A stretch of DNA of 64,000 nt, from NCBI RefSeq assembly GCF_022965805.1, contig NW_027331309.1:124001-188000 (forward strand), given 5' to 3'. Shown piece after piece: positions 1 to 64,000 of the stretch. Below the pieces are notes generated by a model. It searched no databases and was not told the origin of the DNA. It saw nothing but the letters and a program-made list of their open reading frames with translations. This stretch comes from Primulina eburnea (taxonomy: Eukaryota; Streptophyta; Magnoliopsida; Lamiales; Gesneriaceae). The first letter of the stretch is position 1, and each line of letters opens with the position of its first letter. The translations under genes and the position numbers were made by a program.

Positions 1-270
1 TACCGTGTGATATGGTAATCTTGTTCTCGAAGAACCTTATCTTAGTAGTGATGGTGTAATTAATGAATGAGGAAGACTTAAAAATAAAAATAAAAATAAA
101 AATAAAAAAGGTGGGCTTGTAAAGTACGACGTGACATATAAGTTGTTGAATTTTGATTTTTGCACCTAACGATTTCGATTTCCTTTCCATTTCATGTGTG
201 GGAATTGCCGCCATTCCCTCGGTCAAGAAAGATACACATGTTTTTAACAAGTTGGTCGGCATCACAAATA
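1..270. other. Intergenic, no gene seen
   Basis: AT-rich sequence with a short AAATAAA-type simple repeat near 80-108. No coding signal was found on either strand. Confidence 0.5.
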
Positions 271-514
271 GGGATGTGTTTGGTTGAATTGATTAATAAA
301 GATAGATTAATAGTTAAATATTTATCGTTAAAATTTTAAGATATTTTAATAATCATTTTGACCCGGTTTAAGATCCAATTTTATGGATAACTATTTGATT
401 AATAAAATTAGATCTTAAACCAGGTCAAAATGATTATTAAAACATCTTAAAATTTTAACGATAAATATTTGACTATTAATCTATCCTTACTTAATCCACC
501 CAACCAAACACACC
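271..514. mobile_element. Foldback MITE, about 244 bp
   Basis: The two halves are long inverted copies of each other. The left end reads GGGATGTGTTTGGTTG and the right end is its near-complement (CAACCAAACACACC). The pairing continues inward over roughly 110 bp per arm, including an AAACC(A/G)GGTCAAAATGATTATT segment. TA (or ATA) flanks both ends and is the probable target duplication. A two-base TA would suggest Tc1/mariner, but superfamily is uncertain. It has no coding capacity. Confidence 0.75.
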
Positions 515-2019
515 TATATGTATAAAAAAAAACTCTTATTATTTTATGAAACTCATTTTTTACGTGAATCGACACATAAATACTACTATTTTCATACCTA
601 ATACATCATATTTCATCTAAATATGAACCAGACCTTACATTCTAGAATAATAATGCAATTTAAATTCAATTTTTACGGTCCCACTGTCTAAACTGGTATG
701 AAAACATTAAACGTATACAAGAAAGTCACACCCTGAGACAAGCAGCCTGTTTCTGGCGCTGCTAGATACTCCCGAGCAACTTACAACCCTTCCGATCTCC
801 GATCGCGAGCTATTCATTCCATTTGCTAAATGATTTAAATCATCGACACGAACTAGAATTTAGATGTCTAAACAAGACACTCAAGGGACATTTGCGGTTG
901 GTTGTTTGAGGGTATTGTTAACGGCCCGATGCATTTGGGGTTATTGGGGGTGCATGCATGCATGTCTGAACATTTAGGTCTTAGATGTATTGCAGGCGTC
1001 GGATCTGGAATAGAGGCACTGTCCTAATGCCAGTTAATCGAAGTAATTCTCTGCATGATTTTAGACATCACCGACATCTTACAAGAAGCCGAATCATCAT
1101 CGCATATGTATTAACCTAATTCGTTTTGACCGATTAAATAAAATTTGTACACAATTTCATTGAAATTTGATTATGGATCTTTTCCTTTGTGGACTGATTG
1201 ATTATGGATATATTGATCCACCTATGTTGACTTTTTACTCTAGCCACAGATATGAATTTATATCCCAATATAATATCTTTATATATTTGAAACCCTTGGA
1301 TGAAAAAAAATTAAGTAAATTTCAAATTTATTGTATATTAAATTAAAATGTTATAACCTTAATAGTTGTACATATATGATTATTTGGATTTCTGATATTT
1401 TTAAAATCCACTCTATATCAAATTTACTCTATTTTGAATTCATCCCAACATAATATCTTGATAGATTTTTTAAATTTTATTTTTAATTATACATATATAT
1501 GACTATTTCAAATTTACATATATATGAAAATACTTTTTCAGACGAGCTTAATTATCACAAAGAGTTTACCTGTGTAGTTTAACTGGCTATATATGACATT
1601 TAATGGCAGAGATTTCAAATGCAAACCCGAACTTTTCTTATGCGGGCTATAAATATGAAGCCCACATTCTCATGTGGGCTATGAATAAATAATCTTGGCC
1701 TGTTCCTTTTAATCGAAAGCTCTTACGAGTGCCATTGCAGTAACAAAAGGCTTTGTTGCCCTAAAGAAATATTATTGTCTGGAAACAAAATCTTACAGCA
1801 CCTGCCACTTTTAACTTTATTCTATCTGCACATATCACACGCGTGCATCCTCTCACTAAAAAAATATATTATCGCACGAGGGTTGCTTTATTTACTAGCG
1901 GTAGTGGAAGTGGAACCCCTACTTGCCGTGCGTAATCTTTCCAATTGAAAGTTGGATTTCTTGATAGGGAGGCCATTCAACTTAAACAGTATACATACAT
2001 ATATATATATATATATACA

Positions 2020-2056
<37 letters not shown>

Positions 2057-2220
2057 GCACATATTGTGTGTAAAGAGGACCTGTATATAATGACCAGTTG
2101 GTGTTTTTAGCATAACGTGGTTGGAAAACGCTTCTTCCATCGCGCGGTTTATATTATCCCATAAAAGCGTGTTTAACACTACATGTTTGGTGCTCAGTAG
2201 ATAAAGTCGCCCCTGTACTT
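515..2220. other. Intergenic, no gene seen
   Basis: AT-rich DNA without a supported gene. A TA microsatellite lies near 1992-2053. Short open frames here show no family resemblance and no splice-supported structure. Confidence 0.5.
1992..2053. repeat. TA microsatellite
   Basis: Two runs of (TA)n separated by a short CATATATG spacer. Confidence 0.9.
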
Positions 2221-3758
2221 GGGTTTTTTTTTAAAAATAATATATTTTTAAAACTTATTTATTAAAATATAACATATTCTAAAATATTATGAAAATATGA
2301 CAATCCGGAGTTTGAAGTTGCTGATTCACTGTCTCGGTCAGAATCCGAGACAGACTGACACGGATTCTAAGAATACGATTATAATTTTTTTTTTAAAAGG
2401 TAATCGGCGACGGTTTAATAAACCGTCGCTATTTGCGACGGTTTTAAAAAAACCCGTCGCTACCGAGTATTTGGCGAATTCCTCACATCCTTCAGCTCAA
2501 CTTTTCGGTTTCGGTATTCTTCTTCAGCAGTTTTTTTTTCTTCGGTCCGTGTCTTTTTTTTTGTTACAAAAATTCAGTGATTCTCTTTCCCTTATAAATT
2601 ACGTCGATCGTGTGCTTAACGGAATTCTTAATTTGATTTGATAGTTTTCTGTCGCATAACAGAATTTGAGGGAATTGCGTCGAGTCTCAGTAATTCGGAA
2701 TTTGATTTTTGAGAATTGTATTGAGTATCAGAATTTGGGAGAATTACGCCGAGTCTAATTCGAATCACTGTTTTTTCTTTCTATACTGAATTGTTTTTTT
2801 GTATATTATTTCTGATAATGTTTCTAATATGAATAACTACAAATATTTTGATTATACTAATACTCCAAATATTAATCTCAATATAAAAGATTAGTTAAAT
2901 AATTAATATCATAATATATTTATATTCTATGTTGAATTAAAAATTTGTTTAAACGTGGATGCAAAAATTAGTACACAATTAATACTATTATTATCTAAAT
3001 TTAATTACTATAAATAAATATTTTTAAATTGCTGACATTAGTATAAATAATGTAATTATTTAAATTACCGTAACTTAACAATGAAATGTTTAAAAAATGT
3101 TAAAAAATTGTAAATTCTTTTCTTGCTATAAATAATTGTTTTCATATTTTAAGAGGAACGTGAAAATCTTAATTTGTTTAATTTCAACAATGTTAAAAAA
3201 AATTACCGCAACTTCTAAATCCCAAAACAATTAAGATTCCCAAACAATAATAAATTCTTTGATTCAATAGTATGAAATATTGTTTCGGAAATAACGTTAT
3301 TTTATTATTGTTTAGGAAAGAATATTTCTTAATATTTTTTTAAATTTAAAAAAAATTACCGCAACTTCTAAATTCCAAAACAATTAAGATTCCCAAACAA
3401 GAATAAATTTTTTGGTTCAATAGTATGAAATATTGTTCGAGAAATAAATTTATTTTATTATTGTTTAGGAAAGAACATTTCTTAAATTTTTTTTAAAATT
3501 TTGGGAATTAACGACGGTTGTTGGTTAAATCGTCGCAATTAGCGACGGTTTGGTTGGTTAAACCGTCGCCGATGTTTTTTTTAAAAAAAGAAGATTAAAT
3601 CGGATTCTTAGAATCCGTGTCAGTCTGTCCCGGATTTTGACCGGGACAGTAAATCCGGAACTTCAAACTCCGGATTGTCATATTTTCATAATGTTTTAGA
3701 TTATGTTATATTTTAATAAATAAGTTTTAAAAATATATTATTTTTAAAAAAAAACCCC
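2221..3758. mobile_element. MULE-like non-autonomous element, about 1.5 kb
   Basis: Terminal inverted repeats of about 155 bp are visible (2221-2375 against 3600-3758). Each starts with G2-4 followed by T9 and AAAAATAATATA, and they continue through a GACTGACACGGATTCT(A/T)AGAAT block. The flanks carry the near-identical 9-mers CTGTACTTG and ATGTACTTG, as expected of a Mutator-like target duplication. The interior holds GCGACGGTTT/AAACCGTCGC blocks near 2406-2466 and 3508-3570, and a tandem duplication of about 155 bp at roughly 3194-3505. No transposase is present. The superfamily call rests on TIR and duplication length only. Confidence 0.65.
3194..3505. repeat. Two-copy tandem duplication, about 155 bp
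   Basis: Two consecutive near-identical blocks, each with ATTACCGCAACTTCTAAAT near its start and TTATTATTGTTTAGGAAAGAA near its end. They lie inside the MULE-like element, so they duplicated within the element. Confidence 0.8.
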
Positions 3759-3767
3759 ATGTACTTG

Positions 3768-5186
3768 TGTACCCTACCAATCTAAAGTCGGGTTCTATAT
3801 CTGTCACGCCTTTTATTAAAATAATTCAACCCATCATTTGCCTCTTCTTCATTATCTTAAATTAATTAGTTTTGTGATCTTTAGTCCATCTTGGATAAAA
3901 TGAAGCGAGCAATGAATCCCAATTCATTCTCATCTTTTCAAGCTTTATCGAGCCGATGTAATTTTTAGTTAGGGAAAAATATTTCTTACAATAAAATTTC
4001 AAACTCAAAATTTTATTATAAACTTGAAATCGTGATGTCAGATGACTTATAATAAAAATATTGATATAAGTCATCGACTATCGGATCCATATAATTTAAA
4101 CATTTCAAAAAATTTGCTAAATTCTTGAAATTTTAATGAGGAAATGTAAAAATATTTATAAATACTTATATAGACATAGGAGTCTTTCGTTGGTCCTATT
4201 GTACCATGGAAGTCATGCATATAACTCCACAATAGTATGTCACGTCCACTTTGCCCTTTGGCCTTAAAATCTTATTGATTTTTTTTTTTTTTTTGACTTT
4301 ACCAAAAAATACATCATATCAATGTGGATTTCGTTTCATCATATCAACTTATAATCTTTCTCACATATTTTCAATGTGAGTCTTTGGTTAAATTACCAAC
4401 AATCCTCCTATTCTCAATCCAATATGTCAATCATCGAGGTCACTTCTCTCCACCGCGTTGGGAGCACATGCCTAACGCAAAATAATTTGAGCATCGCCTA
4501 CTTCAATCACATCACGGATTTACTGGGAGTTCTTACATCGTTTGTTTAAGTATTCGATGATTCCACACACATGACTCGATCTCGACCATAGCTTTGATAT
4601 CACTTGTTATACAATAGAAAATCATATATATCCACAACGATATGATATTGTTCACTTTGAGCATAAACTCTCATAAATTTGTTTTTGGACATTATTCAAA
4701 ATATCTTGTACCAATGAATATATCTTCAAATTATAAGCTCATAGTCATCATCATGTTTTTCCAATACAAGGTTAGTTGAATTTCAAATAGATTCTCATTA
4801 AATTTTTTTCCTTTAAAACTTTAAATTTGTTAAAGAAAGTTATAAAAAAATTTAATTGCCACTCATTGAATGGGCTTGACTACCTAGCTGATATTGTTCC
4901 CAACTAACCTAGCTAGGGGAGGTCAATATACTACATATAAAATTACCTAATTTACGCTTATAATCACCCTTGTATTCCTTGAAATGTATATCAACGGTGG
5001 CATTATATTCAATCTATCCTGTATACATATGATATTTTAAATTTTAATCAATTTGTTGATTATAATATTATCACCATAATTAAAAAAAATAATTATCTAT
5101 TGGATTTAATGTTGTGATCTGCTTGCATAACCCCGCATATCTATTGTTCATCGGGTTTAATTTTTCTAGGCTAATTTTAAATTAAG
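3768..5186. other. Intergenic, no gene seen
   Basis: AT-rich sequence with poly-T near 4270. No coding, RNA or boundary-defined mobile feature was identified. Confidence 0.45.
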
Positions 5187-5568
5187 TGTTGAAAATATAA
5201 TTTTTGTTACTTGTTCCATATCGGTTGGATAAAATACATTAGACTTATATATATTGACTTGGACAAATCTCATTTGAGCTAGGTTTTAGGGTTGAGTTAG
5301 GTTTAAGTTTCAATTATAACATGATATCAGAGCTCAGGTTTCATCGCTTTGTGTTGCAATGCCCATAGTTGGGCCACACCGATTCTGCCCATAATTGGGT
5401 CATTTATAAATTTCGCGCTCTAAATATTCTTTCATGGTCGTGAGAGTGGTGTTAGTTGTCCCACATCAGTTGGATAAAATACACAAGAGTTGCATATATA
5501 GACTTGGACAATCTTTCCTCTTGAGCCAGTTTTTGAGTTTGAATTAAATACAAGTCTTAATCTTAACA
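5187..5568 (+). mobile_element. TRIM retrotransposon (miniature LTR element)
   Basis: Two short direct terminal repeats, 5187-5321 and 5450-5568, both begin TGTT and end TAACA. They share GTTGGATAAAATACA and a GACTTGGACAA block. Directly after the first repeat, TGATATCAGAGCTCAGG (5322 on) matches the usual initiator Met-tRNA primer site TGGTATCAGAGC with little change. A purine-rich GTGAGAGTGG precedes the second repeat. The interior is about 128 bp and non-coding. This is the layout of terminal-repeat retrotransposons in miniature. No clear 5-bp target duplication remains, so the copy is old. Confidence 0.8.
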
Positions 5569-6134
5569 ATTTTCATGTAGTTTTTTCTTTGTCGATAATG
5601 AATTTATGGTTGAAAATATAGTTTTCCGTATGTAAGCAATTACGAGTCGTTAATGGCAGATAATGAGGCCAGATATAGATTTGAATAGTCCATTCAACTA
5701 ATATATACGTACACACCACATTTATATTTAAAACATTTTATAAAAAATTGTAAAGGAAATATATATTTTTTGAAACAGGAAATTAATATTCTTATATAAA
5801 TTATTTTATATTGTTTTAAAATTCGAATGGAACATTTTGTACGTTGATAAGCGTACAGCTTGGTCCATCGAATTTTCTGAATCCCTACAAACCTAAATCC
5901 CCTGTCCTTCATTTTCCCGATATATTCAGTTTTTGGTTTAGTTGCAATCTCTTGCTTCCTTTTTCATCACTCTTTTGTAATAGCATTGATCGATAAATAA
6001 GGGTTGGCAATGAATTCAATTAATTGCACCGACAAATCCAACATGTAGATACATTTGCTTCATTTCAAGGGACAAAAGCATAATTAATTAATATTAATTA
6101 TGTCTTCAGAATTAATCAATTAATATGTCTCTTG
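5569..6134. other. Intergenic, no gene seen
   Basis: AT-rich sequence. A short minus-strand open frame near 5694-5912 has no recognisable similarity and was not called. Confidence 0.45.
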
Positions 6135-6305
6135 TTATACGGTCTGACAGATCTTTATTCATGATATTAGTCAACCATGTTCATATTTATAATAAAAAGT
6201 AAAAATTTTGGCATAAAAAACTATATTTTTTCATTGGTGACCCAAATAAAATATCTGTCTTACAAAATTGACATGTCAGACCGTCTCAAATGAATTTTTG
6301 TGTTA
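6135..6305 (-). mobile_element. GAGACGGTCTCAC MITE, copy 1 (degenerate)
   Basis: A diverged member of the MITE family seen ten times here. It keeps the core order AATAAAAAGTAA, GGCATAAAAA, TTTTTTCATTGGTGACCCAAATAA and a terminal GTCAGACCGTCTC. Orientation follows the AATAAAAAGTAATACT strand, called minus for consistency with the other copies. Confidence 0.65.
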
Positions 6306-7154
6306 GTCGTTCTAGTTCCAAATATATAATTCATTGTCTATATTTTTTAATTTTATCGATTCTTTTACTAATTTATTCTTATTCATTAAATAAATTATCT
6401 ACTTCCAATGAATTTTGATATCCTATTAAAACACTCATTAAAGAAATATGAGCCAAAAGTAGACAAATTTAATTTTTTTTAATAATTTTCTTAATCCACA
6501 TAAAAGACACAACTAAACCTATGTATATTGGATAGATGGAGTATCGTCTTGATAAGCGAGAAATCAATCATATTCAAACATTATATTCGTATCAACGTAT
6601 GATATTACATCGAACAAGAGATTTTCTTTAGAAATAAATTTAGGTATTTAAGTTTGGAGGTCGTGTCTGGATGAATTAATTACGCCGCAAACTCATGTTT
6701 ATCATTCTGAAATTACGTAGAAGCGTCACATTTATTTATTTATTTTTTAACTTTTTTGCAAATACATTAATCTCACATTAAAATTGTAGTTTCAAATGTA
6801 GCGTGAACTATCTAGGCAAATGAGATAGTTCGAGTAGAACAATACATTCTACGTCCTACACATATATATTTGTTTGATTTTTCTCACGAATTAAGAAAGT
6901 ATCGGAAGGACTTTACGACGAATTTTAAATTTTATCTTTATTTAATTAATTAAAAAATAGTTCAAAAAAATTGTTAATATGAGTATATCAGTAAATAAGA
7001 AGAAAAATTGTTTCTAAACGTATAAACTTAACTATATTTTTGAGATAATGGAGAAATTTTTGTATCATATAATATAGATGAAAATAGTATAAAAAATTTA
7101 AACGAAAATCTAGATGACAGTAATTTCAAAATACGTTGACCTTTCGCTATTGTA

Positions 7155-7191
<37 letters not shown>

Positions 7192-7805
7192 TGATCAAAT
7201 TATTATTATATCATTACATGAATTCCCTTATATCGCTCTCAATAAAATTTTCTGCATCTTACATGCGACATCAAAAGTCAAACGATGTGTGCTTCAAATT
7301 CAAAATTTTAAATTATTAAAAAAGAAGAAAAAAATATATAATTTATGGTTTCGGAAGTCAGTGTTTGTGTCACGTGCTTAGGTTGAATAAGTGACAGTGT
7401 CACAATTTAATGAAATAAATTTGCCAGACATGCAATTTCCCTAAAGCTTTCGAATTTGTACCAAATTAATGAAACCACTTGCCAGCAAGGAATCCTGATT
7501 TTATTAAATGGATTAAATAAATAAAACTCAATAAAAAGGCATAATACCAATACATTTTTTATTATAATGTATTACTCGATGTCGATGTATCACCAATGTG
7601 ATCTATGCGTCTTCATCCTCACAAAAGACTAAAAAAATCAAATAAAAATTCATGATTAAGAGCAAAATCGAAAAATACAAATATGCATCACGAAAATAAT
7701 ACATTTTTCTTAAAGTTTTATAATTTTTGGTGCATTAAAGTTCTTGATAGCAACATGTGAATATGCCGAAATTACGTAAAAGGTATTTGAATTTTCGGTT
7801 ATGAG
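6306..7805. other. Intergenic, no gene seen
   Basis: AT-rich sequence with an ATT trinucleotide run at 7155-7187. No supported gene. Confidence 0.45.
7155..7187. repeat. ATT microsatellite
   Basis: About eleven tandem ATT units. They give a run of leucines in one frame, which is not a gene. Confidence 0.9.
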
Positions 7806-7983
7806 TAGGTTTGATGTGAGACCGTCTCACGGATACTAATCTATGAGACGAGTCAAATCTACCCATATTTACAATAAAAAGTAATATTCTTAGCATAAAA
7901 AATTATACTTTTTCATGGATAACCTAAATAAGAGATTCGTCTTACAAATTCGACCCGTGAGACCGTCTCACACAAGTTTTTGC
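7806..7983 (-). mobile_element. GAGACGGTCTCAC MITE, copy 2
   Basis: Well preserved. GTGAGACCGTCTCACGG lies near the left end and GTGAGACCGTCTCACACAAG at the right end, with the family core AATAAAAAGTAATATTCTTA between them. Confidence 0.85.
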
Positions 7984-8429
7984 CTTCATTTATATATATG
8001 AGACGGTGCTACGTTCAAAGATTATGATATGATCTTTATAAATATATAGACTAGATAACATGCATGTGAAATGTGAATAGTGCTTCTTCTTTTTTTTTTT
8101 TTTATATGCTTGAAATTTGAATATGCAAGAAATCGGACGTACGGAAAATAATAATAAAAGAGGACCAAACATACAGTAATTAATGCAGGGCTCTTTGATA
8201 ATATATATTTTTTTTTGTGTATTTTGACATTTTTGTCCAAAATTCTTGATAATAAATTAAATGTACAACTCCAACATGTTAATGTATCACCGGACTTCAC
8301 ATGTAATTATGCATATATATTTTTCATCAGGACTTTTAAAATTATGTATACATTTATATATTTAATAAAAGAGGAAAATAATCATAAAAAAGTGTCATGA
8401 TAAGTCGTCCACTTTGTTATTTGAAATGG

Positions 8430-8600
8430 AGTAGGTATGTTGTGAGATGGTTTTACGAATCTTTATCTGTGAGATGTGTCAACCCTACCGATATTGATAA
8501 TAAAAAATAATATTCTTAGCATAAAAAATTATACTTTTTCATGGACGACTCAAATAAAAGATCCATATCACAAATTATGATCCGTGAGATCGTCAACGAT
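8430..8600 (-). mobile_element. GAGACGGTCTCAC MITE, copy 3
   Basis: Same family core as copy 2, with decayed terminal motifs (GTGAGATGGTTTTAC and GTGAGATCGTC). Confidence 0.75.
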
Positions 8601-9030
8601 AAAAACATATGCTATTGTATAAAGATTTATGTCATAGAATTTGGAATAATAAATCTTTGAATTAATTATCATGATACACATGGAAATCACATTTTTATAA
8701 TTACCGTGATTATTTAATGAATCGTATCGGATAAATATGACATATAATCATGAAATTATAGCTAATAGTAAATCATATTTTTCGTGCAATACATAAAGTT
8801 ATTTCTATATAGAAAAATCATGACATGCATTTTCATATATTACATTAAATTTGTAACCTCAGAAAGTATTATAAAATGTGACAAATAGATTTACCGACTA
8901 ACCATTCGTTTGTGTTTAAATTTAATGTCGAAAAGATAAAACAAATTAGCCACCATTAATTCTATAATAAATTAATTAATAATAATAAAAAAAAACAGAT
9001 TGTAAAGCGGATCCCTATCCACCCGCTTTG
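8601..9030. other. Upstream region of the 9215 gene
   Basis: AT-rich DNA between a MITE and the core promoter of the next gene. No separate feature was recognised. Confidence 0.4.
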
Positions 9031-9040
9031 CTATAAATCC
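9031..9040 (+). promoter_or_regulatory. TATA box of the 9215 gene
   Basis: CTATAAATCC lies about 180 bp upstream of the ATG at 9215. It implies transcription starting near 9060-9070 and a leader of about 150 nt. Confidence 0.6.
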
Positions 9041-9214
9041 ATCTCTTTTTCTTGGTTTGCCCTGTTTGCACTTCACTGTAAACTTCACTCAAGTTTCCAC
9101 CTTTCTCACTTTAAAGAAACCCAATCTTCGATCCTCAGGCAAAGTTTGAGATCAACAACCGAAAGCTGGATTCTTTTCTTCTTTTCCTTGTTGTTAAAGA
9201 CCCCATCTCCCCTC

Positions 9215-10435
9215 ATGGTTGATGTGGACAGGAGGATGGCCGGGCTGAACGCTTCCCACGTGGCCGGACTCCGCCGTCTATCCGCACGGGCCGCCTCTTC
9301 CGCTCCGTCCACGCCGCGCAAAAGCCTCCTATCTTTCTCGTCGTTGGCGGAGAAAGTGATCCGCCATTTGAAGAGCTCGGGTGTTAGAGTCCAAGCTGGT
9401 TTATCGGTGTCGGAGTTCGCGTTAGCCGAAGCCGAGTTCGGGTTTGCATTCCCACCGGACCTGAAAGCGGTTCTGTCGTTGGGTTTGCCCGTGGGGACCG
9501 GGTTTCCCGACTGGCGGTCATCGGGCTCGGCCAGGCTTCACCTCCGAACCTCCATTGAACTTCCTGTTGCTTCAATCTCTTTCCACATAGCTCGAAATGT
9601 TCTATGGTCTAAGTCGTGGGGCCCGCGCCCGTCCAACCCGGAGAAGGCCCTGAAGATAGCCCGGAACGCTCTCAAACAAGCCCCGCTTTTGATCCCCGTC
9701 TTCAACCGTTGTTACATCCCTTGCAACCCTTGTTTGGCAGGAAACCCTATTTTCTACGTAGATGAGAACAGAATCTTCTGTTGCGGGTTTGATTTGTCAG
9801 ACTTTTTTGATCGCGAATCCTCTCTCTTCAAACCGAGTCGGGATTCAAGTATTCTATCAACCTACCGCTCAGGAAGCGAGCTGAACTCAGCTGGATCATC
9901 GAGCAGCTTCTCCAGGAGAAGCCTTGACGCGATCTCCGGCGGGCGGACGCCACGGTGGGTGGAGTTCTGGAGCGACGCCGCCGTGGATCGCCGGCAGAGG
10001 AACTCTAACTCATCCTCCTCATCCTCATCATCACCCGACAGGTACCGCGACATACCAAGATCCGAAATGCCCAAATGGGTCGAAGAATACGTGACCGAAA
10101 TCGGGTCGGTTTTGAAACAAGGAGGTTGGAAGGAATCCGACGTCTCGGAGATCATACACGTGTCGGCATCCGGGTTCTTCGAAGGCGAGATGGTTATGGT
10201 GGATAACGAGGCCGTGTTGGATGCTTTGCTGCTGAAAGCGGATCGGTTATCAGATACACTCCTGAAATCCGGGTGGAGCTCCGAAGAGGTTTCGGATGCT
10301 CTTGGTTTCAATTTCCGACGGGAGAAGGAGAAGAAACCGGTGAAGATGCTGTCTCCTGAGCTGGTCGAGAGGATTGGGAAACTGGCTGTGGCGGTGAACC
10401 GGTCTTCGTCGTCCTCAACCGGTTCGCTGTCTTAG
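9215..10435 (+). CDS. Unnamed plant protein with SMI1/KNR4-like features
   Basis: A single-exon gene of 406 codons, ending at TAG. The start is the first ATG of the open frame; the frame extends upstream to 9146, but only through a TTG. The region is GC-rich and coding-like, in contrast to its flanks. Residues about 42-200 resemble the SMI1/KNR4 (SUKH) layout: an [19 protein letters not shown] stretch, then [12 protein letters not shown], and later [20 protein letters not shown]. The C-terminal part has a serine run, then a conserved-looking [20 protein letters not shown] segment and a helical region with [14 protein letters not shown] recall uncharacterised Arabidopsis proteins with this arrangement, but the family has no established function known to me. 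The fold assignment is inference; SUKH proteins elsewhere act as protein-binding modules. No signal peptide or membrane segment follows the ATG. Confidence 0.85.
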
Positions 10436-13391
10436 TAAACCCGGGGAACATCGAGATTGCCTCGTGTTCCCAGCTAGCGTCGTGCCTCAATTGGATACAA
10501 AAATATTTCTTAGGAAGTTGTAAAAGGTTGAATAAAGTAAGACAAATGGTATAGAAATTAGAAATTATGAATATTTTTGGGGGAAAAAACAGAAAAGAAA
10601 ATGATTACACACTATACGTGTAATACGAAATTAAAAAGGTATTATACCGTTACTCCGAATCTGTCTTCAATTTTATTGATTCAAACGTCTGTTTTACTCT
10701 ACATTCTGAAATTTTAGTTGTGTAATAATATATATTATGTTAGTGAGATTTCTATAAACTTTTTCGCTGAATCATTTTCACACGAAGATAAGAGTCACGC
10801 GACTGCTGGACTAGCTCAAATACTTCACTTTCTTCTGCAAACAAATTTAGAAGGAAAATTTTCTTGGGGAAATGTATAAATAAAACATAATAATATAAAA
10901 AAAATTACGGAGTGACACAGATATCAAACCAAGGGGCGCACGTGTGCTCAAAAAGACGTAGAATGGGTCCCATATCTTGGGGATTGTAAAATAATGTTTT
11001 TAAAAATTATATTTTTGAAAGAGTTGGGAGATCGACTGGGATTCGTGAGTGACCTTCCCTCTCCAAGTGTCACAAATAAATGGTGCGTCGAAATAGTCGG
11101 CATGTTCCACATTCGGGTCCTAAGCCATCCACCTATTTAGTTAAGGATTCAACAAACTTAACATTTTTGTATTACTCCATTTTATACAATAATTTGTCAA
11201 AGAAAATGGAGTAAGGATTATACATAGTTATGTTATCTTTATTTTTCGATTTATCACCTCATCCTATGTCATGAGTGGAACATATTAAAAACAGAGTGAG
11301 GATCATTGCAAAAATTAAAGTAATTAATTTGTTATATGATAAAAGAAAAATTACAAGTGGAAAATGGGTATTGAAAAAGAAATATGAGGGATGAAAAGGC
11401 AAATGTGTATAATATATTCTTTTGAGAGGAGATAGGAGTTGACAGACAGGAAATAAAGAGAAGCCACTGTGTTATCCACATTCGAGTGGGAAACCTGACA
11501 CCTAATTCTTGACGTCTTAACCTTCAAGAGACACAACAACGAGGTGGGTGGTGTTTGCTCCTCCCTAACTTCAACTTTTGTCGCATTTATTATATTTCTT
11601 GTCTTTTCTATCGGCGAACAATTCTATGTTTTTATAAAATATACACAAAATAACATTTTGTCTTGAGATATATAGAAATTCCACATCGACCATTCCTATA
11701 AAACATAAGCAAATTAGTCCATAATGGGATCAATCAGCATATAACATAACCACAGTTGTCCCATCACCATGGTCAAGACTGTCATCATATGATCTCACGA
11801 GTCCTGTTATTATTTAAGACAACAAAACATATAGAGGAGGATGATTAGGTCAATACCTTCTCTCGATAAAACATACAAAAATAACACACAACTTTTTAGA
11901 TCAAAAGTGAATTATAAGAAATGATTAAAATTTCGAAATAGATGTAGCTCATGGCTCGTAGCAATCCAACATGGAGATTTTTGAATTTTCTTTTTGTTGC
12001 ACACATTGAAATCGACTTGTATCGTAAATATCTTTTTTTACAGACGTTTTATGTGGTTTGTTTTTTAAAATGCTGAGTATCATTGCCACAAATAAACTCC
12101 ATCGAATTTTACATTTTAATTTGAAGTGTTCATGTTCTTGACAGGTTAGAACTAATTCACATGACATTTATTCTTACTAAAACACAATACCAGTTGCATG
12201 ACAGGAAGACATGGGAGATGCATGCCCCTCTGCCGCCCGTAATGGTGGCGATTTCATCACTTGTCCACCGCGGGCGTGGCACATTTATGTATGTGAGACG
12301 AGATTGTGTGTGTATGGCGAGACAGTGAAACATCTACAGATTTATGATAAGCTTAATTATAATACTATAATTTGATATGTGGTTCATGCAATGTATTTAT
12401 AGGAAGGAGGGGCCACTCTTGATATCTTATTTTATTTGGAAATTTGGATGGTGACTACACCGGCACATCTAATTTAAGTGCAGACTTATTGCAAACTGTT
12501 GGTGTGTTATTAAATAATATTTATTTTGAGGAAATTAAATAATATATTTTTTTAAAATAATCCTGTTTATAGATGTAGGGTCCCATCCTTCCAAGTCCAT
12601 TGTCCTTTTTCCCTGCGTTTCTGGCCAATTATTTTGGTGGAAGATTTGAATCATGTTGGTTGGCCTTTTGATCCATTGTCAATTAGGAAATCTATCGTAT
12701 TGAATTTGTACAAGATATTAATAGTTTAAATTTTGAAAGTAACAAAAAATAAGATATATAATTTACTCCAAGTTATGTTACAAGAAAAAATCCATGTGTG
12801 GGCAGTTCCTGAAATTTTATCGATTAAATAGTTCGAAGTTTTTAAGCAACAAATTTGAATTAGCTCGAATAATGTTCTTCGAGTGTTTATTACAACTATC
12901 TAATTCGAGGTTTTCTGTGCGTGCTTCAAAACATAGTCTCAAACTGAATTTGCGTCCGAATTATTTCGTTGCATTATGCATAAAATGTGCTGGAGAATGA
13001 ATTTGAATATGTAACTCATAGAGTTTGATAATTAAATTCAAATCGAAACAATGGAATGCGAATTGTAATTATAAAACAAGCTAAACTTGATTGCAAAATA
13101 GTTCATTTTGTGGGTTTAATGGAGAAAAAAAGGTTTCAATTTCAAATTCAATCTAGTAGAATTCAGGAAAGCTGAGATTTGAATTTTTTTAACTCCATAA
13201 TTTGTCCAATTTTTTTTCCAATAACAATTGGAGCCATTTCCATGTATAATTAGAGCGTATAAATATTTTAATTACATGTCACGACTCCTATCCCAAAATG
13301 CAGCAGCATGACACCGTTCAATTGCCACCAATTAAAATTCTATACAAGTTTCCCTATAATTCAATCTCCTTCCGCGGTCTCACTTTGAATC
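10436..13391. other. Intergenic between two genes, no gene seen
   Basis: 3' flank of the 9215 gene and 3' flank of the minus-strand epoxidase gene. It is AT-rich with a few GC-rich patches near 10910-11110 and 12210-12290. Short open frames here lack codon bias, similarity or splice support. Confidence 0.5.
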
Positions 13392-16300
13392 CTATACAGC
13401 TTGCAGAACTTCAGTTTCATCTGTTTTCTTTGCGATTTTTGGTGGAAGCTTTAAAACCTTTACGCGAAATACCGCCTGCAATGGCTTCCATACAACACGT
13501 CAATGTGACGAAAACCAAGGGCCGTTCAAGAACATAAAGTATCAAGATCCAGTTAAAGCCTAAAGGATGATGTAAGATTAAACAAGACGACGGCCCAAAA
13601 AGAGGGACAGTGTATCGTGCTCTTTCTACGTTTTTTGCAACAAAATATGGGGATGAGAATTGAGAAACTAGGTAATGATGTAAAAACTCTGACCTTCTTA
13701 TCAGACCCAAATTCAATCACATCCGTAGGATGAAAACGAGTAGGGACATTGGGTGACACACGATATCGCCTGTCCTCGTTGCTGTAAAATTTTCTACACT
13801 TAGTATGTAGATTCATGTCACATCATGCGTATAGAAGTGGGAAAAATGCATTCCAAGACATACTCAGATATCCAGGTGCCATATTCACTCCTTAAGTCAG
13901 TTACGAAGAAGGCTCCATCTTTATAGCTTATTCGAGCATGTGTTTTGGAAACCTGAAGTGTCGCAATTGAAGGAAAAAATGAAACTTCCGGAAAATTATA
14001 AAAGGGAAATGAGAATTCAGTGAACTTGCCTGAGGTGAAGGTATACATACTGATACTCCAGCAAAATTTGGGTGGTGTACATTCCTACGATTGAAAAGGG
14101 TATGCTATAAGTATCACAGTCTAATATAGACATGTAAGCAAATGAATCACACGGTTTCTTTCATAAGCTGTAGACGAAAAGGCATACCCAATAACATATG
14201 GATTCTTCTCATCTCGGCTTAGAATGATGGTATCAGTTGCAGCGGTTGAATCTTCAATGGAAAATAGAAACCAACTATACACACGACAGGGCAACAGTTG
14301 AGCAAATCGATAAAGGAATAGTACCTCGTCCACGTTGAAATGTTTGGGGAATGGGTCTATAAAGATGTAAAAAAAAGAATTCTTCTAGCATTTGGATGAA
14401 TGCAAGATAATTGCTAGCAGAACCCATGAGTGCGATGCGTGACAAAATGAAGAAAGTATTCTCTTCATAAATTTAAGGTTATGATATACTCACTCTGCAT
14501 CCAGAGCTCGCTCTAGAGCATCATCATCTGTAAACCATCTTCGTAACTGGTCATTGGCCTTCACGAGTAATAGATACGACACATTAGTCACCTGGTCATC
14601 ATACCATAATCATAGAACACAAACTGCAATTTTATTCCAAGTTTATTGGCTTACTTTATCAGAAAGTCTGCACTGCAGCGTTCTTCCTTCAAGTTTTGAA
14701 CTGAAAGCCATACAATTCATTCATTATATTCAACATTCTCTCCACATCACGAAAAGTCCAAATATAAAATTGTCGATTTGTCGTGCGTGTACACGCGCAC
14801 ACACATGTTTTTCTATCACACTTGGTGCAAATAAAGGTTACACAGCTTAGACGTCATGTTTTTCAACACTAAGTGCTTCCAACCAAATTCATATTAAACA
14901 TCCCGGTTCCAATACATCTCATAAAAAAATTAAAATCTTGTAACACACTTATTCAATCCATCGGTGGAAACCAAAAATCATACCAAATATATTGACAAAT
15001 AAAGGAAAATAAGATCTCACCCATTACCACCAAGAACCCAACTCAACATTAAAGGCATAGCAATGTCGACAAAAAATCTCCCACCAACTCTTCCGGGATG
15101 TGGTATTCTAAATTTTGTCAGGAACTACAAAACCAAATACCGACTTTCATCAACTTCTAAAATTTCTGGACCATACCCGGATATTCTCAATCTTCTCATG
15201 CATTAAATTCACATTCTTACCGACAGCGGACCGAGACCAACACCAAGGTATGCTTTGTAAGTTGTTGCCATAATTGCAGCCATCCTTGCTAGTCCATGAA
15301 TGACTGCAACTCTTATTTTTCGAGCATTCTCATATCTGAAGAAAGCCAACAAATGCTTTGAAGTTTTGGTGGGTGATCTTCATGAAACTTTAACGAGGCT
15401 TATGGAGACAGCAGTAAGGGAAACAAATACATTACACCTTTTCAAAGCAGAGGCTATATCCATTGGCCTACTAGACTCGATACTTTCTTTCCATACTTTA
15501 TCAAGCTCCAGTGATAGTTGATATCCATCCTGAATTCATAACATATTATTTCAATATTATCGCCTTTTAGTTCAAAATCAGAAAAGATTCGTGATCCGGA
15601 AATAAATTCAATATCCATGCACATGATGGAATTCTTATATATACATATTTTTAGTGGTCCACAGTCTTTTTAAAAAGTTCTATAATCAAATAAAGGCAGT
15701 GTGTACCTTAAGAAAATGGTAGAGAAGTTCAGAAAAAGAACTGTTCAAAATACATCATACCTCAATTGCCATGCATCCCCCTTGACCCAAGTTTGGTTGC
15801 ATGGCATGGACAGAATCACCAAGTAACGTGACACGGCCCTTTCCCCATGTTAAGGCTGGGGTCCGGTCATATATATCACGACGGAGAATTGCATCATCAT
15901 CCGTGGTGAGTAATAGATCTATGACATTATCACACCAACCTCCAAACAATTTAAGTAGCCTCTCCTTTTTACCTAAAAGATCAAGAGAATCACTCCTTTT
16001 AAGGATGAAACTTCATCCTAGCTGTACAACTCAAATAATTTAAATTTATCATGGCATCGATAAGTATCCTTCTTTCAAGGCAGTATTTATGCCATAAAAT
16101 CAGAATTCAGTTATAAGTAAAATTAACAGTTGACTATCATTCATCTTTCCACTCAGGGGTGTCACATACGTCCCAGACTGGATAAGCTCGGTGAACTATA
16201 TACTAGAAGGTTTTTCCCAGTGAAATTGCCTGGCCGGAGTCAACTGAAGAGAAACAAATATCGAATCAGTAAGGGGTAAAGCTGGAGATTGTTTACCTCC

Positions 16301-18774
16301 GACATCTACACCACCTGGCGGTTCATTATGAAACGCATACCATTGCATCTTTCCTCCCCCAACATCTGAAGAAACAAAGTATTGTTTGTGGCCCAGGAAT
16401 ACTCGGTACCTGTAAGAGAATTGCAAACTTAGTGGCCTTACTCAATATCATAGACAAGGAAATGTTACAGACATTGGAACGAGAATAGACAACATACCCA
16501 ACCGTCTCTATATCAGCAGGAACAAAATCTGCTATTCCGGTGTAACAAGTGTACCCTGAGTATATAGCTTCACTTGGGCCAAACAGAGTTTTCCTCACCT
16601 GTGCTAGCATTAACAGTGATACCAGAATCACGAGCATAAGAATTCGGAGTCAAATTTCAATATTTCATGATTCATTTTTTTTTATTCTTTGTTTTTCTGC
16701 TCTACATTCAGTTTTTGGTCGAGCGGAATTGTATCTAATCATCATTATAATCATAGCACATTCCCGCTAGTTGCGGGATCGACTGCATGGATATTAGTTC
16801 TCCAAGCTAAGCGATTTTCTCACATGTCATCCCTTAAACCAAGATCTAATATATGCTCCTTAAGACCTTTATCCAAGTTTCCAATGGATAATCGGAATCG
16901 TATCACACATATAAAGTAAAAAGTACCTTCGACCGTATCCCATCAGCACCAACAAGAAGATCACCCTCATAACACTGCCCATTCTCAAGCTTCACAGTAA
17001 CCTGAATTTGTGCAAAGTATTAGTCGTACCAAAGCAGACACGGGATCAACATTAATTTTTTTGGGATACGTTAGGGCGTGGAGCGCTTAATAGACCTAGA
17101 AAATATGCGATATTGATGAATTTTCATTTGGATTTGCATTGGGATCTAGCAAGCTACTAAACCAGTGAAGAAAGGTGTAACTTGAGACTACCTTTTCACC
17201 GTCATCTTTGAAGTCCACTACATTGCTTTCATTAATAATAATATCTGAGCCAACTGCATAGGCAAGAATTTGTTGCAAAGTCATGCGGCTAATGACTCTG
17301 GTGACGGGAAGTCCCCGCTCCGCTGCGGGAGTGAACGTGTCAAACTTGACGTACCTGATTATAAACAGTATCATTTTATGCACTTAAATCACATAAAATG
17401 GGAAAAGAAAAGTCACATCTTCCTTTCGCAAACAAAGATAACAAAAATAACTGCTGCATCGACGACCCCTCCCTCCGCTTTCCATATAGTATGTATATGA
17501 TTAAGGAAACCAAACCGATTCCTCGAGTAAGAATTCTTCATCATTTACAGATTAACCAAGAGAAAAGAGAAACACTAGATAGCATAATCAGGGAAACAAA
17601 AATGGTGACAGTGTAAGGCAAAAAACATGGATTCGTGTCATATATTTGAAAGGACAGGATATTGATAACAATAGTACAAAGCCCACAACCATTAAGGGAG
17701 AGCACTTTAGAATTTATAACTGCAAGATTCATTTTCGGTCTTTCTGCTACCATCCAAACATACAATAATACACCGCTTAATGAGGAACATCCAGACAGAT
17801 ATTGCACAAGCATGATATACCACGGATACAAAGGCAACACTTTGAGCAGAAACAGGGCGAGGAGGGAAGCACTCAAAACCAAAAAAAAAGTAGATTTTTT
17901 TTCCATGACGTAAGAGTTCATCATCCTCGCCTCCTAACCCCAATTATCAGTCCTTAGCAGTACGAAAGTACTTTATAGTTCTATTGGACACTTGAAGCAT
18001 TCTACTCATCCATGAAAACACGAAAAAGACCAGCACGAAATGTTTGGAAGGAATTAGCATGGTTTCAGATAATAACCAAGTGAAGTTTTAATTTTTACAA
18101 AAAAATTGCATTTATTTTCGGAGCTGCTTCTATACCCTTTGTTAATTAATTCACTGCCTAGCCCCACCAAACACCGTTTTAAACCGCGGGTGAATCAAAT
18201 ATTTGGCAGATAATATCCTTCTAAACGACAACTCAGCACAACTAAATCTAGAAACCTACCAATTACCAGAGATCCCATCCACCAAACCGTTAATTCGATC
18301 ACCGGTGATGCAGCCGGCGCTCATTATTTCCTCGGCAACATCCATATCTATAGCCTCCAAAGCAGCCAATGCATTGCTCTGTATCTGAATTGGCCCTCTA
18401 TACTGCCCCTCCCCTCTGATAGCACTCAAATCCCTCTCGAACACCACCACGTCAAACCCCCGCTTTTTAGCAGCCAAAGCCAGAACCAGCCCACCAATCC
18501 CGCCGCCAGCCACCAGAATCCTCAGCTTCTTCACCGTGTCTTTCGAGACTCCACCGCTAACAGAAGCCTCACACTCTGGGACTTCCACTACAGCAGCCTT
18601 CACTTTCGTTTGTTTCCTGTGGTGCCCATTTTCTTGGTAACTCAAGTAGGATTTCTGGCCCGGAAAAGCGCAGACTTCTGCTGGGATATCTTTGAATACC
18701 AGAGATGGGGAATGGGTTCTTGAAAACAGCGATGTAGATGGATTGATTGAGTGATAGAGTACAGATGAAGTCAT
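13392..18774 (-). CDS. ZEP: Zeaxanthin epoxidase, 16 exons, intact
   Basis: Plastid FAD enzyme that epoxidises zeaxanthin to antheraxanthin and violaxanthin, in the xanthophyll cycle and early abscisic acid synthesis. Exons, 5' to 3' on the minus strand: 18774-18260, 17354-17192, 17001-16927, 16598-16498, 16409-16297, 15972-15761, 15529-15438, 15335-15221, 15124-15021, 14700-14655, 14558-14494, 14274-14188, 14084-14030, 13952-13864, 13781-13694, 13475-13392. The sum is 2004 nt, or 667 residues, the usual family length. Every junction keeps phase. The first ~80 residues are rich in Ser, Thr and basic residues, like a transit peptide. FAD-binding GGGIGG is at residues 90-95, followed by VVVFERD. 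The second flavin motif, GDSVHAMQPNLGQGG, starts at 374. A C-terminal FHA domain (about 545-630) contains SKTHARISY and TDLRSEYGTW. Start chosen at the ATG at 18774, because upstream frame extension lacks an ATG and the N-terminus then aligns with remembered asterid enzymes. Confidence 0.97.
13953..14029 (-). other. ZEP: Apparent GC-AG intron of ZEP
   Basis: Intron 13 begins GCAAGT after CCTTCACCTCAG and ends CACTTCAG. Splicing there gives the expected IPSPQ-VSKTHARI junction of the FHA domain. The only nearby GT donor (GTATGT, 27 nt upstream) would delete nine residues that the family keeps. GC-AG with GCAAGT is the commonest non-canonical plant donor. Confidence 0.8.
17355..18259 (-). other. 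ZEP: First intron of ZEP, 905 bp
   Basis: Donor GTAGGT follows the TG of a Trp codon, and the acceptor is ATCAG before GTACGTCAAG. It is the longest intron in this gene. No separate gene or transposon boundary was recognised inside it. Confidence 0.85.
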
Positions 18775-18958
18775 CTTTCTAGAACTAGGCAAACATACCG
18801 AACAAAATTCAGTGTATCAGTATTAAAGCACCAGTCTTTTTTGTGGTAAAACACCGAAATTTCGAGAATTGAATGAAGAAGCAGAACCAATAAAAACTGG
18901 TGTGGTCTTCGCAATCTTCTATCCTCGAAATTCGATTAGCTCGAATAGAAATTCGGAG

Positions 18959-18968
18959 GATATATAGT
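18959..18968 (-). promoter_or_regulatory. ZEP: TATA box of ZEP
   Basis: On the minus strand a CTATATATCC element lies about 185 bp upstream of the ATG. This predicts a leader of about 150 nt. Confidence 0.55.
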
Positions 18969-18974
18969 GAGAGC

Positions 18975-20900
18975 GACGGTTACGGTTTTGGGTGGTGGGG
19001 CTGTAAGAAATCTGAGCCAATCCCATCATAGCAGAAGAAGCAACGGTGGAGATTTCATGGCAATGCCATGTTGCCCAGCTCTCTGTCAGCATATTCAAGT
19101 GTCCAAACTTGGTGGTCTGGAGATGAGATCTTTACTTCATTTTATATATTTAATTTCAAAAAAAAAATGGGTCTTATATATAAATAGACAAATCTTGATC
19201 GTTCATCTTATCATAGAGACAATATCTATATGAGTAGAATGAAATAAACCGGTTGGAAGGATGAGTAGGATGGCTAAAAGAACAGCAAAATTAATTTGTT
19301 TTACATTAATTGTTGATTAAATCACAAATTGGTATATCAATTTTTGTGAATGATCTAATAGGTACCCAATTCCAACTCATTTCTAATTAAAAAAGTTTGT
19401 GTATTAATTTGTCATTTAAAAATAATTCATATATCAAATTATTTTTTACTCAATAATAAAATGTTACCTAATTTGTTTACTTTAGAATAATTTAAGGAAT
19501 AAAACTTTCTTGAGTATTATTCCACTCATATTTTAAAAAATCATCTCGATTCAAAAAATCCTTACCATACAACTTATAAGTCATGTCAATAAACTTATTG
19601 AAATCAAAATTAGTCATTTAATGCCCTAACTATATACTCCTATTCTCTTCAATTCCTAATACTCATAAAAATGAGTCGATTTTGAAACCGGACTTTAACC
19701 CAACTGGTCTTAATTGTGTAGAGGTTTGTATCGATGTGTGTTCGAGTTCAATACTCATAAAAATAATGGTCGGGTTTAGAAAATAATTATCTTAAAAAAA
19801 CTTCTTGTATGTAGACAAGTTGGATCTATCTCAAATTTAACCGTCACACCATTCAAATAGTGCCACGTACGCCTCTAGTGACCAATCGATAAACTTCAAA
19901 TATCCCTTTTAAAAAAAGTGTTATATGTGGTCGAAGCCTACAACGACAGCAACATTTCCTATCTGTGATCAAATCATGTCCAGAAAAATTAAGATTTTTT
20001 TTAAAAAGTAAAATAATTTTGTTTTTTTTTTTATAAAAAAAGGCTACTCTACAAGTTTCTAATGAGTTCTAAATATGATTATCATAAATTATAATTTTAT
20101 TTTTAGATATTAGAAAATTATAATAATTGAATAGGGCTTTTTCTGGTGGCGACAATTGACCGGGACCAACATAATTTCATAGTTTTCTCTAATTTTCTTG
20201 CTTCACTCGTTTCATATAGTTGACAATTTCATGACAATTGATATCCATAATTATAGAAGTAACTGGATAAATTATTATAAGCCTAAAAAAAATGGGAATG
20301 TATATATAATTTAAGAGAAAGTTTGACGATATAAATACGAATTTAAGCTCTAAAATTATGCTACAAATATGTTCAAGAATTTTTTAGTATAAGTTCGAAT
20401 AATTCGATATTTTCACTGATTTAACTCGAAAGTTCAAAATTTAAATACAGTAGACCTCAACTATTGGCCCATGTTATATATCTGGAAACATTGAAACCCC
20501 ATTGATTCCAGTGCAAAAGGCCCATGTAAAAAGTTAGGATATACATGTAGTTTACAAAATGCCCAAATTTATTAGGCCCAATGGAATGAAGAAGTTTTTC
20601 TTCACAAAAAGAAAGTAGGGAAGACCGAGGAAAAAAGTAAGGTAAAACTAGGAAGTCGGTATGATAAATGAAATTTGGGATTGTTTTGTCAGTCATATGT
20701 ATTTTAGTTTCAAATTAATTTGGATGATGTACAAAACTCTCTCTTTTCCCCATATTAGGGATGACAACGAGTCATGTTAGAATTTGATCTTATATTAAAC
20801 CCTCTTCGCTGGGATGAGTTTAAACCTGGTTAAGTAAGTCCGAGAACAGCCCTGAAATTTGATGGACCATACCCACCACTCTATATTACATATAATACAA
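18975..20900. other. Upstream of ZEP; no further gene seen
   Basis: ZEP promoter region followed by AT-rich DNA. Around 19680-19770 an ACTGGTCTTAATTGTG...GTTCGAGTTCAATAC arrangement resembles the A and B boxes of a tRNA-derived SINE, but no boundaries were found, so it is not called separately. Confidence 0.4.
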
Positions 20901-21085
20901 GAGTAGGTCTCTCGTAAGACCGTCTCACGAATTTTTGTCTGTAAGACGGGTCAACCCTACCAATATTCACAATAAAAAGTAATACTCTTTGCATAAAAAG
21001 TAATATTTTTTTCATGGATGATCTAAATAAGAGATTTTTCTCACAAAATACGACATGTGAGACCGTCTAACACAAATTTTTTATC
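20901..21085 (-). mobile_element. GAGACGGTCTCAC MITE, copy 4
   Basis: Starts GAGTAGGTCTCTCGTAAGAC, contains the AATAAAAAGTAATACTCTT core, and ends near GTGAGACCGTCTAACACAAA. Confidence 0.85.
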
Positions 21086-22593
21086 ATAATATAAATATAT
21101 AAGTATACATATACACGTACATATTTATGGTTAAGAATATTTTTACATTTTTATTTATTGAATCATGTATATTTTAATATCTAAATTTAACTCATAATAT
21201 TTTAGGATTGAAATAATTTTATTTTATAATGATATGTTTTAAATTTTAAATATATAATTATAAATTTTATTTTGTTATAAATTGAATATAAATCAATATA
21301 TTTTAACTTATGACAATAGTTTTTCCTAAATATTATTAACATAAATTTGGAAAGTAAATTTAATGATTTATTAATTTCTAAAAAATTTGTTGTATAATGA
21401 TTAAATTTCAAAAAAGTATATAATTTTTAGCAGATATAAGTCTGATTGGAACCACTAGATTTCATGGTGGGGGTAGGTGTCGGTTTTGGCGAACAACTCC
21501 ATATCTGTCTCATTATCATCTCTACTCTCGTCTGTGTGATTTATGCGCTAAGATATCATCGAATCAACTAAATCACATTTATTTCAAGTATTTTGAGCGT
21601 AGCTCACATAGGGGAAAAATCAAGCATTTGTTTTATGGAACATATTTTAGATGATATCGTTCGATGTATCAAGTTTTCTTTATCCGCAACAAAAAAAAAA
21701 ATTTAAAAATAAGTTATATTTTGCCAATCAAAAAAATTATATTTAAATTTCTACCAACCTGATTTTATTATCATTTGACGAGGAAAAAATATTCAATTAT
21801 CATATTTTGAAATATCAGTTGAATTGATATAATATGCGTTACTGACCAATTCGAGACGATTGATCTTTAAAATATTATATTTTCAGGATTTCCCAATAAA
21901 AATGAGTTTGCAATCAACAAAAGCTACGCAGCATTTGTCCTTAAAATTACATGTAACAAAATCCATCACTTCAAATGATGGCAACAACCTTAACTTCTCC
22001 AAACAGTTTCCTTTTCAATGAATACATTTCATTTTATTCCCATCTCAAGTCCACCCATACATGATTTGCAAAGATTCTCGAAATTTTATTGGTTGGAAAT
22101 TGTACACTGTCTACGTATGCATTAGATATGCAAGAATTGGGCACACATAATTAAATAGTTTGATGAAGACACATTTAGTTTTTTTTTTTTTTTTTAAATA
22201 TTCAATAGCATAATATTGTCATAATTTACAAAAATAAAAAATAAAAAAAAAAGGTCCAAAACAATTTTAGAAAAATTCTATACAATCCAATAACACCCCG
22301 GATTAGAAAACAAAATATACTAATGTATGAACAACTTGATTAGCCAACCGCGTACAATGTTGAACCACAAACGAAGAAGCTTGCCTGTTTTATTGTTGTA
22401 TATACTTCCATAACAACATCAGAAACATTTGTTTCCATCAAGTTATTAGGCCATCCAAAAAGATACATCAGCGTCACGCAATATAGGAAAGTGAAATTCA
22501 ATAACACTAGTGTTAGATCAATATAGGGAAAAAACAAACACGAAAGATTAAAAAAAAATCCCAAAATATTTGAAGTTAACTATTCTATTCCTA
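21086..22593. other. Intergenic, no gene seen
   Basis: Very AT-rich (notably 21090-21420), with homopolymer runs near 21690 and 22180-22250. Minus-strand open frames are low-complexity. Confidence 0.45.
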
Positions 22594-23142
22594 GGTACAG
22601 TTTGGTACATAGGATATGATAAGTAAGGGATATACAGTATAAAGATAAATCAATGATAAATATAATGATAAGATAATATGTTGAATGTTTGGTATGATTT
22701 TAACTAGAGTGATTAAATTTATATATTGACATGTAATGACAAAATTAACCCTATCATAAAAACTTATATTTCATTGTTATCAAGATCTTGTAATTGTACT
22801 TTTTTTTTTATTTTTTTTATAATCTTTTTCATATCGAATGAGCCTAGTAACTATTTGTGTGTGTATATATATGTATCTATATATTTGTATATATGTATGT
22901 ATTTAATAAACATTTAACATTAACTTAAATGTATTTAAACAAATGGGGGTAATTAAGTAATTTGTAGTATATTTTATCATTAAATTAAAACTATCACACC
23001 TCTTACTAAAGATGTTTTATCCTTCTAAAAATGTATTTCTCAAGGGCCCATGATATTATCATGGGCTTTTTAAAAACGTACCAAACGTGGGAATGCGGAT
23101 TTTTATCAATCTCACCCTTATCTCATGTACCAAACAATGCCC
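22594..23142 (-). mobile_element. Tourist-like MITE, about 550 bp, copy A
   Basis: Ends are GGTACAGTTTGGTACATAGG on the left and CATGTACCAAACAATGCCC on the right, an imperfect terminal inverted repeat. Its reverse complement aligns over most of its length with the element at 23703-24194, for example in the AGTTTTAATTTAATGATAAAAT block. The target duplication is not clear. It is non-coding apart from low-complexity frames. Confidence 0.7.
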
Positions 23143-23699
23143 AAAGTCAATATCAAATATAATTAGGAACTAGCATAGTTGCCAACATAATCCAAAGTCT
23201 GTAGCCAAAGAGTCCCTGTATTTGCATGTATTGTCACATGGGATTGCATTTTGGACGCAGACAACCTTGTCCCTCTCCCATGTCTTGAGCCAAATCAACT
23301 GCTCTATGTGCCAACTCATAATGCCAGAACAATCCTCATGCTTCCAGAGCAATTAAATGCTCATAGACAGATAAAACCTCTTGAAAATTCACGTCTCATT
23401 TATGCTTAGAATCGATCCTCGGTTGTCAAAAACCTCTTGTTTTTTATGACATGATCACTTCCACATGGAGGAAATATACTAGGTTCAAATACTCCACCCT
23501 AGTTGTTTTTGTCTATATATATATCGGTTAATCCAAGATTTTTTGGGTAGAAAAGATACTGGATGGGACGAGACTTGTCAATGGAATTAGGTGATCTCGG
23601 ATTTTCTAACAATAATTTTTATTTTTTGTTTAAAGATATTATGAAATTGGATTTTGATAATCTTATACGAAAATATAAACCAATCTAATTTCTATACTT
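23143..23699. other. Spacer between two MITEs
   Basis: No gene was recognised. A segment near 23310-23357 resembles, in inverted orientation, the GTTGCTCTGGCATTATGAGA region at about 24267-24310. Confidence 0.4.
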
Positions 23700-23702
23700 T
23701 AA

Positions 23703-24194
23703 GGCATAGTTTGGTATACGAGATAAGGAAGAGATTGATAAATAAAATTCTTTATCCCAAGTTTGGTACATTTTTAGAAAGCCTTATAATATCATGAACC
23801 CTTGATAAATAACTTTATATAAGGATAAAATATCACTTCTATTATGTTTGATAATTTTAATTTAATGATAAAATACATTACAAATAACTTAATTGTCTTC
23901 AATTTATAAAAACCGTAAACCCTATCTTCTCTCATTTCACGTGTGCTTCCATCGATCCTTCACTTGTGCTTTTTCATAGACTAGTCATACTACATTCCAT
24001 ACTTTGGTTTTTGAAATTATAAAATTTATTATGATAAGGTTAATTTTGTCATTACGATCTAATATATAAATTTAATCACTTTTCTTAAAATCATACTAGA
24101 CATTAAATATAATATCATACATCTTATTTATCTTTAATCAATCATTATATTATATATCACATATTTATCCTATCATGATATACCAAACTATGCC
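23703..24194 (+). mobile_element. Tourist-like MITE, 492 bp, copy B
   Basis: TIRs GGCATAGTTTGGTATA and TATACCAAACTATGCC are perfect complements over 16 bp. Both ends are flanked by TAA (23700-23702 and 24195-24197), the three-base target duplication typical of PIF/Harbinger. No transposase is present. Confidence 0.85.
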
Positions 24195-24197
24195 TAA

Positions 24198-25176
24198 GAG
24201 ATTGTGTAATATGTCATGCTAATAAGCTATATTATATATGAAGGGTAAATGAATAAATTGAGCACAGAGTTGCTCTGGCATTATGAGAATTGCTCTGGCA
24301 TTATCAGAAGCCATTCTTCTTCCTCTCATCATGAACTCTATTATTACAGAGTCGATCAAAATTCCTCCGACAAAAACATTATCTATCCCCCATTTTTCAG
24401 CCACCCTTTTCGCTTCTTCTCAACATCGACTCTAAGAATTCAACGAGAATGGCGAAAGAGACATGAGCGGAAGTGAAAGTACTGTTCGTAGATTTATGCG
24501 GCTCATATTCTGAATTCCGACGCGGAAAAAGGTAATTCTATTGAAAGTATAGCTAATTTCGCCTCTATCTGCTTCATCATTCTATGGTCCCATATGTTTA
24601 CTTGCTCTGTGTGCGCTTCTCTCTTTGTGTTTTGTGTAGCATTAAAAACAGGAACTTTTTGGGAAATGTGATGGCGAGCTATTTTGAAAATGAAAGGGTG
24701 GATTTAATGTGTGGTATTAGGAGGATGGGTAGTGGATTTTAAAGCTTAAAGTTGTGTTCTCTGATGAAAAATGTCAATATCTTGGAAGCTTTTATGTTTA
24801 CTCTTACACTCCAATCACGAGCCTTTCTGTGGTCCATGCCCAATAAAATTAAGGCGTGTATCCAAGACTTCATTTATAGAGCGAGTAATGTATTTTTGAG
24901 GTCTTGGGAGAGTTTTAGACTCGGGAAAATTATGATTTTGTAGACAATCATTACTGTCTCTAGCCATAGGATCAAGAAGTTGCAGGACTTTGAAACAATT
25001 CGAAACTGTGTAAGTTCTATTTGGTCTGTTCAGACCTTTGTTAGGCGTTAAGGTTTGTGATATAGCTTCGAGTTACTAGTTTTTTGAGCATTTGAATGTA
25101 AGTCTTACCCTGTTATTACTTCTAGACTGATTCTACAAGGACTTCAAGATTTCACGAAAATTGGATTTTTGGAGCA
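24198..25176. other. Upstream region and probable leader of the remorin gene
   Basis: Probable promoter and 5' untranslated region of the remorin gene. A GTAATTC donor-like site near 24531 and acceptor-like sites near 25135-25140 would allow a leader intron, but this is not provable from sequence alone. A short direct repeat of TTGCTCTGGCATTAT occurs near 24268 and 24289. Confidence 0.4.
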
Positions 25177-26684
25177 ATGAGGAAGTACTCAGGGTCGTTT
25201 AGGCACTCCGGTGCCTATACGAGCCCAGGAACACCTGAATATGGTGGTACCATAGACGAAGTTCCGAAAGGATGGAATTCCGAGCGAGTGCCACTGGCAA
25301 CAAGTAGTGGTGGTCGAAGGCATATTAGTGCTGCTGCTTTGATACCCTTTAACAGTGGGAGGGCTCTGCCTTCGAAATGGGACGATGCTGAGAGATGGAT
25401 TACGAGCCCTGTTTCAGGTCATAGTCCTTTCAACACTTTTGCAGCTCAATCTCAGAGGCACCCAAAGTCGAAGAGTGGCCCATTGGGATCTCCCGGACTT
25501 GTATACCTATCCAACTATTCACCCACCATGGATGGTGGCAGTGTCAAGAATTTCATGGGAAATTTACCGCTTACTACTGGGGTACTGGTACCTGAAGGTT
25601 TATCCATTCAGTATGATGCTAGGATCATTTCAAAATCAGATTCTCCGTACCCTGGAAATAATATAAATCGGAGTACTAGTGTGCCTGGGGCGTCAGATAT
25701 TCTCAGTGAAACTATGTTTCCTACTTCTCAAGGTACATATGACGTTCTCTCGTATGATAATTCTACGATAAAACTAGTTGCACGAAAAGTCATGTTTTCA
25801 ATTGACGAATTGAACATCTAGGAGACATACTTGACCGAACAGAGGAGGAAGGCCTAGTTTCCCCGGATGTTTCGCGAAGGGATATGGCAACTCAAATGAG
25901 TCCAGAAGGAAGCACTCATTCATCTACCAAAGGGAGACTATCATTCTCCATTTTTCCTTCATCTGGATCAGTCCCAAACGACAATGTTTCTGCAAAAGAT
26001 GAAGTTAGAGATGTCCAGGTAGACAAAGGCACGAGTACTGGCAGGGACACCAAGAAACAAGGACTAAGGAAGATGAAAGATTCAAGAAATACTGAAGACT
26101 TACCCTCACCTTGGAGTAGTGCTGAAGCAAGAAAAAACGTCAGGTGTGTCAATATGGGAGCCCGATTACCTGAATATTTGCTAATTAAGGATCACAAATT
26201 AGAGAATTTGTAAAATTCCAAAAGGATTCAAGATAACAAGGTTTCTTCTTGGATTTCGCAGGTTGCAAAGAGAAGAGGCCAAGATCAGTGCTTGGGAGAA
26301 TTTGCAGCAGGCTAAATCTGAAGCAGCAGTTCAAAAACTCGAGGTTCGTGTTGTAGCATCACACCAATTTAGCTGTGTTAAATGACCTGGTGTATTTTAT
26401 TTTATTTCTTCTTCTTCTTCTTTTTGGAAAAAAAAAATAAAAATTCAGTCTTGTGTAGGATGTTAGTTGAATTGTATCGACCCTTGCTAACAATTCTGTT
26501 TCCTTAGATGAAGCTAGAAAAGATGCGATCAGCCTCGATGGACAAAATCTTGAAGGAGCTCGAAATCTCGCAGGCAAGAGCTCAAACCATGAGAAACTCA
26601 CTGGTGGAAAATCAAACTTCTCAAACTTCTATATTTGTGAAAATGCGCTCTTTCAGCCATCGCTTTCTTTGCCATAGGAATTAG
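25177..26684 (+). CDS. Remorin-family protein, 4 exons
   Basis: Remorins are plant plasma-membrane microdomain proteins with a C-terminal coiled-coil domain. Exons are 25177-25732, 25822-26143, 26262-26343 and 26508-26684, summing to 1137 nt (378 residues). All junctions are GT-AG and in phase. The N-terminus (MRKYSGSFRHSG, then SPGTPEYG and DDAERWI) and the central MATQMSPEGSTHSS match the long-N-terminus remorin subgroup as I remember it. The remorin core lies in exons 3-4, with REEAKISAWENLQQAKSEAA followed by KLEKMRSASMDKILKELE. Two points are odd. The stretch just before the core is short and diverged from relatives. The C-terminus is SFSHRFLCHRN and lacks the GCFTCHAF-like ending common in the subgroup, although a terminal-proximal Cys that could anchor it remains. 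Without the 25733-25821 intron the frame would break, so the model depends on that splice. Confidence 0.82.
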
Positions 26685-27523
26685 TAGTTTATGGAATAAT
26701 GTTTCTTTCCTGGTTCGCTATCAAATTTAAAACTTCCTCGTGCTTTCTTGACCTCAAATATTGTTTGTCAATATGATTGATTTATTTCTGGCGCCAGTTA
26801 AGTTTTTACTGCACTGGCAAACGGGAAGTACCGTCGTATTGCGGTTTCTAATTATTCAGGTTCCATTTTAACAGCATCAATCATTATTTGAATCGATTTG
26901 AACTAAATTATATCCCTTGAAATGAGAAAAAAATGATTTAATAAGCAAAACAGTCAAACTAATTATTCAACAATTTTTTTATAAGATATTATTAAAAATA
27001 TAAAGGAATAAATTTTATTAAATATTTTATAATGTATTTAAATTAATTTGCAATTATGATTTCGCACAGCTCCGGTTGATTATTTTTAGAAATCGAACAT
27101 TAAGGCTGGGTTCCAAAATCAAAAAGTTATATTCATAATTAGTTTTCAAAAATTAATTTACTGTTCTGATTCCACGCATTTCAGGATGATTAATTTTAGG
27201 AACCAAAACCAAACATCAAAAGCTGAAACTGTGGTTGGGTGTAATCCCATAGGGCTGGCTGTTGGCACTTGCGTCCTGAACTTGGTTTGTGCTATCTAAC
27301 CCTAATGTAAAACGTGTAACACAGTAGGAAACATCGTTCAATAACTTCCAATTTAACAAGTTAAATTCTAAAGAACAACGAATCAATAACTCACATGTTT
27401 ACGTAACCGACTAATGGATGAATAAGATAAAACATTTGGCTTCATGATCATCCACGAATCCCAAAAGCAATGGTTCACATTTCATAAACAAGACCAGACG
27501 TAGATGCAGCCGCCTTTCGGCAA
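26685..27523. other. Convergent intergenic space
   Basis: 3' flanks of the remorin gene (+) and the RRM gene (-). No additional gene or clear transposon was seen. Confidence 0.5.
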
Positions 27524-28094
27524 CTAATAAGGCCTGTACCTGTAATCTGGGCGTGATGGTCTACCACCACCCATACTGCCACCCGCTCCATAACCCCACT
27601 ATCAAACAAACATACACAACATAGAAAGGATCGAGTGTTAGCACAATGGTGAGAATATTATAACGAAAATTTGATTCCAGGACCAACTGTACTCACATCG
27701 TCGAAATCCAGGCTGCCGTACATTCTTCCATAACTGCTACGCATATGTCCACCATACCCTGGTCCACCATAGCCATATGGCTCGGGAGGATTACTCGCCA
27801 TGAAATTACTACTGGGGCTAGGATCATCAATTGGTGTAGCAGAATCAATTGCAACCTGCAATGCATCGGATTAAAACCTCTATATTACTAATACTCGTAC
27901 TATTTCTCATTTACAATTACCATGTATGTTGAAGACCTAACAAATACAATGCATGTTACATCAAATATCTGTAAATAGAAACGGGCATTTCACCAACAAA
28001 GAGATAATATCCACAAATGTAAGAATAACATATATATATATATATATATATACCAACAAAGAGATAATATCCGCAAATGTAAGAATAACATATA

Positions 28095-28143
<49 letters not shown>

Positions 28144-31100
28144 AAACTGAACGTAGGGGCAGATGTCATCTACAAAGAATAATGCATCAAAATGAATTGT
28201 TGATGGGGTATTTAATTTGTGAAGATCTTTTGAGGCTGCCATTGGCAGGACATCTCTGGTAAACTGATGGAAGTGAAAAACACATCCTGCCGTCTGTCAG
28301 ATAACCAAGTGATCACTTTTCTGTTTGTCAAGTATTACCGGATAAATCAGTCCTAAGTTTTAGGTACTTTCTCACAAGTGACGAGTCAAACTGAACCCGC
28401 TAGACCGGCACATCAAGCATTGCCCGACGTGTTCAAGATTTTACATTGCAGAAAACTTAAGGAAAATTACGAATCACGATGTTTTGAAACCTAAATCTGT
28501 ACACATCGGGAGCATAAAACATCTGTAAAAATCATAACTTCCTGGACAGAGTCACACCTGGTGCCCACATATTTCATGAGATCTTCTAGCTACGCGGTCT
28601 GCAACACCATCATCAGCAAAAGTTACAAAACCAAATCCTCGATGACCAGTCCTCTTGGGATCCTATGCAAAGTACGACAATTCACACAATTATTTAAACA
28701 AGTACAGATACATATGAGCTATCACATCTATTTCTTACCTTTGGAACATAAACATCTAAAATACGACCAAATCTGCCAAAATACTGACGAAGATCTTCTG
28801 CACTTGCCTCCTGAGGAAGCCTGCCAACAAAAACCTTTTTGCCCATCCCACGAGGTGGCTCGCCTCCTTAATCAACAATTATACAACTGAGTGCAACACA
28901 TCGTTTAAAAGATAATCAAGATTGCTTTCAGGAAGTAACTTACTTCCATAAAAAGGACCAGGATGATGATCATACAAGGTTGGAGCACCAAGCGCAGCAT
29001 ATCTAGTTGCAGCACTAATGTAAGCATTATAAGCTCCATATCCTCCTCCTCTTCCACCGCCGCCCCCGCCGCCACCCCCACCCCCACCCTGACCCTGAGG
29101 CATTCTGCTAACAGGTCTAACATCATCCTCCTACAGTATATTATCATTATCAAGTGAACAAGGAGACTCTAACTATACAATGAATTTACGAATTTAACTA
29201 GAATTTTAAAATAAAATTGTAGCTACCTTTGGAGTAGCCCTGTCCACAACTACAGTTGATCCTCCCAATTCGTGTGTGTCAGCCATCAGATCATCCACTG
29301 CATCTGTGATTATAAAAGACAGGATGGAAGGTGGGTTCTGCAGTAAAAACAATAAAAAGGCAAAAAATGGCATTGCCTGCACACCAAATGCATACTAAAA
29401 AAGAGTCATGAACACTGCATCAACTAATCATATTCAAAAGCTTAACCTTTCCAGTGTTCTAATTTCTAAAATTGGCCACATGGATACGTAAGAATTTCCA
29501 AAATCATGAAAACGCCTTAGCTTAAATTTTCTTTGCAATTCAAAAGGAATAGGATTATGATAGTGAATTCGTAATTTCGTACAGTTAAGAACCACATGGA
29601 CAAGCCAAATTACAATCCAGCAAGAGATGCATGGAAAGGAACACCACTAAAAGCCAACAACTTAAGAAAATAGCTAATTACAGCAAGATGAAAGGATGTG
29701 GGCATTTGACGTTTCTTGAAAAGACGCAAGAAGGATATACTGGTACCATATTTCATGCATTTGAATAATTGGACATGTGCAAATAGAACCTACACCTAAT
29801 AAACTTCTCACAAAGGTTTCAAAAGGTACCCATAAAAATCATACAGAAAAAAGTAAATAAGACTATAAGAACAACATTAACAATAAAATTACCAGCAACT
29901 GAAAAGGTGATGAATCCAATTCCACGATGACCTTTGGTATTTGGATCCTGAGAACAAAAATTGGATGATACGATGCTACATATTTCAAACTGCCATTCAT
30001 AGGAAATGAGATAGAAGTATTAACCTTTGGCATGTATAAATCTGTTATGTCACCGTACTTTTCAAAATGGCTGCAAAATAATATAACATAAATCACATTT
30101 AATCTCGTCAAGTGTAAATCCACACCCAATCCCCACTGAAAATCAACAAATTGAACAAAACAAGCGAGCGAGAATTGGTATACGAGGTCCAAGGAACCTT
30201 CTAAATGCAGCTTCAGTGACAGATGGTAGAATCCTCGCCACAAAAATCCTGGTCACTTTCTTTGATGGTGCTCTCATCTCCTCCTGCGAACAGCACATAG
30301 AAGATTCAAATAGAACATCAGGGTTATTACCAGCCACCAACAAAAAACAAATGGGTTATGGACAGGTTCAGGACTTTGAAATGGATATTGTGGAACAGCT
30401 GAATGATTTAAGAAGGTAACCTTAGGCGTGGCTATTTTGACTTCCAAAACCCTATTGCCAAGGAAGTGCTCGCTAGTTAATGCAGCCTGTAGCATGCGCA
30501 CACAGAATATATGTTATCACAATGCTGCTTGAAATTCTGCTCTCACGCACACATAGAAAAACACAATGGACAGTTGAATGAACATTGAAATTCAAACCAT
30601 GCGGAATAACATAAGAGGGTTACAATCATGTGTCAAAGCAGTGCATTACATTACCTTGGCATCCTCAATAGCAGCAAACGTTACATATCCAAAGCCTCGC
30701 GAACGGCCTGTGGACCGCTCCTGAAATCATTACATCAAAAAAGATAAGGGATGCCTTTAAACATTGAACCCAACAATATCATAACTATAAGAACTGAGAA
30801 AGTATAATTACGTTCTCAATGCAGCACCTAGAAAAATATGAAGACATATCATAAAAATTTGATTACCGCCCAAAAATCAAATAAAACAGTTCCAGGTATA
30901 AAAAATTAATGAGAAATCAACAAAAAATAAAACAGAAATTTCCCACAATTTTGCGTTCGTGGGGGAGACAATTTATCAATTCCTTCCTACTTGGAGTCCA
31001 AAAACGAAACATAGAAGCCTAAATCTTATGAAAATATAAAAAACATTAAGCCTGTAAACTCCAGAACAATAGTCAAGAGGTGTCGGACACCAAAACCAGA

Positions 31101-31334
31101 TCTTTATAACCAAAACAGCAAAGAACTAACCTTCATCACGATACAATCTTCTAAATCCCCAAACTTGCTCATGTATTCTCTCAACCCTTCAGTATCCACA
31201 TCCCAGGGAACTCCCAAAACCTAAAGAGGAAAACCAAAGCACATGCACAAATTCATAAACTCGATATAGAACATCGCTTTCTTGGTCCCATTGACGAAAA
31301 TCTGTAAACTTACGACAAGCTTCCGATCAGACAT
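27524..31334 (-). CDS. Three-RRM hnRNP-like RNA-binding protein, 13 exons
   Basis: Predicted nuclear RNA-binding protein of 386 residues, most like the Arabidopsis three-RRM protein I remember as AT4G36960. Exons on the minus strand: 31334-31314, 31220-31131, 30720-30655, 30486-30421, 30283-30198, 30070-30025, 29947-29893, 29303-29227, 29130-28944, 28866-28739, 28662-28558, 27855-27697, 27598-27524, summing to 1161 nt with all phases consistent. RRM1 is about residues 4-78 (RNP2 KLVVLGVPW, RNP1 RGFGYVTF), RRM2 about 90-166 (RIFVARIL, RGIGFITF) and RRM3 about 240-316 (KVFVGRLP, RGFGFVTF). A run of about 12 glycines follows RRM2. A Gly/Tyr/Arg-rich tail ends RPDYRYRPY. Exon boundaries fall inside each RRM just before RNP1. 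Likely role: pre-mRNA processing or mRNA fate; no specific target can be read from the sequence. Confidence 0.95.
27993..28141. repeat. Two-copy duplication with TA microsatellites in an intron
   Basis: The segment CCAACAAAGAGATAATATCC through AAGAATAACATATAT occurs twice in tandem. Each copy ends in a (TA)n run, the second being about 45 bp long. It lies in the intron between RRM gene exons 11 and 12. Confidence 0.85.
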
Positions 31335-31993
31335 GACGATTGACGAAATAGATGTGGCCGCTCTCGAATTCCTCCCCTCTCTCTCTCAATAACCCTCAAT
31401 CGCTCAAGCACTCTTCCTGCACACAACAATAATAGGCACACCTCTTTCTCACAACACACAATCAGCACAAGATACCAAATCAAACTCACCATTTTTTTTT
31501 TCCGATCCTTGATACTGAAGACAGATAAAATACCTCAAGAAAAAACAGGATTCATAAAGGAAATGACTCTGAATAGCTTCGGGGCACTCATCACTAACCT
31601 TTCGATTCGATTGGGAATCAAAACCCTAAAGTCGCTCGATCGCTCGCGCTCTCAATCGCTCGCCGCGCAGCCTTCCGCGGTTATAAGCTCGCCTGAATTT
31701 TGTTTTCCACTTTACATATGGCCAAAAGAGGAAATAGCGATTTATCCCGTATACTAACACGCTTTTCCTTTTTCTTTTTCTTTTTCTTTTTTTGGTCAAG
31801 GAAATAGAAACAATGAAACTTGGAAGTTCAGAGTAAGGTCAAGACTCATTTGATACCGATACCCTAAATTTGGCTTGAGATCTTAGTCGTCCCATTATTA
31901 TTAATAAACATTAATAAAGACTCCACTCATGCAAGTTGGTTGGTGTGTTATTTATTTTAAATTTATGCAATATATACACTTGTAAGACATGAT
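31335..31993. other. Leader and promoter region of the RRM gene
   Basis: Probable 5' untranslated region of the minus-strand RRM gene, CT/GA-rich near 31370-31400. The GC-rich patch at 31620-31690 probably marks the transcription start region. The exact structure is not resolvable. Confidence 0.4.
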
Positions 31994-32508
31994 TAGGAAT
32001 GTAAACGAACCAAATTGTTGTGAACTATTCGAAGCTCGATTCGATAAAAGCTCATTTGAGCTCGTTTAATGAGGCTCGTTAAGATAAACAAACCAAACTC
32101 AAGCTTTACAGTATTCGGCTCATTAGCTCGTGAACATGTTCGTTGGTAAGTTCATGAGTAATCTTTTAGATGAAAAAATAATAGTTTTGATATTTGATTT
32201 ATTGATTTTGCATATTTTTTATTAAATATATAAAAAAATCTATTAAATTTATTTATTATAATAAATTTAAAAATTTTAATAAGAATAATATATTTTTCTT
32301 TAAGTATATAAATTATTTTTTAATTAATTTAATGAAAATTTAAATGTATAGTTCATATTTATTAAGCTTGTTTAGGCTCGATAAAGGCTTGAATAAGCTC
32401 GTGAGTCATACATATATTCGTTAAATAAAGCTCGAGCTCGGCTCGATATAAATGAACCAAGCTCAAACATTAAAGAGTTCGGCTCGGATCGACTCGATTA
32501 CATCCTTT
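31994..32508. mobile_element. hAT-type MITE, 515 bp
   Basis: Flanked by the perfect 8-bp direct repeat GACATGAT (31986-31993 and 32509-32516). Its ends form an imperfect inverted repeat (TAGGAATGTAAACGA against AAAGGATGTAATCGA). The subterminal DNA is rich in GCTCG/CGAGC motifs on both sides. The middle is AT-rich and non-coding. Confidence 0.85.
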
Positions 32509-32516
32509 GACATGAT

Positions 32517-32870
32517 AGAGCCAACAGACTTGATCATGGTCTGCTTTTGTTTTTTTGGTTACTTTTTTTTTTCAAAATTGACATAGATTCTGATCACATC
32601 GTATGAATAAAAACCCTCGTGCATTTTCATTTTACAATTTAGGAACTAGAGTACGTAAGATCCAGCATCATTTCCTCGTCCAACATTCTCAAATATTGGA
32701 ACATTGATTCAACAGTTGGGTTTAAAAATATGTGGATCTTTTATGTTTTGTTAATAGTCAAATAAAGTTAAGCTCATAAAAGTGATCTAAATAAGGCTAC
32801 GGGTTATTTAGACTTTAATGTTGTCTTTTACGTGTAGAGGCTAAATGGGTTTTTTTTTTTTATTTGAATG
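32517..32870. other. Intergenic, no gene seen
   Basis: Short AT-rich spacer between two transposable elements. Confidence 0.4.
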
Positions 32871-33189
32871 ATGAGTGATGATATGGTAAAAATCCTATCA
32901 TAGCATTAATTATATTTTAGAGATGTCACAAAATATTATATGGATATGCAGAAATTTAGTTACCATGTATTACAAAATTCCATATCAACTAAGACTCTAC
33001 ACCTATAAATAAAGGGCTCCTAAACCCTAATCAAGGTACGATTTCATGTACAATTAGCGGAGTCATCTCACACGTTTTCTTTGATACACAGTTATATTTT
33101 TGGAGTGGTTTGATTCGGTATATTGAAGAATTGGTTCGTGATTATCGATTCAAGGTATTTTTATGGATGCGCATTTTTTGAGCCCATCA

Positions 33190-35815
33190 ATGACGCCGTA
33201 TGTGGGAACGAAATTTATTCCCATGATTGGATCTACTGGTTGAATTGAGAAAAAGAACAAAGAGAAAACCCATCACCGCACCCTATCATATACATGGAAC
33301 AAAATACACTGCAATTCCCCCACCAAGCCGCCAGATACCCACTCGTGATTTCTTAACCAGCCGGAAAAATCAAACAAGACATGTATTCCCCAACGCATAT
33401 CCGATCGTCACTGAACCCCCCCTCCATGCCACGTTTTTTCTAGAACTCTGCCACGTGAACTACATAGGTCTCCCCACCACAAAGCCCACATCGCCGCTCC
33501 TTAACGGTTCGTCACTTTCGATCCTTCGCTATTACACTCACTGTCGAGAACCACAGTTCGAGTTGTCGACCCACAAGCATGCTTCACCGTACGCTGTTCA
33601 GTTAAGCACCAGTCTTGCTCTTCGCTTCGCCATCTCAGCCGCATAACTATGGACCCAACAGATTTCTTGATTGGATTGTCACTAAGTCGATGATCATGTC
33701 TCCTCGAGATCTGTGATTTGTTTTTCAATTCTCGCATGCTGCATTCTAATTGTTCCATGGAATGCTTGAGTTAACCGATCTCAGACACGCATACCTCATG
33801 AAAGATTTCAACGATTTGACAGAATTACGGTGCTCAGATTGGTGTTAAGGATGAATCTATGCTTGTTGGCAGCCATAATTAAGCCGGAGTGGTATTGAAA
33901 ACCCCGAGTTGAGTTCTTTCAATCGAAGGTTTTCAAGAACTGTTATCAGCCTTGTTCTTCTAGAGGCCATCAATGTTTCGTTCGAGTGCTTGTATGTTTC
34001 ACATTCTTCCAACCAAGGAATTTCTTTAACATTTTTATTTATTTCCCATTGCTATAATTTAATTGCTGAACAACAGCTTCAAATTGTGGAGCTATAGTTA
34101 AGCTATTCTGCTGCCTAGTCTTAGGATAAATGGATTAGAGCTTATTTGTCTTACCCTTTATGTTGCATGATGTAGTTAGTGTGATTTGAAAAATAAGTAT
34201 CATTTTAGGATAAAAGGGATACACTTACTAAAGAAATTATTTACTATGAATTGGAATATTCATAGGAGATTTGATTTTTTTTTTTCTTACTATCAAGGCT
34301 CCTTGGTTCGAACTTATGGGCTTGGTTGCAGAAATTGAAGGGGCTGCCTTTATCTTTTGATTCTCCTGACTTTATAGGTTGAAATGTGTTCTTACACTTA
34401 ATGGAGTTTCCGGGGGAAAACAAGAAAATTTCATCACCGTGTGCAGCCACCGTCCTCCTCACTCATAATACTCTATCAAAGATTAGGCTGAGAATCCATC
34501 TTCGAGGCATGCATTATATATTTTCTAATGGTGTGGCTTCGAAGCATCACTTATGGGCTCGCTACTTCAGAAGATAAGTGTTAATTGTTTTTACTGCTCA
34601 ATTATGTTAAATATTATTTTATAAACTTTGTTTCATTGTTGACAAAGGGACATGTATCATTTGATAAATATGGATACACCCACTCACATCCTAAAAGACT
34701 GAAACACATAATATATTTATTTTCCATGTGATATTTTGATCTCGCCACTCGAAACAAATTAATTATGTAGTTAATTTTACATTGTACTATGTATACTCGG
34801 TTTTGAGTTGTATGCATTAAAAAGTAAGATTTCTTGAACAACCGCCCGAGATTCATTAATGTTGTTATATGCACTCGTATGACTATATTTTTGTGAATTA
34901 TTTTAGCAAAAGTGAGTTTTAGAGAAGCTAAGGGTTTCTTTAGTTAGCTTAGAAGGAAGTAATGAATTGGTTGACTGCAACAATATCCTTAAGTTACTTT
35001 TAACCAACTTATGCATATTCTTTGACAATCTAGAATGTCTCAAGAGCCAACCTTTATCATTATGCTAGGATACTCCCTTGCAGGTTGTGTAAGATTACCT
35101 ATCGCTCCATTGTTACTCGTCTATGATAATTTATTTGCCTTGAACCACCTAAATCGAGCTAGGTGAATTTTTCGAATTGGGTTATTCACTTATTGATTTC
35201 GGGAATCATATTATTCATTGGGATTCATTGACTTTTTGGATCTTCATAGCTAAAGTATGCTGAATTTTTACTCCATGTTTCCATTGTCTAGTTGATAGAG
35301 CCGTGATGATTCAACTGAATTTTATTATGTTTGAGACTATGCTGACTCAATTTAGTATGACCTCTATATTGTTTTGTTTATTTTTAATGTAACTAGCTCG
35401 TAACTAGCTGCATGAGCTTGAGATCAAATTTCATGTGATATTTTAGATTTTTATGATGAATTATTTAATCTGAGCCAAATATGCCCAACCTCATACATAA
35501 TTTCATCAAGTACTTGTCATGCTCGATTTTATTAAAATCACGATATTTCTCTCACTATATTTGAAGCTTTACAAAGCTCATAATATTTTATCAATGGGAT
35601 AAGTTTCATGTACTTGAGATTTTATCATTATCCGAACAAGGATTTTTTATAATAAAGTTCTTACGTTGCATCATCCAATTCAAATATTTGAGATAATTAT
35701 TTTCTGCTCTCTTTTGTCTCGTTTTTTGTGCTTCATTGCAGTGTCCTACAGCATGCTCGATGCACCGTGCCTGGGCTCCACTCATGTGATTTTCACTATC
35801 AGGCACCCCATCTCA
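33190..35815. other. Unique interior of the LARD-like element
   Basis: No retroviral domain in any frame. An open frame at 33227-33646 follows the primer site, but it is not ATG-supported as a gene and lacks family similarity. A short frame near 34380-34576 is likewise unassigned and could be captured host DNA. Confidence 0.5.
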
Positions 35816-35816
35816 G

Positions 35817-36385
35817 CCCCTCAGTAAGCCCGACATCGCTCGGCACCTCAGTAAGCCCGACCTTGCTCGGCACATCAGTAAAGCCCGACCTTGCTCGGCA
35901 CTTCAGTAAGCCCGACCTTGCTCGGCACCTCAGTAAGCCCGACCCAGCTCGGCACCTCAGTAAGCCCGACCTTGCTCGGCACCTCAGTAAGCCCAAATCT
36001 GCTTGGCAATTACATAAGCCCGACTTTGCTCGGCACCTCAGTAAGCTCGACCTTGCTCGGCACCTCAGTAAGCCCGACCTTGCTCAGCACCTCAATGCAA
36101 TTACATAAGTCCGACCTTGCTCGGCACCTCAGTAAGTCCAACTCTGCTTGGCACCTCAGTAAGCCCGACCCAGCTCGGCACCTCAGTAAGCCCGACCTTG
36201 CTCGGCACCTCAGTAAGTCCAACTCTGCTTGGCAATTACATAAGCCCGACTTTGCTCGGCACCTCAGTAAGCCCGACCTTGCTCGACACCTCAGTAAGCT
36301 CGACCTTGCTCGGCACCTCAGTAAGCCCGACCTTGCTCGGCACCTCAATGCAATTACATAAGCTCGACTTTGCTCGGCACTCAGA
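35817..36385 (+). repeat. 27-bp tandem repeat array
   Basis: About 20 units of CCTCAGTAAGCCCGACCTTG plus CTCGGCA, with some units interrupted by CAATTACATAAG. The period is a multiple of three, so all frames stay open as a nine-residue repeat. It lies in the LARD-like interior. Confidence 0.92.
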
Positions 36386-36915
36386 TATTATCTATAACTC
36401 TTTATTTGAGCTTGGTTTTCAGCAGACTATTATCTATAGCTCTTTATTTGAGCTCGGTTTTCAGCATGATCTTATCTATAACTCTTTATTTGAGCTCAAT
36501 TTTCAGCAGACTATTATCTATAGCTCTTTATTTGAGCTTGGTTTTCAGCAGACTATTATTTATAGCTCTTTATTTGAGCTCGGTTTTCAGCATGATCTTA
36601 TCTATAACTCTTTATTTAAGCTCGATTTTGAGCAGACTATTATCTATAGCTCTTTATTTGAGCTCGGTATTCAGCTGGATATTATTTATAGCTCTTTATT
36701 TGAGCTCGGTTTTTAGGAGGATTATAGCTCTTTATTTGAGCTTGGTTTTCAGCAGTCTTTGATCTATAGCTCTTTATTTGTGCTCGATTTTCAGGAAGAT
36801 ATTATCTATAGCTCTTCATTTGAGCTCGATTTTCAATAGGATCTTATTTATACTTAGCTCGGTTATTAGCAGGATATTCTTTATGGCTCTTCATCTGAGC
36901 TTGACTTTCAGTAGT
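36386..36915 (+). repeat. About 42-bp tandem repeat array
   Basis: About 12 diverging units built on TATAGCTCTTTATTTGAGCT followed by CGGTTTTCAGCA and a variable ATTATC linker. It starts almost directly after the 27-bp array. Confidence 0.9.
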
Positions 36916-37851
36916 CGATATATCTCGAACTTCTTGTTTATGCTGGTCTCAACATCTTGACTCGGTTTTTATTAAGAGTATAGCCACTCTTGGCTCTTTT
37001 GACTCTCTAGCGACTCAATAGGAAAGAGCATATATTTGACTACCAATTCAGTAACAGATGACTACGTTGACCGTTTGTTTGGCTCACCTCAAAAAGTACA
37101 CTCCACAACAAACGCTCAAAGGACACTATTACATGCAACTAGAATATTATCTTACATACTCTAAAATATAATTCATTCATTTAACGTTCCTCCATCATTT
37201 CACTCGTCGTCACTTTTTTGCGGGGGGTACTAGTGATGATATGGTAAAAATCCTATCATATCATTAATTATATTTTAGAGGTGTCACAAAATATTATATG
37301 GATATGCAGAAATCTAGTTACCATGTATTACAAAATTCTATATCAACTAAGACTCTACACCTATAAATAAAGGGCTCCTAAACCCTAATCAAGGTACGAT
37401 TTCATGTACAATTATTTACATCAGTCTTATATTTTTCCCTCAAATAATATACTGACTTGAGCGTCGGAGTGGCTTCGCCTTCGGGCGGAGTCATCTCACA
37501 CGTTTTCTTTGATACACAGTTATATTTTTGGAGTGGTTTGATTCGGTATATTGAAGAATTGGTTCGTGATCATCGATTCAAGGTATTTTTATGGATGCGC
37601 ATTTTTTGAGCGCATCAATGAGCTTAAATAGAAACTCTACATATAAATAAGGAGTCATGTTCCAGATTACACGACGAAGTTATGTTATACTATATTTTAT
37701 CAATAATTAGATATCTGTAGTTAGAGAGCGTGAGAGAAAGTAAAAGACTCTTAAAATAAATCGTGTTGATCTGGAATATCGAGTCACATGTATCTATATA
37801 GATACCATTTTTTTTTCTTGACTAACGTGTATGATTTGATTATGGTTTTCA

Positions 37852-38722
37852 TGTTGGACTTAGGCTTATTGGGCTATTGGGCTTGTTCTTTGAATGAGAA
37901 ATTGGACAAGGCTTAGTAGATGGCAAGTGGGAAATGTCCCACATTTAAAAATGAATATAGCATTGGTGAGTTTATATTGTGTTATACTTTATGGAGGTGT
38001 AACAATGATTGGTCAAGAGGCTCTCTCTGCACAGGCGCAGGGGGTGCAAATCATGGGCCCGATTTGCAGTGGAAAAAGGCTTGACTTGTGTGCAGGCGTA
38101 CGTGCGCGTCGAATGTCGGACCGATCAAGGCAAAATTTTCCCACCAAGGCTTACCTAGCTTTTGCTATTTTTTATTTTCGAAATGGTCTGTGACCTTTGG
38201 TGCTTCAGCTGGGACAGTTTCAGTTGACCTTTGGTGTTCCAACTGAAATGCCCTTTGGTGTTTCAGCTAGCCAGACCTTTGGCCTTTCGTATGGCCAGCC
38301 GTAACTGTCCTGATGAGTGCCTATAAATAGAGGCAGCCTTAAGTCTTTCAAAAAAGATCCAACACACTCTCCTATATTCTGAAATTTTCGAAGCTTTACT
38401 TGTTCTGCTGTCTCGGCTGCCGCTGCTTCCACCGGCTGCTGCTCTTCGGTCGCCACACTGTCTCGTGATAAAGTTCAGGTACTGCTTCAGTTCGTCGTCG
38501 TGGTGCCTTGTGCTACGGTACTGCTGGTTTTCCGTTGTATCCTGGGAAACAGACGTCCACGTTCATCCTCGAAGCACACACCTGAGGGGACGAATCTGTT
38601 TTAAGGACACTATATTACATACAGGCCTCGGTTTGCTTATTTTAAGCTTAGCGATACTGTTTCTTTTTGACGTTGTTTTCTTTCCTTGTTCCTTTCTGTT
38701 TGTGCGTACATTTTGTACAACA
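37852..38722. mobile_element. Solo LTR, 871 bp
   Basis: Begins TGTTGGAC and ends GTACAACA (terminal TGTTG/CAACA), flanked by the 5-bp duplication TTTCA (37847-37851, 38723-38727). A CTATAAATAGAGG TATA box at about 38321 is followed by a typical leader. No internal region, primer site or second LTR is present, so it arose by recombination between LTRs. Superfamily was not determined. Confidence 0.8.
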
Positions 38723-38727
38723 TTTCA

Positions 38728-39492
38728 AGCATCATTGGGTTTAGCTCGAACATATATGGATGATAAAAGATACGTATATACAAAAAATGTGAGTCATTGA
38801 CCAAGGTCAATGGTGGACCGTACTGTCAATGGTCAACAATTGACTTTGACAAAAAGCATTTAAATTTTATTTAAGAAAGATGTCAATTTGGGTTAATATT
38901 AAATTAAAATAATATAACCATTAAGATATATATAATTTTTTAGAATGGGATAGTTACGCTAGTTAGACAATATTTGAATTTGTGCTTCATTCCATCTTCG
39001 CATCATATGCGTTGGATTGCCTCGCCGTGCTCCACCTCAATTTCATATCACTACCATTGCCGGCTGCCGCCTATGCATGCGGCGTCTGCCACCAGGACCC
39101 TTGTTTCATCCAAGACAACCATGCACGGCGGTGCACGTTCTAGTACTGAATCAATTATCAAAACAATATGGCTTCGGATGGTAGAAGGTGCATTTGTGGT
39201 CAAGGCTGCGGTGGAGCTAAGGCGAAGCATGGCGAGACGATGAAGGCACCAGGATTAAAACCACCATCTCCAGCGTGAATTTTTTCTTTACTCAATTGCT
39301 ACAGCCACCATCTTCGAGTCTCTGAAATTCCTGATGCAGCGAATCAGAAGAGAAACAAAACAATTAAAAACCTGAATTAAAAGAAAAAATAACATGAATC
39401 TGAATACTGAATGTAGTGTTGAACATAAGTAATAGACTTGTGTAAATCCTAATTATCTGATCTTATACCGAGAGTATAATTAATAGTCGCAG
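38728..39492. other. Intergenic, no gene assigned
   Basis: Contains a GC-richer patch at 38975-39245 with a short open frame of no recognisable family. It could be a decayed gene fragment. Confidence 0.35.
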
Positions 39493-40061
39493 GCAAAATT
39501 TGTGTGAAACGGTCTCACGGGTCGTATTCAGGGGCGGATTTAGTGTAGGGCGAACGGGGGCCACGGCCCCCCCAAAAAATTTAAATTTTTTTTTTAGTAT
39601 ATATTAATTTTTTTAAACTAAATATATAAACAGATATATATATACATGGCCCCCCCAAAATGAAAGATACGCCCATGTATCTCAGTGGCTAAAGTCAATT
39701 ATGACGTTTGCTCCACCCGATTTCGAAACCTGAATCCGTCTTTTTTTTTGGATTAGCGACGGTTGTGACGGAAACCGTCGCAAAATCCGCGACGGTTTAT
39801 TATAACCGTCGCCATATAGCGATGGTTGTTGAAAAACCGTCGCAATATAGCGACGGTTGTTCAATAAACTAAGCGGCCCCCCCTCTGTCGGAATCCTAGA
39901 TCCGCCCCTGGTCGTATTTGTGAGACGGATCTCTTATTTGGATCATCTATGAAAAAGTATTATTTTTTATGCTAAGAGTATTACTTTTTATTGTGAATAT
40001 GGATAAGGTTGACCCGTCTCACCGATATGATCCGTGATACGGTCTCACAAGAAACCTACTC
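39493..40061 (+). mobile_element. GAGACGGTCTCAC MITE, copy 5, split by a hAT element
   Basis: The MITE starts GGCAAAATTTGTGTGAAACG and resumes after the insertion with TTGTGAGACGGATCTC, ending GATACGGTCTCACAAGAAAC. The two halves join correctly once the insert and one GTCGTATT copy are removed, so the MITE was there first. Confidence 0.92.
39529..39910. mobile_element. hAT-type MITE nested in the MITE, 382 bp
   Basis: TIRs CAGGGGCGGATTTAG and CTAGATCCGCCCCTG, with one mismatch. Perfect 8-bp target duplication GTCGTATT (39521-39528, 39911-39918). The interior carries four GCGACGGTT/AACCGTCGC blocks at about 39745-39862, and a tRNA-like stretch at 39675-39735 with box-like ATCTCAGTGGC and TTTCGAAACC. 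Confidence 0.93.
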
Positions 40062-41358
40062 GTAGTCCTAATGTAATTAAGATACTAATTGTAATGCAAA
40101 TACAATACTTTATAAAACATTATCATCGTCGTTCAAATGAAGAAAAAAAACCACACAGGGTTAATAATTTTTTTCCTGAAATTAATCATCAAAATTAGCA
40201 AAAATGATCATTATAATTTTAATCTGATATGTTTACTGTTTTGCAATTTTATTTTTTTATATTGTCAAATTTAATCTTAGTCCTGTATTTTTCAACATTT
40301 TTTGCAATTTTATTCAAATTTCTAAGAGAATACTGATGTTGCATGCACTCATTATATATGTCAGCGCCACATCAAAAAATAGAAAAAAGATAGCGGATCG
40401 AAACTGAAATTTCACAATGTGGGGAAAACCAAAATCGCAACATATAAGTACATCTTATCAAAATTTCAATTTTGGCTTAAAATTATTTCAAACAAAATTT
40501 GCGACTATCTCAGTTGTATTTAAGAGAATGGTTTTTAAAGTGGATAATTTTTTAATGATTGGTGATATTTTTTTATAGTTATTATCTACTTTAACTATTA
40601 AAATTCAATGAGCTGAAATTAAACCATGGTGTATAAATAAATTTATCGATAAAATCCTCTCTTGAATTTTTTTTAATTGATGCTCATGCTTTTTAAGTGT
40701 TTTTACATGAAATTATATCGAAAAATAAAAATATGCAGCGTGTGTAAAAGATTTTTAAGCAATTCAAATTTTGCACGATATCATGTTCAGATTTTTTAAA
40801 CCATATGTAACGTGCATAAAAGATTTATCATGGAGAAGCTTTAGCTGTAAATTTACTCGTTCGTGAGCTTTTTAACCTATTATAGTCCAATATTTTGGTT
40901 ACTCGATTTTATTTGGAATTTTTTCTTTAACATTCCTCGTTTCCATTTGAGGGAAAGATCTCTGGGATGTTTAAATGCCAAATCGATAAAAAAAAAAAAA
41001 AAAAAAAGGAACTTTGTTTAATTTAATTAATTCTCATATATACATATACATATACATATACATATATATAGTCTTAAAAAAGAGAGATGTGTTCAGTCCC
41101 AGTTTGATAACGAGTTGTATCTTTTTACAAAAAGTACTTTGTTGTATATGAGGCCTTGGATGGGCCACGAATTTGTCCATGTAGTTCATAGCAGAGGTCA
41201 CATGTTAATGAAAAAACAAACATTGAATTATTGCACCCTATCATAGAGCAGAGGTAATTGATTGATAATTCCTTTTATCCTTAGGTTAGAAAGCAAAAAA
41301 CAAACTTGGGATATGAACAAATATAAATGAAAATTTTACTTTTAAGTGTATAATTATT
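40062..41358. other. Intergenic, no gene seen
   Basis: AT-rich DNA with poly-A near 40988-41007 and an ATATAC simple repeat near 41036-41069. Confidence 0.45.
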
Positions 41359-41360
41359 GG

Positions 41361-41542
41361 AGTAGGTCTCTTGTGAGACGGTCTCACGAATCTTTATCTG
41401 TGAGATGACTCAATACTACTGATATTCATAATAAAAAATGATGCTCTTAGCATAAAAAGTAATAATTTTTCATGAATGACCCAAATAAGAGATTCGTCTA
41501 ACAAAATATGATACATGAGACCGTCTCGCACAAGTTTTTGCC
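41361..41542 (-). mobile_element. GAGACGGTCTCAC MITE, copy 6
   Basis: Starts AGTAGGTCTCTTGTGAGACG and ends ATGAGACCGTCTCGCACAAG. It ends 26 bp from the target site of the 13 kb retrotransposon, so it lay in the upstream region of the RALF gene before that insertion. Confidence 0.88.
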
Positions 41543-41572
41543 TAATTATTGATTTACTTTCATGACCTTGAT

Positions 41573-42300
41573 TGATGTCAACCTGGCAAATCGGGTAATA
41601 GCCGGGTGGGCGATTTGCCAAGTCAAGTGTTTGGATATATGTGCGGATGTTCTTGCAAGTTACTGATGGTCCGGGGTGGTTGAGTTCCCTGTCACCTGGA
41701 GGACAGTGCCCGGGATGATTTGAGTAATAACCCTGAAAACACAGAACGTTAGGGAAGCGCCGGAAGTTGTTCCGGCGTATCCACTCCGACGCTCAAGTCA
41801 GTAATGTACGCAAAGGAAAACTTAGAGGGAGTAAGAATATTTGTGAGTGCTTGTGAGTATTCCAAAAAGAGTTACCTCCTCTGTAGTACTTACGGGGGGT
41901 CTTTATAGATGAGGCAGGTAGATGACTTACCCGCCGAATTCGGATAGTGGTCCATGATTCGGGGTCATGGGCCACGTTGTCAAGTAGTGGGACACGTACT
42001 AAGAGTTGACCTGGTCATGGAATGGGGTAAAATAGGCTCCGCGATGTCAGGAAGACGTGGTGATCAAGGAGAGAATGCGTCTTTTTCTCGGGTGTTTTCC
42101 ACCCGAGTGCCTCTGAGGTGTTTCTTGAGCCGGGAAGTTTTTACCCCGGATATTAGCTGATTACTCCCCGGGCGTCCTTCCCACCAGGTCACTGAAGGTA
42201 ATTGTACTTCAATATCTTTTCCCCGTTCTGATCTTGCCCGAGTTCGAGAACCTTCCGGGTCAGGGTCCATACCCGGGCCCGGGTTCTCTTGGGGGCATCA
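41573..42300 (-). repeat. 3' LTR of the Tat element
   Basis: In element direction it runs from TGATGCCCCCAAGAGAACCC to GGTTGACATCA. The U3-type TATA (CTATAAAG on the minus strand) is at 41901-41908. Confidence 0.95.
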
Positions 42301-42312
42301 CCACTCCCTCCT
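42301..42312 (-). promoter_or_regulatory. Polypurine tract of the Tat element
   Basis: Minus-strand AGGAGGGAGTGG lies immediately before the 3' LTR, the expected plus-strand primer position. Confidence 0.8.
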
Positions 42313-42590
42313 AAAAAAGTCGGGCTAGAGTCTATCTCGCTGTCCCGATTAATAAAAGATGTTCTCCTGGTGATACAGGAGTCTTCTATGACTCTGCAGA
42401 TGTGGATACCCTTGCTGATGTCGTCGTAAGCCCTAAAATTCAAATTTATTTTCAACGTTCCGCGTTTCGAGGGCTGTTACAATATCTCGATATTGACGCC
42501 TGTCTTTTCGCCTGCCCTGCGCAACTTCCAATATTCACCCTAGCCGTAGATATATTCGAGAATCAACGATCGGGATATATTCCTCTTTCC

Positions 42591-42599
42591 TATATATAT
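42591..42599 (+). promoter_or_regulatory. TATA box of opposite-strand gene 1
   Basis: TATATATAT lies 47 bp upstream of the ATG at 42638, on the strand opposite to gag-pol. Confidence 0.6.
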
Positions 42600-42637
42600 C
42601 TGGTATCCCCTATCCCTTGCTAATTACTTTCATAAAT

Positions 42638-43057
42638 ATGGCCGATGCTAGCAGCTCGAGAACTCCCGGGATGACCGAAGCCCTTAGGGAGCCCAATCTG
42701 GAAGTTCAAAAGTCCATCATAGAAGATGAAGTACTGAACGAAGTTCTTGGCTATTGGGAAGAGCTTCAAGAACTGAAACTTCTTTACGATTCCGGGGAAG
42801 CCACCACTCCTGCCCTGGCATCCAAACTAAGGAAAGTGCGCAAACAACTACACTTAGCTGAGTGGGTGGACATCTTCACGGATGGTCATGTATATCAGCT
42901 GATGCTTCGGAAGGAATTGAAGCTCCTGAAGAACATTCTCGGCTCTTCCAGCTTCATGCAAGGCTCCACTCCCCCGCTGTCGGCTTGGTTGAAGATACGA
43001 ATAATTGTAATAGAAGAGAAATATGACGATGTAGTATGCGCCAATGTATATGGTTGA
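42638..43057 (+). CDS. Opposite-strand gene 1 of the Tat element (139 aa)
   Basis: A 139-residue open frame (start MADASSSRTPGM) antisense to the retrotransposon. The start is the first ATG after a TATA box; the longer upstream frame begins only at TTG. It is predicted largely helical, with no signal peptide or membrane segment. Near the C-terminus LMLRKELKLLKNILGSSSF and LSAWLK match LQAMLRKEWKQLRKL and LHSWM of gene 2. Upstream, EDEVLNEVLGYWEEL lines up with EEFILAKVMSTWHKI. The two genes are therefore paralogs. I know no family for either. Its 3' flank carries degenerate CCGGGG/CCCGGG units. Function unknown; expression is suggested only by the promoter-like context and open frame. Confidence 0.65.
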   Translation: MADASSSRTPGMTEALREPNLEVQKSIIEDEVLNEVLGYWEELQELKLLYDSGEATTPALASKLRKVRKQLHLAEWVDIFTDGHVYQLMLRKELKLLKNILGSSSFMQGSTPPLSAWLKIRIIVIEEKYDDVVCANVYG

Positions 43058-43189
43058 ATAAGAATTTATTTTAGTTCCTTTTCCTCTATCACCACTCGGC
43101 TTATAACCACTGTAAATCCAGTGACACATCATGAACGGGGCAAAACCATCTGAAATAATTTACTAAAAACTTCTGGACTTGATATCTCC

Positions 43190-43335
43190 CGGGCGATTAA
43201 CCCCAATGCTGGGGCCTTGCGTTCCCCGGGCTGTGAATCACCTGCGGGAGCCTCGGGCTTCCCGGGCTCCATGAAATGCCGGGGACTCGTGTTCCCCGGG
43301 CTTGGATGAGTGCCGATACCCTAAGACTTCCCGCC
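43190..43335. repeat. Degenerate CCGGGG...CCCGGG repeats after gene 1
   Basis: Four loosely conserved units pair a GGGGC or CCGGGG half with a CCCCGGGCT or CTCCCGGGC half. They resemble the units after genes 2 and 3, but without a fixed period. Confidence 0.6.
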
Positions 43336-43601
43336 CCTCGGTATGGTGTCCCCTACACAAATTTCGATCTTTGATACTAAAGTTCCGCCGAGGGACGCCC
43401 CATTTCCCAAGGTAATAATGACGCTGTGACATTGATATTTGTTCGCGTCCCTTTGACTACCTGGAACAATTTTTCAGGCGTTTCCTGATCCAACACGCAT
43501 GCTTAAACCAACGGTCGCGATTAATCTCTCCTCCATAAATGCGTAGTCGTTTCATATGGTTGGAAACTTTTCGGTTTCCTCCAGACTACCGACCTTTTGC
43601 C

Positions 43602-43609
43602 TATAAATA
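43602..43609 (+). promoter_or_regulatory. TATA box of opposite-strand gene 2
   Basis: TATAAATA lies 45 bp upstream of the ATG at 43647, almost the same spacing as in gene 1. Confidence 0.7.
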
Positions 43610-43646
43610 AGTAGATGAAGGCGAAGTGAGAGCGATTGTTTCGATC

Positions 43647-44021
43647 ATGCCGAGTTCAAGTGAAACTACTGTTAACAGCAGTCCGTATGGTCACTTGCCA
43701 CCCTCTACGCGCGTTCATTTAGAGTCGTTGAAGAGGACCATCGAGGAGTTTATTCTGGCGAAAGTTATGTCCACTTGGCATAAGATTCATAATCTTGTGC
43801 AATCCTTCCAAGACGGTCTGGCCTTTACCAGGCCACAGAGAGCATTGGACAGGAGATACAAACGGATATTTTATGTGACGCACGTGACCGAGCTAGCCAC
43901 TGATCAAGTTCTGCTTCAGGCGATGCTGCGGAAGGAGTGGAAACAGCTGCGCAAGCTTGCCGCTACCGAGTCCTTTGCCAACCTTCCCCTCCCTGAGCTT
44001 CATAGCTGGATGTCGGACTGA
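43647..44021 (+). CDS. Opposite-strand gene 2 of the Tat element (124 aa)
   Basis: A 124-residue open frame (start MPSSSETTVNSSPYG) on the strand opposite to gag-pol. It is paralogous to gene 1 over most of its length: both have an acidic I-x-E stretch, a V-x3-W helix, a central basic segment, MLRKE-x-K-x-L, a SF pair and a final L-x2-W. No known domain was recognised. Serine-rich N-termini and the TATA-to-ATG spacing are shared with gene 1, so gene and promoter seem to have duplicated together. Start chosen at the first ATG after the TATA box. A 36-bp repeat array begins about 120 bp downstream. Function unknown. Confidence 0.65.
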   Translation: MPSSSETTVNSSPYGHLPPSTRVHLESLKRTIEEFILAKVMSTWHKIHNLVQSFQDGLAFTRPQRALDRRYKRIFYVTHVTELATDQVLLQAMLRKEWKQLRKLAATESFANLPLPELHSWMSD

Positions 44022-44139
44022 GAGGATCATGTAGGCTCTAGGCTGGCTACTGCGATATTTCACCGATTTTATTAATAAAATTTTATTTTGCGCACTTCGC
44101 TTGTGCTCTTCCTTCAAGTTTATGGATTTTAAAGTAAAA

Positions 44140-44490
44140 AACCGGGGTTTAAAACCTTTCGGACTAACGATAACTTGCCGGGGCCTCAAACCTCCCGGGC
44201 TCAAAATAACTTCAAAACTTTCCGGGTCTAAAATAACTTGCCGGGGCTTCAAATCTCCCGGGCTTAAAATAACTTGCCGGGGCTTCAAACCTCCCGGGCT
44301 TAAAATAACTCGCCGGGGCTTCAAACCTCCCGGGCGAGTTACGGGGCTTCAAACCTCCCGGGCTTAAAATAACCCGCCGGGGCTTCAAACCTCCCGGGCT
44401 TAAAATAACTCGCCGGGGCTTCAAACCTCCCTGGCTTAAAATGACTTGCCGGGGCTTCAAACCTCCCGGGTTCGAGGTAACATGCCCGTT
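44140..44490. repeat. About 36-bp tandem repeat array after gene 2
   Basis: About nine units of TTGCCGGGGCTTCAAACCTC plus CCGGGCTTAAAATAAC, some truncated (for example at 44330). The unit layout GCCGGGGCTT-N-CCCGGGC-TTAA matches the 47-bp unit downstream of gene 3. Confidence 0.92.
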
Positions 44491-44764
44491 ATCTTTTTTG
44501 AGGGACATGTAGGATGTCATGATGACACGTGTTCCTTTTTCCTTTCTAACGGTCGGCAACGTTCCGTCTCCCGAGGACCCGATAAGTCTGACACCTTCAT
44601 AATTACACGTCCTTTCACCTGCTAGGTGCGACTTACGATGCGAATCTGATCATTCATATCCCTCCAGATCAACGGCGGAGATCCGTGATCCGGGTGTGTT
44701 TTTCTGAACCGACGCGGACCTTTGGATCATGGCTAGATCTACGGCCCAGGTCGTTTTTCTGCTC

Positions 44765-44774
44765 CTATATATAT
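44765..44774 (+). promoter_or_regulatory. TATA box of opposite-strand gene 3
   Basis: CTATATATAT lies about 150 bp upstream of the chosen ATG at 44915. It lies inside the longer open frame that starts at 44729, which argues against that earlier start. Confidence 0.6.
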
Positions 44775-44914
44775 CTCCTTCCCCAACCCGTCATTACTTT
44801 CGCCAATTTTCACTAAGCCTCCGCGTCTGCAACTCTGTCATACTGCCGATCAATCCCCAGCGATCAAACCACCACTTCTCTTCCAAACACCGCGTAAGTT
44901 CCCCTTTTTCCATT

Positions 44915-47255
44915 ATGTCTTCCTCCCGTACTTCTTCTACTTCGGGTAACATCTATCAGGGCTCCTCGGAATTTGAGTCGGAGGCCCTGCGCGATAGTCC
45001 CCCGATTTCTGCCTCCCCCGTTTCTACTTTTCGTCCTCAAAATTCAACTCTTCCTTTTCCTCCCCTCAAAAAATCTAAAACTTCTCGCGGAGCTGGGCCC
45101 TCCCGTCCCCAGAAGAAAAAGAAGAAGGTAACTTCTTCGAAACCTTTAGCCCGGGCTATTCCTTCTCCTGCCCGGGCTACTGATTCTGGCCCCTTGCCAT
45201 GGTTTTCTACCATGGTGAGCTCTCTCCGAGCCAAATCCGCCGAGGAGATCCGCATCCTTGGCTCCATCCCTGTTGACCATGCTATTGTCATCCCTGGTCC
45301 CAGTGATCGGGCTGACAAGCCACCAGAAGGGTATCTTACCTTCTTTCGAGACCAGGTCATCAATGGCCTCAGATTTCCCCTTCACCCTTTTTTCATTGGG
45401 ATATCTTCCCTTCTTGGCATTCCTCTCAACCAATTTCACCCTAATGCCATTAGGATGATGACTTGTTTTTTCACCCTCCTCTCCATGCACCCCGACATTC
45501 CCCTTGAGCCTTGCCTTTTTAATTTTTTCTTTATCTGCTACATTGGCGATTACGCCTTTTCGTTCAAGACCCGGTCTCACCATAAACTTTTCGGAGATAT
45601 TCCTTCTTCTGTCAAGGACTGGAAACGTCGGTTCTTTTACATTCGTCCTGCTAAACTCCCTGAATGCCCGATTGGGTTTATTTCTACCCTTCCTGATCAA
45701 CCGGGTCTTCCTGAGAACCACCGCATACTTGACTCTTACACCCAGTGTGAGGAGGTGGTAGGCGGTAAGGTGTATAGCTCCTCTGCCCTCCTTGGTGAAA
45801 ATTTATTGGTGACTTACGGTCTGAGCCCCGGGGTGGAGGAGCCTACCGATCGCATCATCGAAGAGTTCGATGCCTTTCGCCCCGGTAGGTTCCTTTCGCT
45901 AACCCTTATTGTGCTGCCTTTCCCTTGGTAGATCACATAATCTAACGGGCTGTTTTATTTCCTGCAGACGCTGAGATGAAAGAGGCCTTTGCCCAAAAGT
46001 TGGCTGAGGAAAAAGCGGCTAGGAAAGCTGCCCGGAAGGCCGCTGCTGCTGAAAGGAAGGCACGAGAGCAGCGGGGGTCTTCATCCCAGGCGGCTACTGA
46101 AGACCGGGTCGAGGAGGAGCTGGCATCCCAGATGCCTGTCGAAAAAGGGACCTTGGCTACTGCTGAGGCCGGGCAGGCTGGTACCTCTCCTAACGTCCAG
46201 ACTGCCAAGACCTCCGAGCCCAAGGAGCGAGGGGTTATTCTAATCGAAGGGGAGGACGAGTCCTCAGACCGGCCCCTCCAAACCACTAAGAAAAGGAAAG
46301 CTTCAAAAGAGCTTGTCCGTGTTGAGCCCCGGGTGGTTCAGGGGTCCGGGCTTGTCCCGCCAATGTCTACAGATGGCACTACTTCCCCCTCCCCCGCAGT
46401 GCCCGAGACCATTTTCTCGGCCGGAAGTTCGTCGATAGGCTTCCACACGCTGAAGCGAGTGGCAACTCCTGCCGATGAGACCATGCTTCTGGCTTCGAAG
46501 GCCGGGGATCTGATGATGGAGAGTTTCAATCTCCTACTAGCTGTAAGTGTTTTCTTTCCACCACTCCTGCTTCTTTGCTTCATCTGTATACTTTCTTCCT
46601 TATGCATTTCTTGGTTTATTCCCAGAGCGGGCAAATGGCTAGAGCGGCCTTTGAGAAGATGGGTGCTTATCAAAAAAGCACTGAGGCCCGGGCAGCCTCC
46701 GCCCAGGCTCTCCATGATGAGGCCCAGGCCCGCATAGTTCAGCTCCAAGAGCTCCATGCGGATGCCCTCCTTGGCCAGAGCACCACAATAGACTGCTTGC
46801 AGGGCCAGCTCGGGGAGGCTCGGGCAGAAATCGTCTCGCTGAAGGCTCAATTGGAGAAGGCAGAGGCCAGGGTTGAAAAGTTAGATTTAGATGCACGGGC
46901 TGCCCTGGATAATTTCGTGCTGGCCACTCAGAGGGTGGCTGAGCTGGAGGCTACTCTTGCAGCCCGGGAAGCGGATCTTAAGGCTCGGGCCATTTTAGAA
47001 GAGGAGTGGCGGGCTGCTTTCCTTACTACTGCAGAATTTCAGCAGCTGGTGATAAATAAAGCATTTCCTTATTTCAAGGCGGGCTTTAATAAATGCAAAG
47101 CGCAAGTGAGGGAAGCCGGCCTTCTGCCTCTGGAAAAGAAAGGCATACTGGACTTAGCCCGGGCTGTTAACTCCCTGCCCGAGGACGGTGCTGAGCTCCC
47201 GGCTGAGGAGGAATCCGAGGTGGAGGAGGACTCGGGGCCAGAGACTGCTTCTTAA
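44915..47255 (+). CDS. Opposite-strand gene 3: Transposase_28-like protein, 3 exons
   Basis: Exons 44915-45884, 45968-46542 and 46626-47255 join in frame to 724 residues. Intron 1 is 83 bp (GTAGGT...CTGCAG) and intron 2 is 83 bp (GTAAGT...TCCCAG). Without splicing each frame stops soon after the donor, so the introns are well supported. The N-terminus is Ser-rich (MSSSRTSSTSG). A basic PQKKKKKV near residue 66 may be a nuclear localisation signal. Residues about 138-250 (GLRFPLHPFFIGISSLLGIP, then FHPNAIRMM) match the domain Pfam calls Transposase_28, putative gypsy-type transposon, known from such elements; its biochemical role is unestablished. Exon 2 has a Lys/Ala/Glu-rich helix, an acidic segment and a KKRK patch. 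Exon 3 is a long coiled coil with an acidic tail. The alternative ATG at 44729 precedes the TATA box. Transcription converges on the gag-pol 3' end. Confidence 0.82.
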
Positions 47256-47394
47256 TATTTTTTGCACTTCTTTCCTCTGGTAGTTGTAATACTTTTCCTT
47301 AATGAAATTTCTCCTATTCGTCCCTGGGTCTTTGTTTTGTAAATAAGAAGAATCCGTCAAGTGTTGGAAGGTAATCGGGCTTTCCAACTTAGTA

Positions 47395-48815
47395 ATACAT
47401 TGACATGAAGCCGGGGCATGGTACCACCCAGGCCCTTAATAATAAACTGAAGGGAAAGCCGGGGCGTGGTGTCACCCGGGCCCTTAATAATAAATTGAAG
47501 GGAAGCCGGGGCATGGTACCACCCGGACCCTTAATAATAAACTGAAGGGAAGCCGGAGCTTGGTACCACCCGGGCCCTTAATAATAAATTGAAGGGAAGC
47601 CGGGGCTTGGTCCCACCCGGGCCCTTAATAATAAATTGAAGGGAAGCCGGGGCTTGGTCCCACCCGGGCCCTTAATAATAAATTGAAGGGAAGCCGGGGC
47701 ATGGTACCACCCGGGCCCTTAATAATAAACTGAAGGGAAAGCCGGGGCAAGGTACCACCCGGACCCTTAATAATAAACTGAAGGGAAGCCGGAGCTTGGT
47801 ACCACCCGGGCCCTTAATAATAAATTGAAGGGAAGCCGGGGCTTGGTCCCACCCGGGCCTTTAATAATAAACTGAAGGGAAGCCGGGGCTTGGTCCCAAC
47901 CGGGCCCTTAATAATAAATTGAAGGGAAGCCGGGGCTTGGTCCCACCCGGGCCCTTAATAATAAACTGAAGGGAAGCCGGGGCTTGGTCCCAACCCGGGC
48001 CCTTAATAATAAACTGAAGGGAAGCCGGGGCTTGGTCCCACCCGGGCCCTTAATAATAAATTGAAGGGAAGCCGGGGCATGGTACCACCCGGGCCCTTAA
48101 TAATAAATTGAAGGGAAAGCCGGGGCAAGGTACCACCCGGACCCTTAATAATAAACTGAAGGGAAGCCGGAGCTTGGTACCACCCGGGCCCTTAATAATA
48201 AATTGAAGGGAAGCCGGGGCTTGGTCCCACCCGGGCCCTTAATAATAAACTGAAGGGAAGCCGGGGCTTGGTCCCAACCCGGGCCCTTAATAATAAACTG
48301 AAGGGAAGCCGGGGCTTGGTCCCACCCGGGCCCTTAATAATAAATTGAAGGGAAGCCGGGGCATGGTACCACCCGGGCCCTTAATAATAAACTGAAGGGA
48401 AAGCCGGGGCGTGGTGCCACCCGGGCCCTTAATAATAAATTGAAGGGAAGCCGGGGCATGGTCCCACCCGGGCCCTTAATAATAAATTGAAGGGAAGCCG
48501 GGGCATGGTACCACCCGGGCCCTTAATAATAAACTGAAGGGAAGCCGGGGCTTGGTACCACCCGGGCCCTTAATAATAAATTGGAGGGAAGCCGGGGCAT
48601 GGTACCACCCGGGCCCTTAATAATAAACTGAAGGGAAAGCCGGGGCGTGGTGCCACCCGGGCCCTTAATAATAAATTGAAGGGAAACCGGGGCATGGTAC
48701 CACCCGGGCCCTTTATAAATTGTTTGAGGGGAAGCCGGGGCATGGTACCACCCGGGCCCTTTATAATAAATTGAAGGGAGGCCGGGGCATGGTACCACCC
48801 GGGCCCTTTAAAATA
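47395..48815. repeat. 47-bp tandem repeat array, about 30 copies
   Basis: The unit is GCCGGGGCTTGGTCCCACCC plus GGGCCCTTAATAATAAATTG plus AAGGGAA, with GCATGGTACC, GCGTGGTGCC and GCAAGGTACC variants. A block of about 8 units recurs after 378 bp (GCCGGGGCAA at 47741 and 48119), showing higher-order duplication. The array lies between the end of gag-pol and the end of gene 3. Frames read from it are not genes. Confidence 0.95.
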
Positions 48816-48873
48816 AACTTTCCTGAAGCTTGCTTTTTATTGCCAAGTATTTACAAGGGATTTACAAAAACTT

Positions 48874-51800
48874 CTAAGGAAAATATTTCTTAAGATGGAA
48901 AGCATTCCAGGGCCTTTTGAGAGGACGGCCTTGCCCATCTTCAAGATAATAAGTGCTTGAGCTAACTTTGCGCACCACCTTGTAAGGACCTTCCCATCGG
49001 GCCTCAAGCTTGCCAACATCTCCAGCCGGATTTGCTTTTTTCAGGACCATATCTCCTATCTGGAATTCCCGATGTCGGACCCTTTGGTTATAAGTTTTCA
49101 TCACCCGACGCCGATAAGCCTCCATTTTGATTGCCGCTCTTTCTCTCCTTTCTTCAATGAGATCGAGTTCATTGGCTCGGGCCTTATCATTATCCTCCGG
49201 ATATGCGTGCACCCGGGTTGAGGTTTGCCCGATCTCGGCCGGGAGCACTGCTTCAGAACCATACACCAGGCTGAATGGTGTTTCCCCAGTAGCCGTTCGA
49301 GGTGTGGTACGGTATGCCCAAAGAACACTGGGCAACTCTTCTACCCAGTCTTTTCCAACTCCGTATAATCGAGCTCTGAGTGCCTGGACAATAGTGCGGT
49401 TGGTTACCTCAGTCTGCCCATTGGCTTGTGGGTAAGCAACTGAGGTAAAAGCCTGAGTAATCTTCATCTCCTCGCACCAAGCCCTGACTTTATTCCCCTG
49501 GAATTGCCTGCCGTTGTCAGATATAAGCTTTCGGGGAATCCCGAACCTGCAGACAATATTTTTCCATAGGAATTTAAGAACCTCTCCCTCCGTGATTTTA
49601 GCCAGGGGCTCTGCTTCCACCCATTTAGAGAAGTAATCAATCCCTACGAGCAAAAATTTTTTTTGAGCTCGGGCCACAGGGAAGGATCCCACGATATCCA
49701 GGCCCCACTGATCAAAAGGGCAAGAGGCCCGGATAGGCTTCATCAGGGCAGTTGGGTGGTGATTAATGTTGCTATACCTTTGGCATCCCTCACATGAGCG
49801 GACCACCCGGGCAGAATCTTGATGCATAGTAGGCCACCAGAATCCAGCGAGCAAAGCCTTCCTAGCCAGGGAGGTTGCTCCAAGATGATCTCCGCAGCAG
49901 CCCTCATGAATCTCCCTTAGAACATAAATGGACTCATCCCCGGAGATACACTTGAGAAGGGGACCTTGGAAAGACCGCCGGTATAGGATGTCATTGATCA
50001 CAACAAAACGAGCTGCTCTCTTTTTTATTTGACTGGCCTCCTTGGCATCCTCGGGTAGATGGGACCGGGAGATGTAGTCAAGGATGGGGGTGGCCCAATC
50101 ATCTTCCCGGGTTTTAGGAGGCTCGGTATCCACTGAGGATACCAGGCTAGTGTGGTAAGATATACCCGGCTCCCGATAATCAGCGAGTGAAGCCGCCATT
50201 TTTGCCAGGGCATCGGCTTCAGTATTTTTCTCTCGGGGAATCTGTTCTATGCTCCAATCTGTGAAATGTGACGATGATTCTCTGATGATAGTCAGATATT
50301 TTATAAACTTATCCTCCCGGGCCTCATATGCTCCTTTTACTTGTTGGGCTACCAACTGCGAATCCGTATAAATAATGACTCGGGCAGCTCCAACATCCCG
50401 GGCCGCTTTTATCCCGATGATAACGGCCTCGTATTCTGCTTCATTATTGGAGGCCCGGAAGTCCAACCTCACTGCCAACTGTATTTTTTCCTCGGTGGGT
50501 GATATCAATAGTACTCCCACTCCACTGCCATCTTTACAGGAGGCCCCGTCTGCAAATATTCTCCAAATTCCGCCAGCCTCGGGAACAATCATCTCGGTGA
50601 TAAAATCTGACAAGGCCTGGGCCTTAATTGCCTTCCTGGGCTGGTACTCGATGTCATATTCTCCCAATTCTACAGTCCACTTTACTAGCCTTCCCGAGAT
50701 CTCGGGCTGAGTCATGATTCTCCCGAGAGGGGTGTTAGTCAGCACAGTGATAGGATGGGACAAGAAGTATGGGCGGAGTTTCCGTGCTGTGATCACCAGA
50801 GCTAGGGCCACCTTCTCTACCTCCGTATATCTGGTCTCGGGCCCCTTGAGCGCGTGACTCACATAGTAGACCGGCCTTTGATCGGTACCTTCCTCTCGGA
50901 TCAGTACAGAGCTAACAGCATGCTCAGTGGCCGAAAGGTACACCCAAAGTTTCTCCCCGGGTCCAGGCTTCTCAAGGACAGGAAGTCCGGCGAGATGATT
51001 CTTCAATTCTTCGAAAGCCTTCTCACATTTTTCATCCCAACCAAACTCTTTGGCTTTCCTTAGAGCTTGAAAAAAGGGGTAGCTCCGGTGTGCAGATCGA
51101 GAAATGAAACGTGATAAGGCGGCGATTTTCCCTGTGAGCCTCTGCACATCCTTGACTGACTTTGGGGATGCCATTTCAGTAATAGACTTGACTTTATCCG
51201 GATTGACCTCGATTCCTCTCTCGGTGACCATGAACCCGAGGAACTTGCCGCTCTTAACCCCAAACGTGCATTTGGCCGGGTTTAACCTCACCCCATACTC
51301 TCGGAGAGTAGAGAAAGTCTCTTCGAGGTCTGGGATGAGCTCATTGTGTGTCCGAGATTTCACCAAGATATCGTCCACGTAAACCTCTACATTTCGCCCG
51401 GCTTGCTTGGTGAATATCCTGTCCATCAATCTTTGATATGTGGCCCCGGCATTTTTTAATCCAAAGGGCATGACCACATAGCAAAAGGTTCCTCCCGAGG
51501 TAATGAAGCTAACCTTCTCCTGATCTTCCCGGGCCAAGGGGATCTGATGGTACCCCTGATAGGCATCCATGAAGCACAGCAATTCATACCCCGATGTCGA
51601 ATCCACCAGTTGATCAATCCGGGGCAAGGGGTAGCAGTCTTTTGGGCACGCTTTATTCAAGTCCCTGAAATCAACGCACATTCGCCACTTACCGGATGAT
51701 TTTGGAACCAAGACCACGTTGGATAACCAGGTGGGGAACTGGACCTCTCTGATCTGCCCGGCTTCCAATAATTCTCCCACCTGTTCCGCAATTATTTTGT

Positions 51801-54069
51801 CTTTTTCGAGACCAAAGTGCCTCTTCCTCTGCTTTATTGCCCGGGAGCCCGGGATGATATTTAACCTGTGCTCAGCCACGTGAGGGGAGATCCCTATCAA
51901 TTCTGATGAGGACCATGCGAAGATATCCGCATTCTTTGTTAGGCACTGTAGTAATTGAGCCCGGGTTACTGGCTCAAGATCCCGGGCTATCCTTGTTGTT
52001 TTCAAGGGCTGCCCGGGTAAGATGCTTACTTCCTCCTGCTCCTCTCCCTCCACCATGTATACCTGTTGGGTAAAGTGCACCTCCTCCTTCCCTGGTCTCC
52101 TATTCTCTCCACTTCGTCGGGTTCTTTTATTTTCAACTTTGACGGTTTCCGCGTAGCACTTGCGGGAGGACGGCTGGTCCCCCTTTACTTCTCCAATTCT
52201 ATTCCCCACTGGGAATTTTAGCTTCTGGTGGTAAGCCGAGGCCACGGCCCGCAAGGCATTCATAGCAGGCCTGCCCAAGATGATATTATAAGATGTGGGG
52301 GCATTTACCACCGTGAAAACCGTCATCACCGTCTTTCGAAGGTCTTCAGCTCCTATGGTGAGGGGCAAGGTGATTTCCCCCCGGGGATAAACAGTGTGAC
52401 CAGCAAATCCGAATAACGCCGTTTCTACTGGCTGCAAACGGTAGTCTTCCAGGTTCATCTGATCCAGGGCCTCCAGGAAAATAACGTTCACTGAGCTCCC
52501 TGAATCGACGAAGACCCGGCGAATGTCATAATTTGCCACCTTCGCTTGGATGACTAGGGCATCGTTGTGTGGGAGACTGACTCCCTGAAGATCCCGAGGG
52601 CCGAAACTGATGACCGGTCCTTCACTCCTTACTGTATTTTCCACTCCGAAACTCTCATGCCGGGAATGTGCCTTTCTGGCTCGGTTGGAGTCTCCATCTG
52701 TCGATCCTCCCGAAATCATTTTAATCACCCCGAGGGTCGGTGACCTTCCTCCGTCCTTATTTTCCTTGCTTGGAGATACTTGACCGGTATCACCCTTCCT
52801 CTCCTGTCTGATCGGGCCTTTGTTCCCCGGCCCATACCCTGCATCCCTGTTCACCCATGGTGGTCCCCGGGATTTCTTCGTTACCTGCTCCGAAGCACCA
52901 GGGCCCGACTGGGAAGGGGCCCGCTTCATTTTCCGGCATTCGCTCGTGCTGTGGGCACATTCTCCGTGATAGGAGCATATTTTCGTGATATAGGACAGGT
53001 TTGGGGGCGACTGGTATGACCTGGCTTTCTTCTCATTGTCGCAAATATGGATTCCTTCACCCCGGTGTGGCTTCATTGGGGTGTATCGAGAAAAACGCCC
53101 AAGATTATTTCCTCGGGTGTGGTCATCAGTTTTTACCACCCGGTCACCCCTTTCTTTACGGGTAGATTCCCTTTTCTGCCGCTGTGCTTCCTCCATATTT
53201 ATATACTTCTCTGCCCGGGACAGCAGATCTTCAAAATTCCCGGGCTGCTTCTTCACCAAAGACCTGAAAAAATCTCCCTCCTTGAGTCCCTGAGTGAACG
53301 CTGTAGTTTTGGTTTCAGGAGCACAAGCCGGCACCTCCAGGGATGCTTTATTGAACCGGCGAATGTACGCCCGAAGAGATTCATCACCGGATTGCTTTAT
53401 CTCGAACAAGCTAAAGGCGGTCTTCTTATACCTCTTGCTGCTGCTAAAGTGGTGCAAGAAAGTGTCTCTGAAACCTGCAAAAGATTGTATGCTCCGGGGT
53501 TTCAACTTTTCGAACCACCTCTGGGCAGAGTCTACTAAAGTGGTGAGGAACACCTTGCACTTGATTTTGTCAGAGTAGCAATGTAACATGGCCACATTCT
53601 CAAACCGGGTGAGATGCTCGTCAGGGTCTGAGTTTCCATCATACTCCCGTATTTTGGTAGCTTTGAAATGGGCTGGGAGGGGCTCACTCACAATTTCCAG
53701 GGAGAAAGGGCATCCCTGGGAGGCATCCGGGGCTGAAACCTGAGATGACCCTGCTTTAGCTTCCAGCTCTTTCACTTTCTTCTTTAAATCTTCTAGCTCC
53801 TGGATCATAGCAAAGGTAGGAGCTTTGGAAAACGCCTGGGAATTCTCTTCTCGGTCTCTCTCTTTTTCAAGAGGAGACTCTCCCATTGCCTCATTTTCCT
53901 TTGAGTGACTGGATTCAGGTAGGCCCCTTTCGGCAAGAGCTTTTTGGACCGCAGCAGCTATCAACTGAGCCAACTCCTCTGGGAGGTGACTGGGCAATGA
54001 ATTTTCTTGACCTCCTTCCGGATTTTGGGGACCAGAGTGGTTCCCCGTAGTTTTACGAGTGGTAACCAT
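48874..54069 (-). CDS. Gag-pol polyprotein of the Tat element, 1731 aa
   Basis: A single unbroken frame from the ATG at 54069, 22 bp downstream of the primer site. Domains in order: short coiled coil (about 88-106); retrotransposon Gag (about 168-292); a Cys/His cluster at 365-378 that is not a standard CCHC knuckle; aspartic protease with VDSGSS at 521-526; reverse transcriptase with DLNKACPKDCYPLPRID at 803-819 and YVDD at 897-900; a Ty3-type RNase H near 1040-1150 whose first catalytic Asp position reads LSATEH, so it is degenerate; an archaeal-type RNase H at 1170-1295 with D1174, E1212, D1236 and D1286; and integrase with H1388, H1395, C1426, C1429 and catalytic D1458, D1518, E1554 (D-x59-D-x35-E). 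No frameshift or stop is present. The protein would be cut by its own protease into particle, enzyme and integrase parts. Confidence 0.97.
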   Translation of the reverse strand: MVTTRKTTGNHSGPQNPEGGQENSLPSHLPEELAQLIAAAVQKALAERGLPESSHSKENEAMGESPLEKERDREENSQAFSKAPTFAMIQELEDLKKKVKELEAKAGSSQVSAPDASQGCPFSLEIVSEPLPAHFKATKIREYDGNSDPDEHLTRFENVAMLHCYSDKIKCKVFLTTLVDSAQRWFEKLKPRSIQSFAGFRDTFLHHFSSSKRYKKTAFSLFEIKQSGDESLRAYIRRFNKASLEVPACAPETKTTAFTQGLKEGDFFRSLVKKQPGNFEDLLSRAEKYINMEEAQRQKRESTRKERGDRVVKTDDHTRGNNLGRFSRYTPMKPHRGEGIHICDNEKKARSYQSPPNLSYITKICSYHGECAHSTSECRKMKRAPSQSGPGASEQVTKKSRGPPWVNRDAGYGPGNKGPIRQERKGDTGQVSPSKENKDGGRSPTLGVIKMISGGSTDGDSNRARKAHSRHESFGVENTVRSEGPVISFGPRDLQGVSLPHNDALVIQAKVANYDIRRVFVDSGSSVNVIFLEALDQMNLEDYRLQPVETALFGFAGHTVYPRGEITLPLTIGAEDLRKTVMTVFTVVNAPTSYNIILGRPAMNALRAVASAYHQKLKFPVGNRIGEVKGDQPSSRKCYAETVKVENKRTRRSGENRRPGKEEVHFTQQVYMVEGEEQEEVSILPGQPLKTTRIARDLEPVTRAQLLQCLTKNADIFAWSSSELIGISPHVAEHRLNIIPGSRAIKQRKRHFGLEKDKIIAEQVGELLEAGQIREVQFPTWLSNVVLVPKSSGKWRMCVDFRDLNKACPKDCYPLPRIDQLVDSTSGYELLCFMDAYQGYHQIPLAREDQEKVSFITSGGTFCYVVMPFGLKNAGATYQRLMDRIFTKQAGRNVEVYVDDILVKSRTHNELIPDLEETFSTLREYGVRLNPAKCTFGVKSGKFLGFMVTERGIEVNPDKVKSITEMASPKSVKDVQRLTGKIAALSRFISRSAHRSYPFFQALRKAKEFGWDEKCEKAFEELKNHLAGLPVLEKPGPGEKLWVYLSATEHAVSSVLIREEGTDQRPVYYVSHALKGPETRYTEVEKVALALVITARKLRPYFLSHPITVLTNTPLGRIMTQPEISGRLVKWTVELGEYDIEYQPRKAIKAQALSDFITEMIVPEAGGIWRIFADGASCKDGSGVGVLLISPTEEKIQLAVRLDFRASNNEAEYEAVIIGIKAARDVGAARVIIYTDSQLVAQQVKGAYEAREDKFIKYLTIIRESSSHFTDWSIEQIPREKNTEADALAKMAASLADYREPGISYHTSLVSSVDTEPPKTREDDWATPILDYISRSHLPEDAKEASQIKKRAARFVVINDILYRRSFQGPLLKCISGDESIYVLREIHEGCCGDHLGATSLARKALLAGFWWPTMHQDSARVVRSCEGCQRYSNINHHPTALMKPIRASCPFDQWGLDIVGSFPVARAQKKFLLVGIDYFSKWVEAEPLAKITEGEVLKFLWKNIVCRFGIPRKLISDNGRQFQGNKVRAWCEEMKITQAFTSVAYPQANGQTEVTNRTIVQALRARLYGVGKDWVEELPSVLWAYRTTPRTATGETPFSLVYGSEAVLPAEIGQTSTRVHAYPEDNDKARANELDLIEERRERAAIKMEAYRRRVMKTYNQRVRHREFQIGDMVLKKANPAGDVGKLEARWEGPYKVVRKVSSSTYYLEDGQGRPLKRPWNAFHLKKYFP

Positions 54070-54090
54070 ATCTACGTCTTTAGTTACAGT

Positions 54091-54108
54091 TTCCCACAGA
54101 CGGCGCCA
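54091..54108 (-). promoter_or_regulatory. Primer-binding site of the Tat element
   Basis: Minus-strand TGGCGCCGTCTGTGGGAA starts two bases inside the 5' LTR end. The first nine bases match the 3' end of plant tRNA-Asp; the remainder is only partly complementary, so the primer assignment is tentative. Confidence 0.75.
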
Positions 54109-54109
54109 A

Positions 54110-54819
54110 TGATGTCAACCTGGCAAATCGGGTAATAGCCGGGTGGGCGATTTGCCAAGTCAAGTGTTTGGATATATGTGCGGATGTTCTTGCAAGTTAC
54201 TGATGGTCCGGGGTGGTTGAGTTCCCTGTCACCTGGAGGACAGTGCCCGGGATGATTTGAGTAATAACCCTGAAAACACAGAACGTTAGGGAAGCGCCGG
54301 AAGTTGTTCCGGCGTATCCACTCCGACGCTCAAGTCAGTAATGTACGCAAAGGAAAACTTAGAGGGAGTAAGAATATTTGTGAGTGCTTGTGAGTATTCC
54401 AAAAAGAGTTACCTCCTCTGTAGTACTTACGGGGGGTCTTTATAGATGAGGCGATGACTTACCCGCCGAATTCGGATAGTGGTCCATGATTCGGGGTCAT
54501 GGGCCACGTTGTCAAGTAGTGGGACACGTACTAAGAGTTGACCTGGTCATGGAATGGGGTAAAATAGGCTCCGCGATGGTGATCAAGGAGAGAATGCGTC
54601 TTTTTCTCGGGTGTTTTCCACCCGAGTGCCTCTGAGGTGTTTCTTGAGCCGGGAAGTTTTTACCCCGGATATTAGCTGATTACTCCCCGGGCGTCCTTCC
54701 CACCAGGTCACTGAAGGTAATTGTACTTCAATATCTTTTCCCCGTTCTGATCTTGCCCGAGTTCGAGAACCTTCCGGGTCAGAGTCCATACCCGGGCCCG
54801 GGTTCTCTTGGGGGCATCA
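54110..54819 (-). repeat. 5' LTR of the Tat element
   Basis: Contains the element promoter, with minus-strand CTATAAAG at 54438-54445, directed away from the RALF gene. It lacks 18 bp (5 + 13) present in the other LTR. Confidence 0.95.
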
Positions 54820-54824
54820 TTGAT

Positions 54825-55055
54825 ATTTTTAAGGAAATTCATCTCTAATATTACTTTGAAGATCTAAGTCACACATCCGAAATCTAATAAGTTCAAATTA
54901 ATCGATCTCGTGTGTTGATTCAACCAGACATGAGATATGTGACTTATTGTGCAATGTCCCCAGTGGTACGGCTCGCCAGCGCAAATACACATATAACTGA
55001 GCGCCACAGCTAACCAAATTGACAAACCACTAATATTGCTATATCTATTCCTCCG
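54825..55055 (+). promoter_or_regulatory. Remaining proximal promoter of the RALF gene
   Basis: About 230 bp of native DNA between the retrotransposon and the RALF ATG. A TATA-like ATATAAC at 54991 lies 65 bp upstream of the ATG. All more distal upstream sequence is now over 13 kb away. Confidence 0.5.
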
Positions 55056-55445
55056 ATGGCTTCCTCCAGGCACTTCCTCTTCATCCTCCCACTCATTCTC
55101 CTTATTTTCCTCGCTTCAGCTCAAACCGACAAATCCACATTCGGAATCACAGGAGACACGCTGAATCAGTACGAAGAGATGGAGGTGTCATTCTACGACG
55201 ACGAGGAGGAGCTCGCAGAAGGAATAGACGAAGAACTCATGACACACGGAGCCTCGACTCGGAGGTCGTTGTTCTGGGGGAAAGCGATCAGGTACTACAT
55301 CTCCTACGGCGCGCTGTCGGCGAACAGGATCCCGTGCCCGCCCAGATCTGGGAGGTCGTACTACACGCACAACTGCTACAGAGCCAGGGGCCCCGTGCAT
55401 CCCTACACCCGAGGCTGCTCCGCCATCACCCGCTGCAGAAGGTAA
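55056..55445 (+). CDS. RALF34: RALF peptide hormone precursor, RALF34-like
   Basis: A 129-residue single-exon secreted peptide precursor. Residues 1-23 form a signal peptide with a long hydrophobic core (FILPLILLIFLASA). An acidic propeptide follows (YDDEEELAEGIDEEL). A dibasic site with the subtilase-type motif RRSL at 69-72 precedes the mature peptide. The mature part has the receptor-binding YISY at 81-84, four cysteines (94, 107, 121, 127) for two disulfides, and the conserved PYTRGCSAITRC ending. ALSANRIPCPPRSGRSYYTH is characteristic of the RALF34 type as I remember it. RALF34 in Arabidopsis signals through CrRLK1L receptors such as THESEUS1 and affects lateral root initiation. The start is the only ATG giving a signal peptide. 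Confidence 0.95.
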   Translation: MASSRHFLFILPLILLIFLASAQTDKSTFGITGDTLNQYEEMEVSFYDDEEELAEGIDEELMTHGASTRRSLFWGKAIRYYISYGALSANRIPCPPRSGRSYYTHNCYRARGPVHPYTRGCSAITRCRR

Positions 55446-56050
55446 TCAGATTCCACTTGTCTGTGTGAGAGATTTACGTGTTTGGGGGGGGGAAACGTTG
55501 CAGATCTGTTGTTTGTTTGTTAATCAGTGAGATTTTCGAGTGTTGCGTTAATATTATCCCTTATAAGTGCGTTTAGACTTTATAAACCGCGCACATTATT
55601 TAATTATTAGTAAAAACATGCCCATATTTTATATATGTTATTATTATTTTTAATTTAATCAAATTATACTAAACAATTAATATGAAATTATGTGGTGTTA
55701 GTGTATTAAAATCAACTTCTGAAAGATATTCTCGAAAGATTAGGATAAGCAACAAATTTCAGAGAGATTTTCGGAAGATTAAGATAAGTAAAAAGATTAA
55801 AGTCAATTTTAGAAGAGATTTCCTGAAGATTTTTAATGTATACTAATAAAATATGAACATGCGTTGCAGTTGTTATTATTATTTCTAATTTGATCAAATA
55901 ATACTAAATAATTAACACGAAATTATTTTCAATTTATGAAAGTTGTTCGATTTAAAAAAGAAATTTTATTTAAATTTTTTTCTATGTAAAATATGGTTTG
56001 ACTTTAGGAGATTTTTAGTATGGTAAGAAGTTTAAATATGAAATTAAATA
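55446..56050. other. 3' flank of the RALF gene, no gene seen
   Basis: AT-rich. A loosely repeated GAAAGATT...GATTAAGATAAG motif occurs near 55720-55830. Confidence 0.45.
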
Positions 56051-56230
56051 TGGCAAAAACTTGTGTGAGACGATTTCATGGGTCGTATTTGTGAGACGGA
56101 TCTCTTATTTGGGCCATCCATGAAAAATTATTACTTTTTATGCTAAGAGTATTATTTTTTATTGTGAATATGGGTAGGGTTGACCCGTCTCACGGATTAA
56201 GATTCGTGATACGGTCTCACATGAGACTTA
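56051..56230 (+). mobile_element. GAGACGGTCTCAC MITE, copy 7
   Basis: Starts TGGCAAAAACTTGTGTGAGA and ends GATACGGTCTCACATGAGAC. First of three copies within 850 bp. Confidence 0.9.
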
Positions 56231-56465
56231 GTCATTAAATATTTTGGTGTTCTCTAAAATAATTAATCTAAGAGTCTCACGCTTAATAATATAATATATA
56301 TTACTATTATTTTGGATTTTTTTGAAAATGAATTTTTTTTACCAAATCATAACTAAGTGTGAGAAATTTAAAAACTATAACAATCCGTGGAATGTTCCCG
56401 GATTTGATAGTAAAAGGCAATATAATAAGACAATTGAACATTTCGTCAAAAATTACATAATAATA

Positions 56466-56637
56466 TAGCAAAAACTTGTGTGAGACGGTCTCACGGGTTG
56501 TAATTGTGAGACGAATCTCTTATTTGGGTTACCCATGAAAAAGTATTACTTTTTATGCTAAGAGTATTACTTTTTAGTGTGAATATGGGTAAAGTTGACC
56601 CGTCTCACAAATTATGATCCGTATATGAGACTCACTC
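56466..56637 (+). mobile_element. GAGACGGTCTCAC MITE, copy 8
   Basis: Same orientation as copy 7, with a short deletion near its right end (GATCCGTATATGAGACTCAC). Confidence 0.9.
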
Positions 56638-56698
56638 TAATAATATATGCTACAAATCATTATGCTTAACAATATATATTACATAAACAATTTTATTT

Positions 56699-56882
56699 AG
56701 AGTGAGTCTCATGTGAGACCGTCTCACGAATCTTAATCCGTGAGACAGATCAACCCTACCCATATTCACAATAAAAAGTAATACTCTTAGCATTAAAAGT
56801 AATACTTTTTCATGGATGACCCAAATAAGAGATCCATCTCACAAATACGATCCGTGAAACCGTCTTACACAAACTTTTGTCT
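56699..56882 (-). mobile_element. GAGACGGTCTCAC MITE, copy 9
   Basis: Opposite orientation to copies 7 and 8. Starts AGAGTGAGTCTCATGTGAGA and ends CCGTCTTACACAAAC. Confidence 0.9.
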
Positions 56883-57099
56883 TTTATTTAATAAAACTTG
56901 TGGCCCCAGGTTCCACAATCAGGTGGATGCCGTTGTCGTTGGCCTCTACTGTTACACAAATTATTTGCTTGTCTTGTGGAAGTATCATCATCTTGTCGGT
57001 AGATTGCGTTTCTAAATATCCTAGAAAAGGGATCGATGACATGACATCTCTCACGGGTTCAATTCAGGCACAAGTTGTTGGGGTTCAAAGTTCAGAAGT

Positions 57100-57705
57100 G
57101 CGGTAAAACTTGAAAATTTTGAATAAAATGGAGTTTGATAACCATGATCAAAGAACGGATTGTCTGTAATATTTGCCGGTGCAGTTGGTATTCCGGCTGT
57201 ATAAAACTCACCAGAAGACCCTTCAATATATAGCCCACCGGATGAACATGGAAACCACTAGATAGACCAATACTACAAAACCCAGACGATGAACCAGTAG
57301 TATCCAACCCAACGGATGATCCAGAAATATCAAACCCACCACGTTGTCCAACAATATCAACCCTATCAGATGACTAATGCAAATTAAGTGAAAGCGTGAT
57401 AAAATTTTGCTGAGGATTTGCTTGTCGAGCAACAAACATTTTGTGTGTATATGGACGGAAACCAAGCCCATGCATTGTAGCGACATAATGTGTACAATAA
57501 TACATTCATACCACTTCATAAAATCATTATCGGGTTTCCCTGATCTCCCATAAACTTCACCTTGCACAACATACACGAACATTCGATTCCACATAAGAAT
57601 TGCATTTTTTTTATATTCATTCCAATCAATATTGTGATGATTTATCCTTGTGATATTGTGTAGGTCACTATTGTCAAACGAATGCGTTAGAATAAGTTGT
57701 TTCAT
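57100..57705 (-). pseudogene. Possible plant mobile domain (PMD/MAIN-like) fragment
   Basis: A minus-strand frame contains NHHNIDWNEYKKNAILMWNR, then VVQGEVYGRSGKPDNDFMKW and YECI. This resembles the plant mobile domain found in MAIN-like genes and in transposons. No upstream domain exons were found, and the downstream part continues with an internal stop. I read it as a decayed fragment, but the assignment is by eye. Confidence 0.4.
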
Positions 57706-57976
57706 TCTGAACTATCGTATCACCCGATTGAGATAATATATCTACAATCTCGAAACTGGTTAAGGATTAAACACATCACCAGATACTATTATCGTATGGA
57801 TCAATAATGATTTTACATCAATATCATTTAGTTGTACAGTGAAACTTAAAAAAGTTTTAAAAAAAACAAATTAAATTAATAATTTCAGAAGCACATCATC
57901 ATTGTTTATACGATCAGAGAATCTCTATAAATGCAACTAAACATAGATTTTCACCTAATACATTAAAGAAGATATG
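57706..57976. other. Spacer, no gene seen
   Basis: AT-rich sequence between the PMD-like fragment and a CACTA element. Confidence 0.4.
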
Positions 57977-57979
57977 ATT

Positions 57980-59081
57980 CACTATGTGAAAAATGACATT
58001 TTACTTCGCCAGACGTTACTTCGGCAAAAATAAATAACGAAGTAATACGTTACCAATAACTTCAGTAATAACACAAGCGAAGTAAAATAATATATTTTAC
58101 TTCGGATGTTTAAAAACACGGGCTTCACTGTATTTTTTTTTAAATATTTTACTTCGGCGTATCAATTTTGATGAAGTAAAAAATAATAAAAACAGTTGAT
58201 ACTGAAGTAAAAAGATGGGCGAAAAGTTTAATATCGAATTTTAGCGACGGTTGAAGAAAACCCGTCGCTAAATTACACATCGCCGACGGTTTAGTTTACA
58301 CCGTCGCTAATGTTAGCGACGGTTTAAGAACACCCGTCGCATGATTTAAACAAGCGACTGTTTTCTTAAAACCGTTGCTATATTTAGCGGCAGTTTAAAT
58401 TACACCGTCGCTAAACGTAGCGACGGATAAAAGTAACCCGTCGCTGATTTTAATTTTGGCGACTGTTTCTATCAAACCGTCGCAATTTTCAAAAAATTTC
58501 CACCCGCCCATTTTTCCCTCCATTTTCTTCCACCACTCTCTATAAATACATGCAAATTCTCTCCAATTTCTTCAACTTCACTTCACAACAATTAAATTTT
58601 TTCTCACTTACACGATTTTATATCTTCACAACACTTAAAATTTTTATTTCTTATACGATTTTACCACTTCACAATACTTAAAATTTTTATCTCTTACACG
58701 ATTGTAACAATTCATAACACAGATTTATTAAATTATTAAATTTTTTTTTATTTTACCTAACATATTAGCGACGGAATTCATGTTAAAAACCGTCGCTAGG
58801 TAGCGACGGTTAATCTATGAATACCGTCGCTAAATATCGACGGTTTGTAACATGAATTCCGTTGCTAAATTAAGCGACGGCTATTTATAAACCGTCGCTA
58901 TTTTTAATAAACCATCAAATTCAAAAACCAGCAAAAAGACTTCAGTAATTTCAATCATACAACTTCGGTTATTATACGAAGTAAAAGGTACATCTATTAC
59001 TTCACGTCCATATATTTCGGCAATTAACTACCTTATTACTTCATATAATATGCGAAGTAAAAAGTGATTTTTCACATAGTG
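57980..59081. mobile_element. Non-autonomous CACTA element, 1.1 kb
   Basis: TIRs CACTATGTGAAAAATGACAT and ATTTTTCACATAGTG, flanked by the 3-bp duplication ATT (57977-57979, 59082-59084). TACTTCG/CGAAGTA motifs repeat in both subterminal regions, as CACTA elements use for transposase binding. Many GCGACGG/CCGTCGC blocks lie at 58241-58480 and 58766-58905. No transposase. Confidence 0.92.
58571..58735. repeat. Three-copy tandem repeat, about 57 bp, in the CACTA interior
   Basis: Repeated CACTTCACAA(C/T)A, TTAAAATTTTTAT and CTTACACGATT(T/G) blocks. Confidence 0.75.
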
Positions 59082-59084
59082 ATT

Positions 59085-59638
59085 ACATATACAAATATTT
59101 TTTAAAAAATTATTATATATATCAATTTTCAAATACTACCGTAGACTATAATGAGCAACAGGAAATATTTTGGGGTCACCAACAAGCGCAACAAGATATA
59201 CACTATGTCTGGCAGGATTGAAACATTTAATTCTACTACATAACCATATATGTCAATAATAATAAATAAAGTTAAAAAAATAAACCAAATGATATAATCA
59301 AGATTCAAAACACATTATATACCTGCATGATATACAAAAACCCAATTATATTACATTTTCTGTAGGATTGCACTCGATCAATATCACAAGGTAGTTGTAA
59401 AAACAAATGTCTAACTCACCCTCCTTGATAATCTGAAAACATTATTCCTCCGATTATCATCAACGCTACACATCGACTATATTTGATCACATCAACCTAC
59501 AACCTATCATTATCATAAAATATAGATTCACAATTAGTATGTAAAGAGGCCATAGACAAATGAGCGCCTTTAAAATACGACAGTAGATACTTATATCCTA
59601 ACAAATCAAGTCATATGTGTTGTCATTCATTCATTATA
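59085..59638. other. Intergenic, no gene seen
   Basis: AT-rich sequence with no recognisable coding or mobile boundary. Confidence 0.4.
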
Positions 59639-59971
59639 CTAGTGTACTGACGCACGCGTTGCGTGCTTGTATAATATTTTTTATAATTCATTTGATTTAT
59701 ATTTAAATGAGGATCAAAATATAATTATAATAAATATTGAGGGACTACAATGTAATTTTGATATATAAATTTAAAAATAAATTGAAAAAAAAAATGACTT
59801 CTGAGAATTGAACCTATAACCTGAACCCCAAAAACAATGATTCTATCCGCTGAACTATATATAACTTGTATTAAAATTTGAACATTTTATTAATATATAT
59901 AATTAGTAAAACAGACCAAGACACCAAAATTAGTTACTCTAAGTTTCTCACACTTAATATAATAGTATAGA
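59639..59971 (-). mobile_element. Mini-Helitron, 333 bp
   Basis: Complete by itself: 5' TC end, 3' hairpin and CTAG, inserted between A and T. The interior holds a tRNA-like stretch on the minus strand (AGTTCAGCGGATAGAATC, then AGGTTCAATTC). Confidence 0.75.
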
Positions 59972-61110
59972 TAAATAGTCAAAGATGAGGACTTACAGAC
60001 TGCGTGAAGTTTTGCCATTGAAGTTAAATGTTATTTCTTACTAATGTACTTCTTCCACCAATTGAGGGGAACTTTGCTTCTGGAATTCTGTCCCGGAATC
60101 GTGATCTGGTGGGTGTAGACCAATAAATGACACAAAAGCGTCAGGGTCGGCGTATGACAATTATCTTCGTAGTTCGGTAATATCATAAATTCATTACAAT
60201 ACCTTCACAATATCAAAATTTTGCCTACTTGCTTAGTCTATAACTATTAAAAAAAATTCAGATTACATGCTTTCAGATTTTTTCTCATAACTTGACCAAA
60301 ACTCAAAATTGTGATGGGTTTGAGGCGTGGTTGAAGATCGGTCCAAGTTTTGAGCGGCGTGAAATGCATCTTATTGTATGATAGTAAATTTACAGCGCTA
60401 ATAACAAATGAGTCTAAGAATACCGAATAACCAAGATGAAAAAAATTTGAGAGAATAAAGAATCGAACAAAATATAAACCAGAAGGCGTATGATTCGAAA
60501 ATATAAAACCAGAAGATGTAGGAGTCACGCGCACACAACGCCCTTCAACCAATCATATATAATCCCGAATCCAGCAAAAAGAAATGGAAAAAGTTTAAAA
60601 CCAGAAGACATAGGAATTTTAAATTCATCTTTCACGGTGATTCATCATCCATTGGAAAATATAAACCTTGATTTAGAAGAAAAAATTGGAGAACATTCAT
60701 AAGGGGAAAACATAAATTAACATTCATAAGAGGGGGAAATTCAAGCTAATATTCAGAACGTGCATCCTTTCTCGAGATTCTAAAATTCAGACGATAAATA
60801 AAAAAAAGGGGGAAACGATTATAAGGTGTTAAAATATATTACAGAATAGAGAAAGAGATAAAAATCAAACCTTCAAAAAGTTGAGGTGGTTGAAGCGGGA
60901 TCAAGCGCGACGAAATTCTGAGGAGCAAAATTTTCACGGCAGAGAAGATCGTCACTATGGGTGGGAAGTTGAAGATGAGAAAATCTGAGGGTGAGGGATG
61001 CGGTTAAGAACGTGGAGTGATGTGGTGGTGATGAAGGGTATTTTAGGTATTTTAAAAAACAGACCAATTTAGTTACTCTAGCCTACTCCGCTTTAATAAA
61101 TAGTAGAAGA
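59639..61110 (-). mobile_element. Helitron, non-autonomous, with nested or alternative 5' end
   Basis: Read on the minus strand, it starts TCTTCTACTATTTATTAAAG at 61110 (preceded by A) and ends CACGCAACGCGTGCGTCAGT plus ACACTAG at 59639 (followed by T). CACGCAACGCGTG forms the 3' hairpin before CTAG. A second Helitron-type 5' end, TCTATACTATTATATTAAGT at 59971, also preceded by A, sits inside. Both 5' ends share a following GAGTAACTAA(A/T)TT(T)GG. No Rep/helicase gene is present. Confidence 0.75.
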
Positions 61111-61689
61111 TGTGAATAGTCTAGTCCAGTTACCGGCTCATCATCAATTTTTAGGCTCAAATAATTGAAACATCTTATAACGTTATTGTTGCATCACAAA
61201 ATCTAAAGTGAAATGTATATGTCTCACGGCATTACCGTTCAACATGAATAGTAATAAGATAATTATCAAAAACGCAAAGCCACATTGTAAAACACTATAT
61301 AACCTCATATGATTAAATACGACAATACACGATTGCGTATATTATTGCCAAGATATAATATACAGATAATATCTGAACATTTCACTCGTACAATATTATC
61401 AACATTTTCAAAAAAAACTGCTTATAAGATATGCATTGCTTGTAAATACATAACACTATGATCGACTGGATCTCTATTTGTATCCATCATTAATACAATA
61501 TATACATACTAAATTTAGTAATAAAAAATATAAATATTTATAAAAAAGAATATTATAAATAATAATAATTAGTTTATTAAATATAAAAATAAAATTAATA
61601 ATTATAACATAATCATTAATAAATAAAATATAACATTTTTACGCATATTTTTTAAATATTCAAATATGAAGTTTGCGCAAGTGAGCAGC
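61111..61689. other. Intergenic, no gene seen
   Basis: Very AT-rich, especially 61500-61650. Confidence 0.4.
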
Positions 61690-62010
61690 GGACGCTGCAT
61701 CCTCAGACATGACCTGTAATTTACAGGTCCGCGTGGACCATCTGCAGCTGGGACACTGCAATTTTATTGGCATCAAATGCACCATTTTTTTAACCTTCGT
61801 TCCCAACAATGGCGTTTTGCAGTAATTTTGCAAAACGTCCGAAGTTACGGCAAAACGTTATTGCAAGAGCGGACGTTTGCAAAAATTGCAGCTTCCATTA
61901 CCAATAGAATGGGACGCTGCAATGCAGCATCTCAGTAGTGTCTGTTGTTTAAGGCAGCTAACACGGACCGATTTGCAGGTCCATGTCTGACGCAGTACTA
62001 GTAGCATTCA
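61690..62010. mobile_element. Inverted-repeat element, boundaries uncertain
   Basis: Left and right arms are rough complements: GACGCTGCATC, CAGACATG and ACAGGTCCGCGTG on the left pair with CATGTCTGACG, CACGGACC and GACGCTGCAATGCAGCATC on the right. The central part has repeated TTTGCAAAACG/CGTTTTGC motifs. It is clearly GC-richer than its flanks. Neither a target duplication nor exact ends were found. Confidence 0.5.
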
Positions 62011-62405
62011 CTATCTTTGGAAGGGGACGATGCATGTGGTCCACACAATATTTTTTTGTGTAGGGGACCATGTGTACATTGTTGCAAAATTAATTGTGTA
62101 TAAATTATTTATGTTGTGGATCTATCTAAGGATATTGTGATGCATTTATTTGTTTTCGGTTTAAATTATTATATGTTTAATCACTTGGTTGTGTACTACC
62201 AAAATTTTAAATTATAATGCGATTTCAATCTTTATATTTTCATTCATATTCATACTTTCATTCATTCACGGTCAACAATATAGTACTCACATTTGCACAA
62301 ACTTCATATTTAAGTATTTGAAAACCACACATAAAAAGTATATCATTGATTTTATTACTATATTTAATAAATAAATTATTATTATTTATTATATATTTTT
62401 TCTAA
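62011..62405. other. Intergenic, no gene seen
   Basis: A small hairpin-capable stretch near 62034-62078 (ATGTGGTCCACACAA against TTGTGTAGGGGACCATGTG). Otherwise AT-rich. Confidence 0.4.
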
Positions 62406-62588
62406 GGCAAAAACTTGTGTGAGACGGTCTCACGGATCATATTTGTGAGACGGATCTCTTATTTGGGTTATCCATGAAAAATTATTACTTTTTATGCTAA
62501 GAGTATTTTTTTTTATTGTGAATATGGGTAGGGTTGACCCATCTCACGTATTAATATCCGTGAAACAGTCTTACATGAGACCCACTCT
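62406..62588 (+). mobile_element. GAGACGGTCTCAC MITE, copy 10
   Basis: Starts AGGCAAAAACTTGTGTGAGA and ends CAGTCTTACATGAGACCCAC, with a full family core. Confidence 0.9.
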
Positions 62589-64000
62589 TTTTCTAAATAT
62601 TTTTTTCAAATAATAATTTATTATTTATATCATTTAAGTTACATGATGACAGCAAATCGAGGTCCAGTCTATCCCAATGTTTTGTAATTGCAAATGACAC
62701 ATATTTCATCGCATTTTTTTTAAATTGTTGATCATGTAATATGAGTGAAGCGTTCGGATGATCTTATCTGTGTGTGATATCTTGACAATAATAAACATAA
62801 TCGCGTGCTAATGTATTTAAATCGTATGTGGTTATATAGTGTTTTATAATGTGGTTTTCTCGTTTTTGATAACACATGCTCTTGTTAAACGATGACGTCG
62901 TGATACACATGGTTTAACTTTAGATGTGGTGAGATGAAAATTATGTTATAAGATGTTTCGATTATTTGGGATCTAAAAATTGAAGATGAATCGGTACTGG
63001 AGTAGACTATTCACATACAGTAAATGAATGCAACTTGTATGCCTCAATTAGCTAAGATATGAGCATCTACCATCGCATTTTAAAGACAGTCACTTATCTA
63101 TGACCTCGTTACACGCTCATAGTGAATCTACAAGTATTAATAATGATATCTCAAAGGTTGATGTGATTAAATATAATTGATGTGCAGCGTTGATGATAAT
63201 AAGATGAATAATGTTTCTAGATTATCAAAGAGGATGAATTCTCTTCTAACTTAATTTATAACTCCATGAAATAATACATGTAATGATTTCTGTTGCAACT
63301 TGCACATGGAGTAAGCTTTTTTCAATGAATGATTGGTATCATGAATCTGTTGAGATAAATAGGGACGATAATACACGGGTTTGGTCAATCCCAAGATACG
63401 TCCCACCGAGATAGAGTGAAGAGAGCTTTTAAATATTGTCAAATGATTGAAACAAAAAAGTTCACCTAACCATTTTAAAAACTTGTTAGGAAAAAAATTA
63501 ATTCTAGGGTGAGACGAATTCACACAATTATTCACCATTCATGCACATGTAATTTCAAAATTAAAAGATCAATCTAAGTACAACTAGGCTGGAAAAAGTC
63601 GTTATGATCGAAATCCCAAGTTTGAACCGTAAAAACTTCACCCATTATACAAACCAGAAATCCAAGGAAAATAAAGAAATCTGAGCATAAATTTTCTTAC
63701 ACAAGGGATACATTTCTCTTGCGAACATTAACGTCATCTGTCCGTATGCGGACAGCCGAAGAGATTCAAATGCGGGTACCCGATATCGTATTATTTCCCT
63801 TGTTTGGCAAAGTGGGGTTAGCTTTTTCTTACCTTTTGTGATAATCGCAGGTTCTGTGTTCTCTGCATATAAAGCTGTTTTTGATCTCAGCTTTCCTCTT
63901 CGGATATTCTTTTTGCCTCAAGGTTTAAAATATGTAGCTTATTGCTTGTAACATCTTGTTTACCTTTTCCATTTTCTTACACATTTATCAAAGAAATCTT
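62589..64000. other. Right edge, no gene assigned
   Basis: AT-rich with no supported coding region. A TATA-like GCATATAAAGC near 63866 followed by CT-rich sequence could be the start of a plus-strand gene beyond the window. Confidence 0.35.

What the first reader, a model, noticed from the sequence alone, without database searches (positions are those of the whole stretch)
42591..47255. Three promoter-equipped genes on the opposite strand of a young retrotransposon
Seen: between pol and the 3' LTR, three open frames run against gag-pol, each with a TATA box 45-150 bp before its first ATG. The third has two introns of 83 bp that close in frame to 724 codons. Known: opposite-strand ORFs and Transposase_28 domains occur in Tat-type elements. 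Inference: this is a working accessory module, perhaps regulating the host or the element. A spliced, antisense, multi-gene cassette with two paralogous small proteins of no recognised family is the strongest candidate for an undescribed system here.
Basis: partly seen in the sequence, partly recalled or inferred. Interest (0 to 1): 0.9.

Follow-up and report, generated by a model that had tools for sequence, protein, structure and literature searches.

The report
Spliced antisense gene cassette in retrotransposon
A young plant jumping gene carries three real, selectively maintained genes on its opposite strand, each with a conserved promoter box; one is a version with introns of a known accessory gene, and the other two are a small protein family that also sits inside an unrelated class of retrotransposon, which suggests that mobile elements trade accessory genes.

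Summary
The window carries a Retand-like Ty3/gypsy element on the minus strand (LTRs 41573-42300 and 54110-54819, TSD TTGAT, one 1731-aa gag-pol frame). Between pol and the 3' LTR lie three plus-strand genes: ORF1 (139 aa), ORF2 (124 aa here, 142 aa in 29 of 39 siblings) and ORF3 (724 aa, two 83-bp introns).

They are more than open frames. Among open copies from the same genome (24-31 of 40 per part), dN/dS is 0.16-0.32. Intron lengths vary by amounts that are not multiples of three, yet each intron keeps GT-AG in 37 of 39 siblings. TATA boxes persist in 34/35, 38/39 and 39/39.

ORF3 is the Transposase_28 (TRP28) gene, a published Retand hallmark; I did not find its introns described. ORF1 and ORF2 are a small-protein family, below the ORF-size cut-offs of the two surveys I consulted. 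Homologues sit, antisense and with TATA boxes, inside Ty1/copia (SIRE-like) elements of this genome, so they have passed between superfamilies. The element is also loaded with CCCGGG (68 seen, 7.4 expected).

Best reading: an independently transcribed accessory cassette whose products act on the element's own DNA. Coding and selection are shown; expression, splicing and function are inferred.

The parts
41573..42300 (-). 3' LTR (728 bp), TSD TTGAT at 41568-41572
   Evidence: direct repeat with 54110-54819; alignment shows 1 substitution and two indels
42301..42319 (-). polypurine tract next to the 3' LTR (minus strand reads CTTTTTTAGGAGGGAGTGG)
   Evidence: read directly
42591..42598 (+). TATA box of ORF1 (TATATATA), 47 bp before ATG
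   Evidence: TATAWA in 34 of 35 siblings with the region
42638..43057 (+). ORF1, 139 aa, small protein of no Pfam family (predicted helical, low confidence); paralogue of ORF2
   Evidence: full length in 30 of 39 siblings; dN/dS 0.155; homologue in a copia element 62% aa
43602..43609 (+). TATA box of ORF2 (TATAAATA), 45 bp before ATG
   Evidence: 38 of 39 siblings
43647..44021 (+). ORF2, 124 aa in this copy (142 aa in 29 of 39 siblings, i.e. truncated here)
   Evidence: dN/dS 0.174; lengths; copia homologue 42% aa
44142..44470 (.). tandem array 1, 36-bp unit holding CCGGGG and CCCGGG
44766..44774 (+). TATA box of ORF3 (TATATATAT), 149 bp before ATG
   Evidence: 39 of 39 siblings
44915..45884 (+). 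ORF3 exon 1: Transposase_28 (TRP28) domain and a basic KKKKK stretch (the latter seen by eye)
   Evidence: PF04195 E=1.1e-5, 25.9 bits, cut-off 26.2; dN/dS 0.177
45885..45967 (+). ORF3 intron 1, 83 bp, GT-AG
   Evidence: GT-AG in 37 of 39 siblings; GT and AG at the matching place in the distant RetB element (read by eye)
45968..46542 (+). ORF3 exon 2
   Evidence: dN/dS 0.321
46543..46625 (+). ORF3 intron 2, 83 bp, GT-AG
   Evidence: GT-AG in 37 of 39 siblings
46626..47255 (+). ORF3 exon 3, Ala/Glu-rich C-terminal part (by eye)
   Evidence: dN/dS 0.216
47388..48817 (.). tandem array 2, 47-bp unit, about 30 copies, holding CCGGGG and CCCGGG
48874..54069 (-). gag-pol of the host element, one 1731-aa frame; 16 CCCGGG against 3.2 expected
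   Evidence: Pfam domains; synonymous-codon shuffles
54110..54819 (-). 5' LTR (710 bp), TSD TTGAT at 54820-54824

Best explanation
A working antisense accessory cassette of a Retand-like retrotransposon. Three genes are read from their own promoters on the strand opposite to gag-pol: two small paralogous proteins (ORF1, ORF2) and a spliced 724-aa TRP28 protein with basic, NLS-like stretches. Being antisense, they can be expressed when the LTR is silent. Their introns survive retrotransposition because the reverse-transcribed RNA is the other strand. The proteins act in trans, most likely in the nucleus on the element's own DNA. ORF3 is the prime candidate to recognise CCCGGG, which is spread over the LTRs, spacers and pol and concentrated in two tandem arrays; binding would open or regulate the element's chromatin or transcription. 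ORF1 and ORF2 are accessory genes useful enough to have moved between a Ty3/gypsy and a Ty1/copia lineage. Shown here: coding, selection, intron and TATA conservation, sharing between superfamilies, motif enrichment. Inferred: transcription, splicing, nuclear location, DNA binding, the regulatory role.
For: dN/dS 0.155-0.321 with upper limits at most 0.402 in all five coding parts. Wrong frames give 0.71-1.82, except the frame whose wobble positions coincide, 0.25-0.41. Introns vary in length but each keeps GT-AG in 37 of 39, and no copy shows precise intron loss. Introns lie at matching places in RetB at about 45% aa identity (intron 1 edges read by eye, intron 2 inferred from the frame change). 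TATA boxes are conserved and also stand before the 9 of 9 ORF1/ORF2 homologues examined in RetB and three copia copies. ORF1/ORF2 lie antisense inside a copia element bounded by LTRs, a TSD and a PBS. CCCGGG: 68 vs 7.4 expected in the element, 36 vs 4.5 without arrays, 1 in the other 50.7 kb; top of 1727 6-mers in pol against synonymous shuffles, 0 of 1000. Precedents: Grande gene23 nuclear protein with its own promoter (review PMC7264820); TRP28 predicted to bind DNA (PMC11963269).
Against: No RNA evidence of any kind. No usable structure: AlphaFold models had pLDDT 49 and 35. The link between ORF3 and CCCGGG is association only. CCCGGG is not significantly enriched in ORF1, ORF2, exon 2 or exon 3. 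A second palindrome, GGTACC, is also over-represented (19 vs 2.6) and is part of the array 2 unit, so array growth alone raises such counts. Only 12 of 39 siblings keep an ORF3 of 690 aa or more. In the one copia copy whose LTRs I located, ORF1 has lost its ATG and ORF2 is cut short. dN/dS of pol was not obtained for comparison.
Confidence: 0.6

Rival explanations
1. The antisense RNA itself is the functional product: transcripts from the three promoters pair with genomic RNA and feed dsRNA or siRNA, or interfere with replication, as a brake on the element. The frames are incidental or secondary.
For: All three genes are complementary to the 3' part of the genomic RNA (layout); antisense transcripts restrain Ty1 (passage in PMC12786077) and PMC7264820 raises this possibility.
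Against: An RNA function does not predict dN/dS of 0.16-0.32 in frame, exon phase and splice-site conservation, or protein-level conservation at saturated synonymous sites between gypsy and copia copies.
Confidence: 0.12
2. The proteins are cytoplasmic or replication cofactors (particle assembly, RNA chaperone, nuclear import of the pre-integration complex) rather than regulators of transcription or silencing. CCCGGG palindromes then serve RNA dimerisation or packaging, or come from a copying bias.
For: Accessory proteins of retroviruses act at many steps (argued in PMC7264820); short GC palindromes serve as dimerisation loops in retroviruses (recalled). ORF1 is predicted helical (low confidence).
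Against: CCCGGG is spread over pol, LTRs and spacers and packed in arrays on both sides of the TRP28 gene, unlike one or two packaging sites; ORF3 has basic NLS-like stretches (read by eye) and the Grande counterpart is nuclear (review).
Confidence: 0.2
3. Passenger sequence: captured genes with no use to the element, kept open because the copies are young.
For: The eight closest siblings are 99-100% identical in exon 1 and 27 of 39 siblings have an ORF3 under 690 aa.
Against: Selection is measured on pairs at least 3% apart and across families at saturated synonymous sites. In 12 siblings where most of spacer 1-2 aligns it is 71-75% identical while ORF1 is 87-98%.
Confidence: 0.03
4. The cassette mainly regulates host genes (domesticated or manipulative function).
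For: No result here bears on host targets.
Against: The window copy, the RetB locus and the four copia loci are element copies. The 39 sibling modules were not checked for pol or LTRs. No host gene with these frames was seen, but none was searched for beyond, which scored the best 150 of 4688 and 4411 candidates.
Confidence: 0.05

Closest known systems
Retand lineage of Ty3/gypsy (Tat clade) with antisense TRP28 ORF (Vicient 2025, PMC11963269)
   Same: Antisense ORF3 with PF04195 between pol and the 3' LTR, tandem arrays in the same region, gag-pol in one frame, LTR and internal sizes within the published ranges
   Different: Two introns in the TRP28 gene, conserved TATA boxes, and two extra small paralogous genes; that survey considered ORFs of at least 600 bp (or TRP28-bearing) and a search of its main text gave no 'intron', 'TATA' or 'paralog'
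Maize Grande gene23 (Gomez-Orte 2013, not held; seen only through the review PMC7264820)
   Different: No sequence comparison could be made here; small paralogues and sharing with copia are not mentioned in the parts of the review that I read (1-2 of 3)
Extra ORFs of SIRE-lineage Ty1/copia (Neumann 2019, PMC6317226, passages)
   Same: The copia element found here has a sense extra ORF after pol, as 74% of SIRE elements do
   Different: It also carries ORF1 and ORF2 in antisense, homologous to those of the gypsy element; that survey used a 250-codon minimum, above the size of either protein
VANDAL VANC anti-silencing system (PMC5735166, passages)
   Different: VANDALs are DNA transposons (recalled); Pfam shows no credible domain other than Transposase_28 in ORF1-3; here CCCGGG is also enriched in pol coding sequence; binding and demethylation are untested
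Shared ORF3 modules of bdelloid rotifer retroelements (PMC5408684, abstract read)
   Same: Accessory ORFs shared between unrelated retroelement types
   Different: Animal elements, enzymatic ORFs; here small proteins of no known enzyme family in antisense with their own TATA boxes, in a plant

Membership tests
Retand lineage (Ty3/gypsy, Tat) | RT places the element in the Retand clade | not tested
Retand lineage (Ty3/gypsy, Tat) | additional RNase H between RH and integrase | tested here: met
   RVT_3 at residues 1174-1292, between RT RNase H (1011-1138) and Integrase_H2C2 (1383); feature as stated in PMC6317226
Retand lineage (Ty3/gypsy, Tat) | antisense ORF with TRP28 between pol and the 3' LTR | tested here: met
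   PF04195 E=1.1e-5, 25.9 bits against a 26.2 cut-off, so just under it; 40% identity to P0001, which carries PF04195
[quoted passage not shown]
   two arrays
Retand lineage (Ty3/gypsy, Tat) | published size ranges: LTR 315-1194 bp, internal 7,380-12,869 bp, pol-3'LTR 2,933-6,566 bp | tested here: inconclusive
   LTR 728/710 and internal 11,809 bp lie inside; pol-3'LTR is 6,573 bp, 7 bp above the maximum
SIRE lineage (Ty1/copia), for the second carrier | copia gag and RT, tRNA-Met-type PBS, sense extra ORF after pol | tested here: met
   PF14223 and PF20167 (the latter E=9.4e-7, below its cut-off) in L052, PF07727 in L048, L049 and L053; GGTATCAGAGC next to the 5' LTR of L052 (tRNA-Met assignment recalled); TSD GGTAT read by eye
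SIRE lineage (Ty1/copia), for the second carrier | RT places the element in the SIRE clade | not tested
   no reference RT set
VANC-type anti-silencing | TE-specific motif enriched in the element and in tandem repeats | tested here: met
   CCCGGG 68 vs 7.4 expected; present in both array units
VANC-type anti-silencing | sequence relationship to VANC proteins | tested here: inconclusive
   Pfam shows no credible domain other than Transposase_28 in ORF1-3; no direct alignment to a VANC protein was made
VANC-type anti-silencing | protein binds the motif and removes DNA methylation in trans | not testable with these tools
   needs DAP-seq, EMSA and bisulfite sequencing

The most novel reading that the evidence does not exclude
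Retand-like elements carry a self-recognition, anti-silencing system: independently transcribed antisense genes make a TRP28 protein that reads CCCGGG, a motif the element has accumulated even inside pol and amplified in tandem arrays, and ORF1/ORF2 are mobile cofactors that have spread between Retand and SIRE-type copia elements. This would be a VANC-like system invented independently in retrotransposons, with parts traded between superfamilies.
Probability: 0.25. Interest if true: 0.88.

Novelty: new variant of a known kind. Interest (0 to 1): 0.64.

Why it matters
The function of the antisense ORFs of Retand elements is an open question in the literature (PMC11963269, PMC7264820). This locus makes it testable: it gives exact gene models with introns and TATA boxes, shows by dN/dS that the proteins matter, names a candidate target motif, and shows that two small genes, shorter than the ORF-length cut-offs of two surveys, have passed between Ty3/gypsy and Ty1/copia elements. 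The surviving introns also show in nature the logic of the antisense-intron reporter: a retroelement can keep introns only in genes on the strand that is not reverse transcribed.

Tried and rejected
Homologues of ORF1 and ORF2 in the 5.8-billion protein set: none at E 0.01. The control with TRP28 exon 1 found only 2 proteins, so that set barely covers plant element proteins and the absence says nothing.

Structure: ORF1 (two-row alignment) pLDDT 49 and TRP28 (three rows) pLDDT 35; no fold search was run on such models. PDB profile search with the ORF1/ORF2 alignment: one hit at E=0.92, taken as chance.

Direction of the transfer: a tree of 18 proteins separates ORF1s from ORF2s (100/100), each side holding window-type, RetB and copia members, but leaves the order of these carriers unresolved; the program warns about the long RetB branch. 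Zero CCCGGG in copia copies and in a 1.9-kb gypsy-like stretch equals the expectation for their composition and is not used as evidence.

dN/dS of pol for comparison: not obtained.

Steinbauerova 2011, Gomez-Orte 2013 and Kejnovsky 2006 are not held, so earlier mention of small antisense ORFs there cannot be excluded. Literature searches answered. None of them asked for CCCGGG in retrotransposons.
Full report
ELEMENT. The window lies in an 812-Mb genome, a plant's by its elements (inference). A Ty3/gypsy element sits on the minus strand: 5' LTR 54110-54819, 3' LTR 41573-42300, TSD TTGAT, LTRs differing by one substitution and two indels, gag-pol in one 1731-aa frame with gag, RT, RNase H, a second RNase H-like domain and integrase. 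Domain order, antisense TRP28, arrays and most sizes fit the Retand lineage as described in PMC11963269 (parts 1-3 of 5 read; passages) and PMC6317226 (passages); RT phylogeny was not tested. I call the window's family RetA.

THE THREE GENES. ORF1 42638-43057, ORF2 43647-44021 and ORF3 44915-47255 with introns 45885-45967 and 46543-46625. ORF3 exon 1 matches Transposase_28 just below the curated cut-off and is 40% identical, over 65% of its length, to a protein that carries the domain. ORF1 and ORF2 have no credible Pfam match (the only one, MerT for ORF2 at E=0.04, is far below its cut-off) and are paralogues.

SIBLINGS. A DNA search with exon 1 scored 40 of 151 candidates in the genome: the window's own copy and 39 others, 82-100% identical. 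I fetched all 39 modules, about 5 kb each, and did not check them for pol or LTRs. ORF1 is full length in 30 of 39; ORF2 has 142 aa in 29 of 39 (the window copy stops at 124); ORF3 reaches at least 690 aa in 12 of 39; intron 1 and intron 2 are each GT-AG in 37 of 39. Over the 40 copies intron lengths are 78-88 and 79-87 bp, except in one disrupted copy, L035 (99 and 24). No copy shows precise intron loss. Exon 2 varies in length (563-614 bp outside two disrupted copies, L035 and L036), and its length agrees with the window's modulo three in 32 of 40 copies (my count).

SELECTION. NG86, pairs at least 3% apart, open copies only, 60 codon bootstraps: ORF1 0.155 (0.106-0.248; 30 of 40 copies), ORF2 0.174 (0.107-0.280; 31), exon 1 0.177 (0.133-0.232; 28), exon 2 0.321 (0.249-0.402; 26), exon 3 0.216 (0.151-0.302; 24). 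With broken copies included: 0.161, 0.320, 0.184, 0.322, 0.301. Shifted frames give 0.71-1.82, except the reverse frame whose wobble coincides (0.25-0.41), which in each case lies above the sense frame, for ORF2 only barely (0.346 vs 0.320). Pairs share ancestry and the modules recombine, so the intervals are over codons, not over independent lineages. I could not measure pol in the same copies.

PROMOTERS. TATAWA before ORF1, ORF2 and ORF3 in 34/35, 38/39 and 39/39 siblings that have the region; in control 70-bp windows 8/259, 2/414, 1/520 and 3/717. In 12 siblings where most of spacer 1-2 aligns (L022, L024-L027, L030, L035, L037, L039, L042, L044, L045) it is 71-75% identical while ORF1 is 87-98%; in others only a part of the spacer aligned, at a higher identity, or the copies are close throughout.

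DISTANT RELATIVES IN THE SAME GENOME. A protein search with ORF1 scored 150 of 4688 candidates: by my count 80 at 80% identity or more and 70 at 60-66%. I inspected 4 of those 70 (C1:50.03 Mb, C9:15.96 Mb, C1:27.13 Mb, C7:30.21 Mb): all 4 lie next to a copia pol in antisense. An ORF2 homologue was looked for in 3 of the 4 and found in all 3. The C1:27.13 Mb copy is bounded by 95% identical LTRs (L054:451-1408 and L052:8825-9789), with TSD GGTAT (by eye) and a PBS reading GGTATCAGAGC, copia gag PF14223 and a sense extra ORF PF20167, as expected of the SIRE lineage (PMC6317226, passages). In that copy ORF1 has lost its ATG and ORF2 is cut short; the C1:50.03 Mb copy has both complete (132 and 141 aa) with TATAAAT boxes, but its own LTRs were not found. 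Between the window's ORF1 and four copia ORF1s, pN is 0.20-0.22 and pS 0.69-0.81, i.e. saturated, with dN/dS about 0.13 in the 2 of 4 comparisons where dS could be computed. Among the copia copies themselves dN/dS is 0.22-0.54 (6 pairs, few differences).

An ORF2 search (150 of 4411 scored) showed a further group at 53-61%. The one place I looked at (C18:0.58 Mb, L058/L059) is a second Retand-like family, RetB: ORF2 (59%), an array, ORF1 (43%), a second ORF2-like gene with a broken frame (47%), then a TRP28 gene (about 45%, exon 1 in two frames in this copy) with introns at matching places, and pol on the other strand (68%). A tree of 18 proteins separates ORF1s from ORF2s (100/100), each side with RetA, RetB and copia members, so the duplication is older than the split of the carriers; the order of the carriers is unresolved. 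The genes have therefore crossed between gypsy and copia; the direction is open.

CCCGGG. The element holds 68 CCCGGG where a first-order Markov model expects 7.4 (36 vs 4.5 without the arrays); the other 50.7 kb of the window holds 1 (2.0 expected). In pol it is the most over-represented of 1727 6-mers against synonymous-codon shuffles (16 vs 3.2; 0 of 1000). In exon 1 it is enriched (3 vs 0.7; 15 of 1000), but not significantly in exon 2 (310 of 1000), exon 3 (164), ORF1 (241) or ORF2 (none present). Over the sibling copies with the window's: 99 vs 9.6 in spacer 1-2 (39 copies), 300 vs 29.9 in spacer 2-3 including array 1 (40), 347 vs 53 in the exons (40). RetB shows it too (8 vs 1.8 and 9 vs 1.9). 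The palindrome next in rank, GGTACC (19 vs 2.6), belongs to the array 2 unit. Outside the arrays the flanks carry little information beyond a weak G before and C after. VANC proteins recognise short motifs enriched in their own elements and arranged as tandem repeats, mainly in non-coding parts (PMC5735166, passages). The parallel is suggestive; binding is untested.

MECHANISM. Shown: coding, selection, conserved introns and TATA boxes, sharing between superfamilies, motif enrichment. Inferred: independent antisense transcription, splicing, nuclear action on the element's DNA. The antisense layout explains how introns persist in a retroelement, since the spliced strand is not the one reverse transcribed.

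NOVELTY. Antisense TRP28 ORFs, arrays and own-promoter antisense transcription are published. I did not find published introns in the TRP28 gene, the small paralogous pair, or its presence in a copia element (searches: judged from listings; texts opened, in part: PMC11963269, PMC7264820, PMC6317226, PMC12786077, PMC5408684, PMC5735166). The CCCGGG load was not searched for in the literature. Three older papers were not held, so prior mention is possible. The two surveys that I consulted used minimum ORF sizes of 600 bp and 250 codons, above the size of ORF1 and ORF2.

Several counts and scopes were narrowed on re-reading the calls (sibling modules not checked for pol or LTRs; ORF2 in 3 of 4 copia loci; CCCGGG literature not searched; GGTACC added).

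Noticed in passing
43647-44021: ORF2 of this copy ends 18 codons earlier than in 29 of 39 siblings, so this young element carries a truncated member of its own cassette.
   Followed up: yes
L017-L021: Sibling modules are mosaics: L017-L019 match the window at 100% in ORF1 but 81-82% in exon 2, while L020-L021 match at 99-100% in the aligned parts of exons 2-3 but 90% in ORF1, which points to recombination or template switching between families.
   Followed up: no
L058:1503-4585: A second Retand-like family carries three small antisense genes (ORF2, ORF1, broken ORF2), so the number and order of the small genes differ between families.
   Followed up: partly
32874-33193 and 37232-37621: Two pairs of direct repeats of 98-99% identity about 4.4 kb apart enclosing minisatellites of 27- and 42-bp units (35827-36881); possibly a young non-autonomous LTR element.
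   Followed up: no
7801-7999, 39878-40065, 41358-41525, 56043-56883, 62391-62612: A dispersed family of about 150-200 bp in both orientations, MITE- or SINE-like by eye.
   Followed up: no
L049:4053-6001: A polyprotein fragment that looks gypsy-type (by eye) next to the copia copy that carries the ORF1 homologue.
   Followed up: no
44142-44470 and 47388-48817: The two arrays have different periods (36 and 47 bp) yet share the layout CCGGGGCTT ... CCCGGGC, as if built around the same bipartite site.
   Followed up: partly
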